A DNA stretch of 64,000 nt from a virus: the IMG/VR virus record IMGVR_UViG_3300023174_000064, positions 62,001 to 126,000 of that record; one strand, written 5' to 3'. Made by a program: the position numbers and the translations under genes. Shown here piece after piece: positions 1 to 64,000 of the stretch (within the stretch, counting starts at the first letter, position 1; each line of letters starts with the position of its first letter). The notes under the pieces are model-generated. The model was not told the DNA's origin and did not search any database. It saw nothing but the letters and a program-made list of their open reading frames with translations.

Positions 1-372
1 AACGCCTAAAGAATCTGGATGTTGTAATTCTATTTTATTTAACCAAGTACCACCGTAAAGAAATAAAGTAGAATTATCACAACTATTAAGTATTTCTTCA
101 TCTGTACACATAATAAGATCATATTCGGATGCATGATCTATGATATCATTGATTCGTTCTTTATTTGGCGAACAAACAGGTTCGCTGGTTACAATTAAAA
201 CTTTATATGCATTTAAATTTTTAAAAGGAACTTTATATCCTTGAGTGTTTGGAAAACGATATAAAGGAAATTTATTATTACCAAAACGAGCAGTATGTAT
301 TTCTACTGGTCGATCAAAATCCATTAGATCCGAGCCTAACAGATAATCTGCATTAAAAATTGTTGGTTTCAT
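1..372 (-). CDS. N-terminal part of an unrecognised ORF, possibly glycosyltransferase-related (cut by the window edge)
   Basis: An open frame of 124 codons runs from an ATG at 372 to the window edge without a stop. It starts MKPTIFNADYLLGSDLMDF and later has Rossmann-like strands (YKVLIVTSEP, YDLIMCTDEEIL). Its start overlaps the 3' end of the next upstream gene (stop at 353) by 20 nt, so the two are translationally coupled. The neighbours are a GT10-like and a GT-A-like protein, so a sugar-transfer role is plausible from context only. The catalytic part would lie outside the window, and no family was recognised. Confidence 0.75.
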   Translation of the reverse strand, partial: MKPTIFNADYLLGSDLMDFDRPVEIHTARFGNNKFPLYRFPNTQGYKVPFKNLNAYKVLIVTSEPVCSPNKERINDIIDHASEYDLIMCTDEEILNSCDNSTLFLYGGTWLNKIELQHPDSLGV

Positions 373-1231
373 TATTAATCATCTCAAAAAGATCATCGTC
401 TGCTAATTTTAATTTATTAAGAGCTTTGTAATTGTGCTCTATCGCTTTGCTTTTATTTATGTAGGTTTCTTCGTTTAAAGAATCAAATATTTTTTTTTCT
501 TTATCTAATTCTAACCAAATAATTCCTTCTGGATCAAAAATATCAGGAAGTTTTTTAGTTCCACAATATACAGGAATTGTTCCTGTAGCAAAACAGTCTG
601 TTAATTTTTCTGTGTAATAAGAATCGTATATACCATTCTCAACAACTACACTAAACATATAATCCTTTAAACCATCAATTTTAGTGTTCCAAGGATTTCT
701 AGGATCATTTACTGTTCTGCTGGTTCCATGAGCTCCTCCAAATACATCAAAACCACAATCTAATGCTATTCGAGCAATTTGATGCCGATATACGTGGCCT
801 TCTGTTAGTTTTTTGGGAGAGCAAAACATAGAGCATTGTTTTTTCTTGGGATAAACACTCCATTTATCTTTTGGAATCCACGGATAATTGCTACCATTTT
901 GGCAATAAACAAAATTTGGATGTAACTGTAGAAGAGCACTGTCACAAGTAAAAATTTTATTATAATAACTATTAAACAATACTTTATAATTGTTTATTAA
1001 AAAATCATAAACATTTGGAACTATAAATCTAGATTCGCATATCCAACCAAATCTTTTTTCTTTGGGTTTAGAAAAATCTGGATTTATTAACAGACCTAAA
1101 TCTAAATGAACATCACAAATACCTTCAGTGTTTGACCAATCGAACTTATTTGGTTTTATGTTTGAACAAGAAGAATATTGTGGTTCGAATGGTAAAGCAA
1201 TACCTTTTACTTTGTACCGGGACTCTGCCAT
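353..1231 (-). CDS. glycosyltransferase family 10 (fucosyltransferase-like)
   Basis: 292 aa. The C-terminal half carries the GT10 signature: FSVVVENG followed by YYTEKLTDCFATGTIPVYCG and then LPDIFDPEGII, around residues 190-240. This is the nucleotide-sugar binding part of alpha-1,3-fucosyltransferase-type enzymes. The N-terminal half is Cys-rich and not recognised. Transfer of a deoxyhexose to a glycan, either DNA- or capsid-linked or host LPS, is inferred from the family. The acceptor cannot be read from sequence. It overlaps both neighbours (25 nt with the upstream GT, 20 nt with the downstream ORF), giving a three-gene glycosylation module. Confidence 0.85.
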   Translation of the reverse strand: MAESRYKVKGIALPFEPQYSSCSNIKPNKFDWSNTEGICDVHLDLGLLINPDFSKPKEKRFGWICESRFIVPNVYDFLINNYKVLFNSYYNKIFTCDSALLQLHPNFVYCQNGSNYPWIPKDKWSVYPKKKQCSMFCSPKKLTEGHVYRHQIARIALDCGFDVFGGAHGTSRTVNDPRNPWNTKIDGLKDYMFSVVVENGIYDSYYTEKLTDCFATGTIPVYCGTKKLPDIFDPEGIIWLELDKEKKIFDSLNEETYINKSKAIEHNYKALNKLKLADDDLFEMINNETNNF

Positions 1232-1845
1232 GCTATTAAATCCTCACTCATTCCTAATTTTTTAAGTGCTTCTTTTTTAGAATCTACGTCAGCCAATCCC
1301 ATTACTATTACACTAGCATCGTTTTCTTGACCGGGCCAAACACAATATTCTGGTCCTATAAATTTTATTTTAAATCCATCTTTTTGATAAAAAGAATGCA
1401 AAATGCCAATAAGAGCTTCATGATCAAACCATTGACCATTATTTGCCATTTGCCTTGCCATAAATGTCCAATGTTGAAGAAATTCTAATACTTTAGAATT
1501 AAAATCCAAATAAATTGGAGATGCTTTTGCTGCTTGTAATTTATTTGTTGAGCAAGACACAGCTACATCAGTATTACCTACAAACTGGTCAAATACATCT
1601 AATGATTTGCGAACATCAGAATCAATATCTAACCAAACAACTGGTTTTTGTTTTTCTATTAATAATTGGTATATGAACTGAGGCTTACTTAGACAATTTT
1701 TTTGATATGTTCCTAATGATTGTTTTTTTCTAATATCATGAGGAATATTCAATTCTCTTAGTTGTTTTGTAAGACGATGAGAATGGTCACTATAATACGT
1801 TTTATTGTCTATATCACTAAAAAAAGAAATCACTTCGGTTTGCAT
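1207..1845 (-). CDS. GT-A type nucleotide-diphospho-sugar glycosyltransferase
   Basis: 212 aa. It opens with a beta strand (EVISFFSDID) and has a DxD-type metal/nucleotide-sugar motif in VVWLDIDSD (about residues 69-77), followed by residues typical of GT-A folds (WFDHEALIGILH, an acidic/His element near residue 140). The length fits small phage and bacterial GTs such as the nucleotid_trans group. The start codon is the first ATG; the gene sits 2 nt from regA and overlaps the downstream GT10 gene. Substrate and acceptor are unknown. Confidence 0.7.
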   Translation of the reverse strand: MQTEVISFFSDIDNKTYYSDHSHRLTKQLRELNIPHDIRKKQSLGTYQKNCLSKPQFIYQLLIEKQKPVVWLDIDSDVRKSLDVFDQFVGNTDVAVSCSTNKLQAAKASPIYLDFNSKVLEFLQHWTFMARQMANNGQWFDHEALIGILHSFYQKDGFKIKFIGPEYCVWPGQENDASVIVMGLADVDSKKEALKKLGMSEDLIAWQSPGTK

Positions 1846-1847
1846 AA

Positions 1848-2252
1848 TTAAGAGTTTCCTATATGGTATTTAGGCACCAGTTGCCATTCTTTCTTTTCTT
1901 TATGGGGAATAATTTTTAGTTGAGCCAAAGAAATAATTGGTTCTTTGTACTCGTCTGGATCCACAGCTTCTACTAGTCCCCATTCTACCAGAAGCTTTAC
2001 AATCATGTTACGTCGGCCAAGATCGGTATCGTCTATATCTGTTTCTAGTCCGTCTAGATCAAGCATCTCTTTGAAATGCATGATGGCGTATCTGCCGCGT
2101 TTGTGAAGAATATGACAGCTTTGATATAGTTTTTTTTCTTTTTTGGATGACACTCCCATTCGGGTAAGAGTCTCCTTCACCTTGAGAAAATCGTCTTTAG
2201 ATTTTAATTTGATTTCAACTCCAAGGCCATCAAAAATATCTTCGTTTTCCAT
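1848..2252 (-). CDS. regA: RegA translational repressor of early genes
   Basis: 134 aa, close to T4 RegA (122 aa). It retains the diagnostic stretch with SSKKEKKLYQSCHILHK and then YAIMHFKEMLDLDG and DLGRRNMIVKLLVEWGL. RegA binds start regions of many early mRNAs, including the clamp-loader genes, and blocks ribosome binding. As in T4, it lies just downstream of gene 62 in the replication operon. The C-terminal extension (about 12 aa) is not obviously conserved. Confidence 0.96.
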   Translation of the reverse strand: MENEDIFDGLGVEIKLKSKDDFLKVKETLTRMGVSSKKEKKLYQSCHILHKRGRYAIMHFKEMLDLDGLETDIDDTDLGRRNMIVKLLVEWGLVEAVDPDEYKEPIISLAQLKIIPHKEKKEWQLVPKYHIGNS

Positions 2253-2290
2253 TATATTCCGCTTTCATTAAAAAATTCAGTAATACGGAA

Positions 2291-2686
2291 TTATTTAGGA
2301 TTTTTAGTATTTGTGCCGCCTTGATCTAAAATGGAAAAAATTTCATCCCAATCTTCTTGTTTGATCAGGTCTACTACTTGCTTTGCTTTGGTGTGAGAAT
2401 ACCCGTATAAGGTCTTTAAAGCGTCTATACGGTCATTAGACTCGTCCTTGATCCACTTGCTGAACCTCTTACGGGGTCGAACCGATATACGCAGAAAGTC
2501 AAACTGCATCTTCTTGTCTAGGCCAGACAAACGATTCATCTCATTGGATAAAAAGATGGTGTCTGAGAAGTAAGAAAGACCCCGGTTGGTAAGAAATGGA
2601 ATATATTCTCGTTCGCAACCGGGATCTTCATCCATCAAAGAAACCTTGGTTTGATTTATGGAATTTAAAAAGTCAAACGGTTTCAT
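2291..2686 (-). CDS. 62: clamp loader small subunit gp62
   Basis: 131 aa from the ATG at 2686 (MKPFDFLNSINQTK). An upstream ATG at 2707 would add seven residues. I prefer 2686 because it forms a TAATG overlap with the stop of the preceding methyltransferase gene. Recognisable gp62 features are the N-terminal xFLNSIN, a central helical block ending in RKRFSKWIK (T4 has RGKRYGKWAK), and the position after gene 44 and before regA. It forms the gp44/62 clamp loader with four copies of gp44. It is shorter than T4 gp62 (187 aa), as in other aquatic T4-like phages. Confidence 0.85.
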   Translation of the reverse strand: MKPFDFLNSINQTKVSLMDEDPGCEREYIPFLTNRGLSYFSDTIFLSNEMNRLSGLDKKMQFDFLRISVRPRKRFSKWIKDESNDRIDALKTLYGYSHTKAKQVVDLIKQEDWDEIFSILDQGGTNTKNPK

Positions 2687-3246
2687 TAGCTCTTTCTTGC
2701 TGCCCAAGACAATTCACCAAATCCAACAATTTCATTAGGCTTGTTTTGAAAAAATTCATTTACTGCCTGAACAACACCCGGCCAACCAGCCGAATAATCA
2801 TGGCCACAAAAGTATCCTCCAGATTTAACTTTTGGATACCAAAGTTCTAGATCTTTTTTAACCGCCTCATATTCATGTGCAGCATCAATAAAAATACCAT
2901 CTATGCTGTTATCTTCAAATGTCTTAGAGGCTTCTTCTGATGTCATTTGAAGTGGTTTAAATTTACCAGCAACAGGTGCCATGTTTGTGATAAACTCTTG
3001 AAATAACGTGTCATCAATTATTGACTTTTCGTCTTTATGCTCTTCACTTCCTTTCCAAGTATCTACAGCATAAATATTTAAATTTTTATTGTACTTGATT
3101 GCTTCTACTATAAAGTAAGCCAGACTTTTTCCCTTCCAAACTCCTACCTCAACAAACGTTCCGTTTTCAGGAAGAATTTGAGCTAATTCCGAATATAAAA
3201 CAGGGAAAGTAAACCAACCTTCTAATTTTTCGTAAAAATGTTCCAT
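2686..3246 (-). CDS. class I SAM methyltransferase (Methyltransf_24 type)
   Basis: 186 aa with the class I methyltransferase order: motif I in FVEVGVWKGKSLAYF (residues 31-45), the acidic strand-2 region NIYAVDTW, motif IV-like GIFIDAAHEYEAVKKDL, and the post-IV strand KSGGYFCGHDY. Methyltransf_24 proteins methylate small molecules or sugars; the substrate is unknown. The gene is wedged between genes 44 and 62, which are adjacent in T4. It is 5 nt downstream of gp44 and shares a TAATG with gp62. Confidence 0.85.
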   Translation of the reverse strand: MEHFYEKLEGWFTFPVLYSELAQILPENGTFVEVGVWKGKSLAYFIVEAIKYNKNLNIYAVDTWKGSEEHKDEKSIIDDTLFQEFITNMAPVAGKFKPLQMTSEEASKTFEDNSIDGIFIDAAHEYEAVKKDLELWYPKVKSGGYFCGHDYSAGWPGVVQAVNEFFQNKPNEIVGFGELSWAARKS

Positions 3247-3251
3247 TATAT

Positions 3252-4211
3252 TTAATCCTTAAAACTACAATTCATCATAAGTTCCACCATAAACGCACAC
3301 AGATTAATCTCTTGATCTGCCACAAACGCTGTCTTGTACTGATATTCACCAATAATAACCACCGCTTGAGGGATGCTGGCAGGTTCTAGGAATTCGTATA
3401 AACCATCGTAGACCTTTCTAAAGATGTCTTGAGGGCTGTTGTCTAGGTTGTTGGCTATCCACTTACGGATCTCTGTAAAGTTCTTGGTCTTCAAGAACCC
3501 CATGAGTTCCTTGACATTCAGTTCTCCAGCAGTACTAAGAATACCAATATCAATAGTACCAGCAGCAGAGTAACGCTGTAGTTCATTTAGAGTTCGTCTA
3601 AAATCTGGAAAATACTTGACTACAACCTTGGATAGCACCATGTTGTCGTATTCAATACCTTCTTCTTCCAAAATACCTTGACAGCGTTCCAGGAACTGTT
3701 TAGCTAGTTCTGGACGTTCCTTGGTTGGGAAATTAAAGTCAATAACCGTACAACGAGAATGAATTGGTTCAATAATCCGATTCTTGTAGTTACAGGTCAG
3801 AATAAAGCGACAAGTCTTGGCAAACTCCTCAATGGCTCCACGAAGGGCTGGCTGGATACTTTGAGCGTTCGAGTAATCAAACTCGTCTAGGATCACGATC
3901 TTTTGCTTGGCGTCTTCAGACAAAGAAACCGTGCTGGCAAACTGCCTGATCTTGGTTCGCAGAGTATCAATGTTACCGTCTTCTGAACAGTTGATCAGGA
4001 TATAGTCTGCACCCAATTGAGTACAGAGAGCACGAGCAACCGTAGTCTTACCCATACCTGGCTTGCCTGCCAACAGTAGATTAGGACATTCCCCCGATTC
4101 AATAATACTATTAAAAGTATCCTTTAAACTCTTGGGTAGAACACAATCATCGATGATTGCTGGACGATACTTTTCTACCAGCAGACCAACCGCATTGTTT
4201 GATGTTAGCAT
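3252..4211 (-). CDS. 44: clamp loader large subunit gp44 (AAA+ ATPase)
   Basis: 319 aa from the ATG at 4211 (MLTSNNAVGLLVEKYRP). The frame extends 12 codons further upstream, but into the gp45 gene, so 4211 is the likely start. The AAA+ elements are in order: VEKYRP box, Walker A GKPGMGKT (49-56), Walker B VILDEFD, sensor 1 LTCNYKNRI, and the SRC arginine-finger motif (HSRC). It loads the gp45 clamp with gp62. It directly follows gene 45 (1-nt gap), as in T4. Confidence 0.97.
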   Translation of the reverse strand: MLTSNNAVGLLVEKYRPAIIDDCVLPKSLKDTFNSIIESGECPNLLLAGKPGMGKTTVARALCTQLGADYILINCSEDGNIDTLRTKIRQFASTVSLSEDAKQKIVILDEFDYSNAQSIQPALRGAIEEFAKTCRFILTCNYKNRIIEPIHSRCTVIDFNFPTKERPELAKQFLERCQGILEEEGIEYDNMVLSKVVVKYFPDFRRTLNELQRYSAAGTIDIGILSTAGELNVKELMGFLKTKNFTEIRKWIANNLDNSPQDIFRKVYDGLYEFLEPASIPQAVVIIGEYQYKTAFVADQEINLCAFMVELMMNCSFKD

Positions 4212-4212
4212 T

Positions 4213-4899
4213 TTATTCCTTGTAAGTGCTGGTTGCATCCATAGCAACCCAGTAAGTTAGAGGACGACTGGCATGAGTAAACTGGCCAATAACATTCTTG
4301 GACAGGGCTACATGATAATCGCCGTCAAACATCTTCATATTCTCTAACTTGAAGTTGAATGAGAAGTCTGCTTGATCCTTATTGTCTCCAACACGGATAG
4401 AGAACACGTTGCAAGTTGGATCCTTAAGATCCTTAACCACCGCAAGCACGGCATCATCATCAGATACGAAGCACAGATCTGGATTTTGTAGAACTGCACC
4501 TGCACGAGACAGTTCGCGGAAATCGTCACTGGTCAGATCAAACTCAACCACCGCATCAATTTTCTTGATACTCTTGGTTGGATAAGACAGCAGCTTGGGG
4601 TCTGAATAGAAGTACTTAACCTTGGAACCACTTGCTCCGGTAATGGTCATGTACTTGTCGTCAAAGATAAACTCTGGATCTTGGAACAGGGAAATCACAC
4701 CCAGTAGCTTGTTAAGATCCCAGATACCAAACTCAGTATCAAAAGACTCCTCAACCTCGACTTCCGCCATGATATTCTTGGTGGGAGACATAGTTGTGAT
4801 CTTTGATCCAGCCTTTACGTACAGATTAGAGTTAATACCACTGAAATTCTTAAGAATGTTCAGGGTGTCCTTAGAAATTGTTGTTGTCGCTTTTGTCAT
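4213..4899 (-). CDS. 45: sliding clamp gp45
   Basis: 228 aa, the same length as T4 gp45. The N-terminal SKDTLNILKNFSGINSNL and the following clamp fold, with FGIWDLNKLLGVISLF and a C-terminal DGDYHVALSKNVIGQF, are typical. The trimeric ring tethers the DNA polymerase and also activates late transcription through gp33/gp55, both encoded in this window. A ribosome binding site AAGGAA lies about 10 nt upstream of the ATG. Confidence 0.97.
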   Translation of the reverse strand: MTKATTTISKDTLNILKNFSGINSNLYVKAGSKITTMSPTKNIMAEVEVEESFDTEFGIWDLNKLLGVISLFQDPEFIFDDKYMTITGASGSKVKYFYSDPKLLSYPTKSIKKIDAVVEFDLTSDDFRELSRAGAVLQNPDLCFVSDDDAVLAVVKDLKDPTCNVFSIRVGDNKDQADFSFNFKLENMKMFDGDYHVALSKNVIGQFTHASRPLTYWVAMDATSTYKE

Positions 4900-4914
4900 A
4901 ATATAAAGTTCCTT

Positions 4915-5094
4915 TTATCGTTCAAATCGTTCAAAATTTTCAAAGTCACCATCATCGGATGAGTGACCGTGCTTTAAATCGTTCAGCCATTGTTGTTGGT
5001 CTGGCTTGCGTGGACGCTTCTTTCGCTTTTGCTTTCGTTCCTTTTGTTCACGCTTCCAACGCTCGTATTCAGATTCAGGTTCAGGAGTATACAT
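4915..5094 (-). CDS. small basic protein of unknown function
   Basis: 59 aa from the ATG at 5094, which overlaps the RNase H stop as ATGA. A TTG one codon earlier is possible. The N-terminal half is very basic and helical (YERWKREQKERKQKRKKRPRK) and the C-terminus is acidic and aromatic (DDGDFENFERFER). It sits where T4 has rpbA (45.1), but is much shorter and shows no recognisable similarity. Coupling to rnh and gp45 suggests a DNA-metabolism context only. Confidence 0.75.
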   Translation of the reverse strand: MYTPEPESEYERWKREQKERKQKRKKRPRKPDQQQWLNDLKHGHSSDDGDFENFERFER

Positions 5095-5930
5095 CAAAAT
5101 TCCTCTAGATGTGGCATAAGAGTCTTAAGTTTATGGTTCATAAAATATTGGAGCAGTTTTTCTCTGCCCTTTCCTTGTTGTGATCCATACGTTTCTAGGA
5201 TCTTGTCTTGAAGATCTTGTGGAATGTTATTCATGTCAATAAGAGTACTGTTCCTGATGTATTTAGGATCTTCAAAAAATGAAGAGTTCTCAGAATCTTT
5301 CTTTAGTTGATCAATTCGCTTCTGTGTCATTCGGACCTGTCGCTTACCGTCCGTAACAAAAGTATCATCGTCACTAAGCATATTAGGCACACCATCACTT
5401 GAATCACCTCCAATAACATGTTCAAAAAGAACCCCACGAGGATCTTCACACTTTAAAAATTCCTTGGTGGTTGGACTGTACTGTTGTACATTTGGAAAAA
5501 TTTGCAGTTGCTGAAAGTCCTTATCATTAGAAATAATAAGAATATTTTCAGACTGGCAGTACGTCTTGGTCAGTACGTAAATAATATCGTCTGCTTCTGC
5601 TCCCTGTAGACGAATACTGGGATACGGAAACACTTCTGCTACTTCGTTACGAATCTTGTCCAGCACGGCAAAAGCAGCCTTCCATTCGTCCTTCTTGGCT
5701 TCCTGTTGCTTACGGCGATTTTGCTTGTAGTACGGAAAGTACTTGCGTCGCCAGTAGTCAGTACCGTCACTGCAAATAACCAATTCTCCGTACTTACGAA
5801 AATCGGTTCGGTACTTGCGGTACGTATTTAACACGGTGTGACGAATATAATCCTCATTAAGAGGTTCGCCATCCTTAGAAGCCTGAAAAATATTGGCCAA
5901 GATAATTTGATTGTTGTCAATAAGTAACAT
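5094..5930 (-). CDS. rnh: RNase H / 5'-3' exonuclease of the FEN family
   Basis: 278 aa. N-terminal MLLIDNNQIILANIF supplies the first catalytic Asp. ELVICSDG..YWRRKYFPYYK is the PIN/FEN second block, GAEADDIIYVL the third, IISNDKDFQQL the fourth, and GGDSSDGVPN the metal-binding helix-hairpin-helix entry. T4 RNase H (305 aa) removes RNA primers from lagging-strand fragments. The gene has its own sigma70-like promoter at 5937-5964 and its stop overlaps the next small ORF. Confidence 0.95.
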   Translation of the reverse strand: MLLIDNNQIILANIFQASKDGEPLNEDYIRHTVLNTYRKYRTDFRKYGELVICSDGTDYWRRKYFPYYKQNRRKQQEAKKDEWKAAFAVLDKIRNEVAEVFPYPSIRLQGAEADDIIYVLTKTYCQSENILIISNDKDFQQLQIFPNVQQYSPTTKEFLKCEDPRGVLFEHVIGGDSSDGVPNMLSDDDTFVTDGKRQVRMTQKRIDQLKKDSENSSFFEDPKYIRNSTLIDMNNIPQDLQDKILETYGSQQGKGREKLLQYFMNHKLKTLMPHLEEF

Positions 5931-5936
5931 GTTATG

Positions 5937-5964
5937 AGTATATCACGCCTTTTTAAAAAGTCAA
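5937..5964 (-). promoter_or_regulatory. sigma70-like promoter of rnh
   Basis: On the minus strand, TTGACT (5964-5959), a 16-nt spacer and TATACT (5942-5937) lie just ahead of the rnh ATG at 5930. It lies between two ORFs in a 41-nt gap. The same TTGACT-N16-TATAnT layout recurs upstream of six other genes in the window. The -10 box is close to the ATG, so the leader would be very short. Confidence 0.65.
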
Positions 5965-5971
5965 AACATTA

Positions 5972-6703
5972 TCAGTCATTTAGAATATCTTTGAAATTTT
6001 CCAAAGCAGTGATGATTGTTTTAATTTTGCGCTTACCAAGGAACGAAAACGCTTCCTTTAAATCCGGATCTCCCTTATACGCCTGCTTGAGTTCCTTGAT
6101 ATACGGATCCAAATTCTTTGCCAGCTTCTTAAAATGCACGTGCTTAATGCCTTGTAGAACCAGCCAGTCAGCATGATCCACGTTCTTAAGTTCATCAGAT
6201 TCAGCAAGTTCAAACAGTTCATCAATTCGACTTTCCAAAACAGACATGTACTCCTTTGTCTTGTTTTGAATACGTTCTTGAACATTGACCTTTTCTTTAT
6301 CGGTATTATCTACTTCTGGTCTGGTCTGGCCCAGCATAATAATATCTTTAACCTTGGATCGTATCATTTCAATAGTACGAGGATCCAACTTGGCCCCAAG
6401 AGTCATAATACGACAACGACTGCCAATCTGAATAAACTCTAAAGCGTTGATATTACATGCCATAGCATACTTGATATCTTTCTTAGAGTATTCGTTCTTC
6501 ATCATCCAGTCAATTGTCCAAGGTTTACACAGTGTATCCTCACATGAATAACTGTACCAGTTAAGGGCCTTCAATACTCGGGAATCGTGTTCTTCCGGAG
6601 TCAGTTTATCTGCGTCCTTCCATATGGGTTCATCACCCATAATTAAAGAATCAACAGAATCACCACGACCAATACGACGAGTTTTCTTCTTTTTCTTTTT
6701 CAT
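5972..6703 (-). CDS. conserved hypothetical protein of T4-like aquatic phages
   Basis: 243 aa. It starts with a lysine run (KKKKKKTRRIGRGDSVDS), then WYSYSCEDTLCKPWTIDWM and a mostly helical remainder ending LGKRKIKTIITALENFKDIL. There are no catalytic motifs. Its place between gp46 and rnh, and its charge pattern, match an uncharacterised protein I recall from cyanophage replication clusters, but I cannot name a function. It overlaps the next upstream 63-aa gene by 4 nt (ATGA), so it is part of the 55-47-46 operon. Confidence 0.85.
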   Translation of the reverse strand: MKKKKKKTRRIGRGDSVDSLIMGDEPIWKDADKLTPEEHDSRVLKALNWYSYSCEDTLCKPWTIDWMMKNEYSKKDIKYAMACNINALEFIQIGSRCRIMTLGAKLDPRTIEMIRSKVKDIIMLGQTRPEVDNTDKEKVNVQERIQNKTKEYMSVLESRIDELFELAESDELKNVDHADWLVLQGIKHVHFKKLAKNLDPYIKELKQAYKGDPDLKEAFSFLGKRKIKTIITALENFKDILND

Positions 6704-6891
6704 CTGTATCCGTATTTTTTAAGTTCTTTTTTGTACCACTCAAAAAATTCTGTTTTTTCTTTTTTCTTTTTATTTTCTTCTTTTTTTATTCTGGCTTCCC
6801 ATAACTTGGGATTTTTAAGATAAGCATCAGGGACTCTAAATTTATGTGGAGATCCTTGATACGGTATTTTTCGTTTATCTTCTTTTCTCAT
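6700..6891 (-). CDS. small basic hypothetical protein
   Basis: 63 aa, strongly charged (KKEENKKKKEKTEFFEWYKKELKKYG), with an N-terminal RKIPYQGSPHKFRVP. Both ends overlap neighbours by 4 nt (ATGA with gp46 and with the 243-aa gene), so translation is likely coupled. No family recognised. Confidence 0.75.
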   Translation of the reverse strand: MRKEDKRKIPYQGSPHKFRVPDAYLKNPKLWEARIKKEENKKKKEKTEFFEWYKKELKKYGYR

Positions 6892-8612
6892 ACAATACGA
6901 CTAAAGTTCTTTTTCTTATCGAATTGAACCACGTTATTAAATCTATCTAGCAGTTGGTCCGTTTTATGGCTGATCACATAAACGTTTGCTTTGGACCCAA
7001 AACTAGATAGCAGTTTCATCAGCTCATCCACTCCACCACTGTCTAAACTGGAATCAAATACTTCATCCAGAATAAGCAGATTAGTATTGACACTGTTCTT
7101 CAACTTTGCGATCTCTCGCCATGTCAGAAGCAGTGCCAGATCGATCCTCATTTTTTCGCCTTCGCTAAACGACTCGTAACAAAACTCGTCACGATGGCGA
7201 CTCTTAATGACTTCGTTAAACTCCTCATCCAAATGAAAGTTTGCGTAGAAGTCCATACTGTTTAAATACTTGTTCACGTACTTGTTAATTAACGGAATAT
7301 AGTATTTTACAATCTTTGCTTTAATACCACTGTCCTTGAACAGGAATACCAGTTTATCATAAGAACGAAGTGTGTCAAGAGCTTTTTGTTTCTTTTTTAG
7401 TAATTCGCTTTGTTTGGTTAAAAGTTCAGACAGTTTATCTTGATTTTCTTGAATCTTAGATTGAGTATCAGCAGTTTCCACAACAGCCAACATCTCTTCG
7501 TCCAATCTTTGATTTAATTTAACCAAAGACTCTACAGTTTGTTCTTTTGAAGACGATTTAATGATTAGATCGTTTAATTTATTCTGAACACTTATCATCT
7601 TGTTCAGATTATTTTTGGACATATTGATTGCTTCTTTTATTCGATTCAGGCTATTCTTGTGTTCTTCAACCTTTTCTGTCTTCTCAGCAATCACATGTTC
7701 TTTATGCTCTTTGCTGATTGTCTGCTTACAGGTTGGGCAGCTTTGACTCTTTTCAAAGAACTTGATGTCTTCTTGTACACCTTCGAGAGTACTTTCCAAT
7801 TTGAACAACACAATCTGCTGTTTCTTGAGTTCAGCATTTATTTGATCTCCTGGTTCTAATTCGGTTTCCAGGGTCTTCATTGCGCTTTGAAGTTGTTTAA
7901 TTTCTTTTGAAATACTCTTTATAGTTTCTGTATTTTCTTCCAAAGTGCGTTTGCGATCTGCAACACGATCTGAAGTATTCTTTTGATAAGATTCTAAGAT
8001 CTCTTTGGTGGCAGACACCTTTTCATTTACAAGCACTAGTTCAGACTCAATAGCCTGCATTACTCCTTTGGCAGTACCAATCTTGGTCTTTAGTACGCCA
8101 TTCATTTCAGAGAAGATACCAATATCCAAAATGTTCTCAATGACTTGACGACGATCAGCAGGAGTTAACTGCATGAACGGAATAAATGAAGACGAACCAA
8201 GAACCACAACCTGAGAGAACGTTTTATGGTTCATACTTACAATCTGTTCTTCCAAGATGTTTTGGTAATCTTTACTCTTGGCGTCTTCGTTTAAAAGCTC
8301 ACCGTCTTTGAATATCTTAAACATCTTTGGAGCAAGACCACGAACAATCTTATATTCTGTCTTTCCAACAGTGAATTCCAGTTCAACAACACAATTCTTT
8401 TTATTGATACTATTGACCAATTGTGGAATATTCATGTTTCGGAATGGCTTTCCGAACAACGCAAAAGAAATAGAATCAAGAAATGCAAACGATTTGCCGT
8501 TGCCGTTTGAACCACACACCAAAGTGGTTGCGTTCTTGCCTAGTTCTATTTCAGTAAATGTATTACCAAAAGAACCAAAATTCTTAAAACGAACAGTCTT
8601 AAAATTAATCAA
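6888..8612 (-). CDS. 46: recombination endonuclease subunit gp46 (Rad50/SbcC-like)
   Basis: 574 aa, T4 length 560. Walker A GSNGNGKS at 34-41, coiled-coil arms with the zinc-hook CPTC near residue 290, the ABC signature FSEGEKMRIDLALLL, Walker B LLILDEVFDSSLD and the His-switch ISHK near the C-terminus are all visible. With gp47 it resects ends for recombination-dependent replication and host DNA degradation. It overlaps gp47 by 4 nt. Confidence 0.97.
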   Translation of the reverse strand: MINFKTVRFKNFGSFGNTFTEIELGKNATTLVCGSNGNGKSFAFLDSISFALFGKPFRNMNIPQLVNSINKKNCVVELEFTVGKTEYKIVRGLAPKMFKIFKDGELLNEDAKSKDYQNILEEQIVSMNHKTFSQVVVLGSSSFIPFMQLTPADRRQVIENILDIGIFSEMNGVLKTKIGTAKGVMQAIESELVLVNEKVSATKEILESYQKNTSDRVADRKRTLEENTETIKSISKEIKQLQSAMKTLETELEPGDQINAELKKQQIVLFKLESTLEGVQEDIKFFEKSQSCPTCKQTISKEHKEHVIAEKTEKVEEHKNSLNRIKEAINMSKNNLNKMISVQNKLNDLIIKSSSKEQTVESLVKLNQRLDEEMLAVVETADTQSKIQENQDKLSELLTKQSELLKKKQKALDTLRSYDKLVFLFKDSGIKAKIVKYYIPLINKYVNKYLNSMDFYANFHLDEEFNEVIKSRHRDEFCYESFSEGEKMRIDLALLLTWREIAKLKNSVNTNLLILDEVFDSSLDSGGVDELMKLLSSFGSKANVYVISHKTDQLLDRFNNVVQFDKKKNFSRIV

Positions 8613-9646
8613 TCTAGACTCTCCATATAAAGTTCACGAACAATATTCTTCAGTTCTTCTTTGTTTTCTGCTTCCATACTGTCAATCTCTTTATTGATTA
8701 AGCTTAGTGTGTCTTCAGAAATATTCACTTCACCTTCTTCACGAACACGATCACTTAGATCTTCAATGATACTAACACTGGCAGGTTCTGCTGCGTAAAG
8801 ACTGTCCAAGAACTGATCAAACTTGGTTTCACTTTTCTTTTCGTACACCAAAACCTTGACGTAAGTTCCCTTATATCGTGCAGGATCAAATCCTTCAATC
8901 AGTGTACCGTTTCTCCACTCCACATTATGAAACATCTTCATTGGGTTTTGAATAAATTGCAGTTCTCGGGTTTCTGTATCTAGGACATGAAATCCCTTTA
9001 CTTCATTGGTATCAATACTAGTCATCTGGTATTGAGTACCAAGATAATGAACATTACCTTTAGAACTCTTGCTGTGAAAATGACCGGACAGCACCATATC
9101 AAATTTTTCTAAGAACTTGTCACTCATGCCTTCATTAAACTTTATTCCGGGCATAACTTCATAACCACTTAATTCTAAATGGCCTGCCAGAATAGTTGCT
9201 TTACTGTCCTTGATTGTTTTCAAAAACTGTTCTTTGTTTTCTTCATTCAACCAAGGAACCATTAGTATGGTTGCACCGTTGAAACACACTTCTGTTGGTT
9301 CTTCGTATAGATGAAATGAAGAGTGGCATTCTCCCAGCACTTCTTTAGGAGAATTTAAACGATTAGTATTCTTATAGAATACATCGTGATTACCAAGAAT
9401 ACAGTGTAGTTCCACACCATTAGTTTCAAACCAGTTAACGAATCGCTTCTTGGTGTGATGTAGTGTGTTAAAGTTAATAAACTTTCTACGATCAAATAAA
9501 TCACCAAGATGAAGTACTTTAGTGATACCGTGTTCTTTCAGATAAGGAAAGAACTGTTCCTCAAAGAACTTTAAAAAGTGATTCAAGAAAAGGGGAGAGT
9601 CTCCTCTGGCCCCAAAGTGTGTATCACCAATAACTGCAATTTTCAT
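8609..9646 (-). CDS. 47: recombination nuclease subunit gp47 (Mre11/SbcD-like)
   Basis: 345 aa. Calcineurin-like phosphoesterase motifs in order: GDTHFG (7-12), HLGDLFDRR, LGNHDVF, AGHLELSG and SGHFHSKS, which supply the two-metal site. It is the nuclease partner of gp46. ATGA overlaps at both ends link it to gp55 upstream and gp46 downstream. Confidence 0.97.
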   Translation of the reverse strand: MKIAVIGDTHFGARGDSPLFLNHFLKFFEEQFFPYLKEHGITKVLHLGDLFDRRKFINFNTLHHTKKRFVNWFETNGVELHCILGNHDVFYKNTNRLNSPKEVLGECHSSFHLYEEPTEVCFNGATILMVPWLNEENKEQFLKTIKDSKATILAGHLELSGYEVMPGIKFNEGMSDKFLEKFDMVLSGHFHSKSSKGNVHYLGTQYQMTSIDTNEVKGFHVLDTETRELQFIQNPMKMFHNVEWRNGTLIEGFDPARYKGTYVKVLVYEKKSETKFDQFLDSLYAAEPASVSIIEDLSDRVREEGEVNISEDTLSLINKEIDSMEAENKEELKNIVRELYMESLD

Positions 9647-10248
9647 GATTTATTTTTACTACGCTTCTTGCGCTTCTTTGGTTCGTACTTTTCAATATCT
9701 CGTTCAGAAATATTAAAATGTTCGCTTAATGCTTCACGTTCGTTGGTTTTTTCAAAATAATTTTCTTTAAACCACTTGTGAAGTGTACCATCGTTTAGCT
9801 CTTCTGTCAACTTGAATTTTACATATCCTTGTTTCTTCTCTTTTTCTATACGACGCAAGAAAGCGTAATATATTATTTGAGTAAAATAAGAAAATGGATT
9901 TTTTGATTTGCGTGGATTGAAATTGTGAGCGTACATCAAACAATTTTCAATTCCGTCTCCAATCATTTCATCTTTATACGGATAATTGGCAAAATTAGAT
10001 TTTGAACATAATCGTTCGGCTATCTTTAAGAAGCACTCACCAATATAATTTGAAATTGGTGGACGCTCATCATCAGTATCTTCTGCTTCTCGTATCTCTT
10101 TTTTCCATTTGATCATTTCTGCTAAGAATTCTTTATTATCAACATAATGATCATTATTTAATTGTTTTTCTAATTTCTTTTCTATTGTTTTAGCCGTTTT
10201 ATCTGTTTTTATTTTTAATTTATCTTTTTTAGGTTTTCCACTTGACAT
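9643..10248 (-). CDS. 55: late-transcription sigma factor gp55
   Basis: 201 aa (T4 185). The core has YVDNKEFLAEMIKWKKE, then FANYPYKDEMIGDGIENCLMYAHNFNP and KNPFSYFTQIIYYAFLRRIEKEKKQ, which align with the sigma region 2-like part of T4 gp55. The C-terminus is a basic KKRKKRSKNKS tail, unlike T4. gp55 recognises TATAAATA late promoters, many of which occur in this window, with gp33 and gp45. Confidence 0.95.
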   Translation of the reverse strand: MSSGKPKKDKLKIKTDKTAKTIEKKLEKQLNNDHYVDNKEFLAEMIKWKKEIREAEDTDDERPPISNYIGECFLKIAERLCSKSNFANYPYKDEMIGDGIENCLMYAHNFNPRKSKNPFSYFTQIIYYAFLRRIEKEKKQGYVKFKLTEELNDGTLHKWFKENYFEKTNEREALSEHFNISERDIEKYEPKKRKKRSKNKS

Positions 10249-10297
10249 GCTATAAATTTCCTGATATAATATTTTGTCTGAGTTAATAAAGAACTAT

Positions 10298-11005
10298 TTA
10301 CTTATAGTCTTCCGAGTGGGGATCAGCATTCCAATCTGTCCACTCGTTTCCCAGATCCTTCTTATCTTTTTTATTCCCGGTATACTTGGTAGGATTCATA
10401 CCCTCACCATTGGTGCTGGTAATTTCATCAATCATATCACCAAGTTCTTTTCGATCAAGTATACCTGAGCGAAGAAGTTCAACGATAACTTCTGGTGAAA
10501 AGATCATGTTCATAAACACCATTTTATCATCAAATTTAGGTTTTGCAAGATCTTTTAAGTTGGTTTCTTCTTCTGGGATATTGGTTAGATCTTCCATCAT
10601 TTGTTCCAGTTTACGACGCATATTGTCTAATGCAATTTGATCGTCTAACTCATCTTTTACTGGGGGTGGAAGTTGTGGTGGTTTATTTAAATTAACAGCT
10701 TTTGGTTTTTTGCTGTACTTATCTTCTTTAAACTTTTCTGCTTCGTATAAACTGGTAACTTCTGGAGTTGGTTCTAGTATGGTATTAACCGAGTCTAAAG
10801 AAATGTTAGTTTTAACTTCTGAAGAAAGAATCAACCAATTCTTGAGCATAAAGATTTCTCGCATGCCTCCAAACAAATCTGGAGAAACCATAGTCTTGAA
10901 AACCATGGGTCGGTGAAGACGAAGTTTACCGTCTTTAGTTTTGCGAACATCTGCAATAATGTCTTCACCCGATTTCATTTTGAGTATCTTGTATGTTTTT
11001 CTCAT
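10298..11005 (-). CDS. Sm-like (LSM-type beta-barrel) phage protein with long C-terminal extension
   Basis: 235 aa. The ATG at 11005 is supported by an AAAGGAG box 6 nt upstream, inside the 3' end of uvsW (41-nt overlap). Residues 1-85 (YKILKMKSGEDIIADV to LSSEVKTNISLD) look like a small beta-barrel of Sm type. A shorter relative with the same opening (MRMKTGEDVLCRA) is encoded at 54719-55051. The C-terminal 150 aa hold a proline-rich linker (NKPPQLPPPVK) and an acidic tail. An RNA-binding role is inferred from the fold only. Confidence 0.8.
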   Translation of the reverse strand: MRKTYKILKMKSGEDIIADVRKTKDGKLRLHRPMVFKTMVSPDLFGGMREIFMLKNWLILSSEVKTNISLDSVNTILEPTPEVTSLYEAEKFKEDKYSKKPKAVNLNKPPQLPPPVKDELDDQIALDNMRRKLEQMMEDLTNIPEEETNLKDLAKPKFDDKMVFMNMIFSPEVIVELLRSGILDRKELGDMIDEITSTNGEGMNPTKYTGNKKDKKDLGNEWTDWNADPHSEDYK

Positions 11006-12494
11006 TGGACTCCTTTGGTAACTGAATAGAAATCAACTTGTACGGAAATCTCTCATTAGTATATATTTTTAGTCTAGCACCAAGATGGTTCATTCCGTGG
11101 TTGGTATAGCTCTTGTAACGTAGATCGTCTGCAATATCAAATAATTTCATTTGTTGTTTGGTATCACTTCTTCGCAATCCGCGACCAATCGATTGCAAAA
11201 CTCTAATTATAGATTTGGACGGAGAAGCAAAAACTACATTATGAATATTTTTAATATTGATACCAGTACTGCAAGTTCCATAAGAAGCCAACAGTATTGA
11301 ATCAGATCCTTTATCTACCGCTTTACGAATTTGTTCGCGTTCGTCTACTTCGGTTTGACCGTGAATAAAGTAAACCGGTTTTGTGGAATCTTTTTGTAGT
11401 ATTTCGTGTAACGGTTTTCCTTGCAGTTCCACAAAGTTAAAAAGAACTAAAGTGTTGCCTGTCAGCTTACTACACAAATTTTTAATAAACTGATTGCGTC
11501 TAGGATTGCTAACAACCCAACGTATCTCGTCTACGTATGTCATCTTCTTGGTTGTTTGAATGTCTTCTGGAGAGTACTGAAATTGTAAACAATCAATATT
11601 GATTTGTGAAAGTAAGTCTTGATCAATTAATTTTTTGGTTGTGGTGGTATGATACGTTGGCCCAAATAATCCCTCAATAACCAGTTTATGGGTTTGTGTG
11701 CCATCCAAAGTACCGGTTGTGCCTATACGGTATTTGGTTTTCTTGGCCTTGCTCATAATAGAAGAAAGTGATTTGGCTTTAAACAAGTGGCACTCGTCTC
11801 CAAACACTCCCATAAAGTCTTCAAAGTAAGCAAACGGTTGATTGTAAATACTTTGCCAAGTGGAAATAATTATTCTCTTAGTGGAAGTTTTGTCCTTTCC
11901 AGACATTACTGTGTGGATGTTTCGGTCTGCTTTCCACGAGTCTTGTTTGGAATAATCTCGAAAATCTGCCAACATTTGAGCAACCAGACTGGTGGTTGGA
12001 ACAATTATCAACAACTTTCCTGTTGGGTTCTTATCCAACATCCAACGGCACAGCAGGTAGATCATCATGGACTTACCAGAGCCTGTAGGAGACACTAGGA
12101 GGGCCCTGGATCGATTCAGAGCGTGTTGGACGGCCTCTACCTGGTAATCGTATGGTTGGATGGGTTTACCGCCTGCACTGAGTGGCAAACTTTGAATGAA
12201 TTGCTTGACTTCTTCTGGCTTGGGAGTATCGTATGGAACCGGAATATGCTCCCAAGTGTACCCACGATCTTTAGCAAACTTGATTACAAGGTCTATCAGA
12301 CCTGCGTAAATGGTCTGGGTGTACAGATTAAAAAGACGAATTTTTCCATCCCAAAGACGCTTTTTGAAAGCTGGGGTGTATTGAAAATTGGGAACAGTAA
12401 ACGTAAAATAACCGTTTAGTTCTCTGGCTAAAGAACGATCACACTCAATCTTTAAATCGACAGCATCAGGTTGTGTGATACGTATATCTGCCAA
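10965..12494 (-). CDS. uvsW: UvsW superfamily 2 DNA/RNA helicase
   Basis: 509 aa, close to T4 UvsW. The N-terminal substrate-binding domain ends in FKKRLWDGKIRLFN. The helicase core has the Q-like YDYQVEAV, Walker A SPTGSGKS, the DExH box GDECH, motif III GTTGTLDG and motif VI QSIGRGLRRSDTK. It unwinds R-loops and D-loops and drives the switch to recombination-dependent replication. It is adjacent to uvsY (no gap), as in T4. Confidence 0.97.
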   Translation of the reverse strand: MADIRITQPDAVDLKIECDRSLARELNGYFTFTVPNFQYTPAFKKRLWDGKIRLFNLYTQTIYAGLIDLVIKFAKDRGYTWEHIPVPYDTPKPEEVKQFIQSLPLSAGGKPIQPYDYQVEAVQHALNRSRALLVSPTGSGKSMMIYLLCRWMLDKNPTGKLLIIVPTTSLVAQMLADFRDYSKQDSWKADRNIHTVMSGKDKTSTKRIIISTWQSIYNQPFAYFEDFMGVFGDECHLFKAKSLSSIMSKAKKTKYRIGTTGTLDGTQTHKLVIEGLFGPTYHTTTTKKLIDQDLLSQINIDCLQFQYSPEDIQTTKKMTYVDEIRWVVSNPRRNQFIKNLCSKLTGNTLVLFNFVELQGKPLHEILQKDSTKPVYFIHGQTEVDEREQIRKAVDKGSDSILLASYGTCSTGINIKNIHNVVFASPSKSIIRVLQSIGRGLRRSDTKQQMKLFDIADDLRYKSYTNHGMNHLGARLKIYTNERFPYKLISIQLPKESNEKNIQDTQNEIG

Positions 12495-12929
12495 TTAAAC
12501 TCCTTGGGTAAATTTCAACCAGTCAATCATGGCTCGGATTTGCCATTGACGATTTTGTACAATTTTAATTACACTTTCCAGATAACTAACTTTTTCTTCT
12601 TGAAAGTTAACCTTTTCAGAAGCCTTGATGTAGTCTACATCCGATTCAATCATGTCATCTGCTTCTGTCTTTAGGATGTTTAATTCGAACGGTTCCCAGC
12701 CAAACTGAGTCAATTCTTCTTGACTCATTCGACCAGTATAGTAAAGCCATTTATTTCTGCGAAGAACAGACAACTCGCTGTTCATTCGTTTTAGTTTTAA
12801 CTTTTCATCCATAAACATAACCAGATATTTGTTGTGAAGTTGTGGTGTTCTGGAAGACTCTGCATCAAGAGCAGTTTGATCAATATCCAGATCTTTTTTA
12901 ATCATTACTTTTAATTCATCTAGGTTCAT
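12495..12929 (-). CDS. uvsY: UvsY recombination mediator
   Basis: 144 aa (T4 137). The N-terminal LDELKVMIKKDLDIDQTAL and the central RRNKWLYYTGRMSQEEL match the UvsY pattern of a helical protein with a LYYxGR segment. It loads UvsX recombinase onto gp32-coated ssDNA. A sigma70-like promoter (12936-12963) lies directly upstream within the end of the tail-tube-like gene. Confidence 0.93.
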   Translation of the reverse strand: MNLDELKVMIKKDLDIDQTALDAESSRTPQLHNKYLVMFMDEKLKLKRMNSELSVLRRNKWLYYTGRMSQEELTQFGWEPFELNILKTEADDMIESDVDYIKASEKVNFQEEKVSYLESVIKIVQNRQWQIRAMIDWLKFTQGV

Positions 12930-12935
12930 AATAAT

Positions 12936-12963
12936 ATTATATCACAAAATTACGGAGTTTCAA
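12936..12963 (-). promoter_or_regulatory. sigma70-like promoter of uvsY
   Basis: The minus strand reads TTGAAA (12963-12958), 16-nt spacer, TATAAT (12941-12936), seven nucleotides before the uvsY ATG. It overlaps the last codons of the upstream structural gene, allowing uvsY-uvsW to be transcribed apart from the late gene. Confidence 0.6.
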
Positions 12964-13450
12964 GTGGTTCTACAGTATATCCTGAATGCGCAAATTTAAC
13001 AGAAGCAATTACTTCTGTTGTTGTGGTAGTATTTACTGCAAATTTTATTCCACTTACATATTGAGGAAATACATTTTTAAAATGAACCTTTATCTTAGGT
13101 CTATAAGAGCTGTTTGTAATTAAAAGAGTTGCGTCTGAAACTTTTTCGCTATATGGAAGAGTGTTACAATCTGAAGTATAATTTCCTGTTGTTTTTATCC
13201 AATTGTGTAATTCTGTCCAATTTTTTAAATTTTCATCTACGCGAAAAGTTAATTCCAATTCTTCAAACCGAAACGCTCCTGTTGGTATTTTAACTGGATG
13301 ACCAAATATAGTTGGTTGATCCGCAGTACCAAAACCTATCCCAGGTAAATTTATTGTTTGACAAAAATAAACTACGCCAGGAACGCGATTCAATATAAAT
13401 TGAAAATAATTTACTAAAAGTGGGTTGTGTGATCCGGTAAATCCTACCAT
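12950..13450 (-). CDS. tail tube-fold protein (gp19/gp54-like paralogue)
   Basis: 166 aa. The pattern NYFQFILNRVPGVVYFCQTINLPGI, followed by FRFEELELTFRVDENLKNWTELHNWIK and a C-terminal beta-rich part (FKNVFPQYVSGIKF), is that of tail tube proteins. It has the same architecture as gp19 (20392) and the gp54-like protein (41464). It probably acts at the tube end or baseplate junction. It lies between uvsY and gp23 behind a late-promoter-like CATAAATA. Confidence 0.75.
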   Translation of the reverse strand: MVGFTGSHNPLLVNYFQFILNRVPGVVYFCQTINLPGIGFGTADQPTIFGHPVKIPTGAFRFEELELTFRVDENLKNWTELHNWIKTTGNYTSDCNTLPYSEKVSDATLLITNSSYRPKIKVHFKNVFPQYVSGIKFAVNTTTTTEVIASVKFAHSGYTVEPLETP

Positions 13451-13459
13451 ATTACTATT

Positions 13460-13467
13460 ATTTATGT
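13460..13467 (-). promoter_or_regulatory. late promoter-like element CATAAATA
   Basis: The minus strand reads CATAAATA 10 nt before the ATG of the tail-tube-like gene. It is a one-base variant of the T4 late box TATAAATA. The same C variant precedes gp18 and gp13 here, which supports it being functional. Confidence 0.5.
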
Positions 13468-13473
13468 AAACGA

Positions 13474-13503
13474 AAAGGGCTCCCTTTTTAGGGGGAGCCC
13501 TTA
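13474..13503 (-). terminator. terminator downstream of gp23
   Basis: GGGCTCCC/GGGAGCCC stem (13478-13485 with 13494-13501), followed on the minus strand by TTTT. It lies 26 nt past the gp23 stop and would end the abundant capsid mRNA. The same 8-bp stem sequence recurs in the terminator at 49965-49999. Confidence 0.85.
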
Positions 13504-13528
13504 GCGTTAGTTTTAGTTAAGGTTTAGA

Positions 13529-14962
13529 TCAGAGACCGAAACCAGTGTTACCGTGGAGATTATTGACGGCAAAGATACGGTAGTATTGGTTACCACCGAG
13601 AGCGTTGATGTCAGTGTTCTCGGCGAATGGATTGGATACCATGCCGTAACGAGTCTTGAAGCCGATCTTGGGTTGGAAAGTGCTTTGATCGACTGCACGT
13701 ACCATTTGTAACGGAACGTATGGGCAGTAGAACACACCAGCGTCGTATGGGCTTGCACCACGATAGCCGACTAGGCAGAAGTTTGCACCAGCAGCAGCGT
13801 ATGGATCGATATAAACCTTGAACTTGCCGTTTAGAACGCCAGCAAAAGTGTTGCCGGTGTCATCAACCTCTAGTTGAGTTTGTAGAGCAGGAGTTAGGTT
13901 TAGGAATCCACCCATGGCGAGAGCTGAAGCTACGTCGCTTGAGCAAACGATGAAGTTACCCTTACCACGACGAGTTTCCTTGGCGATTTGGTTAGCTTCA
14001 CGTTCGATTTGGAACATGAGACCACGGAAACGTTCTGCACTCCAACGACCATCAGAGTCGGTGTTTAGATCGTAAACACCACCAGTGGTGAGATCGGCTT
14101 GTTGGCAACCAGTCTTGGCAGTGCGGTATAGGGTGTAGATTAGCTCGCGGTTGATTTCGTTGAGAATTTCAGTGCTAAGAATGTTAGCAAGTTCGCTCTC
14201 AGCGTCAAGACCGTGAACAGCCTTTAGATCTTGAGCTAGCTCAGTGCTGTACTCTGCCTTTAGGGCGCGAGTCTTGGCTTCTACAGCTAGACGCTCAATG
14301 CTGAATGCCATTTGGTTGAAGTTTAGTTTGCCACTTTCGCCTAATTCTTCACCAACGTTGGTTAACATACCACGGAAGCTGTTGATATCAAAGCTGCTTT
14401 CGCGGATACCAAAGTTGGCACCTTGAGCAAAACCACCGTTGTTGCTACCGCTAACACCGATAGGGTTGATGCCTTGGTTAGCAGCAGTGGCAGCACCAGC
14501 AGAGGTGTTACCTGAACCACCGAACTTAGCAAAAACTTCTTGGAATAGAGCTTCGCGGCCTACACCAACGCTACCGCTTTCGGTTTGAGACTGATAGCGT
14601 GAACGCATGGCAAAGATTAGACCGGTTGGTGCACTCATTGGTTGCACGCCAGCTAGATCGTAAGCCATTAAGTTTGGCATGCTACGACGAACTAGGCTGA
14701 TTAGAATAGGATCGTAACCTGCGAGGTTAGAATTACCACCTGCAGCTTGTGTTACTCGGAAACCGCCTGCACCCATGGCATTGGCAGGGGCTTCAATAAG
14801 ATATTGCTCACGAAGAGCCTTCTCTTGATTTTCTAGTAGCATAGCAGTACACTTTTTCTTGTACGAATCTGAAATTGAAGGAATAGCCTCGTGTTCTAGT
14901 AGAGGGTTCCATTTTTCTACGAGTGTATCGTAGGGGGTAGTTTCGTTAAAATCCATTGACAT
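13529..14962 (-). CDS. 23: major capsid protein gp23
   Basis: 477 aa, HK97 fold in T4-like phages. The start at 14962 has an AAGGAG box 9 nt upstream. The expected gp21 protease site is visible as LIE (55-57) followed by APANAMG, so about 57 residues would be removed on head maturation, as in T4 (after E65). SLVRRSMPNLMAYDLAGVQPMS and the C-terminal YYRIFAVNNLHG are gp23 hallmarks. Preceded by a TATAAATA late promoter and followed by a strong terminator. Confidence 0.98.
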   Translation of the reverse strand: MSMDFNETTPYDTLVEKWNPLLEHEAIPSISDSYKKKCTAMLLENQEKALREQYLIEAPANAMGAGGFRVTQAAGGNSNLAGYDPILISLVRRSMPNLMAYDLAGVQPMSAPTGLIFAMRSRYQSQTESGSVGVGREALFQEVFAKFGGSGNTSAGAATAANQGINPIGVSGSNNGGFAQGANFGIRESSFDINSFRGMLTNVGEELGESGKLNFNQMAFSIERLAVEAKTRALKAEYSTELAQDLKAVHGLDAESELANILSTEILNEINRELIYTLYRTAKTGCQQADLTTGGVYDLNTDSDGRWSAERFRGLMFQIEREANQIAKETRRGKGNFIVCSSDVASALAMGGFLNLTPALQTQLEVDDTGNTFAGVLNGKFKVYIDPYAAAGANFCLVGYRGASPYDAGVFYCPYVPLQMVRAVDQSTFQPKIGFKTRYGMVSNPFAENTDINALGGNQYYRIFAVNNLHGNTGFGL

Positions 14963-14987
14963 TTTTAGTTTCTCCTTGATTTAAAGT

Positions 14988-14995
14988 TATTTATA
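14988..14995 (-). promoter_or_regulatory. late promoter of gene 23 (TATAAATA)
   Basis: Perfect T4-type late box on the minus strand, 25 nt upstream of the gp23 start codon, leaving room for a short leader with the AAGGAG ribosome binding site. Confidence 0.85.
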
Positions 14996-15007
14996 CTTTA
15001 GTAATTT

Positions 15008-16009
15008 TTAGTAAGTCTTAGTTTGACGCGACAGAGCATTTACATATACAGACATGGGGCCTTCAGTGACTGCAGGTGCATTCCATTGCTCTGTAAGTGT
15101 TTCGGTTTGTTGGGCAACTACTGGAGCAGCCTTCAGATAATTTTCTTTGAGAATTAGAAGCTTGTTTTGGAAGTCTTGAGCGTTGCTGAAATCAATGCTC
15201 TCGGCTAGAGAAGCAAGACGTTCAGCGTCTACTTGAGACATATCAGAAACAGTGCTTAGGAAAATAGCACGAGCTTGACCAGCAGTGACTTCTCGGTTGA
15301 GATTCATGTTGGTTTGAATTTGCTCATTGAGAGCAGATTCTAGTTCTTGGTTCTCGTTAAATAGATCTTCAAGAATATCATGCTTCTTTTCTGGAACTTC
15401 AATGTAGTGAGTCTCGAATAGGCTCTTGAGACCACCAATAAAGCTTTCAGAAATTTCGGTACGAATACCGTTTTCTACGGCTAGCTTGTTTTCTTTCATC
15501 CACTCGTCTACAGCATAGTTTAAATACTCGTCTAGACGAGTTGCTAGTTCTTCAGTAACCTTTTGTACTTCTTCTTGAATGATTGAAGCACTTTCACGAA
15601 GAACTTGTTCACGAATCTTGGTGGTGCGCTCGTTGAGAGCAGCTTCAAAGATTACAGCAGTCTTGCTCATGAATTCTTCAGACAGATTTTCACCGTTAAA
15701 TAGTGAACCAAGATGTTCTTGGATTGTGTCTGGAATTTCGTCTTCATGTGCAGCCTCTTGGTCAGGAAGATCTTGACCTGCAGCTGTTGCGTGAGCAGCA
15801 GCCACGTCTCGTGTTTCCTTGGATCGTCTGGCTGCATCACCAGCAAATTGTGCACCGCCTGGACGAAGGCTCATTTGATTGCGTTGAGCACTTCCTTCCA
15901 TCCAACTGGTGTCAAGGGTACCAAGAAATGGTCCCTTACCTGTGGCATCCATTGCACCTTTGCCTGTTGCATCCATTACTACGGGTCGTTGTTGTTGTGT
16001 CTTTTTCAT
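15008..16009 (-). CDS. 22: prohead core scaffold protein gp22
   Basis: 333 aa. The scaffold signature is VDEWMKENKLAVENGIRTEISESFIGGLKSLFETHYIEVP in the centre (residues about 165-205), with long flanking coiled-coil helices. The N-terminus has a short tandem repeat (MDATGKG twice). gp22 forms the prohead core and is degraded by gp21. It sits between the proline-rich insert and gp23, and has its own TATAAATA promoter. Confidence 0.95.
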   Translation of the reverse strand: MKKTQQQRPVVMDATGKGAMDATGKGPFLGTLDTSWMEGSAQRNQMSLRPGGAQFAGDAARRSKETRDVAAAHATAAGQDLPDQEAAHEDEIPDTIQEHLGSLFNGENLSEEFMSKTAVIFEAALNERTTKIREQVLRESASIIQEEVQKVTEELATRLDEYLNYAVDEWMKENKLAVENGIRTEISESFIGGLKSLFETHYIEVPEKKHDILEDLFNENQELESALNEQIQTNMNLNREVTAGQARAIFLSTVSDMSQVDAERLASLAESIDFSNAQDFQNKLLILKENYLKAAPVVAQQTETLTEQWNAPAVTEGPMSVYVNALSRQTKTY

Positions 16010-16031
16010 ATATTTTTCCTAATGGTAATGT

Positions 16032-16039
16032 TATTTATA
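16032..16039 (-). promoter_or_regulatory. late promoter of gene 22 (TATAAATA)
   Basis: Perfect late box on the minus strand, 22 nt upstream of the gp22 ATG, in the 69-nt gap after the proline-rich gene. Confidence 0.8.
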
Positions 16040-16078
16040 ATTATTATTTTTTCAAAAATACTAGTAAATTTACGCTTT

Positions 16079-17338
16079 TTAAATCATTCCGTATCGTAGA
16101 TCTTTTTTCATCATCATTAAACGTCTGGCAGCTTCAGTATTCATCTGATCAATATAATTATTTGCCACTTTTCCTGCTAATTTTGCTGTTCCACCAAGAG
16201 CAACACCTGTGGTTTTAGCAAGCGCACCACTTGTTTTGTCGCCCAGCAAATTGGCTGCTATATTTCCTACCACACCGGTAGTAGCGTTCACAGCAATACC
16301 CAGAGGATTTGTTAAATCTAAGATATTTTTATAGTGCTTCATTTGTTCTGCACCTATACCTGACGGATCAAAAATGGCAGCTTGAGCCACTCGACCACTT
16401 CTGATCTTTGCCATAGTTTCTGGAGAAGTTGCAGCCAACATTCTAAAAAAGTTGGTTGTGTCTTCACCAGGAACAGGTTTAGTCATTCTGGAATAAGTTT
16501 CTGCAGCTTTCTTGGGATTTAAAGAAACGTCTAAAGCTTCTGCGGCTGTATCTTTAATTTTTCCAACTACGTCTTTAAATCCTTCGATGTATTTGTTATT
16601 TTGAGTCCACTTGTCAGATTCAATTTTTTTAAATCTTGCTGGATCTTCAGCCTTCATCGCACTAACAGAACCAGAAGGAGTCACGATTCCAGACTCTTGA
16701 TCTGTATCTAAAAGTTTTTCATTTAGAGTAACACTTTCAAGTAAAGACTTTAATGAATTAGGTCTAAATCTGAGAGTTTGTTCAAATATACCACGACTAG
16801 AACGGTTCATTCTAGCCAATCTGGCTGAGTGTCTAGCAGCAGCAAGTTCTTCTGATCGCTTTAATTCATTTTCTTCTGCTCGTTCTCTCATTCTATTTAA
16901 ACGAGCATCTCTTTTTGCTTTTCGTTCTCCTTCCAGTTCCTCTGGAGTTTTTGCTTTTCCGTATCCTTTTACTTTTGGTTTAACAGGAGGTTTTGGAGGT
17001 TCGGGAGTGGGCTCGGGCTTGGGTGGTTCGGGAGTGGGCTCGGGCTTGGGTGGTTCAGGTTCTGGATTAGGAACTAGACCTGGTGGTGGTTCACCGGGAG
17101 CTGGTGGTTGTGGTTCTGGATTAGGAACTAGACCTGGTGGTGGTTCACCGGGAGCTGGTGGTTCAGGTTCTGGATTAGGAACTAGACCTGGTGGTGGCTC
17201 CGGTTCAGAAACTCCTTGTTTATCTGTATTATTATTTTTGTTTTTATCTTTATCTTTACCACCAGCATTACCAGCAGTATCCATTATTGATGGTGGAGTA
17301 ATAACACTTTCTAATAAATTTTTTAATTTGATTTTCAT
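16079..17338 (-). CDS. proline-rich repeat protein between gp21 and gp22, putative internal head protein
   Basis: 419 aa, family not recognised. Residues 1-20 (MKIKLKNLLESVITPP) resemble a gp21-cleavable leader (LLE then S). A proline-rich linker follows, with three 18-aa units (EPEPPAPGEPPPGLVPNP) and two PKPEPTPEP units. A charged helix (ERKAKRDARLNRMRERAEENELKR) comes next, then a second LKSLLESV motif near residue 205, then an Ala/Gly-rich, possibly membrane-active C-terminus (NPLGIAVNATTGVVGNIAANLLG). Its place inside the head operon, and two L-L-E sites, suggest a packaged or core protein processed by gp21. This is inference. Confidence 0.7.
   Translation of the reverse strand: MKIKLKNLLESVITPPSIMDTAGNAGGKDKDKNKNNNTDKQGVSEPEPPPGLVPNPEPEPPAPGEPPPGLVPNPEPQPPAPGEPPPGLVPNPEPEPPKPEPTPEPPKPEPTPEPPKPPVKPKVKGYGKAKTPEELEGERKAKRDARLNRMRERAEENELKRSEELAAARHSARLARMNRSSRGIFEQTLRFRPNSLKSLLESVTLNEKLLDTDQESGIVTPSGSVSAMKAEDPARFKKIESDKWTQNNKYIEGFKDVVGKIKDTAAEALDVSLNPKKAAETYSRMTKPVPGEDTTNFFRMLAATSPETMAKIRSGRVAQAAIFDPSGIGAEQMKHYKNILDLTNPLGIAVNATTGVVGNIAANLLGDKTSGALAKTTGVALGGTAKLAGKVANNYIDQMNTEAARRLMMMKKDLRYGMI
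16998..17205. repeat. tandem coding repeats (2 x 27 bp and about 3 x 54 bp)
   Basis: Two 27-bp units at 16998-17051 encode the PKPEPTPEP repeats. They are followed by about three 54-bp units (period seen from the repeated TCTGGATTAG at 17061, 17115 and 17169) encoding the PPPGLVPNPEPEPPAPGE linker. Near-identity at DNA level indicates recent expansion. Confidence 0.9.
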
Positions 17339-17982
17339 TTTAATTTTCTTAAAAAGTCTTCAAATAATTTTACAGCTTTTTGTTCTAGTTGACGTGCAGA
17401 TACTTTAGAAAGTTCTCGGTGATACTCTTCAATTTGACGTTCAACAAGCATACCATTATCCCAGATCCACTCTTTGCCTTCCATGATACCGTTTACGAAA
17501 GCGTTAGGCGCAGAAGGATCAGCAACAATATCTACAGCGGAAAGCATGAAGTCAGGCTGAACTTCATTGTAACCATTTCTGGCTTTCAGTGAACCCATAC
17601 CACGAGTTGAAACGCCAAGACGAGCACCTTCATTGATCAGATTTTTAACAATCTCACCCATTGGAGTGCTCATAACTTTAGCTTTACCGTACACATCAGA
17701 ACCATCACATTTAAATTCTTTAATAATAATTGCAACACGGTCTAAGTTTACTGTTGGACCTGCTGGATGATTTAGTTCACCAAACGCACGGCTGTTGTTT
17801 ACAAACTCTTTGGTGTAACGATTAACTTCATTTAACAGAATGTGTTTTGGGTACATTCTTTTGTTTCGATTGAGGGTATCGGCTTGCATGAAGGTACCTT
17901 CAATGAAATAATTTTTGCCACCGTCAGCAGCTGCTTCGGTTAAAAACTCTACTTGTTCAACTGTCTCGGTTATTAGTTTCAT
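17335..17982 (-). CDS. 21: prohead core maturation protease gp21
   Basis: 215 aa (T4 212), herpesvirus-assemblin-like serine protease. FIEGTFMQADTLNRNKRMYP starts the domain. The catalytic His is in FGELNHPAGP and the Ser in GVSTRGMGS, with the acidic partner in AVDIVADPSAP. The N-terminal VEFLTEAAA contains an L-x-E self-cleavage site. It cleaves gp23, gp22 and cargo leaders at L/I-x-E. It overlaps the proline-rich gene by 4 nt. Confidence 0.97.
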   Translation of the reverse strand: MKLITETVEQVEFLTEAAADGGKNYFIEGTFMQADTLNRNKRMYPKHILLNEVNRYTKEFVNNSRAFGELNHPAGPTVNLDRVAIIIKEFKCDGSDVYGKAKVMSTPMGEIVKNLINEGARLGVSTRGMGSLKARNGYNEVQPDFMLSAVDIVADPSAPNAFVNGIMEGKEWIWDNGMLVERQIEEYHRELSKVSARQLEQKAVKLFEDFLRKLK

Positions 17983-17987
17983 TGATT

Positions 17988-18350
17988 TCAGTCTTCCTCT
18001 TCTTCTGAATCTTCGTCATCTTCTTCTGAGTCCTGATCATCTTCCTCATCTTCTTCTTCTTTGGGCTCACCTTCTTCTTCTTCCTCAGGTTGCTCCTCGT
18101 CCTCGGTTTCATCATCATTACCCCCTGCCCATTGAGTTGAAGCCTCTTCCCAACCAGAAATTTTGCCGTCACGATTCTTATCAGCTTTTTTGGCATCCCA
18201 CTTTTCAAAAATAGTGGGAGCAAAAGCTTCGTATTTTTCATTCAAAGCATTTGTTAGAGCTTCATTTAATTTTTCTTTAATTAAGCTTTGAGCTTGAACT
18301 AAATTCTCGTTCATTACGAGGTTTATAAAAGTTTTTAGAGAATTATTCAT
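17988..18350 (-). CDS. acidic prohead core protein (gp67/gp68 position) with an EF-hand-like loop
   Basis: 120 aa. The N-terminal amphipathic helix (NSLKTFINLVMNENLVQAQSLIKEKLNEAL) and a poly-Asp/Glu tail of over 40 residues match the acidic core proteins encoded between genes 20 and 21. Residues about 56-67 read DKNRDGKISGWE, a canonical 12-residue EF-hand calcium loop (positions 1, 3, 5, 7, 9 and 12). The assignment to T4 67 or 68 is by position and composition only. Confidence 0.75.
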   Translation of the reverse strand: MNNSLKTFINLVMNENLVQAQSLIKEKLNEALTNALNEKYEAFAPTIFEKWDAKKADKNRDGKISGWEEASTQWAGGNDDETEDEEQPEEEEEGEPKEEEDEEDDQDSEEDDEDSEEEED

Positions 18351-18768
18351 TTTTAGACCCTTGTTTTTTATTTTCTAACCTGGCCAAGTTTAATACTCGG
18401 TTAAAGGTTTCTTGTGATTCAGACAGTAATTTTACCATTCTTTCTTTGTTGTCATTATTTAGGTTTTTATATAGTTTAGACACCATTTCACGATCTTCTT
18501 CGGTTAGAACACCAATATTTCCGTCTTTTAATTTATATGTTTTTTCAAACAATAAATCTGTAATAACTTTTGTTTCCTGTATATCTGGCATAATAATTTT
18601 AGACAAAGCAGTTTTTTCAAGAATTTTTAACAAATTTTGACTTTCTGATTTGTGAATTCTTTCCATAAGAATAGCAGCACGTTCTCTCAATTCTTCCCCC
18701 AAGACGGTTTGAAATTGTTGGTTTTTGCCTCTAAGAATCATTTCTACTAATCTTTGTGGTGTGCTCAT
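18343..18768 (-). CDS. prohead core protein (gp67/gp68-like)
   Basis: 141 aa, helical. RLVEMILRGKNQQFQTVLGEELRERAAILMERI is typical of small head-core proteins of T4-like phages, and the length equals that of T4 gp68. The C-terminus is basic (ARLENKKQGSKNE), in contrast to the acidic partner downstream. It overlaps gp20 by 4 nt and the next gene by 8 nt. Confidence 0.7.
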   Translation of the reverse strand: MSTPQRLVEMILRGKNQQFQTVLGEELRERAAILMERIHKSESQNLLKILEKTALSKIIMPDIQETKVITDLLFEKTYKLKDGNIGVLTEEDREMVSKLYKNLNNDNKERMVKLLSESQETFNRVLNLARLENKKQGSKNE

Positions 18769-20345
18769 TGCTGTTCTTTCGATTGTTCTTCTTCTGGTTG
18801 TTCTTCTTCTGGTTGCTCTCCGGACAACATTTGTTGATATTGTTGCATGTCTTGTGCTTCTAATTGTTTTTGCATCTCTCTATTTATTTGTGCATCAATT
18901 TCAAGAATTTCTTCTTCTGATTGCTTTAAGAAATATTTTCTCACGTAATCATTAGAAAAGAATCTACCAATGTAGGGAGTTACTGCCGCGATAATATCTA
19001 ATCTTTCTCGAAGAATATCATTATCTTTCAATTCTGCAAAATACGAATCATTATTGAAAGTAAAAGTTATTTCTTGATGGATACGATTCCAATCTTCTTC
19101 ACTCATTATTCCCTTAAGAATTACTTGAGTTCTTAGAATATCTAAAAATAATGTACTAAATCGATGTCGTAAACGATCAATAAATTTATTAAATCGAACT
19201 TCATCTCGGGTAATCTCAGCAGAACGACCCATGTTAAATCCGCTATCTCCCTGCATTCTGGAGAGAGGAACACCCAATGCACGGAACAACTTTTGTTGCA
19301 GGTACATCACGTCTTCCATTTGACCCAAGTTTTGGCCACCGTCTAGCGTGGTAATTTCGGTACCTCGCCCACCTTCACGGCGCGGCATCCAAAAATCTTC
19401 CAACATGCTCATGTGGTTGCGTTCATCACGAATTTGACCAGTAGTAGGATCGTAAAGAATCTTGTTGCGATACCTGTTCATGATTTCGCGCAGGTATTGC
19501 TCGGCTTTTTGTTTTGGTAAATTACCTACATCCACATAAAAAATACGACGTTCTGGTGCACGCGAAATTCGATAAATGGCAACCGCATCTTCAATTTGAC
19601 GAAGAAGATTCAATGGTCTGACAGCTTTTTGTAGATACCCCACAACTCGCTTTGTTGCCGAATCAATGATACCAGAATGTGCGTACGCAATAGTATCTGG
19701 TGCAATTTTCCAACCAGCACTAGTTGTCGGAAACGCAGAATCTTTATCGGTATCTGCGTATACAAAATAATCTTGAACATTTTTAACAGGAGAAAATGGT
19801 GCCATACCACCATAAACTGCTTTATCTTTTTCTATTTTTTTAATCTTTTTAATCTTGATAGGATCAACAGGAATTAATTCTACAATTCCTTTTCTTAGAT
19901 CGTTCTTATCAATTTTTTTATAGTAATATACTTTAGAATCAATATACCATCTTCTAAAAATATCACTTGCTCTATTAGAAAAATCCATTAATTTTAAAAT
20001 GTGATTGTATTCTGTATACACTTTAGTTTTAATAGTTTCAGACAAATTTACTCGATCAAGATTTAACTTGATTGGTTTTCTGTCTTGATCTAAAACTATA
20101 GCTTCATTTACTATATCTTCAATAGCAGCATCCACTTCTGGATACAATGCCATAGAACGATAATGTTGAATCATCTGGTTTTCGTCACGAACCGCACCAG
20201 AAAAATCAACAAATGTACCAAATACTCCACCAGTTTCTAAAATATAAGAACCATCATAAGAATCTGGAGTGATAATATCACCAGTTTGTTTTGATGATTC
20301 TTGCTTTTTTTTACCTATAGAAAATCCAAATAATTCTAATTCCAT
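18765..20345 (-). CDS. 20: portal vertex protein gp20
   Basis: 526 aa (T4 524). Typical segments are MIQHYRSMALYPEVDAAIEDIVNEAIV, DFSNRASDIFRRWYIDSKVYYYK, RIYSRAPERRIFYVDVGNLPK-type (here RISRAPERRIFYVDVG) and EDFWMPRREGGRGTEITTLDGGQNLG. It forms the dodecameric portal and nucleates prohead assembly. The C-terminus has tandem EQPEEE repeats, an acidic tail. Confidence 0.98.
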   Translation of the reverse strand: MELELFGFSIGKKKQESSKQTGDIITPDSYDGSYILETGGVFGTFVDFSGAVRDENQMIQHYRSMALYPEVDAAIEDIVNEAIVLDQDRKPIKLNLDRVNLSETIKTKVYTEYNHILKLMDFSNRASDIFRRWYIDSKVYYYKKIDKNDLRKGIVELIPVDPIKIKKIKKIEKDKAVYGGMAPFSPVKNVQDYFVYADTDKDSAFPTTSAGWKIAPDTIAYAHSGIIDSATKRVVGYLQKAVRPLNLLRQIEDAVAIYRISRAPERRIFYVDVGNLPKQKAEQYLREIMNRYRNKILYDPTTGQIRDERNHMSMLEDFWMPRREGGRGTEITTLDGGQNLGQMEDVMYLQQKLFRALGVPLSRMQGDSGFNMGRSAEITRDEVRFNKFIDRLRHRFSTLFLDILRTQVILKGIMSEEDWNRIHQEITFTFNNDSYFAELKDNDILRERLDIIAAVTPYIGRFFSNDYVRKYFLKQSEEEILEIDAQINREMQKQLEAQDMQQYQQMLSGEQPEEEQPEEEQSKEQQ

Positions 20346-20391
20346 ATATTCACCATTTTGTTTTTAAATCACGCTATGATATGTAGTTGAT

Positions 20392-20931
20392 TTATGCTAT
20401 CTTGTTTACAACATAATGACTGTACACAATACCAACACTAAATGCACCGAGTTTGTTGTCTTGTGCCATATCTAATTGGAATTGACCGATACCTACAGGC
20501 CAACAATTATTAAGGGTAAATTGTTTTATAACCTTAGCTCCGTTTGGATCATATTGTTGTATAGTCCAATCTGATGCAAAATTTGATTTAGGGCTTCCTG
20601 CGTTTGGACTGGTATTTAATTCATGATGATTCATTTGGTTATGCCAGTCATGAAAAGCTTTATATAATGTTTTTGAGCCTACATCGTCTAAAATAGAAAT
20701 TTCCCATGGTTTATATGTACGATCTCCCGGATAACTTACTGTTCTACCTCTCCAATTAACAGAAATACTTCCTACGATTGCTTCAGGTAAATTTGCAGAT
20801 CGAACGTGAAATTCGGTAAATGGAGTTTTTGTCCCTTTGCCTACCGGTCCTATCTGACCGGTTACGGTAAAACGATTTATTCTCGTTCCACCTTTAAATC
20901 CGCCAATAAAGTCTTCTATTTTGTGGCCCAT
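20392..20931 (-). CDS. 19: tail tube protein gp19
   Basis: 179 aa (T4 163). The DFIGGFKGGTRINRFTVTG start, HVRSANLPEAIVGSISVNWRGR, and the C-terminal LNNCWPVGIGQFQLDMAQDN...FSVGIVYSHY are characteristic of T4-like tubes. It polymerises into the inner tail tube on gp48/gp54. It lies between gp18 and gp20, as in T4. Confidence 0.95.
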   Translation of the reverse strand: MGHKIEDFIGGFKGGTRINRFTVTGQIGPVGKGTKTPFTEFHVRSANLPEAIVGSISVNWRGRTVSYPGDRTYKPWEISILDDVGSKTLYKAFHDWHNQMNHHELNTSPNAGSPKSNFASDWTIQQYDPNGAKVIKQFTLNNCWPVGIGQFQLDMAQDNKLGAFSVGIVYSHYVVNKIA

Positions 20932-20943
20932 GTGTGTTCCTTT

Positions 20944-22074
20944 TTAGCTAACCAAAACTTCTCCGGTAGCAGAATTAGTTACTCGTATTGTTATTGTCGA
21001 TACTGGATACACTAAATCAACAACCACATCTAATATTAGATTGCCCGCAGCTCGAACAGCTTGAGTATTATTTGATTCATCACATATTAAACTATAACTA
21101 GCAATACCATTATTTGCTAAAATACCATTCATTATAGGAGTAGCAGAATTTACTACTTGTAGACGTGTGATTGCATCGTTTATCTCAAACAAATACTGTT
21201 TTAGTGTTGTTGTTAATTGTTTTTTGATGTATAAAGCCAACATCATAGAATTTATTATACTTTGTGATGTACCAGATACCGGATATGAGGTTATATTACT
21301 TAAGAAGAAAGTTCCTTGTCCTGGTATTGAGTTTATTGGATTTACTCCACCAGCTGTAAAATAAGAGATATCACTATCTGAGAATTTTTGTGTCAGATAA
21401 AGAACATTTAAAATTCTACCATTCGTATAACCTGCAGGACTTATCCAAATATTATTACTTTCTGCTGTTCTGGCAAAACAACCAGCAACATCCGGACTCA
21501 TTCCACCATCATACACTGTAGCAACACCGGAATTAAGGTAAGTAAATTTTTTACGACCAGCAACGTAAGTGACGTATTTACTTAAAGTTTTTTGACCAAA
21601 ATCTGCCGTAAATCCGTCATAATTACTACTCATTGATAGAGTAGCAATATCTCTGTAATTACCAACAATAGCCATGCAGTCGGTTCTTGTTGTTGCTGCA
21701 TTTATTGCAGCACTCGAAGAAAAAGTATTACCACCATCAAAAATTACATCCAATTCTACTATATTTTTATTATGGAGAGGGCTGTTTGTTAATAAGTTCA
21801 CGTTGTAAAACGATCCAGTGGATCCGGTTCCACCAACAAAACAAGAACCACCGTATTGCAAATAATTCCAAACACCAAACCATTCTCCTTGCCAATCTCC
21901 AGTTGGTCCACTGGTGGCAAATGTAGAATTACTTAATCTGCCTAGCCAGTCATTTAAAGAAGAAACTGTCATTAAACCAGTTTCTTTTTCCGAAATTCCA
22001 TCAGAACCAGTTATACCAAATTTTGGTACAAGTCCTTTAAAAGAAACCATTCCAGCTTTTAGGTCTTGTGGCAT
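20944..22074 (-). CDS. 18: short tail sheath protein gp18
   Basis: 376 aa, far shorter than T4 gp18 (659 aa). The sheath hallmark WISPAGYTNGRILNV is present, followed by the C-terminal handshake region (ISYFTAGGVNPINSIPGQGTFFLSN, LALYIKKQLTTTLKQYLFEIND). The N-terminal part (SGPTGDWQGEWFGVWNYLQYGGSCF) corresponds to the inserted domain start. The surface domains present in T4 seem to be reduced. A CATAAATA late element lies upstream. Position between genes 17 and 19 confirms the identity. Confidence 0.92.
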   Translation of the reverse strand: MPQDLKAGMVSFKGLVPKFGITGSDGISEKETGLMTVSSLNDWLGRLSNSTFATSGPTGDWQGEWFGVWNYLQYGGSCFVGGTGSTGSFYNVNLLTNSPLHNKNIVELDVIFDGGNTFSSSAAINAATTRTDCMAIVGNYRDIATLSMSSNYDGFTADFGQKTLSKYVTYVAGRKKFTYLNSGVATVYDGGMSPDVAGCFARTAESNNIWISPAGYTNGRILNVLYLTQKFSDSDISYFTAGGVNPINSIPGQGTFFLSNITSYPVSGTSQSIINSMMLALYIKKQLTTTLKQYLFEINDAITRLQVVNSATPIMNGILANNGIASYSLICDESNNTQAVRAAGNLILDVVVDLVYPVSTITIRVTNSATGEVLVS

Positions 22075-22100
22075 TTATATAGTCCTTTATTCCGTTCCAA

Positions 22101-22108
22101 TATTTATG
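22101..22108 (-). promoter_or_regulatory. late promoter-like element CATAAATA upstream of gene 18
   Basis: Minus-strand CATAAATA, 26 nt before the gp18 ATG. This is the same distance as the gp23 late box, differing from the T4 consensus only in the first base. Confidence 0.6.
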
Positions 22109-22112
22109 TTTT

Positions 22113-23762
22113 TTAAAAATTCACTTGTCCTTCATCGTTATCATAGGAACTAATAAAACCAAAACTAAACCAATCGTCTTCTTCTATTTTTTTAATTTCT
22201 CCCTCAAACAGCTCTTTTCTGATATCAATATTAGTAATTTCTTTAAAATACGGCTGTTTTGTAAGCCAAGAGAATAGCACCAAACACATAACTAGGTCGT
22301 CTGTATGACCATCATCTGCACTAAAACTATTCCATTTTGCTACAAACGATAGTAATTCTTTTATTATTTCTTCGTCTTCAATAATTAATTTGTCTTGTTC
22401 TACCAAACTCTTTAGGATAGAACAACCTAATTTTTTTACTATAGCAGTCGTTCTTACTCCAAATAACGTTTCACCTTTACCAAATCCGCCGTTTAATACC
22501 ATTCCAGCTCGGCCTTTATTCATGCTAGTTAGCAAGTTATCATATTCCAGATCGTAATGTAAAATATCAGCAACCTGTCCACCAATATCATTTACTTCTA
22601 CTAACATGTAAGCATTATTGTATTTTTTACCTAAAGCAGCTAAAATGGTAGGATAGAGCATAGGTGAAATAATATTATTTCTATATTTTGCCACAATTTT
22701 GTATGGCGATTCTGTTATATCAAATACCACTGCAGCACTGTAATCTTTTCCTTGTCCTCTGGAGGTATCCACAGTTATCACATATGCTCTGTTGGGCTTA
22801 GGTTCCTCGTATACCGAAAATCCTTCGGCTGATCTGGATAACGGTCTTTTAGAAACCAACACATGTAGTTTAGAAGTAGAAATTAGTGTGTTAGACGAAC
22901 CAATAAAGTCACAATCATATTCGCTTTTAAACTTCTGTTCACCACCAGAACCGCCACCTAATTGCTTAATAGTTCGTTGTTTCCATTTATCGTCTCGTAG
23001 CGGACCACCCGGATATAGAGGAACTTGGCTCCAATGTACCTCTACTGGCACGTATTCGTTCTTGCCTTCTTCTCCGGCCTTCCTAGAGGCTCCCTGCCAA
23101 AGGTTGTAAAACATGTTTAAACCGTTTGGTGTCGATACTATGATGACTTTAGTGGTTTGACCGGATGTAATAGTCGGATACACCGAGCTAAAAAACTCAT
23201 CCGCAATATTAGCTGGAACGTGGGCAAACTCATCCATAAAGATTACGTTATACGAACCACCGCGAACAGCAGAAGCAGAGGTGGCAGATGCCAAAACACG
23301 AGATCCATTTTCTAACTGAATAGAAGTCTTGTTCCACTCAACCACACCGTGTTGAAGCCATTTTGGAAGATACTCGTAAGCTTCTTTTAAACGCTTCATA
23401 ATTTCCATAGCAGTCTTCATCTTGTTGGCAAGAATGGCTATGTTTACGTTTTGATTAAATATTAAATAATGAACCATCCAAGCAACAGTGGTTGTAGTTT
23501 TACCGGTCTGTCGAGGTAGCTTGGCAATAACAAAACGATTATCTTGGATTGTTCTAACAATATTTTCTTGATAATCATACAACCCAAAAGACTCAAGACC
23601 TTTATCTGTAGTTACAATCTTAATGTATTTTTTAATAAAATATACTGGATCGTTCGCACATTTAATGTACTCTTCAACTTGCTCTTTAGTAAATTCAATA
23701 GAAACCCCAATCTCTTTAAGATTAGGATTGCCAAGATAACCTGATTTTTTTTTATATCCCAT
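22113..23762 (-). CDS. 17: terminase large subunit gp17
   Basis: 549 aa. The N-terminal ATPase has Walker A LPRQTGKTT (about residues 81-89), Walker B VIFMDEFAHVP and coupling motif STPNG. The C-terminal RNase H-fold nuclease has VITVDTSRGQGKDYSAAVVFD and the late Asp in DDGHTDDLVMC. It packages DNA through the gp20 portal. It overlaps gp16 by 11 nt. Confidence 0.98.
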   Translation of the reverse strand: MGYKKKSGYLGNPNLKEIGVSIEFTKEQVEEYIKCANDPVYFIKKYIKIVTTDKGLESFGLYDYQENIVRTIQDNRFVIAKLPRQTGKTTTTVAWMVHYLIFNQNVNIAILANKMKTAMEIMKRLKEAYEYLPKWLQHGVVEWNKTSIQLENGSRVLASATSASAVRGGSYNVIFMDEFAHVPANIADEFFSSVYPTITSGQTTKVIIVSTPNGLNMFYNLWQGASRKAGEEGKNEYVPVEVHWSQVPLYPGGPLRDDKWKQRTIKQLGGGSGGEQKFKSEYDCDFIGSSNTLISTSKLHVLVSKRPLSRSAEGFSVYEEPKPNRAYVITVDTSRGQGKDYSAAVVFDITESPYKIVAKYRNNIISPMLYPTILAALGKKYNNAYMLVEVNDIGGQVADILHYDLEYDNLLTSMNKGRAGMVLNGGFGKGETLFGVRTTAIVKKLGCSILKSLVEQDKLIIEDEEIIKELLSFVAKWNSFSADDGHTDDLVMCLVLFSWLTKQPYFKEITNIDIRKELFEGEIKKIEEDDWFSFGFISSYDNDEGQVNF

Positions 23763-24189
23763 CGTCTAAAAATTTCTGGCTGTCAAGAGCCTTGTTTCTG
23801 CTGCGATCTTTGTTTATTAGATCTTGTAATTCACTGGTAGAACCAACGTAAATTGAATTGTTAGTTGTATGATTAACTTTAATTTCTTCTTTCTTGATTG
23901 CTTTAGATTTTTGATATAAATCTATTAAATCTTTATTCATTTCTGAGACAGTTTTTAATAACTGTCCAAGAACTTCATAAGCTCTTGGTGAATCACCTGC
24001 TTTTGCAACTTTAAGAATTTCGTCTATTGCGCAAGAACCATTATCAATCAATCCTTTAATGTTATCACGAACATAATTAAAATCTGCATCAAGACTAACA
24101 CCTGTAGTGTTGTCTTTTTTTATGATAACTGGTTCCGATCCTTTAAATTCTATACCTAAATTTTGAGAAATAATATCAGAAGAATCCAT
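23752..24189 (-). CDS. 16: terminase small subunit gp16
   Basis: 145 aa (T4 164). The central coiled-coil region (ADFNYVRDNIKGLIDNGSCAIDEILKVAKAGDSPRAYEVLGQLLKT) is typical for gp16 of T4-like phages. The C-terminal part (IYVGSTSELQDLI) leads into the gp17 overlap. It recognises DNA for packaging initiation. Confidence 0.93.
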   Translation of the reverse strand: MDSSDIISQNLGIEFKGSEPVIIKKDNTTGVSLDADFNYVRDNIKGLIDNGSCAIDEILKVAKAGDSPRAYEVLGQLLKTVSEMNKDLIDLYQKSKAIKKEEIKVNHTTNNSIYVGSTSELQDLINKDRSRNKALDSQKFLDDGI

Positions 24190-24194
24190 ATAAT

Positions 24195-24863
24195 TTATAC
24201 ATTTCCATTTATAAGAGTTACTCCATCAATATCATATACATTAAAATTAACAGTTCGAATACTTGTACCAGTAGTAATTTTTCCATAAATGTACGATTTT
24301 GCAACAAACTGATAAGAACTAACAATAAATCTTCTGGTACTAAAATCACCTTCAAATTCTTGAGTTAAATTGCTGGTTGCTATACTAACAGGAACATCTA
24401 TATTTTGGCTTAAACTATTCATATTTACTGATATTAAAAATTCAGGAGAAAAATAAGGAAGAATTTGTTCCATTATTTGTAAATTTTCTTCTAAATTTCT
24501 AGTAAAAATACTTAAATTAAACACAAAATTATAAGGAACTTCGGCATAGGAATAACTGGCGGTTAGACCGTTATTGCTTATTTTTTTGTTTGTTTTATTT
24601 AATTTTCGTATAGGATCGTATATTATCTGAGACAATTCAAATGACATTCTAGGAAGAGAAATTTCTATACGTGTTTTATCGCTTATTGAACTGGGTTCAA
24701 TTAAACGTTTTATAAATTTTTCTTTTGCAGTGTACATCAAAGGAACAGTGAATATTCTTTCATCGCCATTTTCATCTGTCTGCTGTAGTTCAACGCCATT
24801 AAAAAGACTTCCAAAAGCAATAACGAGTTTTCTGATAGAATCATTTTTATAGTGTGAAAACAT
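24195..24863 (-). CDS. 15: tail completion / sheath terminator protein gp15
   Basis: 222 aa. RKLVIAFGSLFNGVEL, then VPLMYTAKEKFIKRL and LPRMSFELSQIIYDPIRKLNKTNK, are gp15 signatures. It caps the tail tube and sheath and joins the tail to the neck. It directly abuts gp14 (1-nt overlap with its stop). Confidence 0.95.
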   Translation of the reverse strand: MFSHYKNDSIRKLVIAFGSLFNGVELQQTDENGDERIFTVPLMYTAKEKFIKRLIEPSSISDKTRIEISLPRMSFELSQIIYDPIRKLNKTNKKISNNGLTASYSYAEVPYNFVFNLSIFTRNLEENLQIMEQILPYFSPEFLISVNMNSLSQNIDVPVSIATSNLTQEFEGDFSTRRFIVSSYQFVAKSYIYGKITTGTSIRTVNFNVYDIDGVTLINGNV

Positions 24864-25792
24864 TAATAATTTCCTTCAGAGAATGGATCAGTTTCTGTGA
24901 AATTTATTATATCAGAATTTGTAGCTTCTTTTTCTATGTCATCATTATCACCAGCTGGTGTTTTATCTTCACTAGAAACAAGCACGATATTTGTTGTTTC
25001 GCCCACAATAGAAGTAACGTAACACTCTATACCGCTGTCTACACCCTTTAGAGTTTGTGATGTTTCTATATTTCCTGTGACATTCACTAATTCTAGATAA
25101 CCGTTTCCTGCAGGTTTAATTGCAACATAACCAACCCCAGTTGCATTTTGTTCCAGTGCGTCTTGTTCCCTGAATCCGTATACTTGATACACCTTTTCTC
25201 CCGGATAATAAGTGTGTAAAGTTATTCCAGCTATATCGTTGCCAATTGCATATTTTTGAGTATACTGGCGGCTTTCTTCTTGTAGTGCATCGATATCTGT
25301 GGTTCCTGTAGTTACGTTCTCTTGATCGTAAGTAAACAGCTCGCATGTTAAACGATACGAATACAATTTTCCTTGTTGATAAAAGGGATTTTCGTGTTCC
25401 ACAAAATTTATTTCAAACATAGATTTTGAGAGTGGAAAATAAATTAAATCTCCTTCTCTTGGTCGAGTAATTTCAGAAAATCTAGTTTGGACTTCTTGTA
25501 TAAAGCGTTTTTTAGATAAAGTAAGAAATATATTATCTTTAATTTCAATTCCAAATTTACTGGCAATATCACCTTGGCCCCTAAATCCGGTAACAGAATC
25601 AATATACATTTCTAATGGTACAGAATCTTTGTAAGATACTTGATTTCCTTCACCAAAAATTTTATCAAATACTACCATATTTCTTGGAATGTAATACATT
25701 TCTCTGCCCATCGTTTTAATTATTTCAATGGTCAGATCTTCTGTTACGTCTTGTTCACCAGAATAATCTTTAAAATATGGATTAGTGGGCAT
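24863..25792 (-). CDS. 14: neck protein gp14
   Basis: 309 aa. TEDLTIEIIKTMGREMYYIPR and the KKRFIQEVQTRFSEITRPREGDLIYFPL segment are typical of gp14. It forms the head-neck ring with gp13. The C-terminus is acidic (EDKTPAGDNDDIEKEATNSD). Confidence 0.95.
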   Translation of the reverse strand: MPTNPYFKDYSGEQDVTEDLTIEIIKTMGREMYYIPRNMVVFDKIFGEGNQVSYKDSVPLEMYIDSVTGFRGQGDIASKFGIEIKDNIFLTLSKKRFIQEVQTRFSEITRPREGDLIYFPLSKSMFEINFVEHENPFYQQGKLYSYRLTCELFTYDQENVTTGTTDIDALQEESRQYTQKYAIGNDIAGITLHTYYPGEKVYQVYGFREQDALEQNATGVGYVAIKPAGNGYLELVNVTGNIETSQTLKGVDSGIECYVTSIVGETTNIVLVSSEDKTPAGDNDDIEKEATNSDIINFTETDPFSEGNY

Positions 25793-25793
25793 A

Positions 25794-26594
25794 TTAACCT
25801 GTCATGAAATCAATTGGCAATTCGTAACTACGTAGGACATCTGCTTCTATTTGTGCTATTTCTGAAGTTGCTTCTGCAAAAATTTGAGCACCGCGCATAG
25901 TGACACCACCGGGTAATTGCACTCCCTCAAACTTAGACATGTTTGCTCCCCATTGACGCTTTATAAGAGCAGTCAAATATCTCTTCAAATAACGATCATT
26001 AAATATTTCAGTGTATTTTTCTGGATCTAAAGCAGCATACGCCAAAATACAAATCCAATTTCCTGCTTTTGCTTCTTCGCTCCAATTCATGTCAAGATAA
26101 AGACGATTGGTTACTTTGCTGAACTCAATAGCCTTTTCTGGTTGAAACATGTCTTGAATTAATTGAATGTATCGTTTTGTGGAATCATAAGAAGCCAGAC
26201 CCATAGAGTAAACACCACTTAAATTTCTATTAATACCAAAATAATCAGTTAGTGCTAATTGATAACGAACGTCAAACATGTTGATATTTGAAAACGCACC
26301 AAATTGCATAACTTTAACTACCGATACTATTTGTTTGCCAGTCGGGCCATCCGCTTCATTTGGTGATAAAATATTTTCTGTATTGATATAACGATTATCG
26401 ATATCTTGTTGGGTTACTTGATATTTAAAAAATACTTTTTCTACACCATCAAAATGACGTTCTGTGAAGTATTGAAGAGCGTCGTCTAAACGGTCTTCGC
26501 ACTGTTCCCAATCCACGTTGATTTCGACAACAGGAGCTCCTAATTGTCGCAAACTATATTGAATTAATGATTCTCTGGAATTTGGTGTTGCCAT
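25794..26594 (-). CDS. 13: neck protein gp13
   Basis: 266 aa. RESLIQYSLRQLGAPVVEINV is the conserved gp13 N-terminus, and WNWSEEAKAGNW-type (here DMNWSEEAKAGNWICILAYAALDP) and WGANMSKFEGVQLPGGV follow. It builds the neck platform with gp14. A CATAAATA late element lies 13 nt upstream of the ATG. Confidence 0.96.
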   Translation of the reverse strand: MATPNSRESLIQYSLRQLGAPVVEINVDWEQCEDRLDDALQYFTERHFDGVEKVFFKYQVTQQDIDNRYINTENILSPNEADGPTGKQIVSVVKVMQFGAFSNINMFDVRYQLALTDYFGINRNLSGVYSMGLASYDSTKRYIQLIQDMFQPEKAIEFSKVTNRLYLDMNWSEEAKAGNWICILAYAALDPEKYTEIFNDRYLKRYLTALIKRQWGANMSKFEGVQLPGGVTMRGAQIFAEATSEIAQIEADVLRSYELPIDFMTG

Positions 26595-26606
26595 GGTTGT
26601 TAAATA

Positions 26607-26614
26607 TATTTATG
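26607..26614 (-). promoter_or_regulatory. late promoter-like element CATAAATA upstream of gene 13
   Basis: Minus-strand CATAAATA, 12 nt before the gp13 start. A start of transcription a few bases downstream would leave a minimal leader. Confidence 0.55.
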
Positions 26615-26640
26615 GCAAACAACAATTTACCAATTAGATA

Positions 26641-27162
26641 TTATTCTAAATTTGTGCCTTCTGGTGGGGCGTGAACGTTTACAGGAATTTTCATAACTTC
26701 ACTATAATCTATAGTTTCAATATAGTATTTTCTACTAATAGGCTCTGTTTTTTCGTCTGAATTACTGGGTTCGTAATTTGAAAATCCGGGCATTTTAAGA
26801 GGACAATTTAATTTTGGGTAGTCTAGTTTGCTGTACTCTTCTGATGTTCCAGTCAACCAACTTCTTGGTTTATCACCACAACCACATCCACCACAGTAAA
26901 ATTTGCCTGCAGTTTCGCTGGTTTTGAGATGTTGACATGGTGGCAATTCACCACCATTTGATTGATTACCAAAACATCCCAAAACTCTGAGTTGTTTTGT
27001 TGGCGTATCAATCTTATTATCAGCAAATCCTCTAGACACAATTGCCTGAGCAAAACTTTGTATCAACCCTAGTTTTGTTGATAAGATATTTTTTACTTGT
27101 TGCTCTGGTGGTTCTTCTCTAAACTGTTCATTTTGTTTGTTTTTATTGCATCCACAACCCAT
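26641..27162 (-). CDS. cysteine-rich putative zinc-binding protein
   Basis: 173 aa. It begins MGCGCNKNK and has a Cys cluster GELPPCQHLKT...FYCGGCGCGDK with a later LNCPLKMPGF. The spacing C-x(n)-C-x2-CGCG-x(n)-CPL is shared with the protein at 44791 (FCSLCGCG...TTCPLSKF), so the two look like paralogues of one zinc-finger-like domain. It sits between gp13 and the large fibre gene behind a GATAAATA element, so it may be a structural or assembly factor. Function unknown. Confidence 0.7.
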   Translation of the reverse strand: MGCGCNKNKQNEQFREEPPEQQVKNILSTKLGLIQSFAQAIVSRGFADNKIDTPTKQLRVLGCFGNQSNGGELPPCQHLKTSETAGKFYCGGCGCGDKPRSWLTGTSEEYSKLDYPKLNCPLKMPGFSNYEPSNSDEKTEPISRKYYIETIDYSEVMKIPVNVHAPPEGTNLE

Positions 27163-27187
27163 AATATAATCCTTTCACTTACTATAC

Positions 27188-27195
27188 TATTTATC
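27188..27195 (-). promoter_or_regulatory. late promoter-like element GATAAATA
   Basis: Minus-strand GATAAATA at the very end of the fibre gene, 26 nt upstream of the Cys-rich gene start. First base differs from TATAAATA, as in the gp25 and hub gene elements. Confidence 0.45.
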
Positions 27196-30100
27196 CGGTC
27201 AAACCTACTGGTGTCAAAGTATAATAACCAGTGAATATTGCTGTTTGTCTTGTTTGTGGTAAAAGATACAAAATAGCATCATTTCCGTTAATATTACAAC
27301 CAAGGTCCCAAGTAAGACGGCTAGGATGTGCTGTAAGATTTATTGCTACTACGTAAGTTTGTCTATCAGTTCCGTCACTAGAAACTCCATCGTGAACAAT
27401 AAGATCTTTTCTACCAATATAGTATCCAGTTGGAATTGGTGCGCCCACAGGCTCCACCCCAATTCCACTTGGCCAAACACCTTGAGAGGTATTTTGATCA
27501 ATGATGTTTACTGTTGAAGTAACATCTATCATATTATATTGATTTTTATTAAATCTGGCTACTTCGGCACTTAAACCTGTTTTAGACACAATTTTAAATG
27601 CATTCATTATTACTCTATTGTTTTCGGTAATACCCATTACTCGACCAAAACTAAAAGTGCCTCCAGAAACAACAGATCCTGTAAATGTAGCACCGGATGC
27701 ACTTAAACCGGCAGCAAAAATTTGTTGAGCAGTAAATGTGTTTGTTACATTTGTTGCTGCACCGCTTGTTGATATGGTAACTGCGCCAGTTAAGCCGTTA
27801 ACAGAAGACACCAGATTTGTAAATGACTGTCCGTTTAGACTCATCGTTCCACTTAACGTGGCACCGGATGCACTTAAACCATTTGGAAGTTGTAATTGCC
27901 CGTAAATAGTGGCAGATTGTTGTAGTGTGGTACCTAATACCGCAGTATTAGAACCTAAACCAATAGCATTAGTACCAATTACTATTTCGTTAATTTGGCT
28001 ATTTGCAGAAGCACGAGTATTATAACCTATGAAAACACCACCTGTTACTGATGTTAATGAAGTTCCTGATCCGAAGTACCTACCAGCATCATATCCTATA
28101 CCAGTATTATTACTGCCTGTTATATTTGATCTAAGTGCCTGCGTACCAATTGCCACGTTACTGCTGCCTGATGTGTTTGATGTTAGAGTATTGAAACCAA
28201 CAGCGGTATTGTCTTGACCACCAACATTACTGCTCAAAGCACCACTACCAAAAGCAGAATTTTCAGTACCAGAAATGTTTGCTGTCAGTGCATTAAAACC
28301 AACACCAGTATTATCAGCACCGTTAGTGTTGACCAATAAAGATCCAGAACCAACAGCAACATTATGAGTTCCTGTGGTGTTTGCGTTTAAAGCCCCAGAA
28401 CCAAGAGCCGCATTTGAAGTAAGATTTCCAGCACCAATACCAACACTAGCACTATTAACAGTAATATCTTTAGTGAAAGCTACACCAGTAATGCCACTGG
28501 GAACCGACAGTAAACCACGTAGTGTGGTGGATGTTGTATCGGTATTACCTATAACTGTAGTGTTTGATCCGTTACCAATAGCATCATAACCTATTACTAT
28601 TTCATTTGTTTGATCATTTGCCCCAGGAGAACAGTCTGCACCTATAAAAATAGAAGCAGTACAGCCAGTATGGTCATCACCATCTGGTAAAAATGCTCCA
28701 GCAGCATATCCTACAGAAACATAACTGTAACCGTCCAGATAATATCCGGAGAAAGCTCCTATACTGGTATTCCATTTTTTATTGTTATTGGCTCCAACGC
28801 TAGTGCCTATGAAAACGTTGTCTTCTTGGCCCAATCCGGTGTTTAAACCAATTCCAATTGATTGTAACGGTCTCGATATTAAACCAGAACCACCGCTTTG
28901 AAATCCAATACCAACACAAGATTCTGGATATAATGCATCTGTGCCTGCTCTACAGCCTATAAAAGTACAATTCTGTGCCCCTGCGGCTTGGCGGCCTTGA
29001 CCGTATTGCGGGCCGTTTCCTCCCGCGTTATATCCTATAAAAACATTTTCTTCGCGAATAGCAGTACATCCGTTGAGTACCTCGTGACCTATTAATACGT
29101 TTCTAAATGGTTGGCCACCAGTAACATATTGAGAAGAAAATAATGGATCTAATATGTTGTCACCAATAACAATAGTATTCGATACGCCGTTTCCTGCAGT
29201 ACTACCATTATCCGCAAAAATACGAGATCCAATACCAATATTATTCCCGTAAGTATACCTGTAAAACTGAGTCGTTCCTGAGACAACCTCTCTGGTTACA
29301 CCAAATCGTGCAATTGTTGTATACTGAGCAGTAAGCCCTACATGTTGGGCACCTAGTATTGGAAGATCAGGTTGTGTTGATGGTATACCAGCAATATTCG
29401 GATAAAACTGGTGATATAATTTTATATTTCCCGCATTTGTTATTCCACCATAACCTATACTACTGATAAGTGTTTCACCTCTAATTACTGTGGAATATAT
29501 AAACCATCCACATACTCCAAGTACAGCCTGGTAACCAGAATACGTAATTCCTTTTTCTGTTGTATAATTACCAAAAATTTGTAATTTTGTTGTTAAAGTT
29601 GTACCAATCACCGCAGTATTGGAACCTAAACCTACCGCATCAGCACCAATTACAATTTCATTGTTTGATAATGAACCAGTATTTACTCGGGTATTATAAC
29701 CTAATAGTACGGATTTGCTTGTGGTTGAGGAATTTTTTCCTGCCTCTGTACCAACAGCAGTATTGTAATTACCGCTTACCATATTGGTCAATGCTTGATA
29801 ACCAACACCCAGATTTCCTGTTGCTGTATTAGCTGCCAGCGCAGCAGAACCCACTGCAGTATTGTAATTACCTGATGAGTTTGTTGATAAGCTGTTATAA
29901 CCTACTGCAGTATTATCATTTCCGTTATTGTTTTGTAGTAAAGAGGAAGCACCAATTCCAGTGTTGTCTTCACCATTTCCATTACTGACTAATGCATTAG
30001 AACCTAATGCAGTATTGAAATTACCTGATGTGTTGTTAAATAAGCTGTTATAACCTACTGCAGTATTATCGTTTCCGTCTGTATTACTGCTTAATACATC

Positions 30101-31045
30101 GACGCCAACAGCTGTGGATTGATTTGGATTTTTACCACGACCAACAGTAATAGTATTAACACGTATATCTGCACCAAACGTGGCACCAGCCGCACTTATA
30201 CCAGCATTAAATGTTTGTACTGGAGTAAACACATTCGCCACTGATGTAGTAACACCAGTAACAGCACCAGTTAATCCGTTAAATGTAGCCACACCAGTTA
30301 AATTACCGGTTAATCCGTTTAAACTACTCACAACATTAGTTACTGTTGGTATACTTGCAGTTAAAGATCCAGTAATGGTAACATTTCCGTTAAAAACAGA
30401 AGCAGCATTAACTGTTAAATTACCGTTTAATGTAGCATTTCCATTTAATGTGGCACCAGCCGCACTTATACCAGCATTAAATGTTTGTACTGGAGTAAAC
30501 ACATTCGCCACTGATGTAGTAACACCAGTAACAGCACCAGTTAATCCGTTGAATGAAGCCACACCACTAACACTATTTGGATTAAATCCTGGAGCAATTA
30601 AATTTCCAGTTATTACGACATTACCATTAAATGTGGCACCACTAGCAGAAATACCTGCTGTGTATTCTTGTAGCGTGGTAAAAATCTGTGTGGTGTCTAA
30701 TCTTGCAATATTTTCTATTGCTCCAAACGATCCGTTTACCGACAAAACGCCAGCATTTGTTATTATGGGATTAGTAGTACCAGTGATGGTTATACCAGAA
30801 TTACCGGATCTAATTCCTGTGACACCAGAAACAGCACCAGTTAAACCATTAAAAGAACTTACGTAATTACTAAAAGTAACAACTCCAGTTAATCCATTAA
30901 ATGCCGCAACATAATCTCCACTAATACCAGTTGAGAGAGACCCACCACATATTCCAGCATTAACAGCTGCAATTAAACTGTTTGTTGTATTGAATAGTGT
31001 TTGAAAAGTATCGTTGCCAGTTAATGAAGTTATTGGTGTTGACAT
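27191..31045 (-). CDS. long tail fibre / adhesin with YadA-like head repeats
   Basis: 1284 aa. The N-terminus has FNGLTGAV-type repeats and GATFNGNVTITGNL units, which are collagen-like or beta-helical stalk elements. Two blocks of YadA/trimeric-autotransporter head-type repeats follow (NTAVGYNSL..N.SGN.NTALGSNAL and similar, about 13-15 aa period). The C-terminus (from about residue 1180) is a non-repetitive globular tip (EVARFNKNQYNMIDV... to RQTAIFTGYYTL). It is likely a trimeric receptor-binding fibre. It contains a 101-bp exact direct repeat. Confidence 0.85.
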   Translation of the reverse strand: MSTPITSLTGNDTFQTLFNTTNSLIAAVNAGICGGSLSTGISGDYVAAFNGLTGVVTFSNYVSSFNGLTGAVSGVTGIRSGNSGITITGTTNPIITNAGVLSVNGSFGAIENIARLDTTQIFTTLQEYTAGISASGATFNGNVVITGNLIAPGFNPNSVSGVASFNGLTGAVTGVTTSVANVFTPVQTFNAGISAAGATLNGNATLNGNLTVNAASVFNGNVTITGSLTASIPTVTNVVSSLNGLTGNLTGVATFNGLTGAVTGVTTSVANVFTPVQTFNAGISAAGATFGADIRVNTITVGRGKNPNQSTAVGVDVLSSNTDGNDNTAVGYNSLFNNTSGNFNTALGSNALVSNGNGEDNTGIGASSLLQNNNGNDNTAVGYNSLSTNSSGNYNTAVGSAALAANTATGNLGVGYQALTNMVSGNYNTAVGTEAGKNSSTTSKSVLLGYNTRVNTGSLSNNEIVIGADAVGLGSNTAVIGTTLTTKLQIFGNYTTEKGITYSGYQAVLGVCGWFIYSTVIRGETLISSIGYGGITNAGNIKLYHQFYPNIAGIPSTQPDLPILGAQHVGLTAQYTTIARFGVTREVVSGTTQFYRYTYGNNIGIGSRIFADNGSTAGNGVSNTIVIGDNILDPLFSSQYVTGGQPFRNVLIGHEVLNGCTAIREENVFIGYNAGGNGPQYGQGRQAAGAQNCTFIGCRAGTDALYPESCVGIGFQSGGSGLISRPLQSIGIGLNTGLGQEDNVFIGTSVGANNNKKWNTSIGAFSGYYLDGYSYVSVGYAAGAFLPDGDDHTGCTASIFIGADCSPGANDQTNEIVIGYDAIGNGSNTTVIGNTDTTSTTLRGLLSVPSGITGVAFTKDITVNSASVGIGAGNLTSNAALGSGALNANTTGTHNVAVGSGSLLVNTNGADNTGVGFNALTANISGTENSAFGSGALSSNVGGQDNTAVGFNTLTSNTSGSSNVAIGTQALRSNITGSNNTGIGYDAGRYFGSGTSLTSVTGGVFIGYNTRASANSQINEIVIGTNAIGLGSNTAVLGTTLQQSATIYGQLQLPNGLSASGATLSGTMSLNGQSFTNLVSSVNGLTGAVTISTSGAATNVTNTFTAQQIFAAGLSASGATFTGSVVSGGTFSFGRVMGITENNRVIMNAFKIVSKTGLSAEVARFNKNQYNMIDVTSTVNIIDQNTSQGVWPSGIGVEPVGAPIPTGYYIGRKDLIVHDGVSSDGTDRQTYVVAINLTAHPSRLTWDLGCNINGNDAILYLLPQTRQTAIFTGYYTLTPVGLTG
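30180..30280. repeat. 101-bp exact direct repeat, copy 1 (fibre gene)
   Basis: Identical to 30450-30550, from TGGCACCAGCCGCACTTATA onward, with flanking sequences diverging at 30281/30551. It encodes a copied FNGLTGAVTGVTTSVANVF-type unit with following GISAAGAT. The offset is 270 bp, so recombination between copies would delete 90 codons in frame. Confidence 0.95.
30450..30550. repeat. 101-bp exact direct repeat, copy 2 (fibre gene)
   Basis: Second copy of the repeat at 30180-30280, in the same orientation and codon phase. Exact identity over 101 bp against strongly diverged neighbouring repeats indicates recent duplication or gene conversion. Confidence 0.95.
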
Positions 31046-31063
31046 TGTAAGTTAAACTTTCCT

Positions 31064-31753
31064 TTAAATAATACTTCTGATTGTTAATCCGTTTCGGAAA
31101 CCAATATAACCAGTCGTTCCCGTTCTGACTGCAGTAAATATAGGAACCATGTATTCTCCAGTTCCTGCAGTTCTACCAAAACCACTGATTTGTAATTTTA
31201 ATCTGTCTGCACCACAAGGTCCGTTTACAAAATTCATATTATGGGAATCTTGTAGTGTTCTGTCTTGTGTTGTGCCTGCTGTATCGTTTGTTGTGCAACT
31301 AATAGTTACTGGTTTGATCACCATACCGTAATCTCCAGTACTTCCTGTTGCTCCAGTAAATCCACTCATAATAGTTCTTGCAGTATTATTATAAACCCAA
31401 ACACCAAGACCGCCATTAGTGTTATTGTGTTTGATGAGATACCATCCAGCACTTCCTGTTGCAGTAATAGAAGTAGAACCACTAGAAGAAATCAGAGAAG
31501 AAGTATAAGGCGTACATCCATCCCAAGGAACGGTTCCAGCTGTCCATCCCTGACTTTGTAAACCACTATTTAATGTATTTTGTACATAAAATATTTCTTG
31601 AATTTCATTTAATTCAGATGCTTGTAGTGGATATCCTGCTTTAAATGCAACAGCATAATAATTTTTTGAAGCGTTTATTTGAGATTCTACTCTGCTTCTA
31701 AAAGGATTTTGGTTGAACGGAAATCCGCCTGTAAATGGTGTTGGTATTGGCAT
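31064..31753 (-). CDS. virion structural protein, fibre/baseplate attachment type
   Basis: 229 aa. The N-terminal NPFRSRVESQINASKNYYAVAFKAGYPLQASELNEIQEIFYVQNTL resembles the ELNxxQ helix of phage baseplate-attached proteins (DUF4815-like). A Gly/Ser/Thr-rich beta region follows, with IKPVTISCTTNDTAG. Its position between gp6-region baseplate genes and the fibre suggests a fibre-baseplate connector. Assignment is tentative. Confidence 0.6.
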   Translation of the reverse strand: MPIPTPFTGGFPFNQNPFRSRVESQINASKNYYAVAFKAGYPLQASELNEIQEIFYVQNTLNSGLQSQGWTAGTVPWDGCTPYTSSLISSSGSTSITATGSAGWYLIKHNNTNGGLGVWVYNNTARTIMSGFTGATGSTGDYGMVIKPVTISCTTNDTAGTTQDRTLQDSHNMNFVNGPCGADRLKLQISGFGRTAGTGEYMVPIFTAVRTGTTGYIGFRNGLTIRSII

Positions 31754-31777
31754 AATTCTATTTTATTTAGTATAAAT

Positions 31778-32875
31778 TTATGTATCGCATGTAAATAATT
31801 CGTTTGGAAACGTATAACCGCTATTTGGTAGTAATTGTGCAAAATCTGATAATTTTATTACACCAAAACTAACACCAACAGGATATTGTGAAATTTCTAC
31901 ATCCCAAGTTGGAAAAATATAAGTTGGAGCAGCCAAACCGGAGATACAACCAAAAGTATAACCTATACTTTGTTTGGAACCTAAAGTATAACCAGTATAA
32001 TTTTTTATTTTTGGTATTTCGTATACGGTTATTAGTGATTGTGCATTGTATTCATTATTAAATATATCCGATCTGTAATTAAATAAATCACGTAATCCTG
32101 CTGGATGCATGATTGGTCTGACAACGCCAGTGTACTCTTGATCACTTAAATTTGCACAATTAATAACGTAAGAGTATTCTTGCCATACATCACCGTCTCC
32201 CATAACCGACCAATTTAATCTGCTTCCTGACAATTGAACATAGCTGGAAGAAACTTCAGCAGAATAATTGCCTAAAGGATTTAAATTATCTTGCATCCAA
32301 TCAAAATTACCACCATTTAATCTAAAAAGGTATCTTTTAGGATAAGAAATAGAAATATTTTCTACTGGAATATTAAAAACTGTGTTTATTAACAGTTTAA
32401 TACTTTCCTCTGATCCTTTCTTTGAGTATATGTTAGATTTTATATTTTTTATTAAATCAATAAGTCCAGTTTCACTGATAATTCCATTAGTTATGGATTG
32501 TTCCGGAATAGCATTCACATAAGAATTTGCAACATTTGTTAATAAACTGGTTGGTATATTTTCTAAATTTGTTAAATCTTCTAGACTGAAAAAATTAATG
32601 CCTGTAATATCATTACATTCGCAAGACAACCATTTATAATATTGTTCCGTTAAAGATATTAAAACAGAATTTGAATTGTTATTAGATATTCTTAACCAAT
32701 ACGGAAATAAATTTGCAATGTTTTGCGGATAATGACAAGTAACTCCAGCAGTTTGTGTTTTTACAAAAAATGAAGAAAGATTAGTGGAAGACGCATCAAA
32801 TTCACCACCACTCAAACCTAAAGTTGTTGGGTTTGTATTTAATTCGTAATTATTATTTTTAAAAATTAAAATCAT
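31778..32875 (-). CDS. baseplate wedge protein (gp7/gp8 position)
   Basis: 365 aa. It contains IKSNIYSKKGSEESIKLLINTVFNIPVENISISYPKRYLFRLNGG (about residues 148-195), the 'YxxKGxExS' helix found in baseplate wedge proteins of T4-like aquatic phages (also akin to gpI-type proteins). It lies directly downstream of gp6 (4-nt gap). Which T4 wedge protein it corresponds to cannot be settled by eye. Confidence 0.6.
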   Translation of the reverse strand: MILIFKNNNYELNTNPTTLGLSGGEFDASSTNLSSFFVKTQTAGVTCHYPQNIANLFPYWLRISNNNSNSVLISLTEQYYKWLSCECNDITGINFFSLEDLTNLENIPTSLLTNVANSYVNAIPEQSITNGIISETGLIDLIKNIKSNIYSKKGSEESIKLLINTVFNIPVENISISYPKRYLFRLNGGNFDWMQDNLNPLGNYSAEVSSSYVQLSGSRLNWSVMGDGDVWQEYSYVINCANLSDQEYTGVVRPIMHPAGLRDLFNYRSDIFNNEYNAQSLITVYEIPKIKNYTGYTLGSKQSIGYTFGCISGLAAPTYIFPTWDVEISQYPVGVSFGVIKLSDFAQLLPNSGYTFPNELFTCDT

Positions 32876-32879
32876 TTAA

Positions 32880-34601
32880 TTATGTGGATTGTGTTATATT
32901 TGTATTAAATGATGCAGTCAATAAAAATTCATCCTTTATTACGGTAGAGTCTGGATATCGTGGATATGCTGTCATGTCTATAGATTTATTTTTTGCTAAC
33001 ACGTTTTCGCTTATTACAGCATATCCATCAGAATAATTTACATACCCTAAATAACCAAAACCACCAATTAAAGATGAATTTGCATCCACAGAAACAAGTT
33101 TTCCTTCTGTTGCTGTTCCGGTAGAATCAAATGTAATAGGTGTATCTGCCAAATAAATTGTTTGACTGCTATACGATAATCCTGTTGTTTTTATTGCATT
33201 TCCGTATGCTGCTGTGCTTCCAGGTCTTAATTGATTTTTAAAGTTTACTAATTTTTGGCCATCGGAACCACATACTCCTAAAACAAAATTTAAAGAATTT
33301 ATTCCTATACTTTTTATATTTGTAAAATTTGCGTCCGCCACAGTTTTCATATCTGCCACTCTAATATTATTATTAAATATTCTAGGACTATTATAATAAT
33401 TTTGTAATATACCAGCCAAACCAGTCACCGATGTTGAATTAGTTGTTACTACATCTAACGTAATGTTAGCTGTTATTGGTTGTGCCTGAACATATTCAGG
33501 TAAAGTTCCTATTATTGATTTTGCCTTTAAGAATGCTATAGAATTTTTAACTTGTAAAGATCCTGCAGTAATTCCTGTGTTTGCAAAAGAAACAAATATT
33601 CTACCATATGCTGGAGGTGTTGCCGTATCTCCTCCCCATATATTTAATTGTTCTTTTTGGGTTATAGACGAAGGTAGTAAATTTGAAGATAACAAAAAGC
33701 TGTAATAATCTTCTTGTGTTACTGCTCTTTGATTAGCTGCAAACGATTTGGGAGCAGAATAACGAATTGCGTCTAGATTGGGAGAATCTGTTCCACCAGA
33801 AGTAGAAGTAGAACTTTTTATTGTTATACTTGCATTTTTTATAGAAGTAATACTGTTTGCTGCAGTTCCAGAAGAAACCAAATAAGAAACCTGAACAATG
33901 TCGGATTCGTTTATTGTCTTTCCTTCAGAAGTTGAATAACTACTCGCATTTGTTTTTCCAAATACTAGTTGAAATCCATCTACAATTCTTTCAACATAGA
34001 ATATTTCACTATCAGAATTTGGTATTTGTGAACCATCATATCGGGTCCATAGTGTTCCGTTAACTTTAACACTAACAGTAACTGGATCTATAGTTCCTAA
34101 GAAAGCAGTTTGTTTATTTAAATCTACGGATATTGTTAAATCCTTAACAACGCTGTTTGCTTCGTATACTGTAAATTCAGTATTTGTTGATACATTTACA
34201 TCACTTATTGTATAAAATTTATAGGTAGAACCAGAAATATTATTTCCAGTAAATGTTGTAGAATATCTTAATACTTTAAATGGGCTTGATGGATTCAAAG
34301 AATCTGCTATAATTTGTGATGTTGCACAACTTTTGCTAGGAACAGATACGCCTAACATATTGGCAAGGCGAACCACATTATTTTCTATTTGAGCAGTATC
34401 TAAAAATGTTTCATTTGCTATCATATTTGTATAATAGCCGTAGAACATGGTGTTATACGCAAGAACATCTAATAAAAGATTTAAAGTACTTCCACTAAAA
34501 TCATATCCAGAAAATTCTGGTTTAGAACTAAGGTATGATTTTAATGATGCTTTTACTCCATCAAAATCTAAAGACGAAATGTTTATTGGTGTGTTTGCCA
34601 T
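32880..34601 (-). CDS. 6: baseplate wedge protein gp6
   Basis: 573 aa, gpJ-like core. LDFDGVKASLKSYLSSKPEFSGYDFSGSTLNLLLDVLAYNTMFYGYYTNMIANETFLDTAQ is the highly conserved gp6 N-terminus, and the central YSAPKSFAANQRAVTQEDYYSFL is also typical. gp6 dimers form the baseplate ring. It follows gp25 by 6 nt, as in other T4-like genomes. Confidence 0.95.
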   Translation of the reverse strand: MANTPINISSLDFDGVKASLKSYLSSKPEFSGYDFSGSTLNLLLDVLAYNTMFYGYYTNMIANETFLDTAQIENNVVRLANMLGVSVPSKSCATSQIIADSLNPSSPFKVLRYSTTFTGNNISGSTYKFYTISDVNVSTNTEFTVYEANSVVKDLTISVDLNKQTAFLGTIDPVTVSVKVNGTLWTRYDGSQIPNSDSEIFYVERIVDGFQLVFGKTNASSYSTSEGKTINESDIVQVSYLVSSGTAANSITSIKNASITIKSSTSTSGGTDSPNLDAIRYSAPKSFAANQRAVTQEDYYSFLLSSNLLPSSITQKEQLNIWGGDTATPPAYGRIFVSFANTGITAGSLQVKNSIAFLKAKSIIGTLPEYVQAQPITANITLDVVTTNSTSVTGLAGILQNYYNSPRIFNNNIRVADMKTVADANFTNIKSIGINSLNFVLGVCGSDGQKLVNFKNQLRPGSTAAYGNAIKTTGLSYSSQTIYLADTPITFDSTGTATEGKLVSVDANSSLIGGFGYLGYVNYSDGYAVISENVLAKNKSIDMTAYPRYPDSTVIKDEFLLTASFNTNITQST

Positions 34602-34607
34602 TTGAAA

Positions 34608-34979
34608 TTATGTTTGTATTGTTACTGTTTTTGATATATTTTTATCGTACACTGGAGTAAAGGCTATATCTATTATCCAGCTATTAAATCCGGTATTTTT
34701 AATATCTATATTTTGAATAATAGCTCTAGGTTCCTGTAACTGCAATTCACCAAATATTAACATTTTTGCATCATCTAATTGAAACGGCAATAAAGAACTA
34801 AAATCTAACAAATTTGCATTAGTACCAAATTTTAAATTAAATAATTTTTCATTTTTATTTGTTAATATAATAGTTTTTATCGATTGTGATATAGCATTCA
34901 AATCATATTTTACTCCAATATCATCAGATATGACGTTTTTTGTTAAATTAGAATCGATATCAAAGTAAATTTTTTTCAT
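34608..34979 (-). CDS. 25: baseplate wedge protein gp25
   Basis: 123 aa (T4 132), gp25-like lysozyme-fold wedge protein. ISQSIKTIILTNKNEKLFNLKFGTNANLLDFS is the conserved core, followed by EPRAIIQNIDI. It links the wedge to the sheath. It is preceded by a GATAAATA element. Confidence 0.93.
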   Translation of the reverse strand: MKKIYFDIDSNLTKNVISDDIGVKYDLNAISQSIKTIILTNKNEKLFNLKFGTNANLLDFSSLLPFQLDDAKMLIFGELQLQEPRAIIQNIDIKNTGFNSWIIDIAFTPVYDKNISKTVTIQT

Positions 34980-34990
34980 GATTGTTATCT

Positions 34991-36001
34991 TTATTTATCT
35001 GTTTTATCAATAAAAATTTCACTAGTTCTGTTTGGATCTACGGTTGGATAATCTCTCATCAGATAAAGATACATTGAGTGCTTTCCTGGTTTAATTATTC
35101 TTTCTGCTTTATAAACCATCCAGTAACCATCTAATCTAGATCTTAGCACATCTGCGTTTCTATTGTCTGTAGGTCTACTGATATAAACTAAAGAACCTGG
35201 TTTTACAGTAAAATCACCATTTACTAAAATTTTAATTCTTAGGTATCTTAATAAAGCAACCTGTGCTTTTCTATACAAAGGAGTATGCTCGGGAGTATTC
35301 CAAAAAGTAGCATTAGTTTTAGAGTACTCTAAATAGTACGGAAAATTTGAACCAATTAAAGTTGGATAAATTGCTTGATTTGCTGCAGACTTATCTTCGA
35401 TATTATCCAATACGCTATTGGTGTCTTTTACATCCCATGCACTATTTTCAGAATCATCAGTACTAAATGTCTTTCTAATAGCATAAGGAAAATACCCTCC
35501 ACCAATCGATGATCCTAATCCTTCTTTTTGTGATAAATCTTTTGTTGTTTGTAATGGTCCCGGTTCACCAATTTCAAATAAAGAATCTTGCCACTGAAAT
35601 CTTCCATATTCTTTGGATCCCATACAATTGTATGTACTGTCTTTATTTGAATAGTCAATACCACCCCATTTTACATATTCTGCCGACTTAAATCCATTTT
35701 TAACACCAAATTCTCTTCTTATAAAATAACATTCTTGAGATTGGTTTCTGGCTCTTTCCAGTTCTGATATTGAGGGTTCAGGATCTGCCGGTCTCAATTC
35801 AATTAGTGCATTAGGGCAGTTGCAGTCTGGGTATTCTTTTGGGCAATTTAAATTGCTAACAGGACCCCATATACTGATACAGTCCATATCACTACTCATG
35901 TTACTGGTTGTATTAAACTTTGAAGGAAATACCGTTAAAGAATCGCTATTTAAACGATCTTCATACGAAATATTCAAAGCTGTGATATGGTTATTTAACA
36001 T
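34991..36001 (-). CDS. baseplate hub-type structural protein
   Basis: 336 aa. The C-terminal part has KILVNGDFTVKPGSLVYISRP and a closing RLDGYWMVYKAERIIKPGKHSMYLYLMRD. This resembles the end of hub proteins (gp27/gpD-type 'L-x-G-x-W-x-V' strand). The N-terminal half is Cys-rich (LNCPKEYPDCNCPNAL) and unrecognised. Neighbours are gp25 downstream and the 793-aa hub-like gene upstream. Function assigned from context and weak pattern only. Confidence 0.55.
   Translation of the reverse strand: MLNNHITALNISYEDRLNSDSLTVFPSKFNTTSNMSSDMDCISIWGPVSNLNCPKEYPDCNCPNALIELRPADPEPSISELERARNQSQECYFIRREFGVKNGFKSAEYVKWGGIDYSNKDSTYNCMGSKEYGRFQWQDSLFEIGEPGPLQTTKDLSQKEGLGSSIGGGYFPYAIRKTFSTDDSENSAWDVKDTNSVLDNIEDKSAANQAIYPTLIGSNFPYYLEYSKTNATFWNTPEHTPLYRKAQVALLRYLRIKILVNGDFTVKPGSLVYISRPTDNRNADVLRSRLDGYWMVYKAERIIKPGKHSMYLYLMRDYPTVDPNRTSEIFIDKTDK
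34992..34999 (-). promoter_or_regulatory. late promoter-like element GATAAATA upstream of gene 25
   Basis: Minus-strand GATAAATA, 12 nt before the gp25 start, overlapping the last codons of the hub-like gene. Confidence 0.45.
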
Positions 36002-36008
36002 TTTTAAA

Positions 36009-36016
36009 TATTTATC
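36009..36016 (-). promoter_or_regulatory. late promoter-like element GATAAATA
   Basis: Minus-strand GATAAATA, 8 nt before the ATG of the 336-aa hub-like gene, in the 22-nt intergenic gap. Third G variant seen before a baseplate-region gene. Confidence 0.45.
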
Positions 36017-36023
36017 TTATTTT

Positions 36024-38405
36024 TTAACCACCAGTACAATCAGCGCAGAATCCATCATGTGCATTTTCTGTATCAAACAAGAACAAATAATCTCTTTCTA
36101 CTCTGTACGGTTCGTCAACATCATCTTTTGTTTGTGCCACAAATCCCGTAGACGCCATATCATTTACACCAGGTAAAATTATACTTTGAATGGTTTCTTT
36201 AGGTATAGCAGACATTTGGACTACTCTTCCAGCATAGTAAAATCCTTTTTCATTTCCATCTGGTGTTTTGCCATCGTGTAAGAAATCTGGGCAATTAGCA
36301 GAAATAACCCGAAATTTACCTACAGGTAACATTTGTGATTTTTTTGGATAAGCAGTTTTTTCAGCATCATAATCTCCTAATATTGTTGATATTCCAGGAT
36401 TCATTATCACACTTTTAATAGATCCGTCTGTTTCAAATGCATCGGGAATTCTTGAATTTAAAATTTCATTCAAATTATAAGCTCTATTGTCTTTTGTGTT
36501 TATTGTTACTTCTTTTATTTCATTTCCAGATGCAGTATCTGTTGTTCCGGTTTGTTTGATTACGTTTATTTTTTTCTCTTCTGATATTTTACCTTGCAGG
36601 GCCCATGGTGACTGTACAAATATAAATGGAAAATCTGATGAATCTGCTCCTTCTGTTTCAAATTCAATAATTTGTTTTCCTGCATCTAACATTTTAGTTA
36701 TTTTGTTGATTCCGCCCTCTCCCTTTTCTTGAGGCCATAATTCAACTTCCACCCAAGAATATGCCCATATTCCAGAAGAATCCTCTTTAGGAAATGCAGT
36801 AGAACCAGTAGAACCATAAATTTTTTCTGCACCCGTTATTATTGCAAAAAAATTACTAGGAACAGGACGTTCACAACACATTTTTTTTCTGTAAACATCC
36901 CAAATAGTTTTTTTATTTTTTAAATTGATGTATTCTTCACCGTAAATTTTTGCGCTATTTTTAATATCATTTACTACAGACAATATAGAACCTGGTAATT
37001 CACAAAAATCAAATTGTGATTGCCAATATTCTTTTTCTGTTGTGTGATTAAATGATTTTATTTGCCAAGATGAAATTTGTTTTGCATTATATGGAGCAGA
37101 ATAAAAACCAAAAACATTATCGGTTAGAGCATTAAATGTGTAATTATTAAAAGCTAATAATTTATCACCAGTATATCCATGTGGTGTTTCTGTTCCATAA
37201 CCACCAATGCTAGTAGGATCTATAATAATTTCATTATTTTCGTTTGTTGTGTATCGTGGTATTCCTGTTGCGTCTTGAATAAAATCTATTCTGTCAACAA
37301 ATATACTAGTTTTATCATCTGCTTTCTTTCCAGAAATATCATACCATTTTCTAAAATCTAAAGTATAATTATAATTTATAGTTTTAACAGTAAAACTTTT
37401 CATAACATCAACAAATCCTCTATAAGGATCTTTCCAAGCTGGTTTTACTCTATCATAAGTAGAAAATGCTGCACCACTATCTAAAATATAATTAGTATCA
37501 ATATCATTTATAATTTCCATAGAAAATAAAGCGTCTTCTGCAAATTCATTTAAATGCGGTCGATATGTTTTTATATTTTCTGAATTAGGATCCATCAAAT
37601 CTTCTTGTGCATCCTCCATCAGTCCTTCTATGCATTTAAAATTCCATTTATCAAGATCTTCCCAAAAGAAAAAATTTGCAGCATTTTTATTTTTTTTATA
37701 ACAAGCATACTCACAAATATAATTCATTAGCTGTGAAATTCTTAAATTATTTGCATCTTTTAAATACGGATAAAATGTAAACGCATTTTTTATCCATATA
37801 TCATTAAAAGTCTCGTGAGCTTCTAGAGGTTTTTTTGTTTTATTACTAGCTTGGCTCATAATAAATTGAACAAATCCTCTTTCCTTATCTAATATCTCTG
37901 TTGGTACATTTATATCTTCTAAATATTCATTTAATACAGGATCAACAGTAGATTCTGATCCTTCTACTTTTGATATTTTTCCTATAAAATCATCAACTAT
38001 TATTTGAAAATTTTTCCAAAGAAATTCATCGGAAACAAAACTTATTGTTGTTTTTATAGGAGAACCAGAAGGTCCGTGTATAGTTTTTTGAGCAAGATTG
38101 CTTTGTGTTTTTATTTCTGATATTTTAAAATCATGTACTTTTCCATCAAGTATTAAACGGATCCAAGAAGAATCACTACTAAGATTCCACTGATCCAATA
38201 TATTGGAAGAGTCCACAAAAGACAAATATCCAAATACTGTTGGAGAAAACATGTCTTCGTTTATTATAATTTCTTCCAGTGAGAAATATTCTCCTCCTTC
38301 ATCGTTTCTTGGATATAACTCAAAAGGAGATAAAGTTCCTTGTGTTTCTTTATAGAGATATACTCTTATTGCTACGTTTGGAGAAAGTACTGCCATATAA
38401 TTCAC
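36024..38405 (-). CDS. large baseplate hub protein (gp27-like N-terminus)
   Basis: 793 aa. The N-terminal 110 residues (LEEIIINEDMFSPTVFGYLSFVDSSNIL, then IRLILDGKVHDFKISEIKTQS) have the layout of hub proteins, with strand-rich 'EDxFxPxxxGxLxxxD'. The middle is helical and aromatic, and the C-terminal third (SWVEVELWPQEKGEGG, VGKFRVISANCPDF) looks like a beta-rich spike or carrier domain. No lysozyme catalytic motif was seen. The gene overlaps gp53 by 4 nt, where T4 has gene 5. Confidence 0.6.
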   Translation of the reverse strand: MNYMAVLSPNVAIRVYLYKETQGTLSPFELYPRNDEGGEYFSLEEIIINEDMFSPTVFGYLSFVDSSNILDQWNLSSDSSWIRLILDGKVHDFKISEIKTQSNLAQKTIHGPSGSPIKTTISFVSDEFLWKNFQIIVDDFIGKISKVEGSESTVDPVLNEYLEDINVPTEILDKERGFVQFIMSQASNKTKKPLEAHETFNDIWIKNAFTFYPYLKDANNLRISQLMNYICEYACYKKNKNAANFFFWEDLDKWNFKCIEGLMEDAQEDLMDPNSENIKTYRPHLNEFAEDALFSMEIINDIDTNYILDSGAAFSTYDRVKPAWKDPYRGFVDVMKSFTVKTINYNYTLDFRKWYDISGKKADDKTSIFVDRIDFIQDATGIPRYTTNENNEIIIDPTSIGGYGTETPHGYTGDKLLAFNNYTFNALTDNVFGFYSAPYNAKQISSWQIKSFNHTTEKEYWQSQFDFCELPGSILSVVNDIKNSAKIYGEEYINLKNKKTIWDVYRKKMCCERPVPSNFFAIITGAEKIYGSTGSTAFPKEDSSGIWAYSWVEVELWPQEKGEGGINKITKMLDAGKQIIEFETEGADSSDFPFIFVQSPWALQGKISEEKKINVIKQTGTTDTASGNEIKEVTINTKDNRAYNLNEILNSRIPDAFETDGSIKSVIMNPGISTILGDYDAEKTAYPKKSQMLPVGKFRVISANCPDFLHDGKTPDGNEKGFYYAGRVVQMSAIPKETIQSIILPGVNDMASTGFVAQTKDDVDEPYRVERDYLFLFDTENAHDGFCADCTGG

Positions 38406-40246
38406 TTAATATTAATTTTTATCTCACTTTTTGTTTTTAAGTCTACACTTAATTGATTTTTTATAGTTTGGATGTTTGTTTCTGATATTGTGTTTAATTG
38501 CAATTGATCGTATGTTTTTTGTTCAACTGCATCTTTTTTTACCGTAATAAATTCATTATTTTCTGCGTCTTTATATCCTGTCAAATAAACATCTTTCCAA
38601 TTATTACCAACAGACGGTTGTAATTCGTTTCCACCTTGTATTATTTTAGTGGTGGAATCCAAATGTCTTTGTACAGAAAGTAATTGATGCTGAATAATAT
38701 AACTTTCATAAACATCACCATTACTGTCATGGTCTCTTATAGAAACTGAAATAGAAGCAGGATCAGTATTTGCCGTATTGCCATTCAATAATTCTGGTAT
38801 TACGTCTGGATACACATAAGATTTTACCACTATTCTCTTAAAATCAGTATCAACCGAATCAATTACTCCAGAATATTTTTTATTTGTGCCTGTTTCTTTC
38901 GCAATAATGTGCTCATCGCCTGAATTTATTTCAGAGAAAGTTCCAGGTAATGCAGACGGTATAACCTTTTGTAAAGATATTGGTGGAGAAAAATTATTAT
39001 ACATTGTTGCAATTTTACCCCATATCACCATTTTTCCTTCTGTTGTGAGAGCTGCAGAATGATATCTACCAGCAGAAATTTTGGAATATACTCCGGATGG
39101 AATGTCTAACTGTCCATCTAACGTGTTGCCACCACCGTAAATTGTTCCGTTATCCTTTAATGCCAAAAAATGATTGTATCCTAAAGCAACCGCAGTAATT
39201 CCCGTGATGCCTTGATTAAAACCTATGAATAAATTATTTTTATTGGGTCCCCATCCAGTTACGCCATAATTGCTTTTTGTATTTATACCGATACAATCAG
39301 TTCTGTTACAATCAGCATCAAACAAAGAAATACCAGAAGGAGTAGAAGCAAATCCGTAATAAGTAGGATTGCCATTTTGCTTTAAAGCAACACCACTAGT
39401 AAGTCCTTCGGTCCAAGAAGTTTTTACGTAACCAGTATCTCCACCATATAACGAAATAAATGTGGTACACGAACCAAAACAAGTAATACCACCATCAGAT
39501 TTTATTGCTAATATACCGGAATTTGTAGAATTTATATAAGAACAACCAGGTAAATTTTTAAAAAAATAATTTCCACCGTACATATCACTGGTACCGCTAC
39601 TAAACGGGAAAGGATTCCCACCCCAATAATAAATATTATTGTTATCAGTTAAAACTGCACTGTTAAATGAACCACAAGAAATTTGTTTTATTCCAGTAAC
39701 TCCATTTATAACAGGAATCACGCATTGTCTATGGTGTGGTTGACCGGAGACAGAATCTATTGGTATTTGACCGGCTCCCAAAGCTCTCAAACTATAATTT
39801 CCATTACCAATTTCAAAAATAATTAATTGGCCACGTTTTAATCGTTCCATGTCTCGGTTTATGTCGGTTCCACTATAAGGATTATATTTACCATCAATGT
39901 AAGTGGGAGTGTTAAATGTTGGATTGTATTTTGATACGTTTCCAAATTGATAAACCAATCCAGGATAGGTATTTTGTAGTTCTGTGTCTGTTTTTGGATC
40001 TGTTTCTGGATCTGTAATTAACCATTCTTGTAATGGATTTCGTATATTATTTGTTAAAAATAATACCCAGTAGTGATCTGGTGTTTGATATATTCTATTA
40101 GAAAATTGATCTGGTCGCTCATCATCTATTCGGGTTTGTTCGGGAGTAGTGTTTGGTATAGTTATTTCTACATTTTTAAAAATGTTTAAAGCAGTGAAAG
40201 TTCCTCCACTAAATCCGTAATTGATTTTAGAAAAATACTGTAACAT
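38402..40246 (-). CDS. 53: baseplate wedge gp53 with an internal RCC1-type propeller
   Basis: 614 aa against 196 in T4. Residues 1-85 are gp53-like (YFSKINYGFSGGTFTALNIFKNVEI; YQTPDHYWVLFLTNNIRNPLQEWL). Residues about 180-430 carry at least four RCC1/BLIP-II-like blades of the form I-x-x-G-x-x-H/N-x-x-A-L-x-x-x-G-x-I-x-x-W-G (ISCGSFNSAVLTDNNNIYYWG; VALGYNHFLALKDNGTIYGGG; ISAGRYHSAALTTEGKMVIWG). Residues 440-614 return to a gp53-like C-terminus (KYSGVIDSVDTDFKRIVV). The propeller probably projects outward as a binding domain. No frameshift is seen, so it is a true fusion. Confidence 0.8.
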   Translation of the reverse strand: MLQYFSKINYGFSGGTFTALNIFKNVEITIPNTTPEQTRIDDERPDQFSNRIYQTPDHYWVLFLTNNIRNPLQEWLITDPETDPKTDTELQNTYPGLVYQFGNVSKYNPTFNTPTYIDGKYNPYSGTDINRDMERLKRGQLIIFEIGNGNYSLRALGAGQIPIDSVSGQPHHRQCVIPVINGVTGIKQISCGSFNSAVLTDNNNIYYWGGNPFPFSSGTSDMYGGNYFFKNLPGCSYINSTNSGILAIKSDGGITCFGSCTTFISLYGGDTGYVKTSWTEGLTSGVALKQNGNPTYYGFASTPSGISLFDADCNRTDCIGINTKSNYGVTGWGPNKNNLFIGFNQGITGITAVALGYNHFLALKDNGTIYGGGNTLDGQLDIPSGVYSKISAGRYHSAALTTEGKMVIWGKIATMYNNFSPPISLQKVIPSALPGTFSEINSGDEHIIAKETGTNKKYSGVIDSVDTDFKRIVVKSYVYPDVIPELLNGNTANTDPASISVSIRDHDSNGDVYESYIIQHQLLSVQRHLDSTTKIIQGGNELQPSVGNNWKDVYLTGYKDAENNEFITVKKDAVEQKTYDQLQLNTISETNIQTIKNQLSVDLKTKSEIKINIK

Positions 40247-40252
40247 TTGTTT

Positions 40253-40984
40253 TTATAGAAAATTAAATCGTTCGGATCTGCTCAATAAACCTAGTGTACC
40301 ATCGCCCAATTGCATTGCTGGTTCTAATTCTATGAATTGTAATTTTATATTAATTGCCAGCGGTTTGTAATCTGTAGTCATAAATGGCGTATTAGAAATG
40401 GGAGAATGGTTGATGTCTACACTTTCTAGTACAGAAACTAAAGGATTTCCATCCCAATACCATTTAACCGGACTTATATTGGTACCACTGGCATAAAAAT
40501 ACCAAAGAGGAGGATGTGTCATATTTAAAATAGACTCAGTAAATGTTCCAGGATACATGTAAGTTTGAAAGGCCAGACCTATTTTACTGATTGCTTCTGC
40601 ATGAGCTGCTGTTTTTGCCACCAAATTCATATCAAAAACATGCGTTCTTCTTGCTCCAGGAGTTAAAACGGTCTCTACGTGATCATAAGAAAAGATTCCA
40701 AGACCTTCCGCAAACGCATTATCCGTTTCGCTTTCTTTTAAATCGTATTCGGTTTTATCAAATAAACCTTCACTATCTCCGTATTTACCGGTCATGTATC
40801 TTTGAGAATTCCTTGTAGAAAACCTAAAGGGATATGGAACAGAGATAGAAACTGCCGCATTGCTCAGTACGTGACCTCTGGTACGTTCTGCAACAAAACT
40901 ACTGTATCTAGCAGCTTTAAATGTCATCCAAACCGGTATTTCAGAAGCAGCTGAATCGTTTGGAAAATAATATTCTATAGCCAT
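40253..40984 (-). CDS. 48: baseplate tail-tube cap gp48
   Basis: 243 aa. FSTRNSQRYMTGKYG, HVFDMNLVAKTAAHAEAISKIGLAFQTYMYP and NMTHPPLWYFY match gp48 of T4-like phages (T4 364 aa; shorter here). It nucleates tail tube assembly on the hub. It is the first gene of the leftward baseplate operon and is divergent from gp4. Confidence 0.8.
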   Translation of the reverse strand: MAIEYYFPNDSAASEIPVWMTFKAARYSSFVAERTRGHVLSNAAVSISVPYPFRFSTRNSQRYMTGKYGDSEGLFDKTEYDLKESETDNAFAEGLGIFSYDHVETVLTPGARRTHVFDMNLVAKTAAHAEAISKIGLAFQTYMYPGTFTESILNMTHPPLWYFYASGTNISPVKWYWDGNPLVSVLESVDINHSPISNTPFMTTDYKPLAINIKLQFIELEPAMQLGDGTLGLLSRSERFNFL

Positions 40985-40985
40985 T

Positions 40986-40993
40986 TATAAATA
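40986..40993 (+). promoter_or_regulatory. late promoter of the plus-strand gp4 cluster (TATAAATA)
   Basis: Perfect plus-strand TATAAATA in the 22-nt gap between divergent gp48 and gp4, 13 nt before the gp4 ATG. The surrounding ATTTATAAATAT is nearly palindromic; the minus strand reads TATAAATG, so the site could fire both ways, but the minus box would overlap the gp48 start. Confidence 0.75.
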
Positions 40994-41006
40994 TATATTG
41001 AAAATT

Positions 41007-41480
41007 ATGGCGTATAAAACTAAATACCAACCCAAAAATCCAAATAAATATGTTGGCAACCCATCCAACATTATTTGTAGATCTAATTGGGAACGAAAAT
41101 TTTGTAAATACTTGGACGAAAATCAAAATATACTAACCTGGTCCAGTGAAGAGTTAAAAATACCATATTTATCCACAATAGACAAACAAATACACAATTA
41201 TTATCCTGATTTTGTATTTGAAGCAAAAATCAACCAAGCTGAGATAGAAACCTTTATTGTAGAAATAAAACCAAAAAAACAAACAATAGAACCTACTCCT
41301 AAAAAAAATAAAAGAGCGTATTTAAATGAATGTATAACTTATGAAACTAATAGATGTAAATGGACGGCTGCTGCTTTATTTTGTGAAGATAAAAAATGGA
41401 AATTTAAAATATTAACCGAAGATGATTTGTTCAAAACTAATACCAAAAAGGAATCACCCATAAATGTCTTCAAAATTTAA
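41007..41480 (+). CDS. 4: head completion protein gp4
   Basis: 157 aa from the ATG at 41007; a TTG at 40998 would add three residues. KTKYQPKNPNKYVGNPSNIICRSNWERKFCKYLD and then WSSEELKIPY and YYPDFVFE...FIVEIKPKKQ match T4 gp4, which has a nuclease-like (PD-(D/E)xK-like) core: the Asp in PDF and the E-x-K in VEIKPKK. It finishes filled heads before tail joining. Overlaps the next gene by 17 nt. Confidence 0.93.
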   Translation: MAYKTKYQPKNPNKYVGNPSNIICRSNWERKFCKYLDENQNILTWSSEELKIPYLSTIDKQIHNYYPDFVFEAKINQAEIETFIVEIKPKKQTIEPTPKKNKRAYLNECITYETNRCKWTAAALFCEDKKWKFKILTEDDLFKTNTKKESPINVFKI

Positions 41481-42012
41481 TTCAGTTAACGATCTAATTT
41501 ATACCTTTGAAAGGATGCAAGGATTTCAAAGAGGTAATCGTTTTGAAATCTCAATTACACCTCCTATAGGATTACTTTCTCCAAAAACTCCATTTTTTGC
41601 TTCCAGTATACAAATACCAACACACGTTACACAGTTTTATAGAGATACTATGGCTCCTTCTGCTGGTACCATAAGTGTTCCTATAAAACGTCAATACGAT
41701 GAATTATTTAAAATAGATTTTATAGTTGATTCTAATTGGGAAGTTAGAAAGTTTTTTGAAGACTGGACAGATTTAATATTTCCAAGAAATTATATAACTG
41801 GAAAAAATGCACTCATGGTAAATTATTGGAATGATATATGTGGAACATTTAACATATTGGCATTAGATGAAAATGCTAATACAATGAGAACCATTACTCT
41901 AAATCAAGCATGGCCATCCACCATTCTTCCCAGCGGATTCAATAACGATATGCCAAACAATTACTTAGTTCTATCAGTTGATATAGACTATCGAAATTAC
42001 ACAATTTCATAA
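41464..42012 (+). CDS. tail tube-fold protein, gp54/gp19-like
   Basis: 182 aa. MQGFQRGNRFEISITPP, ASSIQIPTHVTQFYRD, VREKFFEDWTD-type (here VRKFFEDWTDLIFP) and TLNQAWPSTILPSGFNNDMPNNYLVLSVDIDYRNY parallel gp19 (LNNCWPVGIGQFQLDMAQDN). T4 gp54 is the tube initiator on gp48 and is homologous to gp19. This shorter version, close to gp48, could fill that role. It could instead be another tube-fold protein. Confidence 0.75.
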   Translation: MSSKFNSVNDLIYTFERMQGFQRGNRFEISITPPIGLLSPKTPFFASSIQIPTHVTQFYRDTMAPSAGTISVPIKRQYDELFKIDFIVDSNWEVRKFFEDWTDLIFPRNYITGKNALMVNYWNDICGTFNILALDENANTMRTITLNQAWPSTILPSGFNNDMPNNYLVLSVDIDYRNYTIS

Positions 42013-42017
42013 ACCCA

Positions 42018-42025
42018 TATAAATA
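42018..42025 (+). promoter_or_regulatory. late promoter (TATAAATA) before the gp26/51-like gene
   Basis: Perfect plus-strand TATAAATA in the 19-nt intergenic gap, 6 nt before the ATG at 42032. Such spacing implies an almost leaderless mRNA. Confidence 0.75.
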
Positions 42026-42031
42026 TTTAAA

Positions 42032-42928
42032 ATGGCATTAAAAGATTTATTAACATCATCATTACCTAATTATTGTGTTACTTTATTGTCTGGAAGAAAT
42101 ATATGTTTCAGACCAATGATGGTCTCAGAAGAAAAATCATTATTATTGGCAAAACAACACGAACAAAAACAAACAATAATAAAAAATTTAATAAATGTAT
42201 TATCAAATTGTTGTTCTGAAGAAAATTTAAAAAAAATAAAAGAAGTAACAATAGCAGAATTTGAAAATATATTCTTATTAGTAAGAGCCAAATCAATCGG
42301 TGAAACTGAATCGTTTTTAATAAAATGCCCAGAAACTAAAGAGCAAGTTCGTATTAGTGTTAATTTAGAAACTGATGTAAAATTAACACAAAACAAACCA
42401 AATAACATTATTAAAATAAATGACAATTTAGTTATTTTAATGAAAGAACCTTCTGTTTTTTCTTTATTTCAATACCCAGAATACGATAAAAACCCAGATC
42501 AAATGTTTGGGTTTATAGGATCTTGTATTAAAGAAATACAAACTCCCAAAGAAATTATAAATTGTGAAGATATATCAGAACAAGAATTAATTGATTTTAT
42601 TAAAAATTTAACAAAAAAACAATTTAATGAAATATCAAATTATTTAAACAAAATATCAAAAACTTATATCTTAGCGGATTATACGACATCAGACGGTAAA
42701 TCCAGACAAATAAAAATAAATGGCATCTTCAACTACTTTAATTTTTTTTTTGATCACCTAAATCTTAAATTGTTTTATAAACAAAATTTTTTATTAAAAA
42801 ATTATCATAATTACAGTTTATACGAAATAGAAAATATGATACCTTGGGAAAGAACAATTTATATTGAACAAATAAGAAGTTATTTAAAAGAAAAAGAACA
42901 AGCAAAAAAAGGATTTGAATTTCTATGA
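42032..42928 (+). CDS. 26: baseplate hub assembly protein (gp26-like, with gp51-like C-terminus)
   Basis: 298 aa. The first 220 residues (LPNYCVTLLSGRNICFRPMMVSEEKSLLLAKQ, FLVRAKSIGE-type IFLLVRAKSIGETESF) match the gp26 family of T4 baseplate hub assembly proteins (208 aa in T4). The C-terminal 75 residues (LKLFYKQNFLLKNYHNYSLYEIENMIPWERTIYIEQI) resemble the gp51 assembly catalyst, which is separate in T4. It overlaps the next ORF by 4 nt (ATGA). Confidence 0.75.
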   Translation: MALKDLLTSSLPNYCVTLLSGRNICFRPMMVSEEKSLLLAKQHEQKQTIIKNLINVLSNCCSEENLKKIKEVTIAEFENIFLLVRAKSIGETESFLIKCPETKEQVRISVNLETDVKLTQNKPNNIIKINDNLVILMKEPSVFSLFQYPEYDKNPDQMFGFIGSCIKEIQTPKEIINCEDISEQELIDFIKNLTKKQFNEISNYLNKISKTYILADYTTSDGKSRQIKINGIFNYFNFFFDHLNLKLFYKQNFLLKNYHNYSLYEIENMIPWERTIYIEQIRSYLKEKEQAKKGFEFL

Positions 42929-43563
42929 TTGAAGAAGATAAAGAAGAACCAGTAAATCAACCAGCTCCAGACACATTTTTTGATGCACTGGTAGATTCTG
43001 GTTTTTTCCCCGAATCATTAGAATTTGTAAAAGATAAAATAAATCCTGGAAATACTGAAGAAGAAACAGATAAAAGTCCAGATATAACAGAAACGCAACA
43101 AGAATCTAATATTGCTATAGAAGACATAAAGCCTATAGAACAATCAGAAGAAACAGAACAAGAACAGGCAATCTCTCTTTCTGATTTAAAAATCGAACAA
43201 ACTTCTGATACAAACAATGAATCTAATATTGCAACACAAGAATTAGAACAACAATCAGAAGAGCAAGAAAAAAGTGAATCAGAATTAAAGTCGGAACCCA
43301 TATCTGAACCAGAGTCTTCTGAAAGTTCCGATAAAATTAATGAAAGTTTAAAAGATCTAATACAAAAAAGCAAAGCAAATCAAGCACAGTCGTTTGCAAA
43401 CGAAGAGCCTGAAGAACCAAACCAAGAATCAGAAGATATAAAAGGTATTGATATTACTAATGAATCAAGCACAACAAATGTAATGCCTTTAGAGCCTGAT
43501 CATTTTAAAATAGTAAAAGACAAATATAAACAAATTCCTAATTGGAGAACATTAATTGGGTAA
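42925..43563 (+). CDS. acidic low-complexity protein downstream of gp26
   Basis: 212 aa, rich in Glu, Ser and Gln (TEQEQAISLSDLKIEQ, EQQSEEQEKSESELKSE), with a short ordered start (DTFFDALVDSGFFPESLEF) and end (HFKIVKDKYKQIPNWRTLIG). No family recognised. Translational coupling to the gp26/51-like gene suggests a baseplate assembly or scaffolding partner. It ends 3 nt before a bidirectional terminator. Confidence 0.75.
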   Translation: MIEEDKEEPVNQPAPDTFFDALVDSGFFPESLEFVKDKINPGNTEEETDKSPDITETQQESNIAIEDIKPIEQSEETEQEQAISLSDLKIEQTSDTNNESNIATQELEQQSEEQEKSESELKSEPISEPESSESSDKINESLKDLIQKSKANQAQSFANEEPEEPNQESEDIKGIDITNESSTTNVMPLEPDHFKIVKDKYKQIPNWRTLIG

Positions 43564-43566
43564 AAG

Positions 43567-43592
43567 AAAAGGCCCCTTTCGGGGCCTTTTTT
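43567..43592. terminator. bidirectional terminator between convergent gp26 and gp32 units
   Basis: AAAAGGCCCC-TTTC-GGGGCCTTTTTT: a 6-bp GC stem with a stable tetraloop flanked by an A run and a T run, so it works on both strands. It separates the plus-strand late island from gp32. Confidence 0.93.
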
Positions 43593-44463
43593 ATTCGTCT
43601 CCTAGAGACTTCAGGTAACTTTCAACATCTACATCTTCATCCACTTCCGTCTTTGGGGACGGCTTTCGTGAAGGCCGAGCAGGTGCTTCATTCTCAATAG
43701 TGTCCTCTTCGGTGGCTTCACCGCGAACATCGCCTCCTAGAGCGTCTACGAGCTTCACCTTGAGTTCTGCGTAACTCTTGAACTCCTTGGGATTCACAAA
43801 CTCCTTGAGGGCGTATTGCTTCTTCCACAGAGCCTCAAGTTTGGCGTCATCACCGTCAAGCAGTTCTGAAGCCGCACTAAACTCAGACTTATCGTAGTTG
43901 ACATAACCTTCAACCTTACGAATCTTTAGCTTGAAGTTGGCACCCTTCCAGAAGTCAAACGGATTTACTGCATTCTCGTCTTCAAACTCTGGGTTCATTT
44001 GCTCTTGAATCTTCTCAAAAATCTTCTTGCCGTACTTAAACAGGAACACCTTACCCTTGTTTTGAGGAGCAGCAGGATCTTCCACAACAAGAATATTAGA
44101 CACGTAATTAAGCTTACGCTTACGATCACGAGCAATACGCTTATCGCTTTCAGTACCACTATTCCATAGCTCACTGTTTGCTTCACAAACCGGGCACTTT
44201 TCGCCAAGGGTAGTGGGGCAGTTGTGAATAAACCAACCACTCTTTCCCTTAAACGCGTGAGAGTACAGCTTAACCCATGGAATATCCTCGTTCTCCACTG
44301 CTGGAAGAAATCGAATTACAGCATATCCATTACTAGCAGAGTCCAGAGTTGGTCGCCAAAATCGATCATCCTTGTAGTCGTTGTTCTTGTTACTCTTCTC
44401 AAGTTCCTCTTGGAGCTTGCTGGCCATTGTCGTTGAATTCTTCTTTAGATCTTTAAATCCCAT
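43591..44463 (-). CDS. 32: single-stranded DNA binding protein gp32
   Basis: 290 aa (T4 301). The N-terminal basic B-domain-like helix (FKDLKKNSTTMASKLQEELEK) and WRPTLDSASNGYAVIRFLP lead to the zinc ribbon (WFIHNCPTTLGEKCPVC), then RIARDRKRKLNYVSNILVVEDP. The C-terminal tail is acidic (EVDEDVDVESYLKSLGDE), the protein-interaction domain. A sigma70-like promoter and an AAAGGAG site precede it. Confidence 0.98.
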   Translation of the reverse strand: MGFKDLKKNSTTMASKLQEELEKSNKNNDYKDDRFWRPTLDSASNGYAVIRFLPAVENEDIPWVKLYSHAFKGKSGWFIHNCPTTLGEKCPVCEANSELWNSGTESDKRIARDRKRKLNYVSNILVVEDPAAPQNKGKVFLFKYGKKIFEKIQEQMNPEFEDENAVNPFDFWKGANFKLKIRKVEGYVNYDKSEFSAASELLDGDDAKLEALWKKQYALKEFVNPKEFKSYAELKVKLVDALGGDVRGEATEEDTIENEAPARPSRKPSPKTEVDEDVDVESYLKSLGDE

Positions 44464-44485
44464 TATAAATCTCCTTTAATATAAA

Positions 44486-44513
44486 AGTATACACCGGATA
44501 AACTGTAAGTCAA
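44486..44513 (-). promoter_or_regulatory. sigma70-like promoter of gene 32
   Basis: Minus strand TTGACT (44513-44508), 16-nt spacer, TATACT (44491-44486). About 22 nt separate the -10 box from the ATG and hold the ribosome binding site AAAGGAG. It is separated from gp33 by only a few bases. Confidence 0.75.
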
Positions 44514-44514
44514 A

Positions 44515-44745
44515 TCAAATTGGTAATTTTGATGATTTTGGAAGGTAATTTAATCGCTGTCCTTCTTGCTCTATTTTTTCAATAATAGGCTTTGAAAGTA
44601 TTTTTGCAACACTTTCTGGAAGTACATCTTTACTTTCACAAATAGTAACAACAGCATCCATATAAGACACTTTCCATTGTTCTACATATTTTTCTACTTG
44701 TCGGCAGAAATCGTTTTGTGATTCTTCATCAAAAAATATCACCAT
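44515..44745 (-). CDS. 33: late transcription coactivator gp33
   Basis: 76 aa. VEKYVEQWKVSYMDAVVTICESKDVLPESVAKILS followed by KIEQEGQRLNYLPKSSKLP is the form seen for gp33 in aquatic T4-like phages (T4 112 aa). It bridges RNA polymerase and the gp45 clamp at late promoters. It is adjacent to gene 32 as in T4 and has a TATAAATA box upstream. Confidence 0.88.
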   Translation of the reverse strand: MVIFFDEESQNDFCRQVEKYVEQWKVSYMDAVVTICESKDVLPESVAKILSKPIIEKIEQEGQRLNYLPKSSKLPI

Positions 44746-44754
44746 AAGTACAAA

Positions 44755-44762
44755 TATTTATA
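44755..44762 (-). promoter_or_regulatory. late promoter of gene 33 (TATAAATA)
   Basis: Perfect minus-strand TATAAATA 9 nt before the gp33 ATG, in the 45-nt gap to the next gene. It implies that gp33 continues to be made late under its own control. Confidence 0.7.
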
Positions 44763-44790
44763 GGGCATTACTATTAAAATCCAAATATTA

Positions 44791-45324
44791 TTAAATCTTT
44801 ATACGATCAATTATTGAATATAAAACACCCTTAATTGCATCCTTGGTGTGTTTCCATTTCTTTTCTTCTCCTTTTACTGGAGAAAATTTACTGAGAGGAC
44901 ATGTAGTACCTGCCAAAGTTAGTTTAACAGAAAGTGCTGCGCGTCTGCTTGCACCACAACCACATAGTGAACAAAATCCAATACCACCTGGATCTGTTTT
45001 GTCTTCTAAACTATCAACCCTACCTGGGCATCCCTTGCACAAGTCTAATCTCTTTTTTATTTCTTTTTGAGGAGCAGGTCCTTGAGTTGCATGTTTTACC
45101 TCAACCTTTAAATATTGTTTGGCTTTAATTAAAAATAATCTAAAATCTTTAATTTTTTTATTCCAAAAAATATAAAATAAACTAGTTTTTAAAGGATCTG
45201 TGCCATTACTGCACTTTTTTAAATCCTGAATAACTTCAGAGGTCATTTTTGCTGTTTTTCTTTTTTGTAATTTTGCGTGATGTTCAATTACTTTTTGTTT
45301 ACATTTTATAAAAAAATCATCCAT
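44791..45324 (-). CDS. cysteine-rich zinc-binding-like protein
   Basis: 177 aa. The N-terminal half is basic and helical (KVIEHHAKLQKRKTAKMTSE). The C-terminal half has LDLCKGCPGR...GIGFCSLCGCGASRRAALSVKLTLAGTTCPLSKF, a six- to seven-Cys zinc-ribbon-like arrangement related to that in the protein at 26641. It lies immediately downstream of the giant RCC1-like structural gene (5-nt gap), suggesting a role with that virion protein. Function unknown. Confidence 0.7.
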   Translation of the reverse strand: MDDFFIKCKQKVIEHHAKLQKRKTAKMTSEVIQDLKKCSNGTDPLKTSLFYIFWNKKIKDFRLFLIKAKQYLKVEVKHATQGPAPQKEIKKRLDLCKGCPGRVDSLEDKTDPGGIGFCSLCGCGASRRAALSVKLTLAGTTCPLSKFSPVKGEEKKWKHTKDAIKGVLYSIIDRIKI

Positions 45325-45329
45325 AAAAA

Positions 45330-48300
45330 TTAATCTCCATTAAATCCAGTACAACCTGTTGTTCCGCTTGGCCAACTAATTTCACCACTAATACAACCGG
45401 ATGCAGTACAACCAAGAGTGTATCCCCATGCTGTATAATTCCATTCGTAATCATCCAAACAAGATGTCCAAGATCCTGTAACTCCAGACCATTGACCCTT
45501 TTGAGCAAGTTTCTTTGTGTTGGTTGATGGAACGGGAACCCATGAAGGATAATGACCAAATGTTGCTCCAGTAACTCCTACATTTATTGGCCACGGTGGA
45601 CACGGATCTTCTAGTGTTCCACTAACCCATAACTTTAGTCCCTTTGTGGTATCTGATGTAGAATTACTGTAACCTTTAGGCATCAACTTATTATAATATC
45701 TTCTGTTTTCATTGCAAGAAGAAGACCAAACAAATTCACCAGAAAGTCCTCTAGACCAAGGGGTTGCTCTGATGTGAACACCAAAACTTCTTCCTGTTGC
45801 GTAACTTATTACAGGATTATTAAAACACCAACGATTAATTGAATCACTTAATCCGGCATCACACATAAATCCGGTTTGTCCGGATAGCGACCAAGGACCA
45901 TTTGGATCTTGAGCAGGATATCCTGGAAGTTTATCTTCTCCTCCCGCATCAACAGCAAATGCTGTACTGCTTTCACAAGACAAACTTATACCATCACACT
46001 TCCACAAAAATCGTACACCACGAGGATTACAAGCACACGGATTATTTGTAATTTGTGGTGTGGTATAACAATCTATACCTCCAACAGTCGCAGTTTGAGA
46101 AAATGGTGGTTGATCTGGATCGCAACCTGTTCCTATTGCACTTATTGGGAAATAGTACTGCATGGAATTTGGCCAGTCGTTTCCATATACTGTTCTTGGA
46201 AAAAATGTTGCTGGTCTTTGGTCTTGTTTATAACAATTATTCATAAACCAAGTAGGCATTCCTGGACCCAATCTACTACCACTATTCCACGGTAAATTTT
46301 CTAGTGGCATATCAGTACCACCACCGTTTCTGTAAGTAACATACACTCCAGTTTTATTGTATTTTCTGGCACATACAGCAAGATCCACGTAATTAGGAAC
46401 AGCAAATCCCACATCAGTTTCTATATTCCAAGGTCCCCAAGGTCTTGTTGGGAACATGTGAGCACTCAAAGGTAGGGCAGGACCTATGCTACATTCTGTT
46501 GCAAACGGATCAGTGTAAAATGGATTGTTTACTCCATTACTGTCACCGTTACCACTTGGAGGTTCTGTATTACTATCACTTGGAATGTAAATACCAGCGT
46601 ATGTTGTATTTCCTACTTCAACCGAATGTTCTGATGCATTTCCACCAACGTAACCACATTCTGCACACGGATCAGGTACGTAAATACTTCCGCCATTTCC
46701 GCCGTAATCGGTATCCCATGAATTCTGACCCTGATTGTTTGTAACTGGATTACCACTAGTTCTATTCAGACCTTTATCATCCATTAAATGATATTTTTCG
46801 CATTTAGAGTAAGCAGATGTAGTAATCAAATTTGCAGCTAATCCTTCACCCAATTCTTGGCCAGTAAGAACTCGTGTGGAAGAAACCCAAGCAACCGTGT
46901 TTGTACCAGCAACACATGTAAGAGACCGTGCCATATGAGACGGGTATCTAAAGATTCCAGGAACTCCTTTTACGCCCATTGCACCAGAAAAATTACCGTC
47001 AGACGGACAGAAAGACTCACATGGATGGTCTGCACCAAAGTTCATAGTACATCTGTTAGCAAGTTCTCCATCGTTTGCACATCTTGAAGGAATACCAGGA
47101 AGATTTCTAGAAGATGGTCTACTTCTACTTGGTGCTGCAACTTTTGTGCTCCAACCGTAAGAAGCATTGACTCTATTCCAACTAGGATATAATCCTCCCG
47201 TGAATCCAGCAGGTCTTACTTGCTGCCCTGCTGTCCATAAATTAGTTGTTGTGATTGCCCAATTAGGATCATAACCGGATTCTCCATAGTCACAATTAAA
47301 ACATCCAATTCCTTCTCCTCTTGGTGGTAAAGAAGGAGTACAACTATAAAAACTATTACTACTAAAATCCCAATTATCGTAGGCTGGACAGTCGTATTGT
47401 TGTTTTGAACAAGGAGTAATATAACCTCGATCAGTCATATAAAATTTACAATCTATAGGATCGCTGGGAACACAACCAGGACATACTCCACCAACCGGTG
47501 GTTGATCGTTGCAACAAGTTAATGTATTATTGTAGTTGTAACCACGGTCTTTAGGTGTTACTGTTCCTTGGTATGGTACATAATTACTGTCAAACGAACA
47601 GTCTCTGCTGTACAGTCTGGTTGGTCCGTCTGGAGCGTAAGCAGTGTCTGCTGCATTTGATTTTCGTGTAGTAACAATCTGTCCGGATCTTCTCATGCCT
47701 ACAGCAAAATCTTTATAGATGGTTAGACCAGCGCAGTCTTCACACCAAACTTTAGGATCAAACCAACTCTTATCAGTTGCTCCATCGATTGGATCTGATA
47801 TATTTCCTGTATATAACCAATTTACAGGATATATTGGATCCACATGAACTCCCAGATCAAAGTGCGGGAATCCGGGAGTTCCTTTTCTCCAGTACGCAAA
47901 CCAGTCAGTGTTTGCATTATATGTTGGATTATCGTATTTGTTACTGGGATATTGTGGTGAAATGGGATCCGGATAACCAATACTGCCAGGACCCATGCAC
48001 GCAGATCCTTCTCCTGCTTGTCCGTTGTGGCGTTTGATTGGAGAAATTTTAATGTCTGTCCAATTGTTTACCGCACACGCCACATCAGGATCACCCCAAC
48101 AAAGAGCTGTGCCGTCATTAAACAGCACTGCACTGGTACTAAATCCTGCATGTATACTGACAATTTTATTGATCTTGGGGTGGCGTCCTAGTGTTATTCC
48201 GGCTTTTAGTGATTCTGGAACATTGCATTGTCCCATGGAATTTAATCCCCAACACATAATAGTATTGTCTTCTAGACGAATTATGTTGTGATAAGCACCA

Positions 48301-49358
48301 CACTCAATGTCTATAACTTTTAATTTTGTTGATCCTGCACCTTTTGTTGGTAGAGTTGGAACACACAAAGGATGGCCAACAGGAGCAGGAATTACTGCTG
48401 GTTTGTAATACTCGTAAACGGTTATACCAGTTAAAAAGGTTACACCATTTGGTCCAGTTACTGAGTACAGATAATTACTAAAAGTGACCGAATTTAAATC
48501 ACCAAAAGTACCGTACTTTTTTGTTATCAGATATTTCCAACGTTCACTGGTTACTCCACCAATTCCAAAAGTATTACCAGTATTTAATTTATACGGCCTT
48601 TCTACTCTTGATCCTTCACCATCAAATTCAATGTATCCGTGAGGCCAATTGTATGTAAAATGATTTGCAGGATCACCTTCATTGCCTGGTCCGTCGTATG
48701 TGGTTATTCTGTTTCTTGTGTACCAACATCCTCTGCCTATCGGGCCGGTTTCCCCGGATGATATGTCATTGTTTATGCCGGTACAACCAGAACAACCAGT
48801 GCATCCAATTCCAGTGATGTACACACAAGTTCCAGTACAACCAGTACATCCTTGATATAAACTTAATTCTAAACTTTCACTGGATCTGCATATACCAGTA
48901 AACACGTTAAACAAACTTTTAACGATAGGGTACTTGCTGGTTTCTGAACAATTATAATTTGTTAGTTGAGAACCCACTCCTTCTCTGGCAGGAGAAGTTA
49001 CAGATTCTGCAGGAGAGTGAATCATTATATCAACATCTTGATCTGAATTAGTCCAATTTGTTCTGTTTGGACTTCCATTTGGATTGAATGTTGTGATGTA
49101 ACGATTAGCTCCGTCAGAAAAATATGGAGACTCGTGCACACGCATCCAATCGTAATCAAAAACACCCCAAGCACGAGTGTCTTGATTACCTATTTGGCCG
49201 TACGTTACACCTTTTGCGCCTTCTAATCCAGAACCAATAAAACAATTAATTCTGCCGTCTAATGTCATCACTAAAAAGTGATACCATCCGGCTCGAACTA
49301 AAACCATATCTCCGGTTAAACCTATAGGTGAACAACAACAAGGATTCCATCTAGACAT
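45330..49358 (-). CDS. giant Cys-rich RCC1-repeat virion protein, putative fibre or adhesin
   Basis: 1342 aa. The start (MSRWNPCCCSPIGLTG) is followed by RCC1/BLIP-II-like blades (VLVRAGWYHFLVMTLDGRINCFIG; IECGAYHNIIRLEDNTIMCWGLN; IHAGFSTSAVLFNDGTALCWG; later KDFAVGMRRSGQIV and TCVAGTNTVAWVSST). It is unusually rich in Cys (several CxGCTGC-type runs) plus Gly, Pro and Asn, with many short inserts between blades. It resembles the propeller inside gp53, so both may bind the same type of surface. Position by gp32/33 is outside the main baseplate operon. Virion location is inferred. Confidence 0.7.
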   Translation of the reverse strand: MSRWNPCCCSPIGLTGDMVLVRAGWYHFLVMTLDGRINCFIGSGLEGAKGVTYGQIGNQDTRAWGVFDYDWMRVHESPYFSDGANRYITTFNPNGSPNRTNWTNSDQDVDIMIHSPAESVTSPAREGVGSQLTNYNCSETSKYPIVKSLFNVFTGICRSSESLELSLYQGCTGCTGTCVYITGIGCTGCSGCTGINNDISSGETGPIGRGCWYTRNRITTYDGPGNEGDPANHFTYNWPHGYIEFDGEGSRVERPYKLNTGNTFGIGGVTSERWKYLITKKYGTFGDLNSVTFSNYLYSVTGPNGVTFLTGITVYEYYKPAVIPAPVGHPLCVPTLPTKGAGSTKLKVIDIECGAYHNIIRLEDNTIMCWGLNSMGQCNVPESLKAGITLGRHPKINKIVSIHAGFSTSAVLFNDGTALCWGDPDVACAVNNWTDIKISPIKRHNGQAGEGSACMGPGSIGYPDPISPQYPSNKYDNPTYNANTDWFAYWRKGTPGFPHFDLGVHVDPIYPVNWLYTGNISDPIDGATDKSWFDPKVWCEDCAGLTIYKDFAVGMRRSGQIVTTRKSNAADTAYAPDGPTRLYSRDCSFDSNYVPYQGTVTPKDRGYNYNNTLTCCNDQPPVGGVCPGCVPSDPIDCKFYMTDRGYITPCSKQQYDCPAYDNWDFSSNSFYSCTPSLPPRGEGIGCFNCDYGESGYDPNWAITTTNLWTAGQQVRPAGFTGGLYPSWNRVNASYGWSTKVAAPSRSRPSSRNLPGIPSRCANDGELANRCTMNFGADHPCESFCPSDGNFSGAMGVKGVPGIFRYPSHMARSLTCVAGTNTVAWVSSTRVLTGQELGEGLAANLITTSAYSKCEKYHLMDDKGLNRTSGNPVTNNQGQNSWDTDYGGNGGSIYVPDPCAECGYVGGNASEHSVEVGNTTYAGIYIPSDSNTEPPSGNGDSNGVNNPFYTDPFATECSIGPALPLSAHMFPTRPWGPWNIETDVGFAVPNYVDLAVCARKYNKTGVYVTYRNGGGTDMPLENLPWNSGSRLGPGMPTWFMNNCYKQDQRPATFFPRTVYGNDWPNSMQYYFPISAIGTGCDPDQPPFSQTATVGGIDCYTTPQITNNPCACNPRGVRFLWKCDGISLSCESSTAFAVDAGGEDKLPGYPAQDPNGPWSLSGQTGFMCDAGLSDSINRWCFNNPVISYATGRSFGVHIRATPWSRGLSGEFVWSSSCNENRRYYNKLMPKGYSNSTSDTTKGLKLWVSGTLEDPCPPWPINVGVTGATFGHYPSWVPVPSTNTKKLAQKGQWSGVTGSWTSCLDDYEWNYTAWGYTLGCTASGCISGEISWPSGTTGCTGFNGD

Positions 49359-49376
49359 ACTGTAAAGCGACTTTCT

Positions 49377-49402
49377 GACCTGAAATTATTTCAGGGTCAG
49401 TA
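49377..49402 (-). terminator. possible stem-loop at the 3' end of the DUF5856 gene
   Basis: CTGACCTGAAA with TTTCAGGGTCAG forms an imperfect hairpin overlapping the stop codon region (49386). No clear T run follows on the minus strand, so it may be an RNA-stabilising or weak terminator structure. Confidence 0.4.
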
Positions 49403-49733
49403 GATATTTAGTTTGATTTACCAAACCAAGCATTTCGTCACGGATATTGGAAAGATCAGTGTTTCCGGACAGTTCTTTTTCTATTTCAACCGAAAAAAAG
49501 TGTACTGCTTGATCTAACAGTTTCATTGGGCTTCCTAGAGTGTACGGACGGAGATCTAATTTAATAGGTGGTAGATTCTTACCATGGCTTCCCATGTATG
49601 TTTCCACAAACGTGTCTATCAGTTCATCTAAACCTTCGTAAGCCTTGCCTAAAGCTTTATGTTCAGCATAAGAGCTTGTACCCCAGTGAAGCATACGAAG
49701 TTGGTTTTGAAGTCCTAATAGTTTATCTACCAT
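49386..49733 (-). CDS. DUF5856-type helical protein (ferritin/Dps-like fold suspected)
   Basis: 115 aa. LGLQNQLRMLHWGTSSYAEHKALGKAYEGLDELIDTFVETYMG has the His-Trp helix and the E-x6-D/E pattern of Dps-like bundles, and belongs to a small virus-encoded family (DUF5856). Only half the ferroxidase ligands of true ferritins are visible, so iron binding is unproven. An AGGAG site precedes the ATG; a possible TTGCAT-N16-TATATA promoter lies upstream. Confidence 0.75.
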   Translation of the reverse strand: MVDKLLGLQNQLRMLHWGTSSYAEHKALGKAYEGLDELIDTFVETYMGSHGKNLPPIKLDLRPYTLGSPMKLLDQAVHFFSVEIEKELSGNTDLSNIRDEMLGLVNQTKYLLTLK

Positions 49734-49833
49734 ATGTGTTCTCCTATAGTATATAATGCACCCGGGTGGGGATGCAAAGTATCTATAGAAATTCCATTTT
49801 CAATAAATACCCGTAGAAGGAAGGTGATTTCTA

Positions 49834-49941
49834 ATGCAAATAATCAATTGGCTAAAAGCTCAATTAAACACCGTTCTAGTTAAATTAAATCTAAAACCAC
49901 AACCCAAGAAGTGTTCAAAGAAGCAGTGCTGCAAAAAGTAA
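49834..49941 (+). CDS. 35-aa plus-strand small protein with Cys-Lys-rich tail
   Basis: ATG at 49834 preceded by GGAAGGTGA about 8 nt upstream. It reads MQIINWLKAQLNTVLVKLNL, then KPQPKKCSKKQCCKK and TAA. The N-terminal part is an amphipathic helix, and the end carries three Cys in six residues, suggesting metal or disulfide chemistry. It is followed at 24 nt by a terminator in the same direction. It fills an otherwise empty 268-nt gap and has no known homologue that I recognise. Confidence 0.6.
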   Translation: MQIINWLKAQLNTVLVKLNLKPQPKKCSKKQCCKK

Positions 49942-49964
49942 AGAGTATTCAATAATGGAATAAC

Positions 49965-49999
49965 GGGCTCCCACCTGTGACGGCGGGAGCCCTTATTCT
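49965..49999 (+). terminator. terminator after the 35-aa small gene
   Basis: GGGCTCCC (49965-49972) pairs with GGGAGCCC (49985-49992), 12-nt loop, followed by TTATTCTTTTT. The stem is identical to that of the gp23 terminator. It lies between the plus-strand small gene and the convergent SpoU-like gene. Confidence 0.75.
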
Positions 50000-50001
50000 T
50001 T

Positions 50002-50550
50002 TTACACTATTACCTTTTTACAGTAGTCGTACATGGCAATGCCACTTGCCGTACCTACATTCAGGCTACGCACAGAACCGTACTGAGTGATGTATACGGT
50101 GTCCTGAGCCATCTGGAGCAGCTCTGGAGGCACTCCAACCTGTTCTTGGCCCAGAATGATTACTGCGTGCTTATTGATGGGCCATTGGTAAGATTCCAAA
50201 TTAATGGAATTTTCCACATTATCCATGGCAACCAGATGTAGTGGTCCTACTTGTTCCGCCAGCGTGTCAAGTCCTTGCACCAACCGATCCAACGTTCCAC
50301 AGTGTACAGAACGAACATAGTGGTGAGTACCAACAGTACCACGACGATCATACTGCTTAGACCCATAGATAAAAACTCGTTTAGCCAAGAATGCGTTAGC
50401 GTTCCGGATGCAAGTAGCAATATTAAAGTCATTGTATAGGTTGCTGCAAATAATAGAGAAGTTGTTTGCTCGTGAGTCAAGATCCGCAATAATTGCTTCA
50501 TGATTCCAGTAATGGTAATGGTCAATGATGTTACGAGATTCACTCGCCAT
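50002..50550 (-). CDS. SpoU/TrmH-type RNA 2'-O-ribose methyltransferase
   Basis: 182 aa from the ATG at 50550 (MASESRNIIDHYHYW). The frame stays open to 50679, but that would bury it in the neighbour. SPOUT motifs are in order: motif 1 LYNDFNIATCIRNANAFLAKRVFIYG, motif 2 AVIILGQEQVGVPPELL, motif 3 QYGSVRSLNVGTASGIAMYDY, which form the SAM-binding trefoil knot. It likely methylates tRNA or rRNA; the seven phage tRNAs nearby are candidate substrates (inference). Overlaps the upstream gene by 11 nt. Confidence 0.88.
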   Translation of the reverse strand: MASESRNIIDHYHYWNHEAIIADLDSRANNFSIICSNLYNDFNIATCIRNANAFLAKRVFIYGSKQYDRRGTVGTHHYVRSVHCGTLDRLVQGLDTLAEQVGPLHLVAMDNVENSINLESYQWPINKHAVIILGQEQVGVPPELLQMAQDTVYITQYGSVRSLNVGTASGIAMYDYCKKVIV

Positions 50551-50875
50551 CCCAGTTCTTGAAGAATTGATTGAAGTCAGGTCCGTCATTGTCTCGCTTT
50601 CGCTTCTTGTTTTTGTTTCCCAGATAAAAATTCTTGTAGTAATACTTAAAGTCGGTAAAACCTGGCCATCCAGCAGCATTTAATGCTTTAGTTTCTAACT
50701 TGATGCCATGCTTAACAAACCAAGCACCTAAATTGTATCGTAACTGTTTTACTGAGCCAGGATAACATTCTTTGGATGGATTCCAATCACGAGCATCCAT
50801 CTTTAAAAGAATACCAAATCCTAGATTAATGAGCTTCTTACCAAACCAAATTTTAAATGTATTAAATGTTTTCAT
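50540..50875 (-). CDS. hypothetical protein starting next to tRNA-Gly
   Basis: 111 aa from the ATG at 50875. The frame runs on into tRNA-Gly, so the longer start at 50944 is unlikely. FNTFKIWFGKKLINLGFGILLKMDARDWNPSKECYPGSVKQLRYNLG and AGWPGFTDFKYYYKNFYLGNKNKKRKRDND show an amphipathic, basic protein with no known motif. It begins 3 nt after the tRNA 3' end, so it is probably made from the same transcript. Confidence 0.75.
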   Translation of the reverse strand: MKTFNTFKIWFGKKLINLGFGILLKMDARDWNPSKECYPGSVKQLRYNLGAWFVKHGIKLETKALNAAGWPGFTDFKYYYKNFYLGNKNKKRKRDNDGPDFNQFFKNWDGE

Positions 50876-50878
50876 AAT

Positions 50879-50948
50879 GCGGGTAAAGGGAATCGAACCC
50901 TTGTCTACTGCTTGGAAGGCAGTCGTGCTACCATTATACCACACCCGC
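50879..50948 (-). tRNA. tRNA-Gly (anticodon TCC)
   Basis: 70-nt cloverleaf: acceptor GCGGGTG/TACCCGC, anticodon stem-loop CTGCC-TTCCAA-type with TCC, T-loop GGTTCGATTCC. No encoded CCA. Its first 15 nt overlap the last codons and stop of the UvsE gene. Confidence 0.93.
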
Positions 50949-51860
50949 GTATTCTGTCAAATACTTTTTGAGAGCAAGATCCTTTGCCTTGGTTTCCAGC
51001 ATGACGTCGTACATGCGATTCGTATTAAATTCTGGAAGAGGACCTTCAATATAATCTGAATGTGCTTGTGGACGCTTACCGGGAGCAGATTCTGAATAAT
51101 GAATCTTGGGAACCTGATCATCCGGCCAAGTGGAAAACATCATGTCTACTGCTTCGTCTACCGTTTCGTTGGAACAAAAACGGTGATGGTGATAATCGTA
51201 AACTAGGCGAATTCCACACTTAGAGTAAATCATATCGTACAATTCCTTGGGTGACCACATAGATTGCTTGTCATCATTCTCCAAAGTTAGTTGCATTTTT
51301 AATGCAGGATTCAACCGCTTAAAATTTTCACAAAAACGTTCTGCGGTAGTCTGCTTGTCTTCGTAAACACCGCCAACATGAATATTGATATTGAAATCGT
51401 GATCTTGACCAAGCAGGCTACCAATCAGTTGATGCATTTCTAGTGATCGCACAGACTTCACCACGATCGCGCTATTAGGGCTTGCAAGGCACGTATACGG
51501 CCCAGGATGGCACGACAGGCGAATACCCGCCTGACGAGCAATAGAGCCTGCTTCAACCAACTCAGACACAATATCAGTATGGTGCTCTCGTGACAAGTCT
51601 CCCAGAGTATATCCTAGTTCAGAGTGATCCATAAATGGAAAAATTTCACTGCTGACACGGAACATTTGAATTCCGTTATCACGGTTCCATTCCATGATCT
51701 TAACCAGATCCTTGCTATTTTGAAGTGCCAGTTGACCTACACGATCCAAACTAAAACCAGACATACGCAGAGTACGACTGGCAGTAATCTGATCCTTCTT
51801 CTTAACGCCTTCGTTAAGAGTAAGATTCATACAAGCATAACCAATTTTACGAACTGGCAT
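50934..51860 (-). CDS. uvsE: UV damage endonuclease UvdE/UvsE
   Basis: 308 aa, TIM-barrel UVDE family. RKIGYACMNLTL start, then MEWNRDNGIQMFRVSSEIFPF, SCHPGPY, HVGGVYEDK, LENDD, LVYDYHHHRF and KIHYSESAPGK, which supply metal ligands (His and Glu). It nicks 5' of UV photoproducts, an alternative to T4 DenV. The stop codon lies inside tRNA-Gly. The start overlaps a 53-aa ORF by 14 nt. Confidence 0.95.
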   Translation of the reverse strand: MPVRKIGYACMNLTLNEGVKKKDQITASRTLRMSGFSLDRVGQLALQNSKDLVKIMEWNRDNGIQMFRVSSEIFPFMDHSELGYTLGDLSREHHTDIVSELVEAGSIARQAGIRLSCHPGPYTCLASPNSAIVVKSVRSLEMHQLIGSLLGQDHDFNINIHVGGVYEDKQTTAERFCENFKRLNPALKMQLTLENDDKQSMWSPKELYDMIYSKCGIRLVYDYHHHRFCSNETVDEAVDMMFSTWPDDQVPKIHYSESAPGKRPQAHSDYIEGPLPEFNTNRMYDVMLETKAKDLALKKYLTEYAGVV

Positions 51861-52008
51861 TTGTTTTATTCTCTAGTTCTTTGATACGAGTTTGGAGACG
51901 CTTAATTTCTTCGTGTGCCATCAGCATGATGTCTTGCATTTCACGCCAACCAGAGTACACTTGAGTATACGCTAGTTTAAATAGTTTATTTAAATCATCA
52001 TCTGTCAT
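51847..52008 (-). CDS. 53-aa helical hypothetical protein
   Basis: ATG at 52008, TAA at 51847-51849. It reads MTDDDLNKLFKLAYTQVYSG and ends with a coiled-coil-like helix (EEIKRLQTRIKELENK). It lies between UvsE, which it overlaps by 14 nt, and tRNA-Glu, with 7 nt between. The compact packing and clean start support it as a real gene. Function unknown. Confidence 0.7.
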   Translation of the reverse strand: MTDDDLNKLFKLAYTQVYSGWREMQDIMLMAHEEIKRLQTRIKELENKTNASS

Positions 52009-52015
52009 AATGAAG

Positions 52016-52089
52016 TGACCCCAGCGGGACTCGAACCCGCAGTCATCGCCTTGAAAGGGCGAGGATTTGGCCAGTTAATCTATGGGGCC
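52016..52089 (-). tRNA. tRNA-Glu (anticodon TTC)
   Basis: 74-nt cloverleaf: acceptor GGCCCCA/TGGGGTC with A discriminator, anticodon stem TCGCC/GGCGA with loop CTTTCAA (TTC), T arm GCGGGTTCGAGTCCCGC. No CCA encoded. Its first 10 nt overlap the stop of the 67-aa gene upstream. Confidence 0.95.
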
Positions 52090-52283
52090 TTTTTGTTCTT
52101 TGTTTTGTTTGGAATTGGATCAGTCTGCTTAGGAAAACTTCCACGCATACTCTTACTAATAATCATATGGATGTTGTTTATGTCTTTTTGAGTGAACAAC
52201 ATGCCGCTGGCTGTCATGTACTTTAATACATTACGAGTAACCGTGTCCGCAAGAGTTTGTTGTTTTGATTTTCGCATAAACAT
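52080..52283 (-). CDS. small basic hypothetical protein ending inside tRNA-Glu
   Basis: 67 aa (MFMRKSKQQTLADTVTRN...), with an alternative ATG two codons later. LFTQKDINNIHMIISKSMRG is a helical core, and the tail is basic (NKTKNKKAP). Its last three codons and the TAG stop are formed by the 5' end of tRNA-Glu. No family recognised. Confidence 0.7.
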   Translation of the reverse strand: MFMRKSKQQTLADTVTRNVLKYMTASGMLFTQKDINNIHMIISKSMRGSFPKQTDPIPNKTKNKKAP

Positions 52284-52289
52284 ATTTAG

Positions 52290-52361
52290 TAGGATACCAG
52301 AGACTCGAACTCTGCAATAGATCGTTATAAGCGATCCTGTCCCACCCGAGACTTGTATCCC
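52290..52361 (-). tRNA. tRNA-Ile (anticodon TAT, AUA codon)
   Basis: 72-nt cloverleaf: acceptor GGGATAC/GTATCCT, anticodon stem GATCG/CGATC with loop CTTATAA (TAT), T arm CAGAGTTCGAGTCTCTG. A TAT anticodon reads AUA directly. The alternative CAT-lysidine type was not seen. Confidence 0.9.
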
Positions 52362-52367
52362 ATGCGC

Positions 52368-52622
52368 TTATTCTACCTCAGATTCAGCAGAAAGCAAGTT
52401 AATTCGTGACTTTTTATTAGCAATATGTCCGTTTTCATTACGAATCATGTAGTTGGACTTTTGACGGTCGTGGTCATTACCAAGACGGTAATTGATATCA
52501 GTAATGCCCATACCAATTAATTCTTCCTTATGGGCATCAAGGAAAGCAATAAACTTATTGCAAGCATCCATTGAATCTGATTCAGGTGTTGTCAGTGGAA
52601 AGTCCATGTGCAGTCGAAACAT
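52368..52622 (-). CDS. hypothetical protein
   Basis: 84 aa from the ATG at 52622 (MFRLHMDFPLTTPESDS), chosen because an AGGAG box lies about 9 nt upstream. A longer frame to 52688 lacks such a site. ACNKFIAFLDAHKEELIGMGITDINYRLGNDHDRQKSNYMIRNENG has an alpha-beta character. It overlaps the upstream coiled-coil ORF by 41 nt. Function unknown. Confidence 0.65.
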   Translation of the reverse strand: MFRLHMDFPLTTPESDSMDACNKFIAFLDAHKEELIGMGITDINYRLGNDHDRQKSNYMIRNENGHIANKKSRINLLSAESEVE

Positions 52623-52776
52623 CGATTGGCTCCTGTTCTTGTGTGATGTACTGTCTAATCTGATCTCGTAGCTGTACCATACGGCCACGAATTACTGTGA
52701 GTTGTGCACTCATCTGATCTAGTTCTGCTTGTAGCACATCTAACGCTTGTAGATCACTAGGTTTAGGTTGTCTCAT
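52582..52776 (-). CDS. small coiled-coil protein
   Basis: 64 aa (MRQPKPSDLQALDVLQAELDQMSAQLTVIRG...). Nearly all of residues 8-46 form one heptad-rich helix (LQAELDQMSAQLTVIRGRMVQLRDQI), suggesting an oligomerisation motif. It overlaps the upstream deaminase-like gene by 4 nt (ATGA) and the downstream gene by 41 nt. Function unknown. Confidence 0.65.
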   Translation of the reverse strand: MRQPKPSDLQALDVLQAELDQMSAQLTVIRGRMVQLRDQIRQYITQEQEPIDVSTAHGLSTDNT

Positions 52777-53144
52777 AGAGTAATAATTCCTTGATCTGTA
52801 GTGTAATGAATTTCATGAAAGATTTCTTGACACCACGGAAGGCAAAGTTCACACGGCCTTGCAATACGAAGTTCCCCAAATCGATTAAAACGAACATTAA
52901 GGAGAGTTAGCTTCTTGTCACGAAGATTTCTAGGAACCTTACGATAAGCGTCCAGTTCGGAGTGCATTTCATCAAATGCGTATCCAATAACCTTGGCCTT
53001 TGGGTGTGTTTTAAAAAAGTTACGACCGGTTGCTACAATTCGATTCTTATGTAGAATAAAAGAAAGATGCTTCTTTTGGCGAGGCAATTCCATACAAAGA
53101 GGAAAAGCCTGCTCCAAATACTCATCAATAAGAGTGTTGGTCAT
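52773..53144 (-). CDS. cytidine deaminase-superfamily-like protein
   Basis: 123 aa. ATGRNFFKTHP, then a zinc-type HSELDAYRKV (H-x-E) and RPCELCLPWC (PC-x2-C), follow the order of nucleoside/nucleotide deaminases (HxE ... PCxxC). It is short compared with dCMP deaminase (about 190 aa in T4). The substrate is unknown, and a structural or RNA-editing-like role cannot be excluded. It has a sigma70-like promoter upstream. Confidence 0.65.
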   Translation of the reverse strand: MTNTLIDEYLEQAFPLCMELPRQKKHLSFILHKNRIVATGRNFFKTHPKAKVIGYAFDEMHSELDAYRKVPRNLRDKKLTLLNVRFNRFGELRIARPCELCLPWCQEIFHEIHYTTDQGIITL

Positions 53145-53151
53145 AATAACT

Positions 53152-53179
53152 AATATACATCACTTCTGCTTAGAGTCAA
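53152..53179 (-). promoter_or_regulatory. sigma70-like promoter of the deaminase-like gene
   Basis: Minus strand TTGACT (53179-53174), 16-nt spacer, TATATT (53157-53152), 8 nt before the gene start at 53144. It lies inside the end of the 45-aa ORF. Confidence 0.65.
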
Positions 53180-53297
53180 TTTTTTTCGCAGACTTTTTCT
53201 TCTTTTTATTAAAGATATCGTCCCAGTTTTTGGAATACTGTTCCCAGTTTACTGGTCGATATTGATCACCTTTTCCTGCTGCGTGCTTGCCGCCCAT
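53160..53297 (-). CDS. 45-aa conserved small basic protein
   Basis: ATG at 53297, TGA at 53160-53162. MGGKHAAGKGDQYRPVNWEQ then YSKNWDDIFNKKKKKSAKK. The pattern G-x-GD-x-YRPV-x-W-x-x-Y-S-x-NWD-x-IF is one I recall from small ORFs of T4-like aquatic phages, function unknown. Its start abuts the stop of the 204-aa gene. Confidence 0.75.
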   Translation of the reverse strand: MGGKHAAGKGDQYRPVNWEQYSKNWDDIFNKKKKKSAKKIDSKQK

Positions 53298-53912
53298 TTA
53301 TTGTTCCTTTAAATCATAATAATAATTATCGTCGTCTCCGTCTATAATCCATCTATCGCTAGATCCTTCACAACGAAATATTTTATTATCTACTTTAAAA
53401 TCTGGTTTGGTTGGAAACGGTTTAGTGACAAAAGACATATGTTTCCAATAAATTCTATTATTTGGCTGTAAAGTATAACAACCATTATCCAGTTTAATCA
53501 TATGCAAACATTTATATTGTGTTGGTTCGTCACTATACGGGTTATCATACCAATCAAACGTCATGGTGTAATCTCCCCAATGTTCAGAACCATCTTTCAG
53601 TATTACTTTTGCTCTGGAATTTTTTAGGTAATCGTACACAATATTTGTACAATTAATAGAAAAACAATCCCACAATTGTAGATGATCTAGTGGAATACTG
53701 GGAGCAGATTCTTTATGACACAGCATGTGTATTGGTATTCTGCTTCTAACTAAACCATCATCAGTTAATACAGTAAATAATAAAGCAGTATCTGAATTTG
53801 ATTGAGCACCAAAAACAGTAACTTTAACAAATTCACCAACATGATCTTTATGCTGGTACATTTGTTCTTTTCTCATATAACAATAGAAATGAGGAATATT
53901 AACATTTAACAT
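53298..53912 (-). CDS. hypothetical protein
   Basis: 204 aa, beta-rich and aromatic. EFVKVTVFGAQSNSDTALLFTVLTDDGLVRSRIPIHML, HWGDYTMTFDWYDNPYSDEPTQYKCLHMIKLDNGCYTLQPNNRIYW and an acidic C-terminus (IIDGDDDNYYYDLKEQ). No catalytic motif recognised. It lies between tRNA-Asn and the 45-aa ORF with no gap to the latter. An alternative start at Met13 (MRKEQMYQHKD) is possible. Confidence 0.75.
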   Translation of the reverse strand: MLNVNIPHFYCYMRKEQMYQHKDHVGEFVKVTVFGAQSNSDTALLFTVLTDDGLVRSRIPIHMLCHKESAPSIPLDHLQLWDCFSINCTNIVYDYLKNSRAKVILKDGSEHWGDYTMTFDWYDNPYSDEPTQYKCLHMIKLDNGCYTLQPNNRIYWKHMSFVTKPFPTKPDFKVDNKIFRCEGSSDRWIIDGDDDNYYYDLKEQ

Positions 53913-53922
53913 AATATTTAAA

Positions 53923-53995
53923 CTCTCGAAACTGGACTCGAACCAGTGACCCGTGAGTTAACAGCTCACTGCTCTACCAACTGAGCTATTCGAGA
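53923..53995 (-). tRNA. tRNA-Asn (anticodon GTT)
   Basis: 73-nt cloverleaf: acceptor TCTCGAA/TTCGAGA, anticodon stem GTGAG/CTCAC with loop CTGTTAA (GTT), T arm ACTGGTTCGAGTCCAGT. No CCA encoded. Confidence 0.95.
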
Positions 53996-54001
53996 AATTT
54001 T

Positions 54002-54277
54002 TTAATCCTTAAATCGTGTAAACTTAGGATTATTTTTGTTGTACTCTAAAACAGTTTCCTTTACGTCCATATCCGTAAGTGCTTCACTAATAGTGTTACG
54101 AATACAAAGAAGTTCATCGTAAGAGTATCCGTCAATCATTTCATCACAGTCAGTTGCTTGAAAACAAGCAAGAAATTTGCCAGGGTTCAGAGGATCTGGA
54201 AATACTGTGATCATTGGCTTACGAACATCATCAAGACGATTCACACCAGTTGCAACAAATACGTTTTGTTTATGCAT
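54002..54277 (-). CDS. hypothetical protein
   Basis: 91 aa. NVFVATGVNRLDDVRKPMITVFPDPLNPGKFLACFQATD then SYDELLCIRNTISEALTD. Compact alpha-beta, no motif. It lies between tRNA-Asn and the RMF-like ORF (2-nt gap). Function unknown. Confidence 0.75.
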   Translation of the reverse strand: MHKQNVFVATGVNRLDDVRKPMITVFPDPLNPGKFLACFQATDCDEMIDGYSYDELLCIRNTISEALTDMDVKETVLEYNKNNPKFTRFKD

Positions 54278-54279
54278 AA

Positions 54280-54510
54280 TTAATCCTGTAAAAATTCACG
54301 TTGATTAGAATTTTCTGTTAGACGATTACGAGAATTTTCATAATCACGACGAACATTCTCTAGAATAGTACGGTTGGCATCAAACCAACCTGCACGATAC
54401 TCATCCCAATACACACCAATTTCACTAGTTGAAGGCATCTCTCTGCCTTCCATTCGGGCATCATACCCGCTTCGATACGCTTGACCGGGAACGTACTTTG
54501 GTTGACTCAT
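54280..54510 (-). CDS. small protein resembling ribosome modulation factor
   Basis: 76 aa. GQAYRSGYDARMEGREMPSTSEIG..WDEYRAGWFDANRTIL (residues 9-48) follows the RMF layout, A-Y-x-x-G-Y-x-A-x-x-x-G-R then a W-x-x-G-W-x-x-A/GWFDA end. The C-terminal helix (ENVRRDYENSRNRLTEN) is an extension. RMF binds 16S rRNA and dimerises ribosomes in host cells. The match is by pattern only, and the usual CP in the middle is not present. AAAGGAG precedes the ATG. Confidence 0.7.
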   Translation of the reverse strand: MSQPKYVPGQAYRSGYDARMEGREMPSTSEIGVYWDEYRAGWFDANRTILENVRRDYENSRNRLTENSNQREFLQD

Positions 54511-54613
54511 TTGATGACTCCTTTGATTGAGAAATATTCATTCCAAATTGTATGCCTAACAAAAATATTTGAACGCAGCACAAAAAAATTAAAGTGTAAA
54601 ACCAGTATTCCAT
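54461..54613 (-). CDS. 50-aa putative small membrane protein
   Basis: ATG at 54613 with AAAGGA 5-6 nt upstream, stop TGA at 54461-54463. Residues 3-22 (WFYTLIFLCCVQIFLLGIQF) form one hydrophobic helix; the C-terminus is Ser/Arg-rich (STKVRSRSSVSKRV). It overlaps the downstream ORF by 50 nt in another frame. It fills the gap after tRNA-Arg. Function unknown; a holin-like or membrane role is possible. Confidence 0.5.
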   Translation of the reverse strand: MEYWFYTLIFLCCVQIFLLGIQFGMNISQSKESSNESTKVRSRSSVSKRV

Positions 54614-54632
54614 ACAATCCTTTCTATAAAAA

Positions 54633-54707
54633 CACACCCGGCTGGGTTCGAACCAGCGACCTTAGCATTAGAAGTGCCACGCTCTAATCCAACTGAGCTA
54701 CGGGTGT
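54633..54707 (-). tRNA. tRNA-Arg (anticodon TCT)
   Basis: 75-nt cloverleaf: acceptor ACACCCG/CGGGTGT, anticodon stem TGGCA/TGCTA with loop CTTCTAA (TCT), T arm CGCTGGTTCGAACCCAGC. No CCA encoded. Reads AGA, a common codon in this AT-rich genome. Confidence 0.95.
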
Positions 54708-54718
54708 ATGCTGATTGT

Positions 54719-55051
54719 TTAGTCAGCCCCGACTAGCTTCATGCCACCGCCTGGTGTAACAAGCTTCTTTGAAGGAGCAGAGATACCAGTCTTAAATGAC
54801 ATGTATTGAGTTTCAATTTCCTTCTCGGCCTTTAGAGTTAGCCACACAAAGTCAGCAGGAATATTCACGCCGTCCTTGGTGTCAGCAAAAGGCATCCAAC
54901 CAATAAATGCAAGACGACCATCTGGAGTGGGAACAAGGGCCATAGGATCCTTGAGGTTCCAACCAGTGTTCGTCTTGGTTGCACGGCAAAGAACGTCTTC
55001 ACCTGTCTTCATACGCATAATTAGAGTTTCAGTGTTTTCCATAGTGTTCAT
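54719..55051 (-). CDS. Sm-like (LSM-type) small protein
   Basis: 110 aa. ETLIMRMKTGEDVLCRATKTNTGWNLKDPMALVPTPDGRLAFIGWMPFAD then a second strand block PADFVWLTLKAEKEIETQYM gives an Sm-barrel-like strand order. It resembles the N-terminal part of the protein at 10298 (LKMKSGEDIIADVRKT...LRLHRPMVF). An AGGAG lies 7 nt upstream of the ATG, and a late promoter (55095-55102) lies after a terminator. RNA binding is inferred only. Confidence 0.75.
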   Translation of the reverse strand: MNTMENTETLIMRMKTGEDVLCRATKTNTGWNLKDPMALVPTPDGRLAFIGWMPFADTKDGVNIPADFVWLTLKAEKEIETQYMSFKTGISAPSKKLVTPGGGMKLVGAD

Positions 55052-55094
55052 ATTATATCTCCTAAATTAAAAAATGCAAACACAATCACAAATT

Positions 55095-55102
55095 TATTTA
55101 TA
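55095..55102 (-). promoter_or_regulatory. late promoter (TATAAATA) of the Sm-like gene
   Basis: Perfect minus-strand TATAAATA 43 nt before the ATG, directly after the T run of the terminator at 55105-55136. The T run and the box are nearly contiguous (TTTTTTTTATAAATA). Confidence 0.7.
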
Positions 55103-55104
55103 AA

Positions 55105-55136
55105 AAAAATCTGTCCTTTTTAAAGGGACAGATTTT
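55105..55136 (-). terminator. terminator of the winged-helix gene
   Basis: AATCTGTCC/GGACAGATT stem with a short T/A loop (55108-55116 with 55126-55135), followed by eight Ts on the minus strand. It lies 28 nt after the stop of the 90-aa gene. Confidence 0.85.
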
Positions 55137-55163
55137 CATCGAAAAACTCAATCAAAATTTAAC

Positions 55164-55436
55164 TCAGCGAGTCTTGTAACGAGTACCGTCTGCACGGAAC
55201 TTGAACACACGACGACCCGGATGAGTGTCCTTCATGAAGTATTGGGTACGACCGGTTGAACTCATACGAGTCTCAACGCTCCAGTTACCGAACTCTTCAA
55301 CGATCTCGCGGATGTCGCTGATGGTTGCACGGAGGTTCTGCACGCCGAAACGAGCACGAGCCTCAGCAGCAGTCAGAGTACGGCCACGCTTGCTCAGATA
55401 GTTAATCACCTTGTTTTGCTTAGTAATAGTACGCAT
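55164..55436 (-). CDS. winged helix-turn-helix DNA-binding-like protein
   Basis: 90 aa. NKVINYLSKRGRTLTAAEARARFGVQNLRATISDIREIV is an HTH with recognition helix around residues 32-44, followed by a wing (WSVETRMSSTGRTQYFMKD) and a basic end (RRVFKFRADGTRYKTR). It resembles small DNA-binding proteins of T4-like aquatic phages. It has its own sigma70-like promoter and a strong terminator, so it is probably an early regulator. Confidence 0.8.
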   Translation of the reverse strand: MRTITKQNKVINYLSKRGRTLTAAEARARFGVQNLRATISDIREIVEEFGNWSVETRMSSTGRTQYFMKDTHPGRRVFKFRADGTRYKTR

Positions 55437-55514
55437 AATAAAACCTTTCTAGAAATTTTAGGACATTCAGTTATTACCATTCACTGTCCTGTGATGAATG
55501 GCTTACGTTTAGTA

Positions 55515-55542
55515 AATATACACCCAAAATAACGAGTGTCAA
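55515..55542 (-). promoter_or_regulatory. sigma70-like promoter of the winged-helix gene
   Basis: Minus strand TTGACA (55542-55537), 16-nt spacer, TATATT (55520-55515). About 78 nt of leader follow before the ATG at 55436; the leader can fold through CATTCACTGTC...GATGAATGG-like complementary parts. Confidence 0.75.
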
Positions 55543-55549
55543 GAAATAA

Positions 55550-55834
55550 TTAAATCTTTTCTGCGATTTCTCGCACCTTCATCCACTCTGGACGACGGTA
55601 ATCATCCATGGGAGGAAATTGTGACTTCTTGAGAACTGGATGATTGAATGCTTGCTTCATGTCTGCCATGATCAAGTTAAGATCTTCAATATTAGCACCG
55701 AATACACTGGACTGACTCACAGTATGATCAATGGGTTCATCATCAATGTAATACACTTCATGAATACCATACCATGGAGTTTCATTAGTATCATCCACAA
55801 TAATACGGTAATTCCAAGTTAATTTTCCACTCAT
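55550..55834 (-). CDS. conserved phage hypothetical protein
   Basis: 94 aa. TWNYRIIVDDTNETPWYGIHEVYYIDDEPIDHTVSQSSVFGANIEDLNLIMADMKQAF is a pattern common to small phage proteins ('NYRV...IHEVYYD..G'), with no assigned function. It overlaps the 80-aa gene upstream by 4 nt (ATGA). Confidence 0.8.
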   Translation of the reverse strand: MSGKLTWNYRIIVDDTNETPWYGIHEVYYIDDEPIDHTVSQSSVFGANIEDLNLIMADMKQAFNHPVLKKSQFPPMDDYRRPEWMKVREIAEKI

Positions 55835-56073
55835 TGCTTGTATTCCTTTCGTTCCTGATCACGCTTCTCGCAAATCAGTTGCCATTCCTTATCATCGTTT
55901 GGAAGATAAGTGGTGGCAGCAACATCAACTTCCACCACAGTGGCTCGCCAACCGTCTGGAAGAACCACAACACTGCCGTGTTTCATTTCTTCGTTCATTC
56001 GTGTAACTTCTTGATTTAAAGAACGATTAGAAATTGTATGATTTGGTCGAACTAGTAAAATCTTACGTGTCAT
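55831..56073 (-). CDS. hypothetical protein
   Basis: 80 aa. The opening TRKILLVRPNHTISNRSLN and then GSVVVLPDGWRATVVEVDV look like a small beta-rich domain. It starts at the last base of the PEP-CTERM-like gene stop (1-nt overlap) and overlaps the next gene by 4 nt. Function unknown. Confidence 0.7.
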   Translation of the reverse strand: MTRKILLVRPNHTISNRSLNQEVTRMNEEMKHGSVVVLPDGWRATVVEVDVAATTYLPNDDKEWQLICEKRDQERKEYKQ

Positions 56074-56510
56074 TACTTTTTCCTTTTTCTAAACAGAGCC
56101 GCAATTCCTGCTGCCACAATTAATGTGAGTGAAGCAGGAGCAGGTACAGCCGCTGTTGTAGTGCCTTCAGAAGGAGTTAGTGGTACGCCCAAACAAAATC
56201 CTTCTACCTGATCAAACGCAACTGAAATACAAAACTGTTGATCAGACATCTGGTATGTTCCAACCAACTCGCCGTTTAGGTACAACTTATAGACCCAAAG
56301 ACCAACAGCTTCTCCGGTAAACATGGTATCGCTGTATGTTGCCAGCGGAACTGTATTACCGGAAATAGAACCACCAAATTCGGTGGCCATTGACAGGGCT
56401 GGCTTAAACTGAGGAGGCTGTGTATACGCTTGTGTGGTATACATTGATCCTTCGTATGCAGCCCTATGTGAGAACTGTCCTTGTCCGTAAAATGTAGATG
56501 TAAAACCCAT
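56073..56510 (-). CDS. protein with a PEP-CTERM-like C-terminal sorting signal
   Basis: 145 aa. The last 25 residues have VPAPASLTLIVAAGIAALF followed by RKRKK: a V-P-x-P motif, a hydrophobic helix and a basic end, as in PEP-CTERM exosortase substrates. The body is beta-rich and Tyr/Gln-rich at the N-terminus (FYGQGQFSHRAAYEGSMYTTQAY). No N-terminal signal peptide is visible, unlike true PEP-CTERM proteins, so export would need another route or an upstream start. It lies directly before tRNA-Leu. Confidence 0.75.
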   Translation of the reverse strand: MGFTSTFYGQGQFSHRAAYEGSMYTTQAYTQPPQFKPALSMATEFGGSISGNTVPLATYSDTMFTGEAVGLWVYKLYLNGELVGTYQMSDQQFCISVAFDQVEGFCLGVPLTPSEGTTTAAVPAPASLTLIVAAGIAALFRKRKK

Positions 56511-56520
56511 AGTATTTAAG

Positions 56521-56603
56521 TAGGAGCGACAGGACTCGAACCTGCATGATCTTGCGACCAGAACGTTTTAAGCGTTCCGTGTATGCCATTCCACCACGCT
56601 CCC
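56521..56603 (-). tRNA. tRNA-Leu (anticodon TAA)
   Basis: 83-nt class II tRNA: acceptor GGGAGCG/CGCTCCT, anticodon stem GAACG/CGTTC with loop CTTAAAA (TAA), variable arm TGGTCGCAAGATCA, T arm GCAGGTTCGAGTCCTGT. Separated from tRNA-Lys by 5 nt. Confidence 0.93.
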
Positions 56604-56608
56604 AAAAG

Positions 56609-56681
56609 TGCCCCCTGTAGGAATTGAACCTACGACCTATAGATTAAAAGTCTACTGCTCTACCAACTGAGCTAAGAGGGC
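56609..56681 (-). tRNA. tRNA-Lys (anticodon TTT)
   Basis: 73-nt cloverleaf: acceptor GCCCTCT/AGGGGGC, anticodon stem GTAGA/TCTAT with loop CTTTTAA (TTT), T arm CGTAGGTTCAATTCCTACA. The first tRNA after the 56702-56729 promoter. Confidence 0.95.
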
Positions 56682-56701
56682 TATTCACTTGTAACTCACA
56701 T

Positions 56702-56729
56702 AATATAGCTCAGGATTTACGGGAGTCAA
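56702..56729 (-). promoter_or_regulatory. sigma70-like promoter of the Lys/Leu tRNAs
   Basis: Minus strand TTGACT (56729-56724), 16-nt spacer, TATATT (56707-56702), 20 nt before the tRNA-Lys 5' end. It lies in the 51-nt gap after the ADP-ribosyltransferase-like gene. Confidence 0.75.
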
Positions 56730-56732
56730 GAA

Positions 56733-57896
56733 TTATTTGTTATATGCTTGCGGATAGTAAGTGGGAAACCATTCTCCCCTTTTTTGTCTTTCACGAACAG
56801 CTTTGAATCCTGCTGGATCACCTTCTAATTCGCCTTCTGGTGTAATATTAAAAGCAAGACCAGCATCACTTTGAAACATTTTTTCCATTTGTTGCCTAGT
56901 TCTATTATCTGGTGGATGTAATAAACCAACCATACTATCTATTGCGGCGGGAGCTGCAGCTGCCATACCACCTACAACCGCACTGCCTACGCCAGACATT
57001 AAAGCTAAAGTATCAGCAGAAATTGCACCCCGTCTTGCACCACTTGGAGGTGTTTGTGGTTTCGTGGGTGTGGATGCGGAAGCTGGTGTTTGTGTTGTAG
57101 TTGGGGTTACTGGTTTTGAAACTTCTATTGTGCCTGCTCTTAATGGTCCACTAGAATAACCTTCTATTGTGCCTGCTCTTAATGGTCCACTAGAATAACC
57201 TTCTATTGTGCCTGCTCTTAATGGTCCAGAAGAAATATTTGCTGTTGCTTTTGTTGTCTGGGGGGCTAACACATGAGGAGAAAGTATAATTTTTTTGGGA
57301 TCTCTTACATTAATTATTTCATGCGGGACAACTTCTCCAATTTTTTTATCATATGCTTTTATAGCGTCTATTCCTCTTTCATCTAAAGCACTTTGTATTC
57401 GTGCTAAATAGTCAGGGTTTTTTCTATCTTTAAAATTATCTGGAATAGATATTCCCAATCGTTCGCCCACTGTTGGTATATTTTCTCCATAACCCATTTC
57501 TATTGGATTTTCTATATTAGCATACGCAGTAATAATTCTACTACCTGGTGCGTATGAATGTGTAGTTTTACTTGTTGGTGGTTTGAAAGGACGAAGATAC
57601 CATGGTTGTTTTATTTCTATACTATTTGGTATTGTTGTCAGATAACGTTCAGCATAAGTTGGACTTGAAGTCCAATATTGTCCGGGACCCCATGTATTAG
57701 TACCAAGATTATTACTTATTCTTCCTGTTTCTGCAAAATCAAAATTTGGTGTAGCAGACGTTCCACGATATAGTGGTTGAGGTAATCCGGTTTTAGGGTC
57801 TATAGCCTTTGTTCCTTTTAAACGGGTTAAAAGATCATTTACATAATTATTAAATGAATTATCAGATTCTGATAAAAATTGAATAAAGCTTTTCAT
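56733..57896 (-). CDS. putative ADP-ribosyltransferase with capsid-targeting-like leader and 13-aa repeats
   Basis: 387 aa from the ATG at 57896; an ATG at 57923 lies upstream of the late promoter. Residues 1-11 MKSFIQFLSES match T4 capsid-targeting leaders (MKTYQEFIAE), with an L-x-E cleavage site. Residues about 40-210 read LYRGTSATPNFDFAETG, WGPGQYWTSSPTYAERYL, AYANIENPIEM, RGIDAIKAYD and HEIINVRDPKKIIL, the pattern of ADP-ribosyltransferase-like domains (R, T-S-S, then N-P). The catalytic Glu was not placed. Three copies of a 13-aa repeat (SSGPLRAGTIEGY) and an Ala/Gly hydrophobic segment follow. By analogy to T4 Alt, it may be injected and modify host proteins. Confidence 0.65.
   Translation of the reverse strand: MKSFIQFLSESDNSFNNYVNDLLTRLKGTKAIDPKTGLPQPLYRGTSATPNFDFAETGRISNNLGTNTWGPGQYWTSSPTYAERYLTTIPNSIEIKQPWYLRPFKPPTSKTTHSYAPGSRIITAYANIENPIEMGYGENIPTVGERLGISIPDNFKDRKNPDYLARIQSALDERGIDAIKAYDKKIGEVVPHEIINVRDPKKIILSPHVLAPQTTKATANISSGPLRAGTIEGYSSGPLRAGTIEGYSSGPLRAGTIEVSKPVTPTTTQTPASASTPTKPQTPPSGARRGAISADTLALMSGVGSAVVGGMAAAAPAAIDSMVGLLHPPDNRTRQQMEKMFQSDAGLAFNITPEGELEGDPAGFKAVRERQKRGEWFPTYYPQAYNK
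57123..57228. repeat. 39-bp tandem repeat, about 2.7 copies
   Basis: Identical 39-bp units start at 57123, 57162 and 57201 (TTCTATTGTGCCTGCTCTTA and on) and encode the 13-aa SSGPLRAGTIEGY unit in phase. Perfect identity implies recent expansion or slippage. Confidence 0.95.
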
Positions 57897-57901
57897 ACTA
57901 A

Positions 57902-57909
57902 TATTTATA
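57902..57909 (-). promoter_or_regulatory. late promoter (TATAAATA) of the ADP-ribosyltransferase-like gene
   Basis: Perfect minus-strand TATAAATA whose last base is 6 nt from the ATG at 57896, immediately after the T run of the terminator at 57911-57942. The mRNA would start at or next to the ATG. Confidence 0.8.
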
Positions 57910-57910
57910 A

Positions 57911-57942
57911 TAAAAAACCTCACTTTTACGTGAGGTTTTTTA
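57911..57942. terminator. strong bidirectional terminator
   Basis: AAAAAACCTCAC-TTTTAC-GTGAGGTTTTTT, a 6-bp GC-containing stem extended by A/T pairs, with U runs on both strands. It ends transcription from the 58038-58199 gene unit before the late promoter. Confidence 0.93.
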
Positions 57943-58037
57943 AGAGTTATTTGTACGATTCTGTTAGACTCTAATCACAGACAACGCTGAAGTTGTAGCA
58001 CCTTCAGAAAGCTTTTATAATATAAAATAAAGTGTCT

Positions 58038-58199
58038 TTAATAATTCTTAGCAATACTAGGAAGACGACCAAGCCGTTCTAGGGCTTCGCGGGTCTTCTT
58101 CTTGGCATTTTCAGCAATAGCAAGTTGACGATCTCGCGTAGCATTACGCTTACGCTTACGGTGCTTCATGAAAACTTTACGAGTAGGTGTGTTAGCCAT
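58038..58199 (-). CDS. 53-aa highly basic protein
   Basis: ATG at 58199, TAA at 58038-58040. MANTPTRKVFMKHRKRKRNATRDRQLAI...AKKKTREALERLGRLPSIAKNY. Strongly basic with a helical middle, like small nucleic-acid-binding or ribosome-associated proteins, but no family recognised. It has a well-formed sigma70-like promoter just upstream, indicating early expression. The 95 nt between its stop and the terminator contain no other gene I can support. Confidence 0.75.
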   Translation of the reverse strand: MANTPTRKVFMKHRKRKRNATRDRQLAIAENAKKKTREALERLGRLPSIAKNY

Positions 58200-58206
58200 A
58201 ATGTTT

Positions 58207-58234
58207 ATTATATACTACGGTTTAAACAAGTCAA
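58207..58234 (-). promoter_or_regulatory. sigma70-like promoter of the 53-aa basic gene
   Basis: Minus strand TTGACT (58234-58229), 16-nt spacer, TATAAT (58212-58207), 7 nt before the ATG at 58199. It overlaps the 3' end of the 83-aa gene. Confidence 0.75.
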
Positions 58235-58466
58235 ATAATTTATCCCAAAATCTTTTAATAAAATTTGGAAATCCTAGAGGTCCTCGTTGTAGGCTGTACT
58301 GCCAACCAGACAGATCTGTGGCTCTCATAAACTCTTCGGCACTCATTCTGGAGGACTGAGTGGAAATGCTTCTCCACAGCTTAACTTCATTAGACAACAC
58401 CTTGATCTGCTTTAACAGCAGTTCTTGGTATTGTGTATGAAGGTCTCGGCAGTTTTTATCACACAT
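58215..58466 (-). CDS. hypothetical protein downstream of GMP reductase
   Basis: 83 aa. It starts [41 protein letters not shown] (helical) and continues SAEEFMRATDLSGWQYSLQRGPLGFPNFIKRFWDKLFDLFKP, with an amphipathic C-terminal helix. Its ATG overlaps the GMP reductase stop by 1 nt, so it is coupled. Function unknown. Confidence 0.7.
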   Translation of the reverse strand: MCDKNCRDLHTQYQELLLKQIKVLSNEVKLWRSISTQSSRMSAEEFMRATDLSGWQYSLQRGPLGFPNFIKRFWDKLFDLFKP

Positions 58467-59524
58467 TATGAAAAGATCGTATTAATTTGTCGGTTCACTC
58501 GTATAAACGTAGTACACTTTGGAAGATCCTTGAGACGAGCCGCACCAACGTATGTGCAAGCAGAACGAACACCACCAAGAATTTGTTGCATCACACCAGC
58601 CACAGGGCCTGCTGGTTCAACAAACACTCGCTTTCCTTCTGCTGCACGATATGTTGCCACTCCTCCAGAACGCTTCTCCATTGCTGCTGCTGAGGACATC
58701 CCGTAGAACTCCTTGCCCTCGTCTGTCAGCTCGCCTGCTGATTCGTCTGTACCAGCAAACATTCCACCAATCATAACAAAATCTGCACCCGCTCCAAATG
58801 CCTTGGCTACATCACCAGGACAGGTACAACCACCGTCCGATATCACGTAACCACCCAATCCGTGTGCGGCATCAGCACACTCCATGATGCACGACAGTTG
58901 CGGATAGCCAACACCAGCAACCTTGCGAGTCGTGCAGACTGATCCAGGACCAATACCAATCTTTACAATATTTGCTCCTGCAAGAATCAGTGCTTCAGTC
59001 ATTTCTCGTGTCACAACATTTCCAGCAATCAGAATATGATCCGGAAACAATCCACGAATAGTACGAACATAATTCACAAACTTTTCAGTGTACCCGTTTG
59101 CCACATCAATACAAATAAATTTGATGGACTTATGCTTGTTTAGAATTCGTTCAGCCTTTTGAATTTCTTCCATGCTGGAATTCATGTCACCCATGCCCAT
59201 GGTGTACACCACATTAGGTGGCCAGTTCACATGATCCGTGATCCAACCGTACATAAAGTTGTCCCATTCGGCTTCTGTGTAATATTTGTGAATACCACAC
59301 AGTGCATTATATTCTGCTAGGCTGTCAGCCATTTGAAACGTACCAACTGTGTCCATGTTGGCAGCAACAATCGGCACACCAGTCCATTCTTGTTCCATAT
59401 TGTCTGGAAGTTTAAACGTAAACTTGCGTGCCACATCAACTTTACTGCGACTGTCAAGATTACTGCGCTTTGGGCGAATCAGAACGTCGGCAAAATCCAG
59501 CTTGATATCATCTTCAATCTTCAT
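58466..59524 (-). CDS. guaC: GMP reductase (IMPDH/GMPR family)
   Basis: 352 aa. [85 protein letters not shown] (catalytic Cys in SVCTT), [31 protein letters not shown] and [17 protein letters not shown]...[14 protein letters not shown] are those of GMP reductase rather than IMPDH (no CBS insert, TFQMA loop). It converts GMP to IMP with NADPH, a salvage step that would redirect guanine nucleotides to adenine synthesis in infected cells. It has a sigma70-like promoter. Confidence 0.93.
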
Positions 59525-59530
59525 AATAAC

Positions 59531-59559
59531 AATTTACTCCAAAAAAGTCACACAGTCAA
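59531..59559 (-). promoter_or_regulatory. possible sigma70-like promoter of the GMP reductase gene
   Basis: Minus strand TTGACT (59559-59554), 17-nt spacer, TAAATT (59536-59531). The -10 box is weaker than in the others and lies 6 nt before the ATG. Confidence 0.5.
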
Positions 59560-59569
59560 GTAAAAAACA

Positions 59570-59809
59570 TTATTTTCCGCCAGCAGCGTAGTAACCAGAG
59601 ATGGCAGAACGCAGTTTAGTCATGATTTTTGCCAAATTACGCCAATCTTTTTGATCAAGCAGATACTCTTCGTACATACCAAGCACTTCAGCAGCAGTTT
59701 CGGCCAATTTTTGTGAAGTTTTTTCGAGAAGTTCTGATTTTTTCTCTTCAGGCATTGGTAGATCCCCTTGTGGTTCTGGTTTTTTCTTATTGGATGTCAG
59801 TTTTTTCAT
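59570..59809 (-). CDS. hypothetical helical protein
   Basis: 79 aa. MKKLTSNKKKPEPQGDLPMPEEKKSELLEKTSQKLAETAAEVLGMYEEYLLDQKDWRNLAKIMTKLRSAISGYYAAGGK. A flexible Pro/Lys start then a helical hairpin. It overlaps the upstream gene by 23 nt. Function unknown. Confidence 0.75.
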   Translation of the reverse strand: MKKLTSNKKKPEPQGDLPMPEEKKSELLEKTSQKLAETAAEVLGMYEEYLLDQKDWRNLAKIMTKLRSAISGYYAAGGK

Positions 59810-60224
59810 TTCTGATCAATTTAAAAACGCGATTTGGGTAAAAACTTCTCCACTCACTAGCATCTAAGTCCCAAACTGCCATAACTCCTTGTCTATTGTA
59901 TTTAGTTGCAACCGGATCTTTATCTTGCAGAGTACATCTCATGCGTCTCATGGTTCCGTCAGTGATTTTATAAAAGAAAAGAGTGCAAACTCCTTCATTT
60001 AATTGTTCATCAATTTCGGTTGGTGAAGGATTTATTATTTCAACAGGAGTTTTATCTTTTCTTTCCTGAATTTCTGCTAAAGATTGATCAACAAACTTTA
60101 ATTCACCAATAGTTCGTAAAATTTTATTTTCACTTTTGGCAAATTTACCACTAGCATCTCGCGGTTGGAGTGCTTTTGACCACATTCCAGAAAAATCTAA
60201 TGGATTTTTTTTAAATTTTGCCAT
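59787..60224 (-). CDS. Sm/SH3-like small beta-barrel protein (WYL_2/PF10902-like)
   Basis: 145 aa from the ATG at 60224 (MAKFKKNPLDFSGMWSKAL), 1 nt past the upstream stop. The longer frame to 60323 is inside the neighbour. The C-terminal domain (EGVCTLFFYKITDGTMRRMRCTLQDKDP...GVMAVWDLDASEWRSFYPNRVFKLI) matches the phage Sm-like SH3-barrel family seen as WYL_2: R-C-T-L ... V-W-D-L ... W-R-S-F. A nucleic-acid or ligand-binding role is inferred from the fold. Confidence 0.75.
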   Translation of the reverse strand: MAKFKKNPLDFSGMWSKALQPRDASGKFAKSENKILRTIGELKFVDQSLAEIQERKDKTPVEIINPSPTEIDEQLNEGVCTLFFYKITDGTMRRMRCTLQDKDPVATKYNRQGVMAVWDLDASEWRSFYPNRVFKLIRNEKTDIQ

Positions 60225-60225
60225 T

Positions 60226-60597
60226 TTATTCGTAAAAATCCGGATTTTTCTTTCCGTATAGCCGAATAATTTGACCTGCAGTTGCGTTTGCTTCGTTTTC
60301 GCAGTCAGAACCTGTGTCGCCATTCAGTTCTTCACCGTTCACGTTTTGTTTGTGGTGTACAAGTTCGTGTGCAAGTGATCTGGCAACATCAAAAAGTGCT
60401 CGACCTTTGGCGTAAACTTTGATATTTTTAGTGTTTGGGCAATAATTTGCCGTTGTCATGTTGCCGTCTCGTACTTGCACCAATTCAATTTTTGGTGTAT
60501 CTTGTAATTTCAGATGATCACAAGCAAATTGAACAAAATCGTCCAATTTTTCTTCCAACAACATGGTGGTTTTTAGATATTCGTTGAATCCTAACAT
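60226..60597 (-). CDS. small zinc metallopeptidase-like protein (HExxH) with leader-like N-terminus
   Basis: 123 aa. ARSLAHELVHHKQN (HELVH zinc-binding motif, around residue 76) and a downstream acidic stretch (CENEANATAGQIIRLYG, third-ligand Glu likely) define a gluzincin-like core. The N-terminus MLGFNEYLKTTMLLEEKL resembles the capsid leader pattern with an L-L-E site. It is preceded by a perfect TATAAATA late box. Substrate unknown; with packaging, it could act on host proteins after injection. Confidence 0.75.
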   Translation of the reverse strand: MLGFNEYLKTTMLLEEKLDDFVQFACDHLKLQDTPKIELVQVRDGNMTTANYCPNTKNIKVYAKGRALFDVARSLAHELVHHKQNVNGEELNGDTGSDCENEANATAGQIIRLYGKKNPDFYE

Positions 60598-60605
60598 GAC
60601 TCTAG

Positions 60606-60613
60606 TATTTATA
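60606..60613 (-). promoter_or_regulatory. late promoter (TATAAATA) of the HExxH gene
   Basis: Perfect minus-strand TATAAATA 9 nt before the ATG at 60597, in the 33-nt gap to the divergent VanY-like gene. Confidence 0.75.
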
Positions 60614-60630
60614 GAAAGCTAAATATTGGT

Positions 60631-61251
60631 ATGAAATCATTTTTACAACACCTTCAAGAACGTTCTTTATTGGCTCCCATGATGTTGTCTGCTGCAATTG
60701 GTGCAGGAACTCCTCCAGAAGAACCACCACCAACAACCACTACCACTACGACAACAAAACCCACAGAACCAAAAAAACCAAAAACAGTTACTACACAACA
60801 GTACGCAACAGATAATGCAGCAAAAAATGGTATTTTGCAATCTGAAGATTTAACTCTTGTTGGAAATTTACAAAATCCAACACCATGGAATGATAAATTT
60901 GGAGAAAAGCCGTGGTATTTTGGTAAAGCTTATTTAAATCCACAAGCAGCAAGTGCATTTAAAAGAATGGATGACGATTACTATAAAGAAACCGGAAAAC
61001 GTATAGGCATTAATAGTGCTTATAGAAGCCGACAACAGCAAGCAATGTTTGGTGGAAAATATGATGTTGCTGCTCAACCTGGGAAGTCTAGACACGGGCT
61101 AGGATTAGCGTTAGATGTTCAACCAGGAACTCCAGAATTTAATTGGATGAAATCACGAGGTGGCAATTACGGTTGGAAATGGATGAATATTAAGAATGAT
61201 GCTTGCCACTTTGGATACTGTGGAAACATGGAAGTTCCAGATAAAGATTAA
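60631..61251 (+). CDS. VanY-like D,D-carboxypeptidase (M15B) with capsid-targeting-like leader
   Basis: 206 aa. Residues 1-10 MKSFLQHLQE match the L-x-E leader. A Thr/Pro-rich linker (TTTTTTTTKPTEPKKPK) is followed by the M15B core: GINSAYRSRQQQAMF, then SRHGLGLALDVQPG (H..D) and DACHFGY (second His), giving the zinc ligands H, D and H. It cleaves peptidoglycan stem peptides, either for lysis or for entry if carried in the head. No signal peptide, but a hydrophobic stretch APMMLSAAIGAG lies at residues 14-25. Confidence 0.88.
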   Translation: MKSFLQHLQERSLLAPMMLSAAIGAGTPPEEPPPTTTTTTTTKPTEPKKPKTVTTQQYATDNAAKNGILQSEDLTLVGNLQNPTPWNDKFGEKPWYFGKAYLNPQAASAFKRMDDDYYKETGKRIGINSAYRSRQQQAMFGGKYDVAAQPGKSRHGLGLALDVQPGTPEFNWMKSRGGNYGWKWMNIKNDACHFGYCGNMEVPDKD

Positions 61252-61332
61252 TTAAATTAAATAATAATTCCACGTTGACGTAATTTAAATTTCATCCAAT
61301 CGTTGGCATTTTCAAAAACGGTTTTAACTGGT

Positions 61333-62181
61333 TCATAACTTACTTTTGCTGGTTTTTTTTACTTCTTTTCTAGCTTTTATAATTTCTTTCATGCTCATTC
61401 CTGGTATTGCAGAGTGAACAAGTTTAGAGAGCAGGGCGTCTTCTTTGGCTTGAAATTTTATATCCCCTTTTTGTTTTTTCTCTCCCTCATCATAAACACC
61501 AGATAAAGCTCGTATTGTTGCTTCCTGATCTTTAGTTTGTATTCCTAACTGTGTTAAATGTTTTCCTATGTAATATTTGCTTGTTGGTACTGTGGAAAAT
61601 CTTTTAACTCTATCTCCGTGAACTAATGTGATAACATCAATTCCTTCTCTTCTATGATGAGCCGCCAATCCCATTTTTGCTCTTTGAGTATCTTCTTTTC
61701 CTAGTGGAGTTCTAGAAGAAACTTTTCCTTCTTTTGGGGGAACAGGCTTAACTCCTTGTTGTTGTAATTCTTTAGAAAGCCGTGTGGATGAAACAAGAGC
61801 GGGTCTAGGTCCACGTGAAAGAACTCCCCCTTTTATTTCCTCTCCAGTACGTCTAAATGTGGTTGGTGAAGATCTGTCCGTTTTAGATCCAACTTCTTCA
61901 AAAGAAACGTCCAATTCTCCTTTAGCCCCAGGTCTACTAACTTTAACTACCCAACTACCAGATCCATTTTTATGTGGTATTGTGTGAGTATAATCGTGCT
62001 CATGACGATCAACATAAAAGTGCTTGTGTATATCTTTAAAAAATGCGTCTTTATTTTGTTGTGTAATTTTGTGACCTTCGTAAGAATATAATTCACCTAT
62101 TGTATCCGCAGCACCGACCATCTGTGCTTCATCACCCGATTCTCTAGAGGATAAAATAGGTTGTCTAGTTATTTTGCTCAT
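61333..62181 (-). CDS. hypothetical protein with possible frameshifted C-terminus
   Basis: 282 aa in frame. EGHKITQQNKDAFFKDIHKHFYVDRHEHDYTHTIPHKNGSGSWVVKVSRPGAKGELDVSFEEV is a compact His-rich beta region, then a disordered stretch and a helical region ending SMKEIIKARKEVKKTSKSKL. The stop follows an A8 run at 61361-61368. In the frame obtained by skipping one A, the protein continues KPAKVSYEPVKTVFENANDWMKFKLRQ to a stop at 61257-61259, which fits the 80-nt gap. No family recognised. Confidence 0.7.
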   Translation of the reverse strand: MSKITRQPILSSRESGDEAQMVGAADTIGELYSYEGHKITQQNKDAFFKDIHKHFYVDRHEHDYTHTIPHKNGSGSWVVKVSRPGAKGELDVSFEEVGSKTDRSSPTTFRRTGEEIKGGVLSRGPRPALVSSTRLSKELQQQGVKPVPPKEGKVSSRTPLGKEDTQRAKMGLAAHHRREGIDVITLVHGDRVKRFSTVPTSKYYIGKHLTQLGIQTKDQEATIRALSGVYDEGEKKQKGDIKFQAKEDALLSKLVHSAIPGMSMKEIIKARKEVKKTSKSKL

Positions 62182-62226
62182 TTGGGTTGATTAAATACTG
62201 TTATTATAAACTGAATAAAAGCATTT

Positions 62227-63417
62227 TTATTTTTGTTGATTTGCTGGATGATCTTTACCAACAACAACTGGAGAACCAGGTTCGCTTGTTGGTCGTACAG
62301 CAAAGTTTCCTGCTTTTGCTAGATTCTTCTTACCACCTTTAATACGAAGACCAGCAATAACACCTTCATTCTCACCAATACCGTTTAGTTGTTTATCCAA
62401 ATAACGGTGATCGTGAGCGTCTGCATCAACAACTCGCCACTTCTTACCGGTAGCTTCGTCTACCACATGTGAAGGTAGAACACCACCGGGTTTTTCGCCT
62501 CTGCCAGCGTGAACAGCAAACACCATGGCAACAACTCCACCATTATTTAAATGTTGACGTGCGTGATGCCAATTGCTGTCTGGGCCTTGAATACCTGTAG
62601 AAGAAAATGTGAGATGGTAATTATCAGGAAGTTTTTTAGGAGTACCGTCTGTATTCATTACTCTGCTGGCTATCTTGGTGTAATCGTAAAATTGAGTGTT
62701 TTTGTGTTCGCTAAAAATTTCAGGATGTACGGTTTCCCAAGGAATATCAGAAACAACATTTAGACGAGCAACAGCTTTCTTACCTTGTTTGGCCATGGCC
62801 CGTTCGTGTGCGTCTAATTCATTGTGTAGTATTATACCAGCACTTTTTGCTTTAGTTACTACTCTTTCTAATTTTCTTCCCCGTGCTTCTTGACTCATGG
62901 CTCCACGGCCAGTCATGTTTAAACAAGCTTTAGCACACTCTCCGGTTGCACACGGACAAGTATTAATTAAACCGGATTGTTTTTCTGGAAGCAAAGTTAA
63001 TCCTATTGTTCCTCTGTCTGGAATTGTGGATTCTTCTTTTGCTAGTTTGGGATTTCCACCTTGTGCAGTAAATAATTTAGTTCCAGGTCTAATTCCTAAA
63101 TCTGCTCTTGCTGCTTTTTTTGCTTTTTTATCTCTCCAGAGTTTATGTGATTCACCCATGTCTGCTTTCATTGTTGCAAACGAATATTTTTTAGCTTCAG
63201 GTTGAGGAGCAGTGGACGCAAGAACTGGTAATGAGATTTGTTCGCTTAAAAATTCAATATAAGTTTCAAAAGTAATGTCTTCAAATAGTTCATCAAATAC
63301 TGATTCGGTTATTAAACGATCAGCAGTAGTTTCATAATTTTCTACTATTACATCACTAATGGTTCTGAATTGTTTTCCAATAAAACGCTCTATTAATTTT
63401 TTGCTGAATGGATTCAT
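62227..63417 (-). CDS. GP88-family protein (DUF7227 type), possible Fe-S or radical-enzyme fold
   Basis: 396 aa. The GP88 signature is clear: LPEKQSGLINTCPCATGECAKACLNMTGRG (Cys cluster CPCATGEC..C), RVVTKAKSAGIILHNELDAHERAM, ARLNVVSDIPWE, QFYDYTKIASRVM and YHLTFSSTG. Mycobacteriophage gp88 relatives have unknown function, but the Cys cluster suggests a metal or Fe-S site. The N-terminal 60 residues (FSKKLIERFIGK...ETYIEFLSEQISL) include an FLSE site like a gp21 leader. It is followed by a C-terminus with HVVDEATGKKWRVVDADAHD. Confidence 0.85.
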   Translation of the reverse strand: MNPFSKKLIERFIGKQFRTISDVIVENYETTADRLITESVFDELFEDITFETYIEFLSEQISLPVLASTAPQPEAKKYSFATMKADMGESHKLWRDKKAKKAARADLGIRPGTKLFTAQGGNPKLAKEESTIPDRGTIGLTLLPEKQSGLINTCPCATGECAKACLNMTGRGAMSQEARGRKLERVVTKAKSAGIILHNELDAHERAMAKQGKKAVARLNVVSDIPWETVHPEIFSEHKNTQFYDYTKIASRVMNTDGTPKKLPDNYHLTFSSTGIQGPDSNWHHARQHLNNGGVVAMVFAVHAGRGEKPGGVLPSHVVDEATGKKWRVVDADAHDHRYLDKQLNGIGENEGVIAGLRIKGGKKNLAKAGNFAVRPTSEPGSPVVVGKDHPANQQK

Positions 63418-63429
63418 TTTACTTTCCTG

Positions 63430-64000
63430 TTATAAACTGAGTCGTTGATCTTGTTTGGATCTGAGATATTCTGTAACTTTATCTAGGTATCCTAGATTGC
63501 GTAACTCTTTGAACACCAAGTTCTCCACCGAGAACTCGCCACCTTGTTTCAGTGCAGCTGCACGCATCTCACGGAATTTAGTTTTTAATGCTTCAAACGC
63601 TTCATCTTCCGCACTGGTACTGATTAGCGTATCAATCTTTTCCACGTACTGTTCAACTTTACGTTTGATGCCCGGATCTTTCAGATTGACTTCTTTCTTT
63701 ACCGGTTGAACCAACCACTTATCATTCTTGACACTGTACACGCCTTGATCTTTGGTGTACGCGGTATCTTTGTCTTGAGCGTACAGTTCAACGTCGTGTC
63801 CGTAAATTTTAATATCGTGGACGAGCCCCCATAGTTGTTTCTTGCCACGCAGGTACTCGTCAAGTAGTCCTTCGCATTCTGGAATCTTATCCATGTCAAC
63901 CACAACGTGCAGATCAATGTCTGAATACGGTGTGTAGTTGTAATTGGCGTTACCACCAACTAAAATAATGTCAGTGATTGCCGCAGGAGGAATCTTGGCG
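63430..64000 (-). CDS. nucleotidyltransferase (pol beta-like), 5' part beyond the window
   Basis: At least 190 codons, with the frame open past 64000. The upstream part of the frame reads TDIILVGGNANYNYTPYSDIDLHVVVDMDK: the GG-x(n)-D-I-D motif of minimal nucleotidyltransferases. ELYAQDKDTAYTKDQGVYSV continues the domain, and KKEVNLKDPGIKRKVEQYVEKI to the C-terminus is helical. An internal ATG at 63903 gives a misleadingly short ORF. The substrate is unknown (nucleotide transfer to RNA, antibiotic or protein are options). Confidence 0.8.
   Translation of the reverse strand, partial: AKIPPAAITDIILVGGNANYNYTPYSDIDLHVVVDMDKIPECEGLLDEYLRGKKQLWGLVHDIKIYGHDVELYAQDKDTAYTKDQGVYSVKNDKWLVQPVKKEVNLKDPGIKRKVEQYVEKIDTLISTSAEDEAFEALKTKFREMRAAALKQGGEFSVENLVFKELRNLGYLDKVTEYLRSKQDQRLSL

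What the first reader, a model, noticed from the sequence alone, without database searches (positions are those of the whole stretch)
56733..63417. A candidate set of head-packaged, injected effectors sharing gp21-cleavable leaders
Proteins with unrelated domains (ADP-ribosyltransferase-like at 56733, VanY peptidase at 60631, HExxH protein at 60226, GP88 family at 62227) carry MK-x-F-x3-L-x-E starts or nearby L/I-x-E motifs: MKSFIQFLSE, MKSFLQHLQE, TTMLLEE, YIEFLSE. T4 internal proteins use such leaders (for example MKTYQEFIAE) to enter the prohead, then gp21 cleaves after the Glu. Two of the genes (56733 and 60226) have perfect late promoters. The shared leader on diverse enzymes is the simplest sign of a cargo system.
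Basis: partly seen in the sequence, partly recalled or inferred. Interest (0 to 1): 0.9.

Follow-up and report, generated by a model that had tools for sequence, protein, structure and literature searches.

The report
Address-tagged protein cargo of a T4-type phage
This T4-type phage has a gene cluster encoding about a dozen otherwise unrelated proteins that share a ten-residue 'pack me into the virus head' tag, so it probably delivers a mixed load of enzymes into the bacterium with its DNA, and the same tag marks many unrelated proteins in other environmental phages.

Summary
The window lies in a 146-kb T4-type phage contig that encodes gp21 protease, gp22 and gp23. Nine ORFs fit the strict leader definitions (eight of 175 non-overlapping genes versus 0.1 expected), and all lie in one 13-kb stretch: two in the finding and seven just past the window's end. 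They are followed by unrelated domains: ADP-ribosyltransferase (ART)-like, VanY, methyltransferase, DUF6321 and others. The leader M-K-[ST]-F-x-Q-[HYF]-[LI]-x-E has the positions that mutagenesis of T4 IPIII assigned to head targeting (4, 7) and cleavage (8, 10). Five cargo genes have exact late promoters. A sister phage keeps the leaders but swaps cargo: VanY is replaced by a lysozyme behind the same 50 residues. A leader DNA pattern hits at least 118 viral stretches (scrambled control 0), on 71 unrelated protein groups, including Acb1 anti-CBASS and SAM-lyase homologues. In relatives, leader-bearing proteins have been found in virions: an ART in Dickeya phage LIMEstone1 and a cyanophage cytidylyltransferase family. 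Packaging, cleavage and injection are untested in this phage. The GP88 and HExxH leaders are weaker, and VanY could be an endolysin. Known mechanism (T4 capsid targeting sequence), new scale and cargo.

The parts
56733..57896 (-). ART-like cargo protein (387 aa), leader MKSFIQFLSE|S
   Evidence: Strict leader. Sub-threshold ART-PolyVal match, residues 36-201, E 0.002. BLASTP 7e-6 to LIMEstone1 ORF173, partly from the shared leader. Absent from the sister phage L002.
57867..57896 (-). Leader (capsid-targeting-like) of the ART-like protein
57902..57909 (-). Late promoter TATAAATA, 5 nt before the ATG
60226..60597 (-). HExxH small metallopeptidase-like protein, MLGFNEYLKTTMLLE|E (variant leader)
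   Evidence: F4/Y7/L8 kept, E10 absent; LLE15 is the likely cleavage site. 93% identical in L002. B23 homologue starts MNYKQFLRE; S-SRM01 homologue has no leader.
60606..60613 (-). Late promoter TATAAATA, 8 nt before the HExxH start
60618..60625 (+). Late-promoter-like GCTAAATA, 5 nt before the VanY ATG (divergent pair with 60606-60613)
   Evidence: sequence
60631..61251 (+). VanY D,D-peptidase with leader MKSFLQHLQE|R
   Evidence: PF02557 4e-9. The first 50 residues are 72% identical to a protein in L002 that then continues as a GH24 lysozyme.
61333..62181 (-). 282-aa protein inside the cluster; no clear leader (MSKITRQPILSSRE)
   Evidence: the L002 slot holds an unrelated MFSFAQYLIE protein
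62227..63417 (-). GP88-family protein with a 110-aa N-terminal extension: MNPFSKKLIE, LITE38, FLSE59
   Evidence: PF17338 1e-33. Extension conserved in L002 (56% identity overall); absent in Pelagibacter phage HTVC115P GP88.
63430..64000 (-). Nucleotidyltransferase-like protein with leader MKSFRNILRE|A; the gene continues to 64149 (outside the window)
   Evidence: weak NTP_transf_2 match in homologue L116
17335..17982 (-). gp21 prohead protease (S77), the presumed processing enzyme
   Evidence: PF03420 4.7e-40, phrog_207 1.5e-79
15008..16009 (-). gp22 scaffold protein, many L/I-x-E sites; TATAAATA at 16032-16039
   Evidence: phrog_237 1e-69
13529..14962 (-). gp23 major capsid protein with propeptide site YLIE57|A; TATAAATA at 14988-14995
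   Evidence: PF07068 1e-139
16079..17338 (-). Extra proline-rich gene between gp21 and gp22, starting MKIKLKNLLE|S; possible further core or cargo protein
   Evidence: no family hit

Best explanation
This is a cargo locus of a T4-type phage. Proteins with unrelated functions carry a common N-terminal capsid targeting sequence of T4 internal-protein type. They are made late from TATAAATA promoters and bind the gp22 scaffold core through leader positions 4 and 7. gp21 trims them after Glu10 (or a nearby L/I-x-E) while it clears the core. They stay in the head with the DNA and enter the next host with it, where they act at once (ART-like, methyltransferase, nucleotidyltransferase, peptidases) on host or defence targets. 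Shown here: the leaders, their clustering, the late promoters, the gp21/22/23 set, and cargo swapping behind constant leaders. Shown by others in relatives: virion presence of leader-bearing proteins and the role of the leader in T4. Inferred: packaging, cleavage, injection and targets in this phage.
For: Leader statistics and clustering. Match to T4 positions 4/7/8/10 (PMC9026906). gp21, gp22 and gp23 present. Late promoters directly before five cargo genes; on L012 3 sites against 0.14 expected. Leader-bearing genes have TATAAATA within 60 nt in 13% versus 4.9% of other ORFs. Sister phage L002: leaders kept, VanY swapped for GH24 behind the same 50 residues, ART and the 177- and 190-aa genes gained or lost while neighbouring genes are 97-99% identical. 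Leader DNA pattern at least 118 viral stretches, scrambled pattern 0, 17 in the bacterial genome collection; 53 of 1196 neighbouring genes have leaders versus 0.7 expected. Carrier contigs are T4-type: 10 of 12 contigs over 60 kb have gp21 and/or gp23. Virion proteomics: LIMEstone1 ORF173 (MKTFLQYLQE + ART-PolyVal), ORF80 (MKPFIQYFNE) and ORF82 (leader shifted by two residues); cytidylyltransferase family T4-GC190 (MKSFFQFLSE, MKKFNAFLIE) detected in S-SM1 virions.
Against: No proteomics or genetics exist for this phage. ORF173 was detected by one peptide only (11.8% coverage). S-SM1's own leader was not read, only those of annotated orthologues. Some homologues lack the leader: the nucleotidyltransferase in five cyanophages and the S-SRM01 HExxH protein. 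The M[DN]P-type starts (GP88, 131 aa, 276 aa) are not a widespread motif. The ART assignment is sub-threshold, and structure prediction failed.
Confidence: 0.84

Rival explanations
1. The leader only recruits proteins to the assembly core. They are scaffold or head-structure helpers that are degraded or stay in the head, not injected effectors.
For: In T4 the same interaction holds core proteins, and an IPIII mutant is slow in head assembly (PMC9026906). Several cargo proteins are small or basic with no enzyme domain (DUF6321, 71 and 125 aa).
Against: 71 unrelated mature groups, with recognisable enzymes and defence-related domains (Acb1, SAM lyase, ART-PolyVal, lysozyme). Rapid swapping between sister phages. 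T4 Ip1-3 act in the host cytoplasm against GmrSD enzymes (PMC12373910).
Confidence: 0.1
2. For the VanY gene (and its GH24 counterpart in L002): it is the phage's endolysin, with residues 12-27 (SLLAPMMLSAAIGAGT) acting as a weak membrane or export segment. Packaging is secondary or absent.
For: Hydrophobic segment right after the leader (mean hydropathy about 1.4). No GH24 or Amidase_2 endolysin elsewhere in the contig. GH24 is a typical endolysin fold and occupies the same slot in L002.
Against: The strict leader is present, in the middle of the cargo locus, with a late-promoter-like site at the same 5-nt spacing as the ART gene. VanY homologues in cyanophages are annotated as tail/virion proteins.
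Confidence: 0.35
3. The shared N-terminus serves something other than packaging, for example translation start, stability or localisation of late proteins in the producing cell.
For: Several of the genes have a promoter only 5-8 nt from the ATG, so the start region could be constrained.
Against: Conservation is at the protein level: Ser is AGC/TCA/TCG/TCT and Leu is TTA/CTC/CTA. Conserved positions are those that T4 mutagenesis ties to targeting and cleavage. Leaders sit in T4-type phages with gp21/gp23.
Confidence: 0.04
4. Chance resemblance or recent duplication of one N-terminus.
For: The motif is short.
Against: 0.096 expected versus 8 seen; scrambled control 0 hits; divergent codons.
Confidence: 0.005

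Closest known systems
T4 internal proteins IPI, IPII, IPIII and their capsid targeting sequence
   Same: Short N-terminal leader with aromatic 4 and 7, aliphatic 8, Glu 10; unrelated mature parts; late genes; gp21-type protease; variable between close phages
   Different: Here at least nine to eleven leader proteins in one locus, many with enzyme domains, in a phage far from the T-evens (gp23 best match about 57% to cyanophages); consensus MKSFLQ[HY][LI]xE rather than MKTYQEFIAE
T4 Alt (head-packaged ADP-ribosyltransferase)
   Same: ART-like enzyme with a gp21-type leader, late expression
   Different: Resembles ART-PolyVal (weakly, sub-threshold) rather than the Alt/VIP2 family; 387 aa with three 13-aa repeats; RNA polymerase target not shown
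Dickeya phage LIMEstone1 ORF173
   Same: Leader MKTFLQYLQE, ART-PolyVal domain, late promoter, found in virions by mass spectrometry
   Different: Ackermannviridae, single ART protein, no large cargo cluster described; one peptide only
Cyanophage cytidylyltransferase T4-GC190
   Same: Same leader (MKSFFQFLSE, MKKFNAFLIE, MKNFHQFITE); detected in S-SM1 virions
   Different: Not found in this contig; a core cyanophage gene rather than swapped cargo
Polyvalent and MuF-fused head effectors (Iyer, Aravind and co-workers)
   Same: Packaged and injected enzymes including ARTs and 2H phosphoesterases
   Different: Those are large fusions or fusions to head proteins; here each enzyme is separate and addressed by a cleavable tag

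Membership tests
T4 internal-protein / capsid-targeting-sequence cargo | N-terminal leader with aromatic 4 and 7, aliphatic 8 and Glu 10 | tested here: met
   Met for ART, VanY, MTase, DUF6321, 71, 125, 177, 190 and 567 aa; variant for NTase (I7) and HExxH (no E10); not clearly met for GP88, 131 and 276 aa (no aromatic at 7)
T4 internal-protein / capsid-targeting-sequence cargo | Phage encodes gp21 protease and cleavable gp22/gp23 | tested here: met
   (gp23 YLIE57|A; cleavage itself inferred from sequence)
T4 internal-protein / capsid-targeting-sequence cargo | Late promoter | tested here: met
   Exact sites directly before five cargo genes
T4 internal-protein / capsid-targeting-sequence cargo | Unrelated mature proteins sharing only the leader, variable between close phages | tested here: met
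T4 internal-protein / capsid-targeting-sequence cargo | Present in virions, N-terminus cut after the Glu | not testable with these tools
   Only relatives: presence in LIMEstone1 and S-SM1 virions; cleavage not reported there
T4 internal-protein / capsid-targeting-sequence cargo | Injected and active in the host | not testable with these tools
   Known for T4 IPs (PMC9391042, PMC12373910)
ADP-ribosyltransferase (ART-PolyVal) | Pfam match above the curated cut-off | tested here: inconclusive
   E 0.002, 19.4 bits against cut-off 31.2; BLASTP to ORF173 7e-6, partly from the leader
ADP-ribosyltransferase (ART-PolyVal) | ART fold and catalytic residues | tested here: inconclusive
   AlphaFold2 pLDDT 33; YRG and WTSS are visible in the sequence only
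VanY D,D-carboxypeptidase | Domain above curated cut-off | tested here: met
   36.7 bits against 25; YodJ structure match 1e-4
Polyvalent protein / MuF fusion | Several effector domains in one chain or fusion to a head protein | tested here: not met
   At most one recognised domain per protein, no MuF or portal domain

The most novel reading that the evidence does not exclude
The ten-residue leader is a general address tag that T4-type phages use to load a large, rapidly shuffled arsenal of injected enzymes. The arsenal includes pre-made anti-defence enzymes such as Acb1 (anti-CBASS) and SAM lyase, and is organised in some phages as cargo operons in which catalytic domains are exchanged behind a constant tag. 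Reading the tag alone would then reveal injected effectors in any T4-type genome.
Probability: 0.6. Interest if true: 0.88.

Novelty: new variant of a known kind. Interest (0 to 1): 0.8.

Why it matters
Which proteins T4-type phages inject has been an open question beyond a few T-even internal proteins. Here a short, experimentally understood tag picks out a whole cargo locus in an uncultured phage, and a DNA pattern of that tag retrieves dozens of unrelated families, including anti-CBASS (L030) and SAM-lyase (L068) homologues. If packaging is confirmed, phage-injected effectors become searchable by sequence, as secretion-signal effectors are in bacteria. The predictions can be tested with existing T4 leader-fusion methods and by re-reading existing virion proteomes. 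I found no paper in the held library that describes the tag outside the T-even group at this scale; subscription journals and preprints are mostly not held.

Tried and rejected
Single-protein searches for relatives of the ART-like and VanY proteins in viral contigs found none. AlphaFold2 on the ART domain and the 177-aa protein gave pLDDT 33-34, so no fold search was run. The number of TATAAATA sites in the window is not significant; only their placement is. I considered a second leader class, M[DN]P[IF][TSN][KR]xLxE (GP88, 131 and 276 aa): a strict pattern gave three viral hits that look like chance, so it is claimed only as a local variant. I first suspected that the jump in G+C at contig position about 132,000 was a mis-join; the sister contig L002 carries the same flank, so this was dropped. 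An unbiased homologue test was mixed: leaders kept in five of five cytidylyltransferase orthologues read and in several DUF6321 proteins, lost in nucleotidyltransferase orthologues of five cyanophages. The membrane/lysis reading of VanY could not be rejected.
Full report
WHAT IS THERE. The window is bases 62001-126000 of a 146,037-base virus record. Its gp23 is closest to cyanophages and Methylophilales phages, at about 56-57% identity. It encodes gp21 (17335-17982, PF03420 4.7e-40), gp22 (15008-16009) and gp23 (13529-14962), whose propeptide ends YLIE57|A. The finding's genes are real: ART-like 56733-57896, HExxH 60226-60597, VanY 60631-61251 (+) and GP88 62227-63417.

THE LEADER IS NOT CHANCE. 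A strict regular expression finds eight ORFs in the whole contig, all in one 13-kb stretch that runs past the window's end: two in the window and six in contig 127305-131980. A T4-derived form, M..[FYW]..[FYWH][LIVM].E, matches 8 of 175 non-overlapping genes against 0.096 expected (maximum 1 in 500 shuffles). That gene list takes in the 567-aa gene (MLSFRQYLEE) and drops the 71-aa gene, which overlaps a neighbour, so nine genes meet one or both definitions. Variant starts occur in the nucleotidyltransferase (MKSFRNILRE), HExxH (MLGFNEYLKTTMLLE|E) and GP88, 131 aa and 276 aa (MNPFSKKLIE, MDPITRRLIE, MDPITKALHE). Leader codons differ between genes (Ser AGC/TCA/TCG/TCT, Leu TTA/CTC/CTA), so the peptide, not the DNA, is kept.

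THE LOCUS. In contig coordinates, minus strand, in order of transcription: 177 aa (131447-131980), 190 aa, 131 aa, 125 aa, DUF6321 (129762-130067, PF19846 4e-19), 71 aa, 567 aa (127847-129550), methyltransferase (127305-127850, PF13489 4e-9, GTG start), 276 aa (126149-126979), nucleotidyltransferase (125430-126149), GP88, the 282-aa protein without a leader, then VanY on the other strand, HExxH and, after an IMPDH gene, the ART-like gene. Exact TATAAATA lies directly before the 177-, 131- and 276-aa genes (3 sites against 0.14 expected on L012) and before ART and HExxH. VanY has GCTAAATA 5 nt before its ATG. Across the leader loci, 13% of leader genes versus 4.9% of other ORFs have TATAAATA within 60 nt.

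CARGO SWAPPING. The sister contig L002 (61 kb) carries the same locus. Flanking genes such as IMPDH and 56073-56510 are 98% identical, whereas the cargo differs: GP88 56%, 567 aa 47%, ART absent, the 177- and 190-aa genes absent, and the 282-aa slot holding an unrelated MFSFAQYLIE protein. The VanY counterpart has the same first 50 residues (72% identity) but continues as a GH24 lysozyme (PF00959 2e-25). Leaders stay; payloads change.

BEYOND THIS PHAGE. A scrambled pattern of the same make-up hits none, and the bacterial genome collection (257 Gb) gives 17. Other genes in those viral loci carry leaders in 53 of 1196 cases against 0.7 expected. Leader proteins fall into 71 groups with no detectable similarity after residue 12. 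Pfam finds Acb1 (L030, 4e-17), S-AdoMet lyase (L068, MKTYREFIAE, 1.8e-15), ART-PolyVal, zeta-toxin-like kinase, lysozymes, methyltransferases, poly(A)-polymerase/HD and DUF6267/cytidylyltransferase. Of 12 carrier contigs over 60 kb, 10 hold gp21 and/or gp23, so the carriers are T4-type.

EXPERIMENTAL ANCHORS IN RELATIVES. (a) The LIMEstone1 virion proteome lists ORF173, which is MKTFLQYLQE + ART-PolyVal (1 peptide, 11.8% coverage), and ORF80 (MKPFIQYFNE) and ORF82 (MSKPSFLQFMQE, leader shifted by two residues) (PMC3296691). (b) The cytidylyltransferase family T4-GC190 was detected in S-SM1 virions (PMC3037559). Its annotated orthologues, found by similarity of the whole protein, start MKSFFQFLSE (S-SM2) and MKKFNAFLIE (P-RSM4); similar proteins start MKNFHQFITE (S-SRM01), MKNLFQFLAE (AG-345-E15) and MKKFSAFLNE (ACG-2014a). 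(c) In T4 the first ten residues of IPIII suffice for head targeting, with residues 4 and 7 for targeting and 8 and 10 for processing (PMC9026906). T4 Ip1-3 share only the leader and inhibit different GmrSD enzymes after injection (PMC12373910).

LIMITS. Nothing here shows packaging, cleavage or injection in this phage. The ART call is sub-threshold (E 0.002), and structure prediction failed. Leaders are absent from nucleotidyltransferase orthologues in five cyanophages and from the S-SRM01 HExxH protein, so the tag is an added module, not an intrinsic part of those enzymes. GP88 of Pelagibacter phage HTVC115P lacks the extension, which fits a T4-specific address but is a single case. VanY may be a lysis enzyme: it has a hydrophobic segment after the leader, no other common endolysin was found in the contig, and GH24 fills its slot in L002.

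COMPARISON AND NOVELTY. Mechanistically this works like T4 internal-protein packaging. The sequence-testable features of that class are met for nine genes; virion presence and cleavage are untested here. What is new is the scale (one locus with about a dozen tagged proteins), the enzymatic cargo, domain exchange behind a constant tag, and the spread of the tag over T4-type phages from other environments. Earlier surveys of packaged ARTs and 2H enzymes relied on fusions and gene context (PMC9503650, PMC5512222); my term searches of those two papers found no mention of a capsid-targeting leader.

Noticed in passing
G000:C1 about 132,000-146,000 (L012 7000-20000); also L002 1-4500: G+C jumps from 43% to 54-59%, with many small plus-strand ORFs. 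L012 holds 19 perfect TTGACA-N16-18-TANAAT promoters (0.02 expected), all but one beyond position 7000; this looks like the phage's early region with a promoter per gene, and the sister contig shares it.
   Followed up: partly
window 57902-57896, 60618-60631; L012 5987-5980; also L013, L038, L082: Late promoter only 5-6 nt from the ATG. With T4 spacing the transcript would start at or next to the A of AUG, which suggests leaderless late mRNAs.
   Followed up: partly
window 56073-56510 (-): A phage protein with a PEP-CTERM sorting signal at its C-terminus (TIGR02595, 17.6 bits against cut-off 16); hints at a host with exosortase.
   Followed up: partly
L002 18890-19897: A PurA-like adenylosuccinate synthase in the sister phage (PurZ model only weakly matched); the window carries an IMPDH at 58466-59524.
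   Followed up: no
window 56733-57896, residues about 230-268, and L012 4874-5446: The ART-like protein has three tandem SSGPLRAGTIEGY-type repeats. Its C-terminal GELEGDPAGFKAV resembles GELYGNPAGFRAV in the 190-aa cargo protein.
   Followed up: no
window 16079-17338 (-): An extra proline-rich gene with PEPPPGLVPNPEP repeats between gp21 and gp22, starting MKIKLKNLLE|S; no family match.
   Followed up: no
L030:8640-9134 and L068:2293-2994: Acb1 (anti-CBASS) and S-adenosylmethionine lyase homologues with capsid-targeting leaders (MKTFLQYLSE, MKTYREFIAE), suggesting packaged anti-defence enzymes.
   Followed up: partly
HE600015.1 (LIMEstone1) 135156-135190: An inverted repeat (ATACCCCATAC...GTGTGGGGTAT) lies between the late promoter and the ATG of ORF173 (sequence).
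   Followed up: no

What the first reader, a model, noticed from the sequence alone, without database searches (positions are those of the whole stretch)
56733..57909. Alt-like ADP-ribosyltransferase with packaging leader and leaderless late mRNA
It combines a capsid-targeting-like start, an R-G-T / T-S-S ADP-ribosyltransferase-like domain, 39-bp repeats and a hydrophobic C-terminal part. The TATAAATA box ends 6 nt from the ATG, so mRNA would start at the ATG. T4 Alt is packaged and injected to modify RNA polymerase; here a domain with no visible Alt similarity would do a similar job.
Basis: partly seen in the sequence, partly recalled or inferred. Interest (0 to 1): 0.8.

Follow-up and report, generated by a model that had tools for sequence, protein, structure and literature searches.

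The report
Predicted capsid-packaged ADP-ribosyltransferase in T4-like phage
An uncultured T4-like phage carries an inserted gene for a probable ADP-ribosyltransferase that starts with the ten-residue tag such phages use to pack proteins into their heads, so the enzyme is probably injected into the host with the DNA; neither packaging nor enzyme activity has been shown.

Summary
The 387-aa gene (56733-57896, minus) starts MKSFIQFLSE, contains an ADP-ribosyltransferase-like domain and 39-bp repeats, and has TATAAATA ending 5 nt before its ATG. The domain belongs, remotely, to ART-PolyVal (Pfam PF18760, E 1.3e-4, below the curated cut-off; hhalign P 4.7e-6; low-confidence model whose viral structural matches are mostly polyvalent ARTs). 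It is not an Alt-family R-S-E enzyme. The leader matches the T4 internal-protein capsid-targeting sequence in register, including L/I-x-E at residues 8-10. Seven further proteins of this genome carry it, with synonymous codon changes, and the genome encodes gp21 protease and gp22 scaffold. Relatives show an exact empty site: the gene sits between a conserved terminator and a tRNA promoter. Another relative has a different leader protein with the same repeats there. Late boxes ending 5-6 nt before an ATG are over-represented (12 of 79; about 0.9 expected), rare in T4, and concentrated on leader genes, supporting leaderless late mRNAs. Best reading: a swappable late cassette loading an ART into the head, like Alt in delivery but from another ART branch. 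Packaging, cleavage, catalysis and target are untested; RNA polymerase as target has no support.

The parts
56733..57896 (-). ART gene, 387 aa (P0001)
   Evidence: ORF and translation
57867..57896 (-). codons 1-10, MKSFIQFLSE: capsid-targeting-like leader with L-S-E cleavage motif at residues 8-10
   Evidence: matches T4 IPII/IPIII MKTYQEFIAE in register; seven more genes in the record; CTS rules in PMC9026906
57902..57909 (-). T4-type late promoter box TATAAATA, 5 nt before the ATG
   Evidence: sequence; spacing class over-represented
57911..57942 (.). 13-pair stem-loop with U tract on both strands, terminator shared with relatives that lack the ART gene
57282..57806 (-). ADP-ribosyltransferase domain, residues 31-205
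   Evidence: PF18760 E 1.3e-4, hhalign P 4.7e-6, fold searches
57765..57767 (-). R44, strand-1 position (H or T in homologues)
   Evidence: alignments A4, A5
57675..57677 (-). Y74, strand-2 aromatic (W in the aligned subfamily)
   Evidence: alignment A5
57318..57320 (-). E193, candidate third catalytic residue at the start of the last strand; not established
   Evidence: alignment A5 and model strands
57122..57233 (-). three tandem copies of SSGPLRAGTI-type unit (39-bp repeat)
   Evidence: same repeats in L026 at the same locus
56922..57029 (-). Gly/Ala-rich hydrophobic stretch, residues 290-325
56769..56900 (-). C-terminal module, residues 333-376, shared with two other leader proteins
   Evidence: phmmer E 3.6e-5 to the 190-aa leader protein at record 130874-131446; 355-aa protein in L146
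56700..56729 (-). sigma-70-like promoter of the tRNA-Lys/Leu genes, downstream border of the cassette
56608..56681 (-). tRNA-Lys
60631..61251 (+). second leader protein: MKSFLQHLQE plus VanY/M15 peptidase domain, CTAAATA box 5 nt before ATG
63430..64000 (-). part in the window of a third leader protein (MKSFRNILRE plus NTP_transf_2 domain; whole gene L008:430-1149, runs past the window end)
17335..17982 (-). gp21 head maturation protease
   Evidence: phrog_207 E 1.5e-79
15008..16009 (-). gp22 head scaffold, 15 L/I-x-E sites
   Evidence: phrog_237 E 1.1e-69
13529..14962 (-). gp23 major capsid protein
   Evidence: phrog_138, 57% to Synechococcus myophages

Best explanation
An ART-PolyVal-type ADP-ribosyltransferase made as a T4-type internal head protein. 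Late in infection the phage's gp55-type late polymerase would start at or within a nucleotide or so of the ATG and give a leaderless mRNA. The N-terminal ten residues would dock the protein on the gp22 scaffold core, and gp21 would cut after Glu10. The mature enzyme would stay with the DNA and be ejected into the next host, where it would modify a host molecule with ADP-ribose early in infection. The gene is a late cassette inserted between a terminator and a tRNA promoter, and relatives carry nothing or a different leader protein there. Shown by sequence: ORF, leader identity and register, presence of gp21 and gp22, ART homology, empty site, box spacing statistics. Inferred: packaging, cleavage, leaderless translation, enzymatic activity, host target.
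For: ART domain: PF18760 E 1.3e-4 over profile 3-128 of 140; all 13 members of A5 hit the same family; hhalign 86%, P 4.7e-6; top of 2,733 decoys with two local profiles; 23 viral structural matches at E <= 1e-3, mostly polyvalent or ART-PolyVal proteins; PDB top list holds RES, MbcT, PARP4 and tankyrase ART folds, none significant. Leader: M1 K2 S/T3 F/Y4 F7 L/I8 E10 as in T4 IPII/IPIII; T4 work puts targeting at residues 4 and 7 and processing at 8 and 10, with gp21 cutting after L/I-x-E (PMC9026906); eight proteins in the record share it with differing synonymous codons; gp21 and gp22 present, gp22 dense in L/I-x-E. Cassette: L014, L060, L018 have 186-187 bp where the window has 1356 bp; L026 has a different leader protein with the same repeats there. 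Leaderless: 12 of 79 boxes at 5-6 nt from an ATG against 4 of 368 control words; leader genes 8/23 vs 13/1073 others in relatives, 3/8 vs 7/167 here. T4 internal-protein genes also flank its tRNA cluster.
Against: The Pfam hit is below the curated cut-off (23 vs 31 bits). The structure model is weak (pLDDT 52, pTM 0.46) and partly shaped by the ART homologues in its alignment; without them the prediction failed. R44 replaces the family's H and the third catalytic residue is unresolved, so an inactive ART is possible. No close homologue in phages, viral contigs or genomes, so catalytic conservation in near relatives cannot be tested. Homologues of one leader protein (the nucleotidyltransferase) in Synechococcus phages lack the MKSF start. 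No virion proteome exists for this phage.
Confidence: 0.6

Rival explanations
1. The ART-like domain is catalytically dead; the protein is a core or filler head protein whose leader, repeats and C-terminal module matter and whose ART domain is a relic or a binding fold.
For: R44 in place of H, no conserved third acidic residue; the L026 protein at the same locus keeps leader and repeats but has no ART domain; repeats and C-terminal module occur in other leader proteins.
Against: A complete ART-sized domain with Y74, G45-T46 and an intact frame is retained; the strand-1 residue also varies (H or T) among polyvalent ARTs.
Confidence: 0.17
2. An ART effector made late but acting in the producing cell (for example at lysis or against a competing phage), never packaged; the leader has another role.
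For: No virion data; the same leader is on a VanY/M15 peptidase and other late proteins; cyanophage homologues of one leader protein lack the leader.
Against: Exact CTS register and L/I-x-E motif on eight different proteins, with gp21 and gp22 present; the domain resembles virion-borne polyvalent ARTs (PMC5512222).
Confidence: 0.13
3. An Alt-family (R-S-E) ART, modifying RNA polymerase.
For: R44 in YRGT and T-S-S after an aromatic residue resemble the R and S-T-S of Alt; packaging would parallel Alt.
Against: Only PF18760 is hit among all Pfam families up to E 10; no significant similarity to T4 Alt; T-S-S aligns with the T-T/S-D-P of ART-PolyVal.
Confidence: 0.05
4. The conserved MKSF start reflects translation initiation on leaderless mRNAs, not protein targeting.
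For: Leader genes are enriched for boxes abutting the ATG.
Against: Serine, leucine and glutamine codons vary synonymously while the residues stay; leader genes inside the operon without a box keep the peptide.
Confidence: 0.05

Closest known systems
ART-PolyVal (PF18760, Tox-ART-HYD2 clade) domains of phage polyvalent proteins
   Same: Domain homology over nearly the whole profile; predicted to be virion-borne and injected (PMC5512222, PMC9503650)
   Different: Single ART domain on a T4-type capsid-targeting leader rather than in a large multidomain protein; R for H in strand 1; sub-threshold score
T4 Alt
   Same: ART enzyme in a T4-like phage, predicted here to be packed in the head, processed by gp21 and injected as Alt is
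   Different: Other ART branch (Alt is R-S-E), 682 aa with a different N-terminus (MELITELFDE), no detectable homology
T4 internal proteins IPI, IPII, IPIII
   Same: Leader in register (IPII, IPIII), gp21 motif, variable mature part, genes beside the tRNA cluster
   Different: T4 IPs are small, IPI being a restriction inhibitor; here the cargo is an enzyme-like domain, and the T4 ipII and ipIII genes have a purine-rich AAAGGA upstream of the start instead of a box at the ATG
PeSL promoter-terminator cassettes of T4-like phages
   Same: Stem-loop terminator plus promoter bordering a shuffled gene (described second-hand in PMC4503421)
   Different: Late, not early, promoter, placed directly at the ATG, tied to leader-bearing genes

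Membership tests
ART-PolyVal (PF18760) | Profile match above the curated cut-off (31.2 bits) | tested here: not met
   23.1 bits, E 1.3e-4
ART-PolyVal (PF18760) | Homology over the domain to bona fide members | tested here: met
   hhalign P 4.7e-6 with A3, first 100 residues aligned; profile positions 3-128 of 140
ART-PolyVal (PF18760) | H-Y-D active site | tested here: inconclusive
   R44 at H, Y74 present, third residue (E188, E193 or D199) unresolved; H is not invariant in homologues (T in several)
ART-PolyVal (PF18760) | ART fold | tested here: inconclusive
   Low-confidence model; viral library matches mostly polyvalent ARTs, PDB none significant
Alt/VIP2 (R-S-E) ARTs | Sequence similarity to Alt or R-S-E families | tested here: not met
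   No Pfam R-S-E hit at E <= 10, no hit to T4 Alt
T4-type internal (CTS) head proteins | N-terminal 10-residue CTS with aromatic/hydrophobic 4 and 7 and L/I-x-E at 8-10 | tested here: met
   MKSFIQFLSE vs MKTYQEFIAE
T4-type internal (CTS) head proteins | gp21 and gp22 in the same genome | tested here: met
T4-type internal (CTS) head proteins | Present in virions, cleaved after residue 10, ejected | not testable with these tools
   needs virions
Leaderless late transcripts | mRNA 5' end at the A of ATG | not testable with these tools
   predicted from box spacing only (T4 box about one turn upstream of the start, PMC2988020)
Polyvalent proteins | Two or more catalytic domains in one large protein | tested here: not met
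   387 aa, one domain

The most novel reading that the evidence does not exclude
A clade of uncultured T4-like phages uses a plug-in delivery system: late promoters placed directly at the ATG drive leaderless mRNAs for proteins whose first ten codons are a capsid-targeting tag, so that any effector inserted behind the tag (ART, nucleotidyltransferase, peptidase, unknown domains) becomes a head-packaged, injected protein, with repeats and C-terminal modules exchanged among cassettes.
Probability: 0.4. Interest if true: 0.72.

Novelty: new variant of a known kind. Interest (0 to 1): 0.57.

Why it matters
If right, packed-and-injected host-modifying ARTs arose in T4-like phages from two ART branches, not only Alt, and the T4 capsid-targeting tag marks the injected proteins of uncultured relatives, making their cargo findable by sequence alone. 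The predicted leaderless late mRNAs would be a mode that is rare among T4's own consensus late boxes, and it is directly testable by 5'-end mapping.

Tried and rejected
Close homologues of the whole protein: none in viral contigs, phages, genomes, PDB, PHROGs or NCBIfam. DNA pattern for GPGQYWT found only unrelated proteins. PF18760 over 50 related viral records: 0 hits, but the tool's first look also misses the window's own gene, so it says nothing on distribution. Single-sequence structure prediction failed. First large ART alignment (A4) misaligned the C-terminal third; trimming fixed it. The idea that the repeat peptide is a capsid-cement arm rests on one annotation and was not pursued. 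Considered and rejected: Sec signal peptide (no hydrophobic segment after the leader in the ART or nucleotidyltransferase), GTG start at 57923 (upstream of the promoter box, inside the terminator).

Full report
Setting. The window is bases 62001-126000 of a 146,037-bp IMG/VR record. Its major capsid protein is 57% identical to those of Synechococcus myophages, and portal, head protease gp21, scaffold gp22 and gp23 are in order, so it is a T4-like phage. The host is unknown.

Observation. The gene is 387 codons on the minus strand, 57896 to 56733. TATAAATA lies at 57909-57902, then TTAGT, then ATG. A 13-pair hairpin with U tract (57911-57942) lies just upstream. The 39-bp repeat has 2.7 perfect copies.

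ART domain. Pfam gives one family up to E 10: ART-PolyVal, 19.4 bits for the whole protein and 23.1 bits (E 1.3e-4) for residues 31-205, below the curated 31.2 bits. A phage protein with a lysozyme-like domain plus ART (MW202697; domains read by eye) and 53 further IMG/VR loci gave members for comparison. Against four of them hhalign gives 86%, P 4.7e-6; two local profiles rank the protein above 2,733 decoys, though with modest scores. With a 13-row alignment AlphaFold2 reached only pLDDT 52, pTM 0.46, with strand order b-b-a-b-b-a-b-b. Foldseek finds 23 viral models at E <= 1e-3, mostly polyvalent or named ART-PolyVal proteins; in PDB nothing passes E 1e-3, but RES, MbcT, PARP4 and tankyrase domains head the list beside a cyanophage A4 ejectosome chain at E 0.015. 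The model is shaped by its homologues, so this is support, not proof.

Active site. The published polyvalent ARTs have H-Y-D, Alt has R-S-E (PMC5512222). Here R44 sits at the H position (T in several homologues), Y74 at the aromatic of strand 2, and T76-S77-S78-P79 at the family's T-T/S-D-P. E193, E188 or D199 may be the third residue; the aligned subfamily keeps no acidic residue there.

Leader. T4 IPII and IPIII start MKTYQEFIAE. In IPIII residues 4 and 7 govern targeting, 8 and 10 processing, and gp21 cuts after L/I-x-E (PMC9026906). MKSFIQFLSE fits in register. Seven more genes of the record start MKSF with L or I at 8 and E at 10: a VanY/M15 peptidase, a nucleotidyltransferase and five of unknown function, most in a cluster at record 125430-131980. 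Codons for S3, L5, Q6 and L/I8 vary synonymously and genes without their own box keep the peptide, so selection acts on the peptide. In T4 the internal proteins are a highly diverse set with only a conserved CTS (PMC3012670), and there too ip genes flank the tRNA cluster.

Cassette. Fifty-one relatives were found through the neighbouring IMPDH-like gene. In L014, L060 and L018 the 53-aa gene and tRNA-Lys are separated by 186-187 bp with the same terminator; in the window by 1356 bp. The insertion runs from just after the terminator to the tRNA promoter and brings its own late box. L026 has another leader protein there, MKRFIEFLQES, with the same SSGPLRAGTI repeats but no ART domain. The C-terminal module (GELxGDPAGF) recurs in the 190-aa leader protein of this record (phmmer E 3.6e-5) and in a 355-aa leader protein of another phage.

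Late promoter spacing. T4 late boxes lie about one helical turn upstream of the start site (PMC2988020), so a box ending 5-6 nt before ATG predicts initiation at the ATG. Twelve of 79 boxes (NATAAATA or CTAAATA) in this record end 5-6 nt before an ATG of a frame of at least 50 codons, against 4 of 368 control words (Poisson P 1.5e-10). In T4 one such TATAAATA was found and most lie further from the ATG, many with a Shine-Dalgarno sequence between. Leader genes carry this spacing in 3/8 cases here and 8/23 in relatives, other genes in 7/167 and 13/1073 (Fisher 0.0065 and 1.7e-9); relatedness inflates the second figure. No 5' end has been mapped.

Conclusion. Most likely a late, swappable cassette that loads an ART-PolyVal-type enzyme into the head through a T4-type targeting tag. 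It would work like Alt in delivery; it is not a member of the Alt family, and membership in ART-PolyVal is probable but sub-threshold. The target is unknown. Packaging, cleavage, leaderless translation and catalysis are inferences.

Noticed in passing
L008:4550-6980 (record 129550-131980): Run of leader-bearing genes (MKSFL...) behind a late box ending 6 nt before the first ATG; functions unknown, likely the phage's internal-protein locus.
   Followed up: partly
L148-L151, L153: The repeat peptide SGPLRAGTI also occurs at the N-terminus of about 150-aa phage proteins whose relative in phage DSL-LC04 is annotated as a cement protein; a shared capsid-binding peptide is possible.
   Followed up: partly
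L018:1228-1887, L026:3295-3954: PAP2 phosphatase gene inserted near the same locus, again with a CTAAATA/ATAAATA box directly at the ATG.
   Followed up: no
window 56073-56510: 145-aa protein ends VPAPASLTLIVAAGIAALFRKRKK, resembling a PEP-CTERM sorting tail; unusual for a phage protein. Read by eye only.
   Followed up: no
record 126979 and 130845 (L008): Second conserved start, MDPIT..L.E, on two proteins in the leader cluster, with SD-type leaders 17-18 nt after a late box; perhaps another head-protein tag.
   Followed up: no
record 1-4000 and 132500-146037: GC about 55% against about 30-45% elsewhere, short odd ORFs, and no phage match for 7.5 kb of the right end: chimeric assembly or a foreign region.
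   Followed up: partly
L008:430-1149 versus L214-L216: Nucleotidyltransferase carries the MKSF leader here but its Synechococcus phage homologues start without it, as if the tag had been added to an existing protein.
   Followed up: partly
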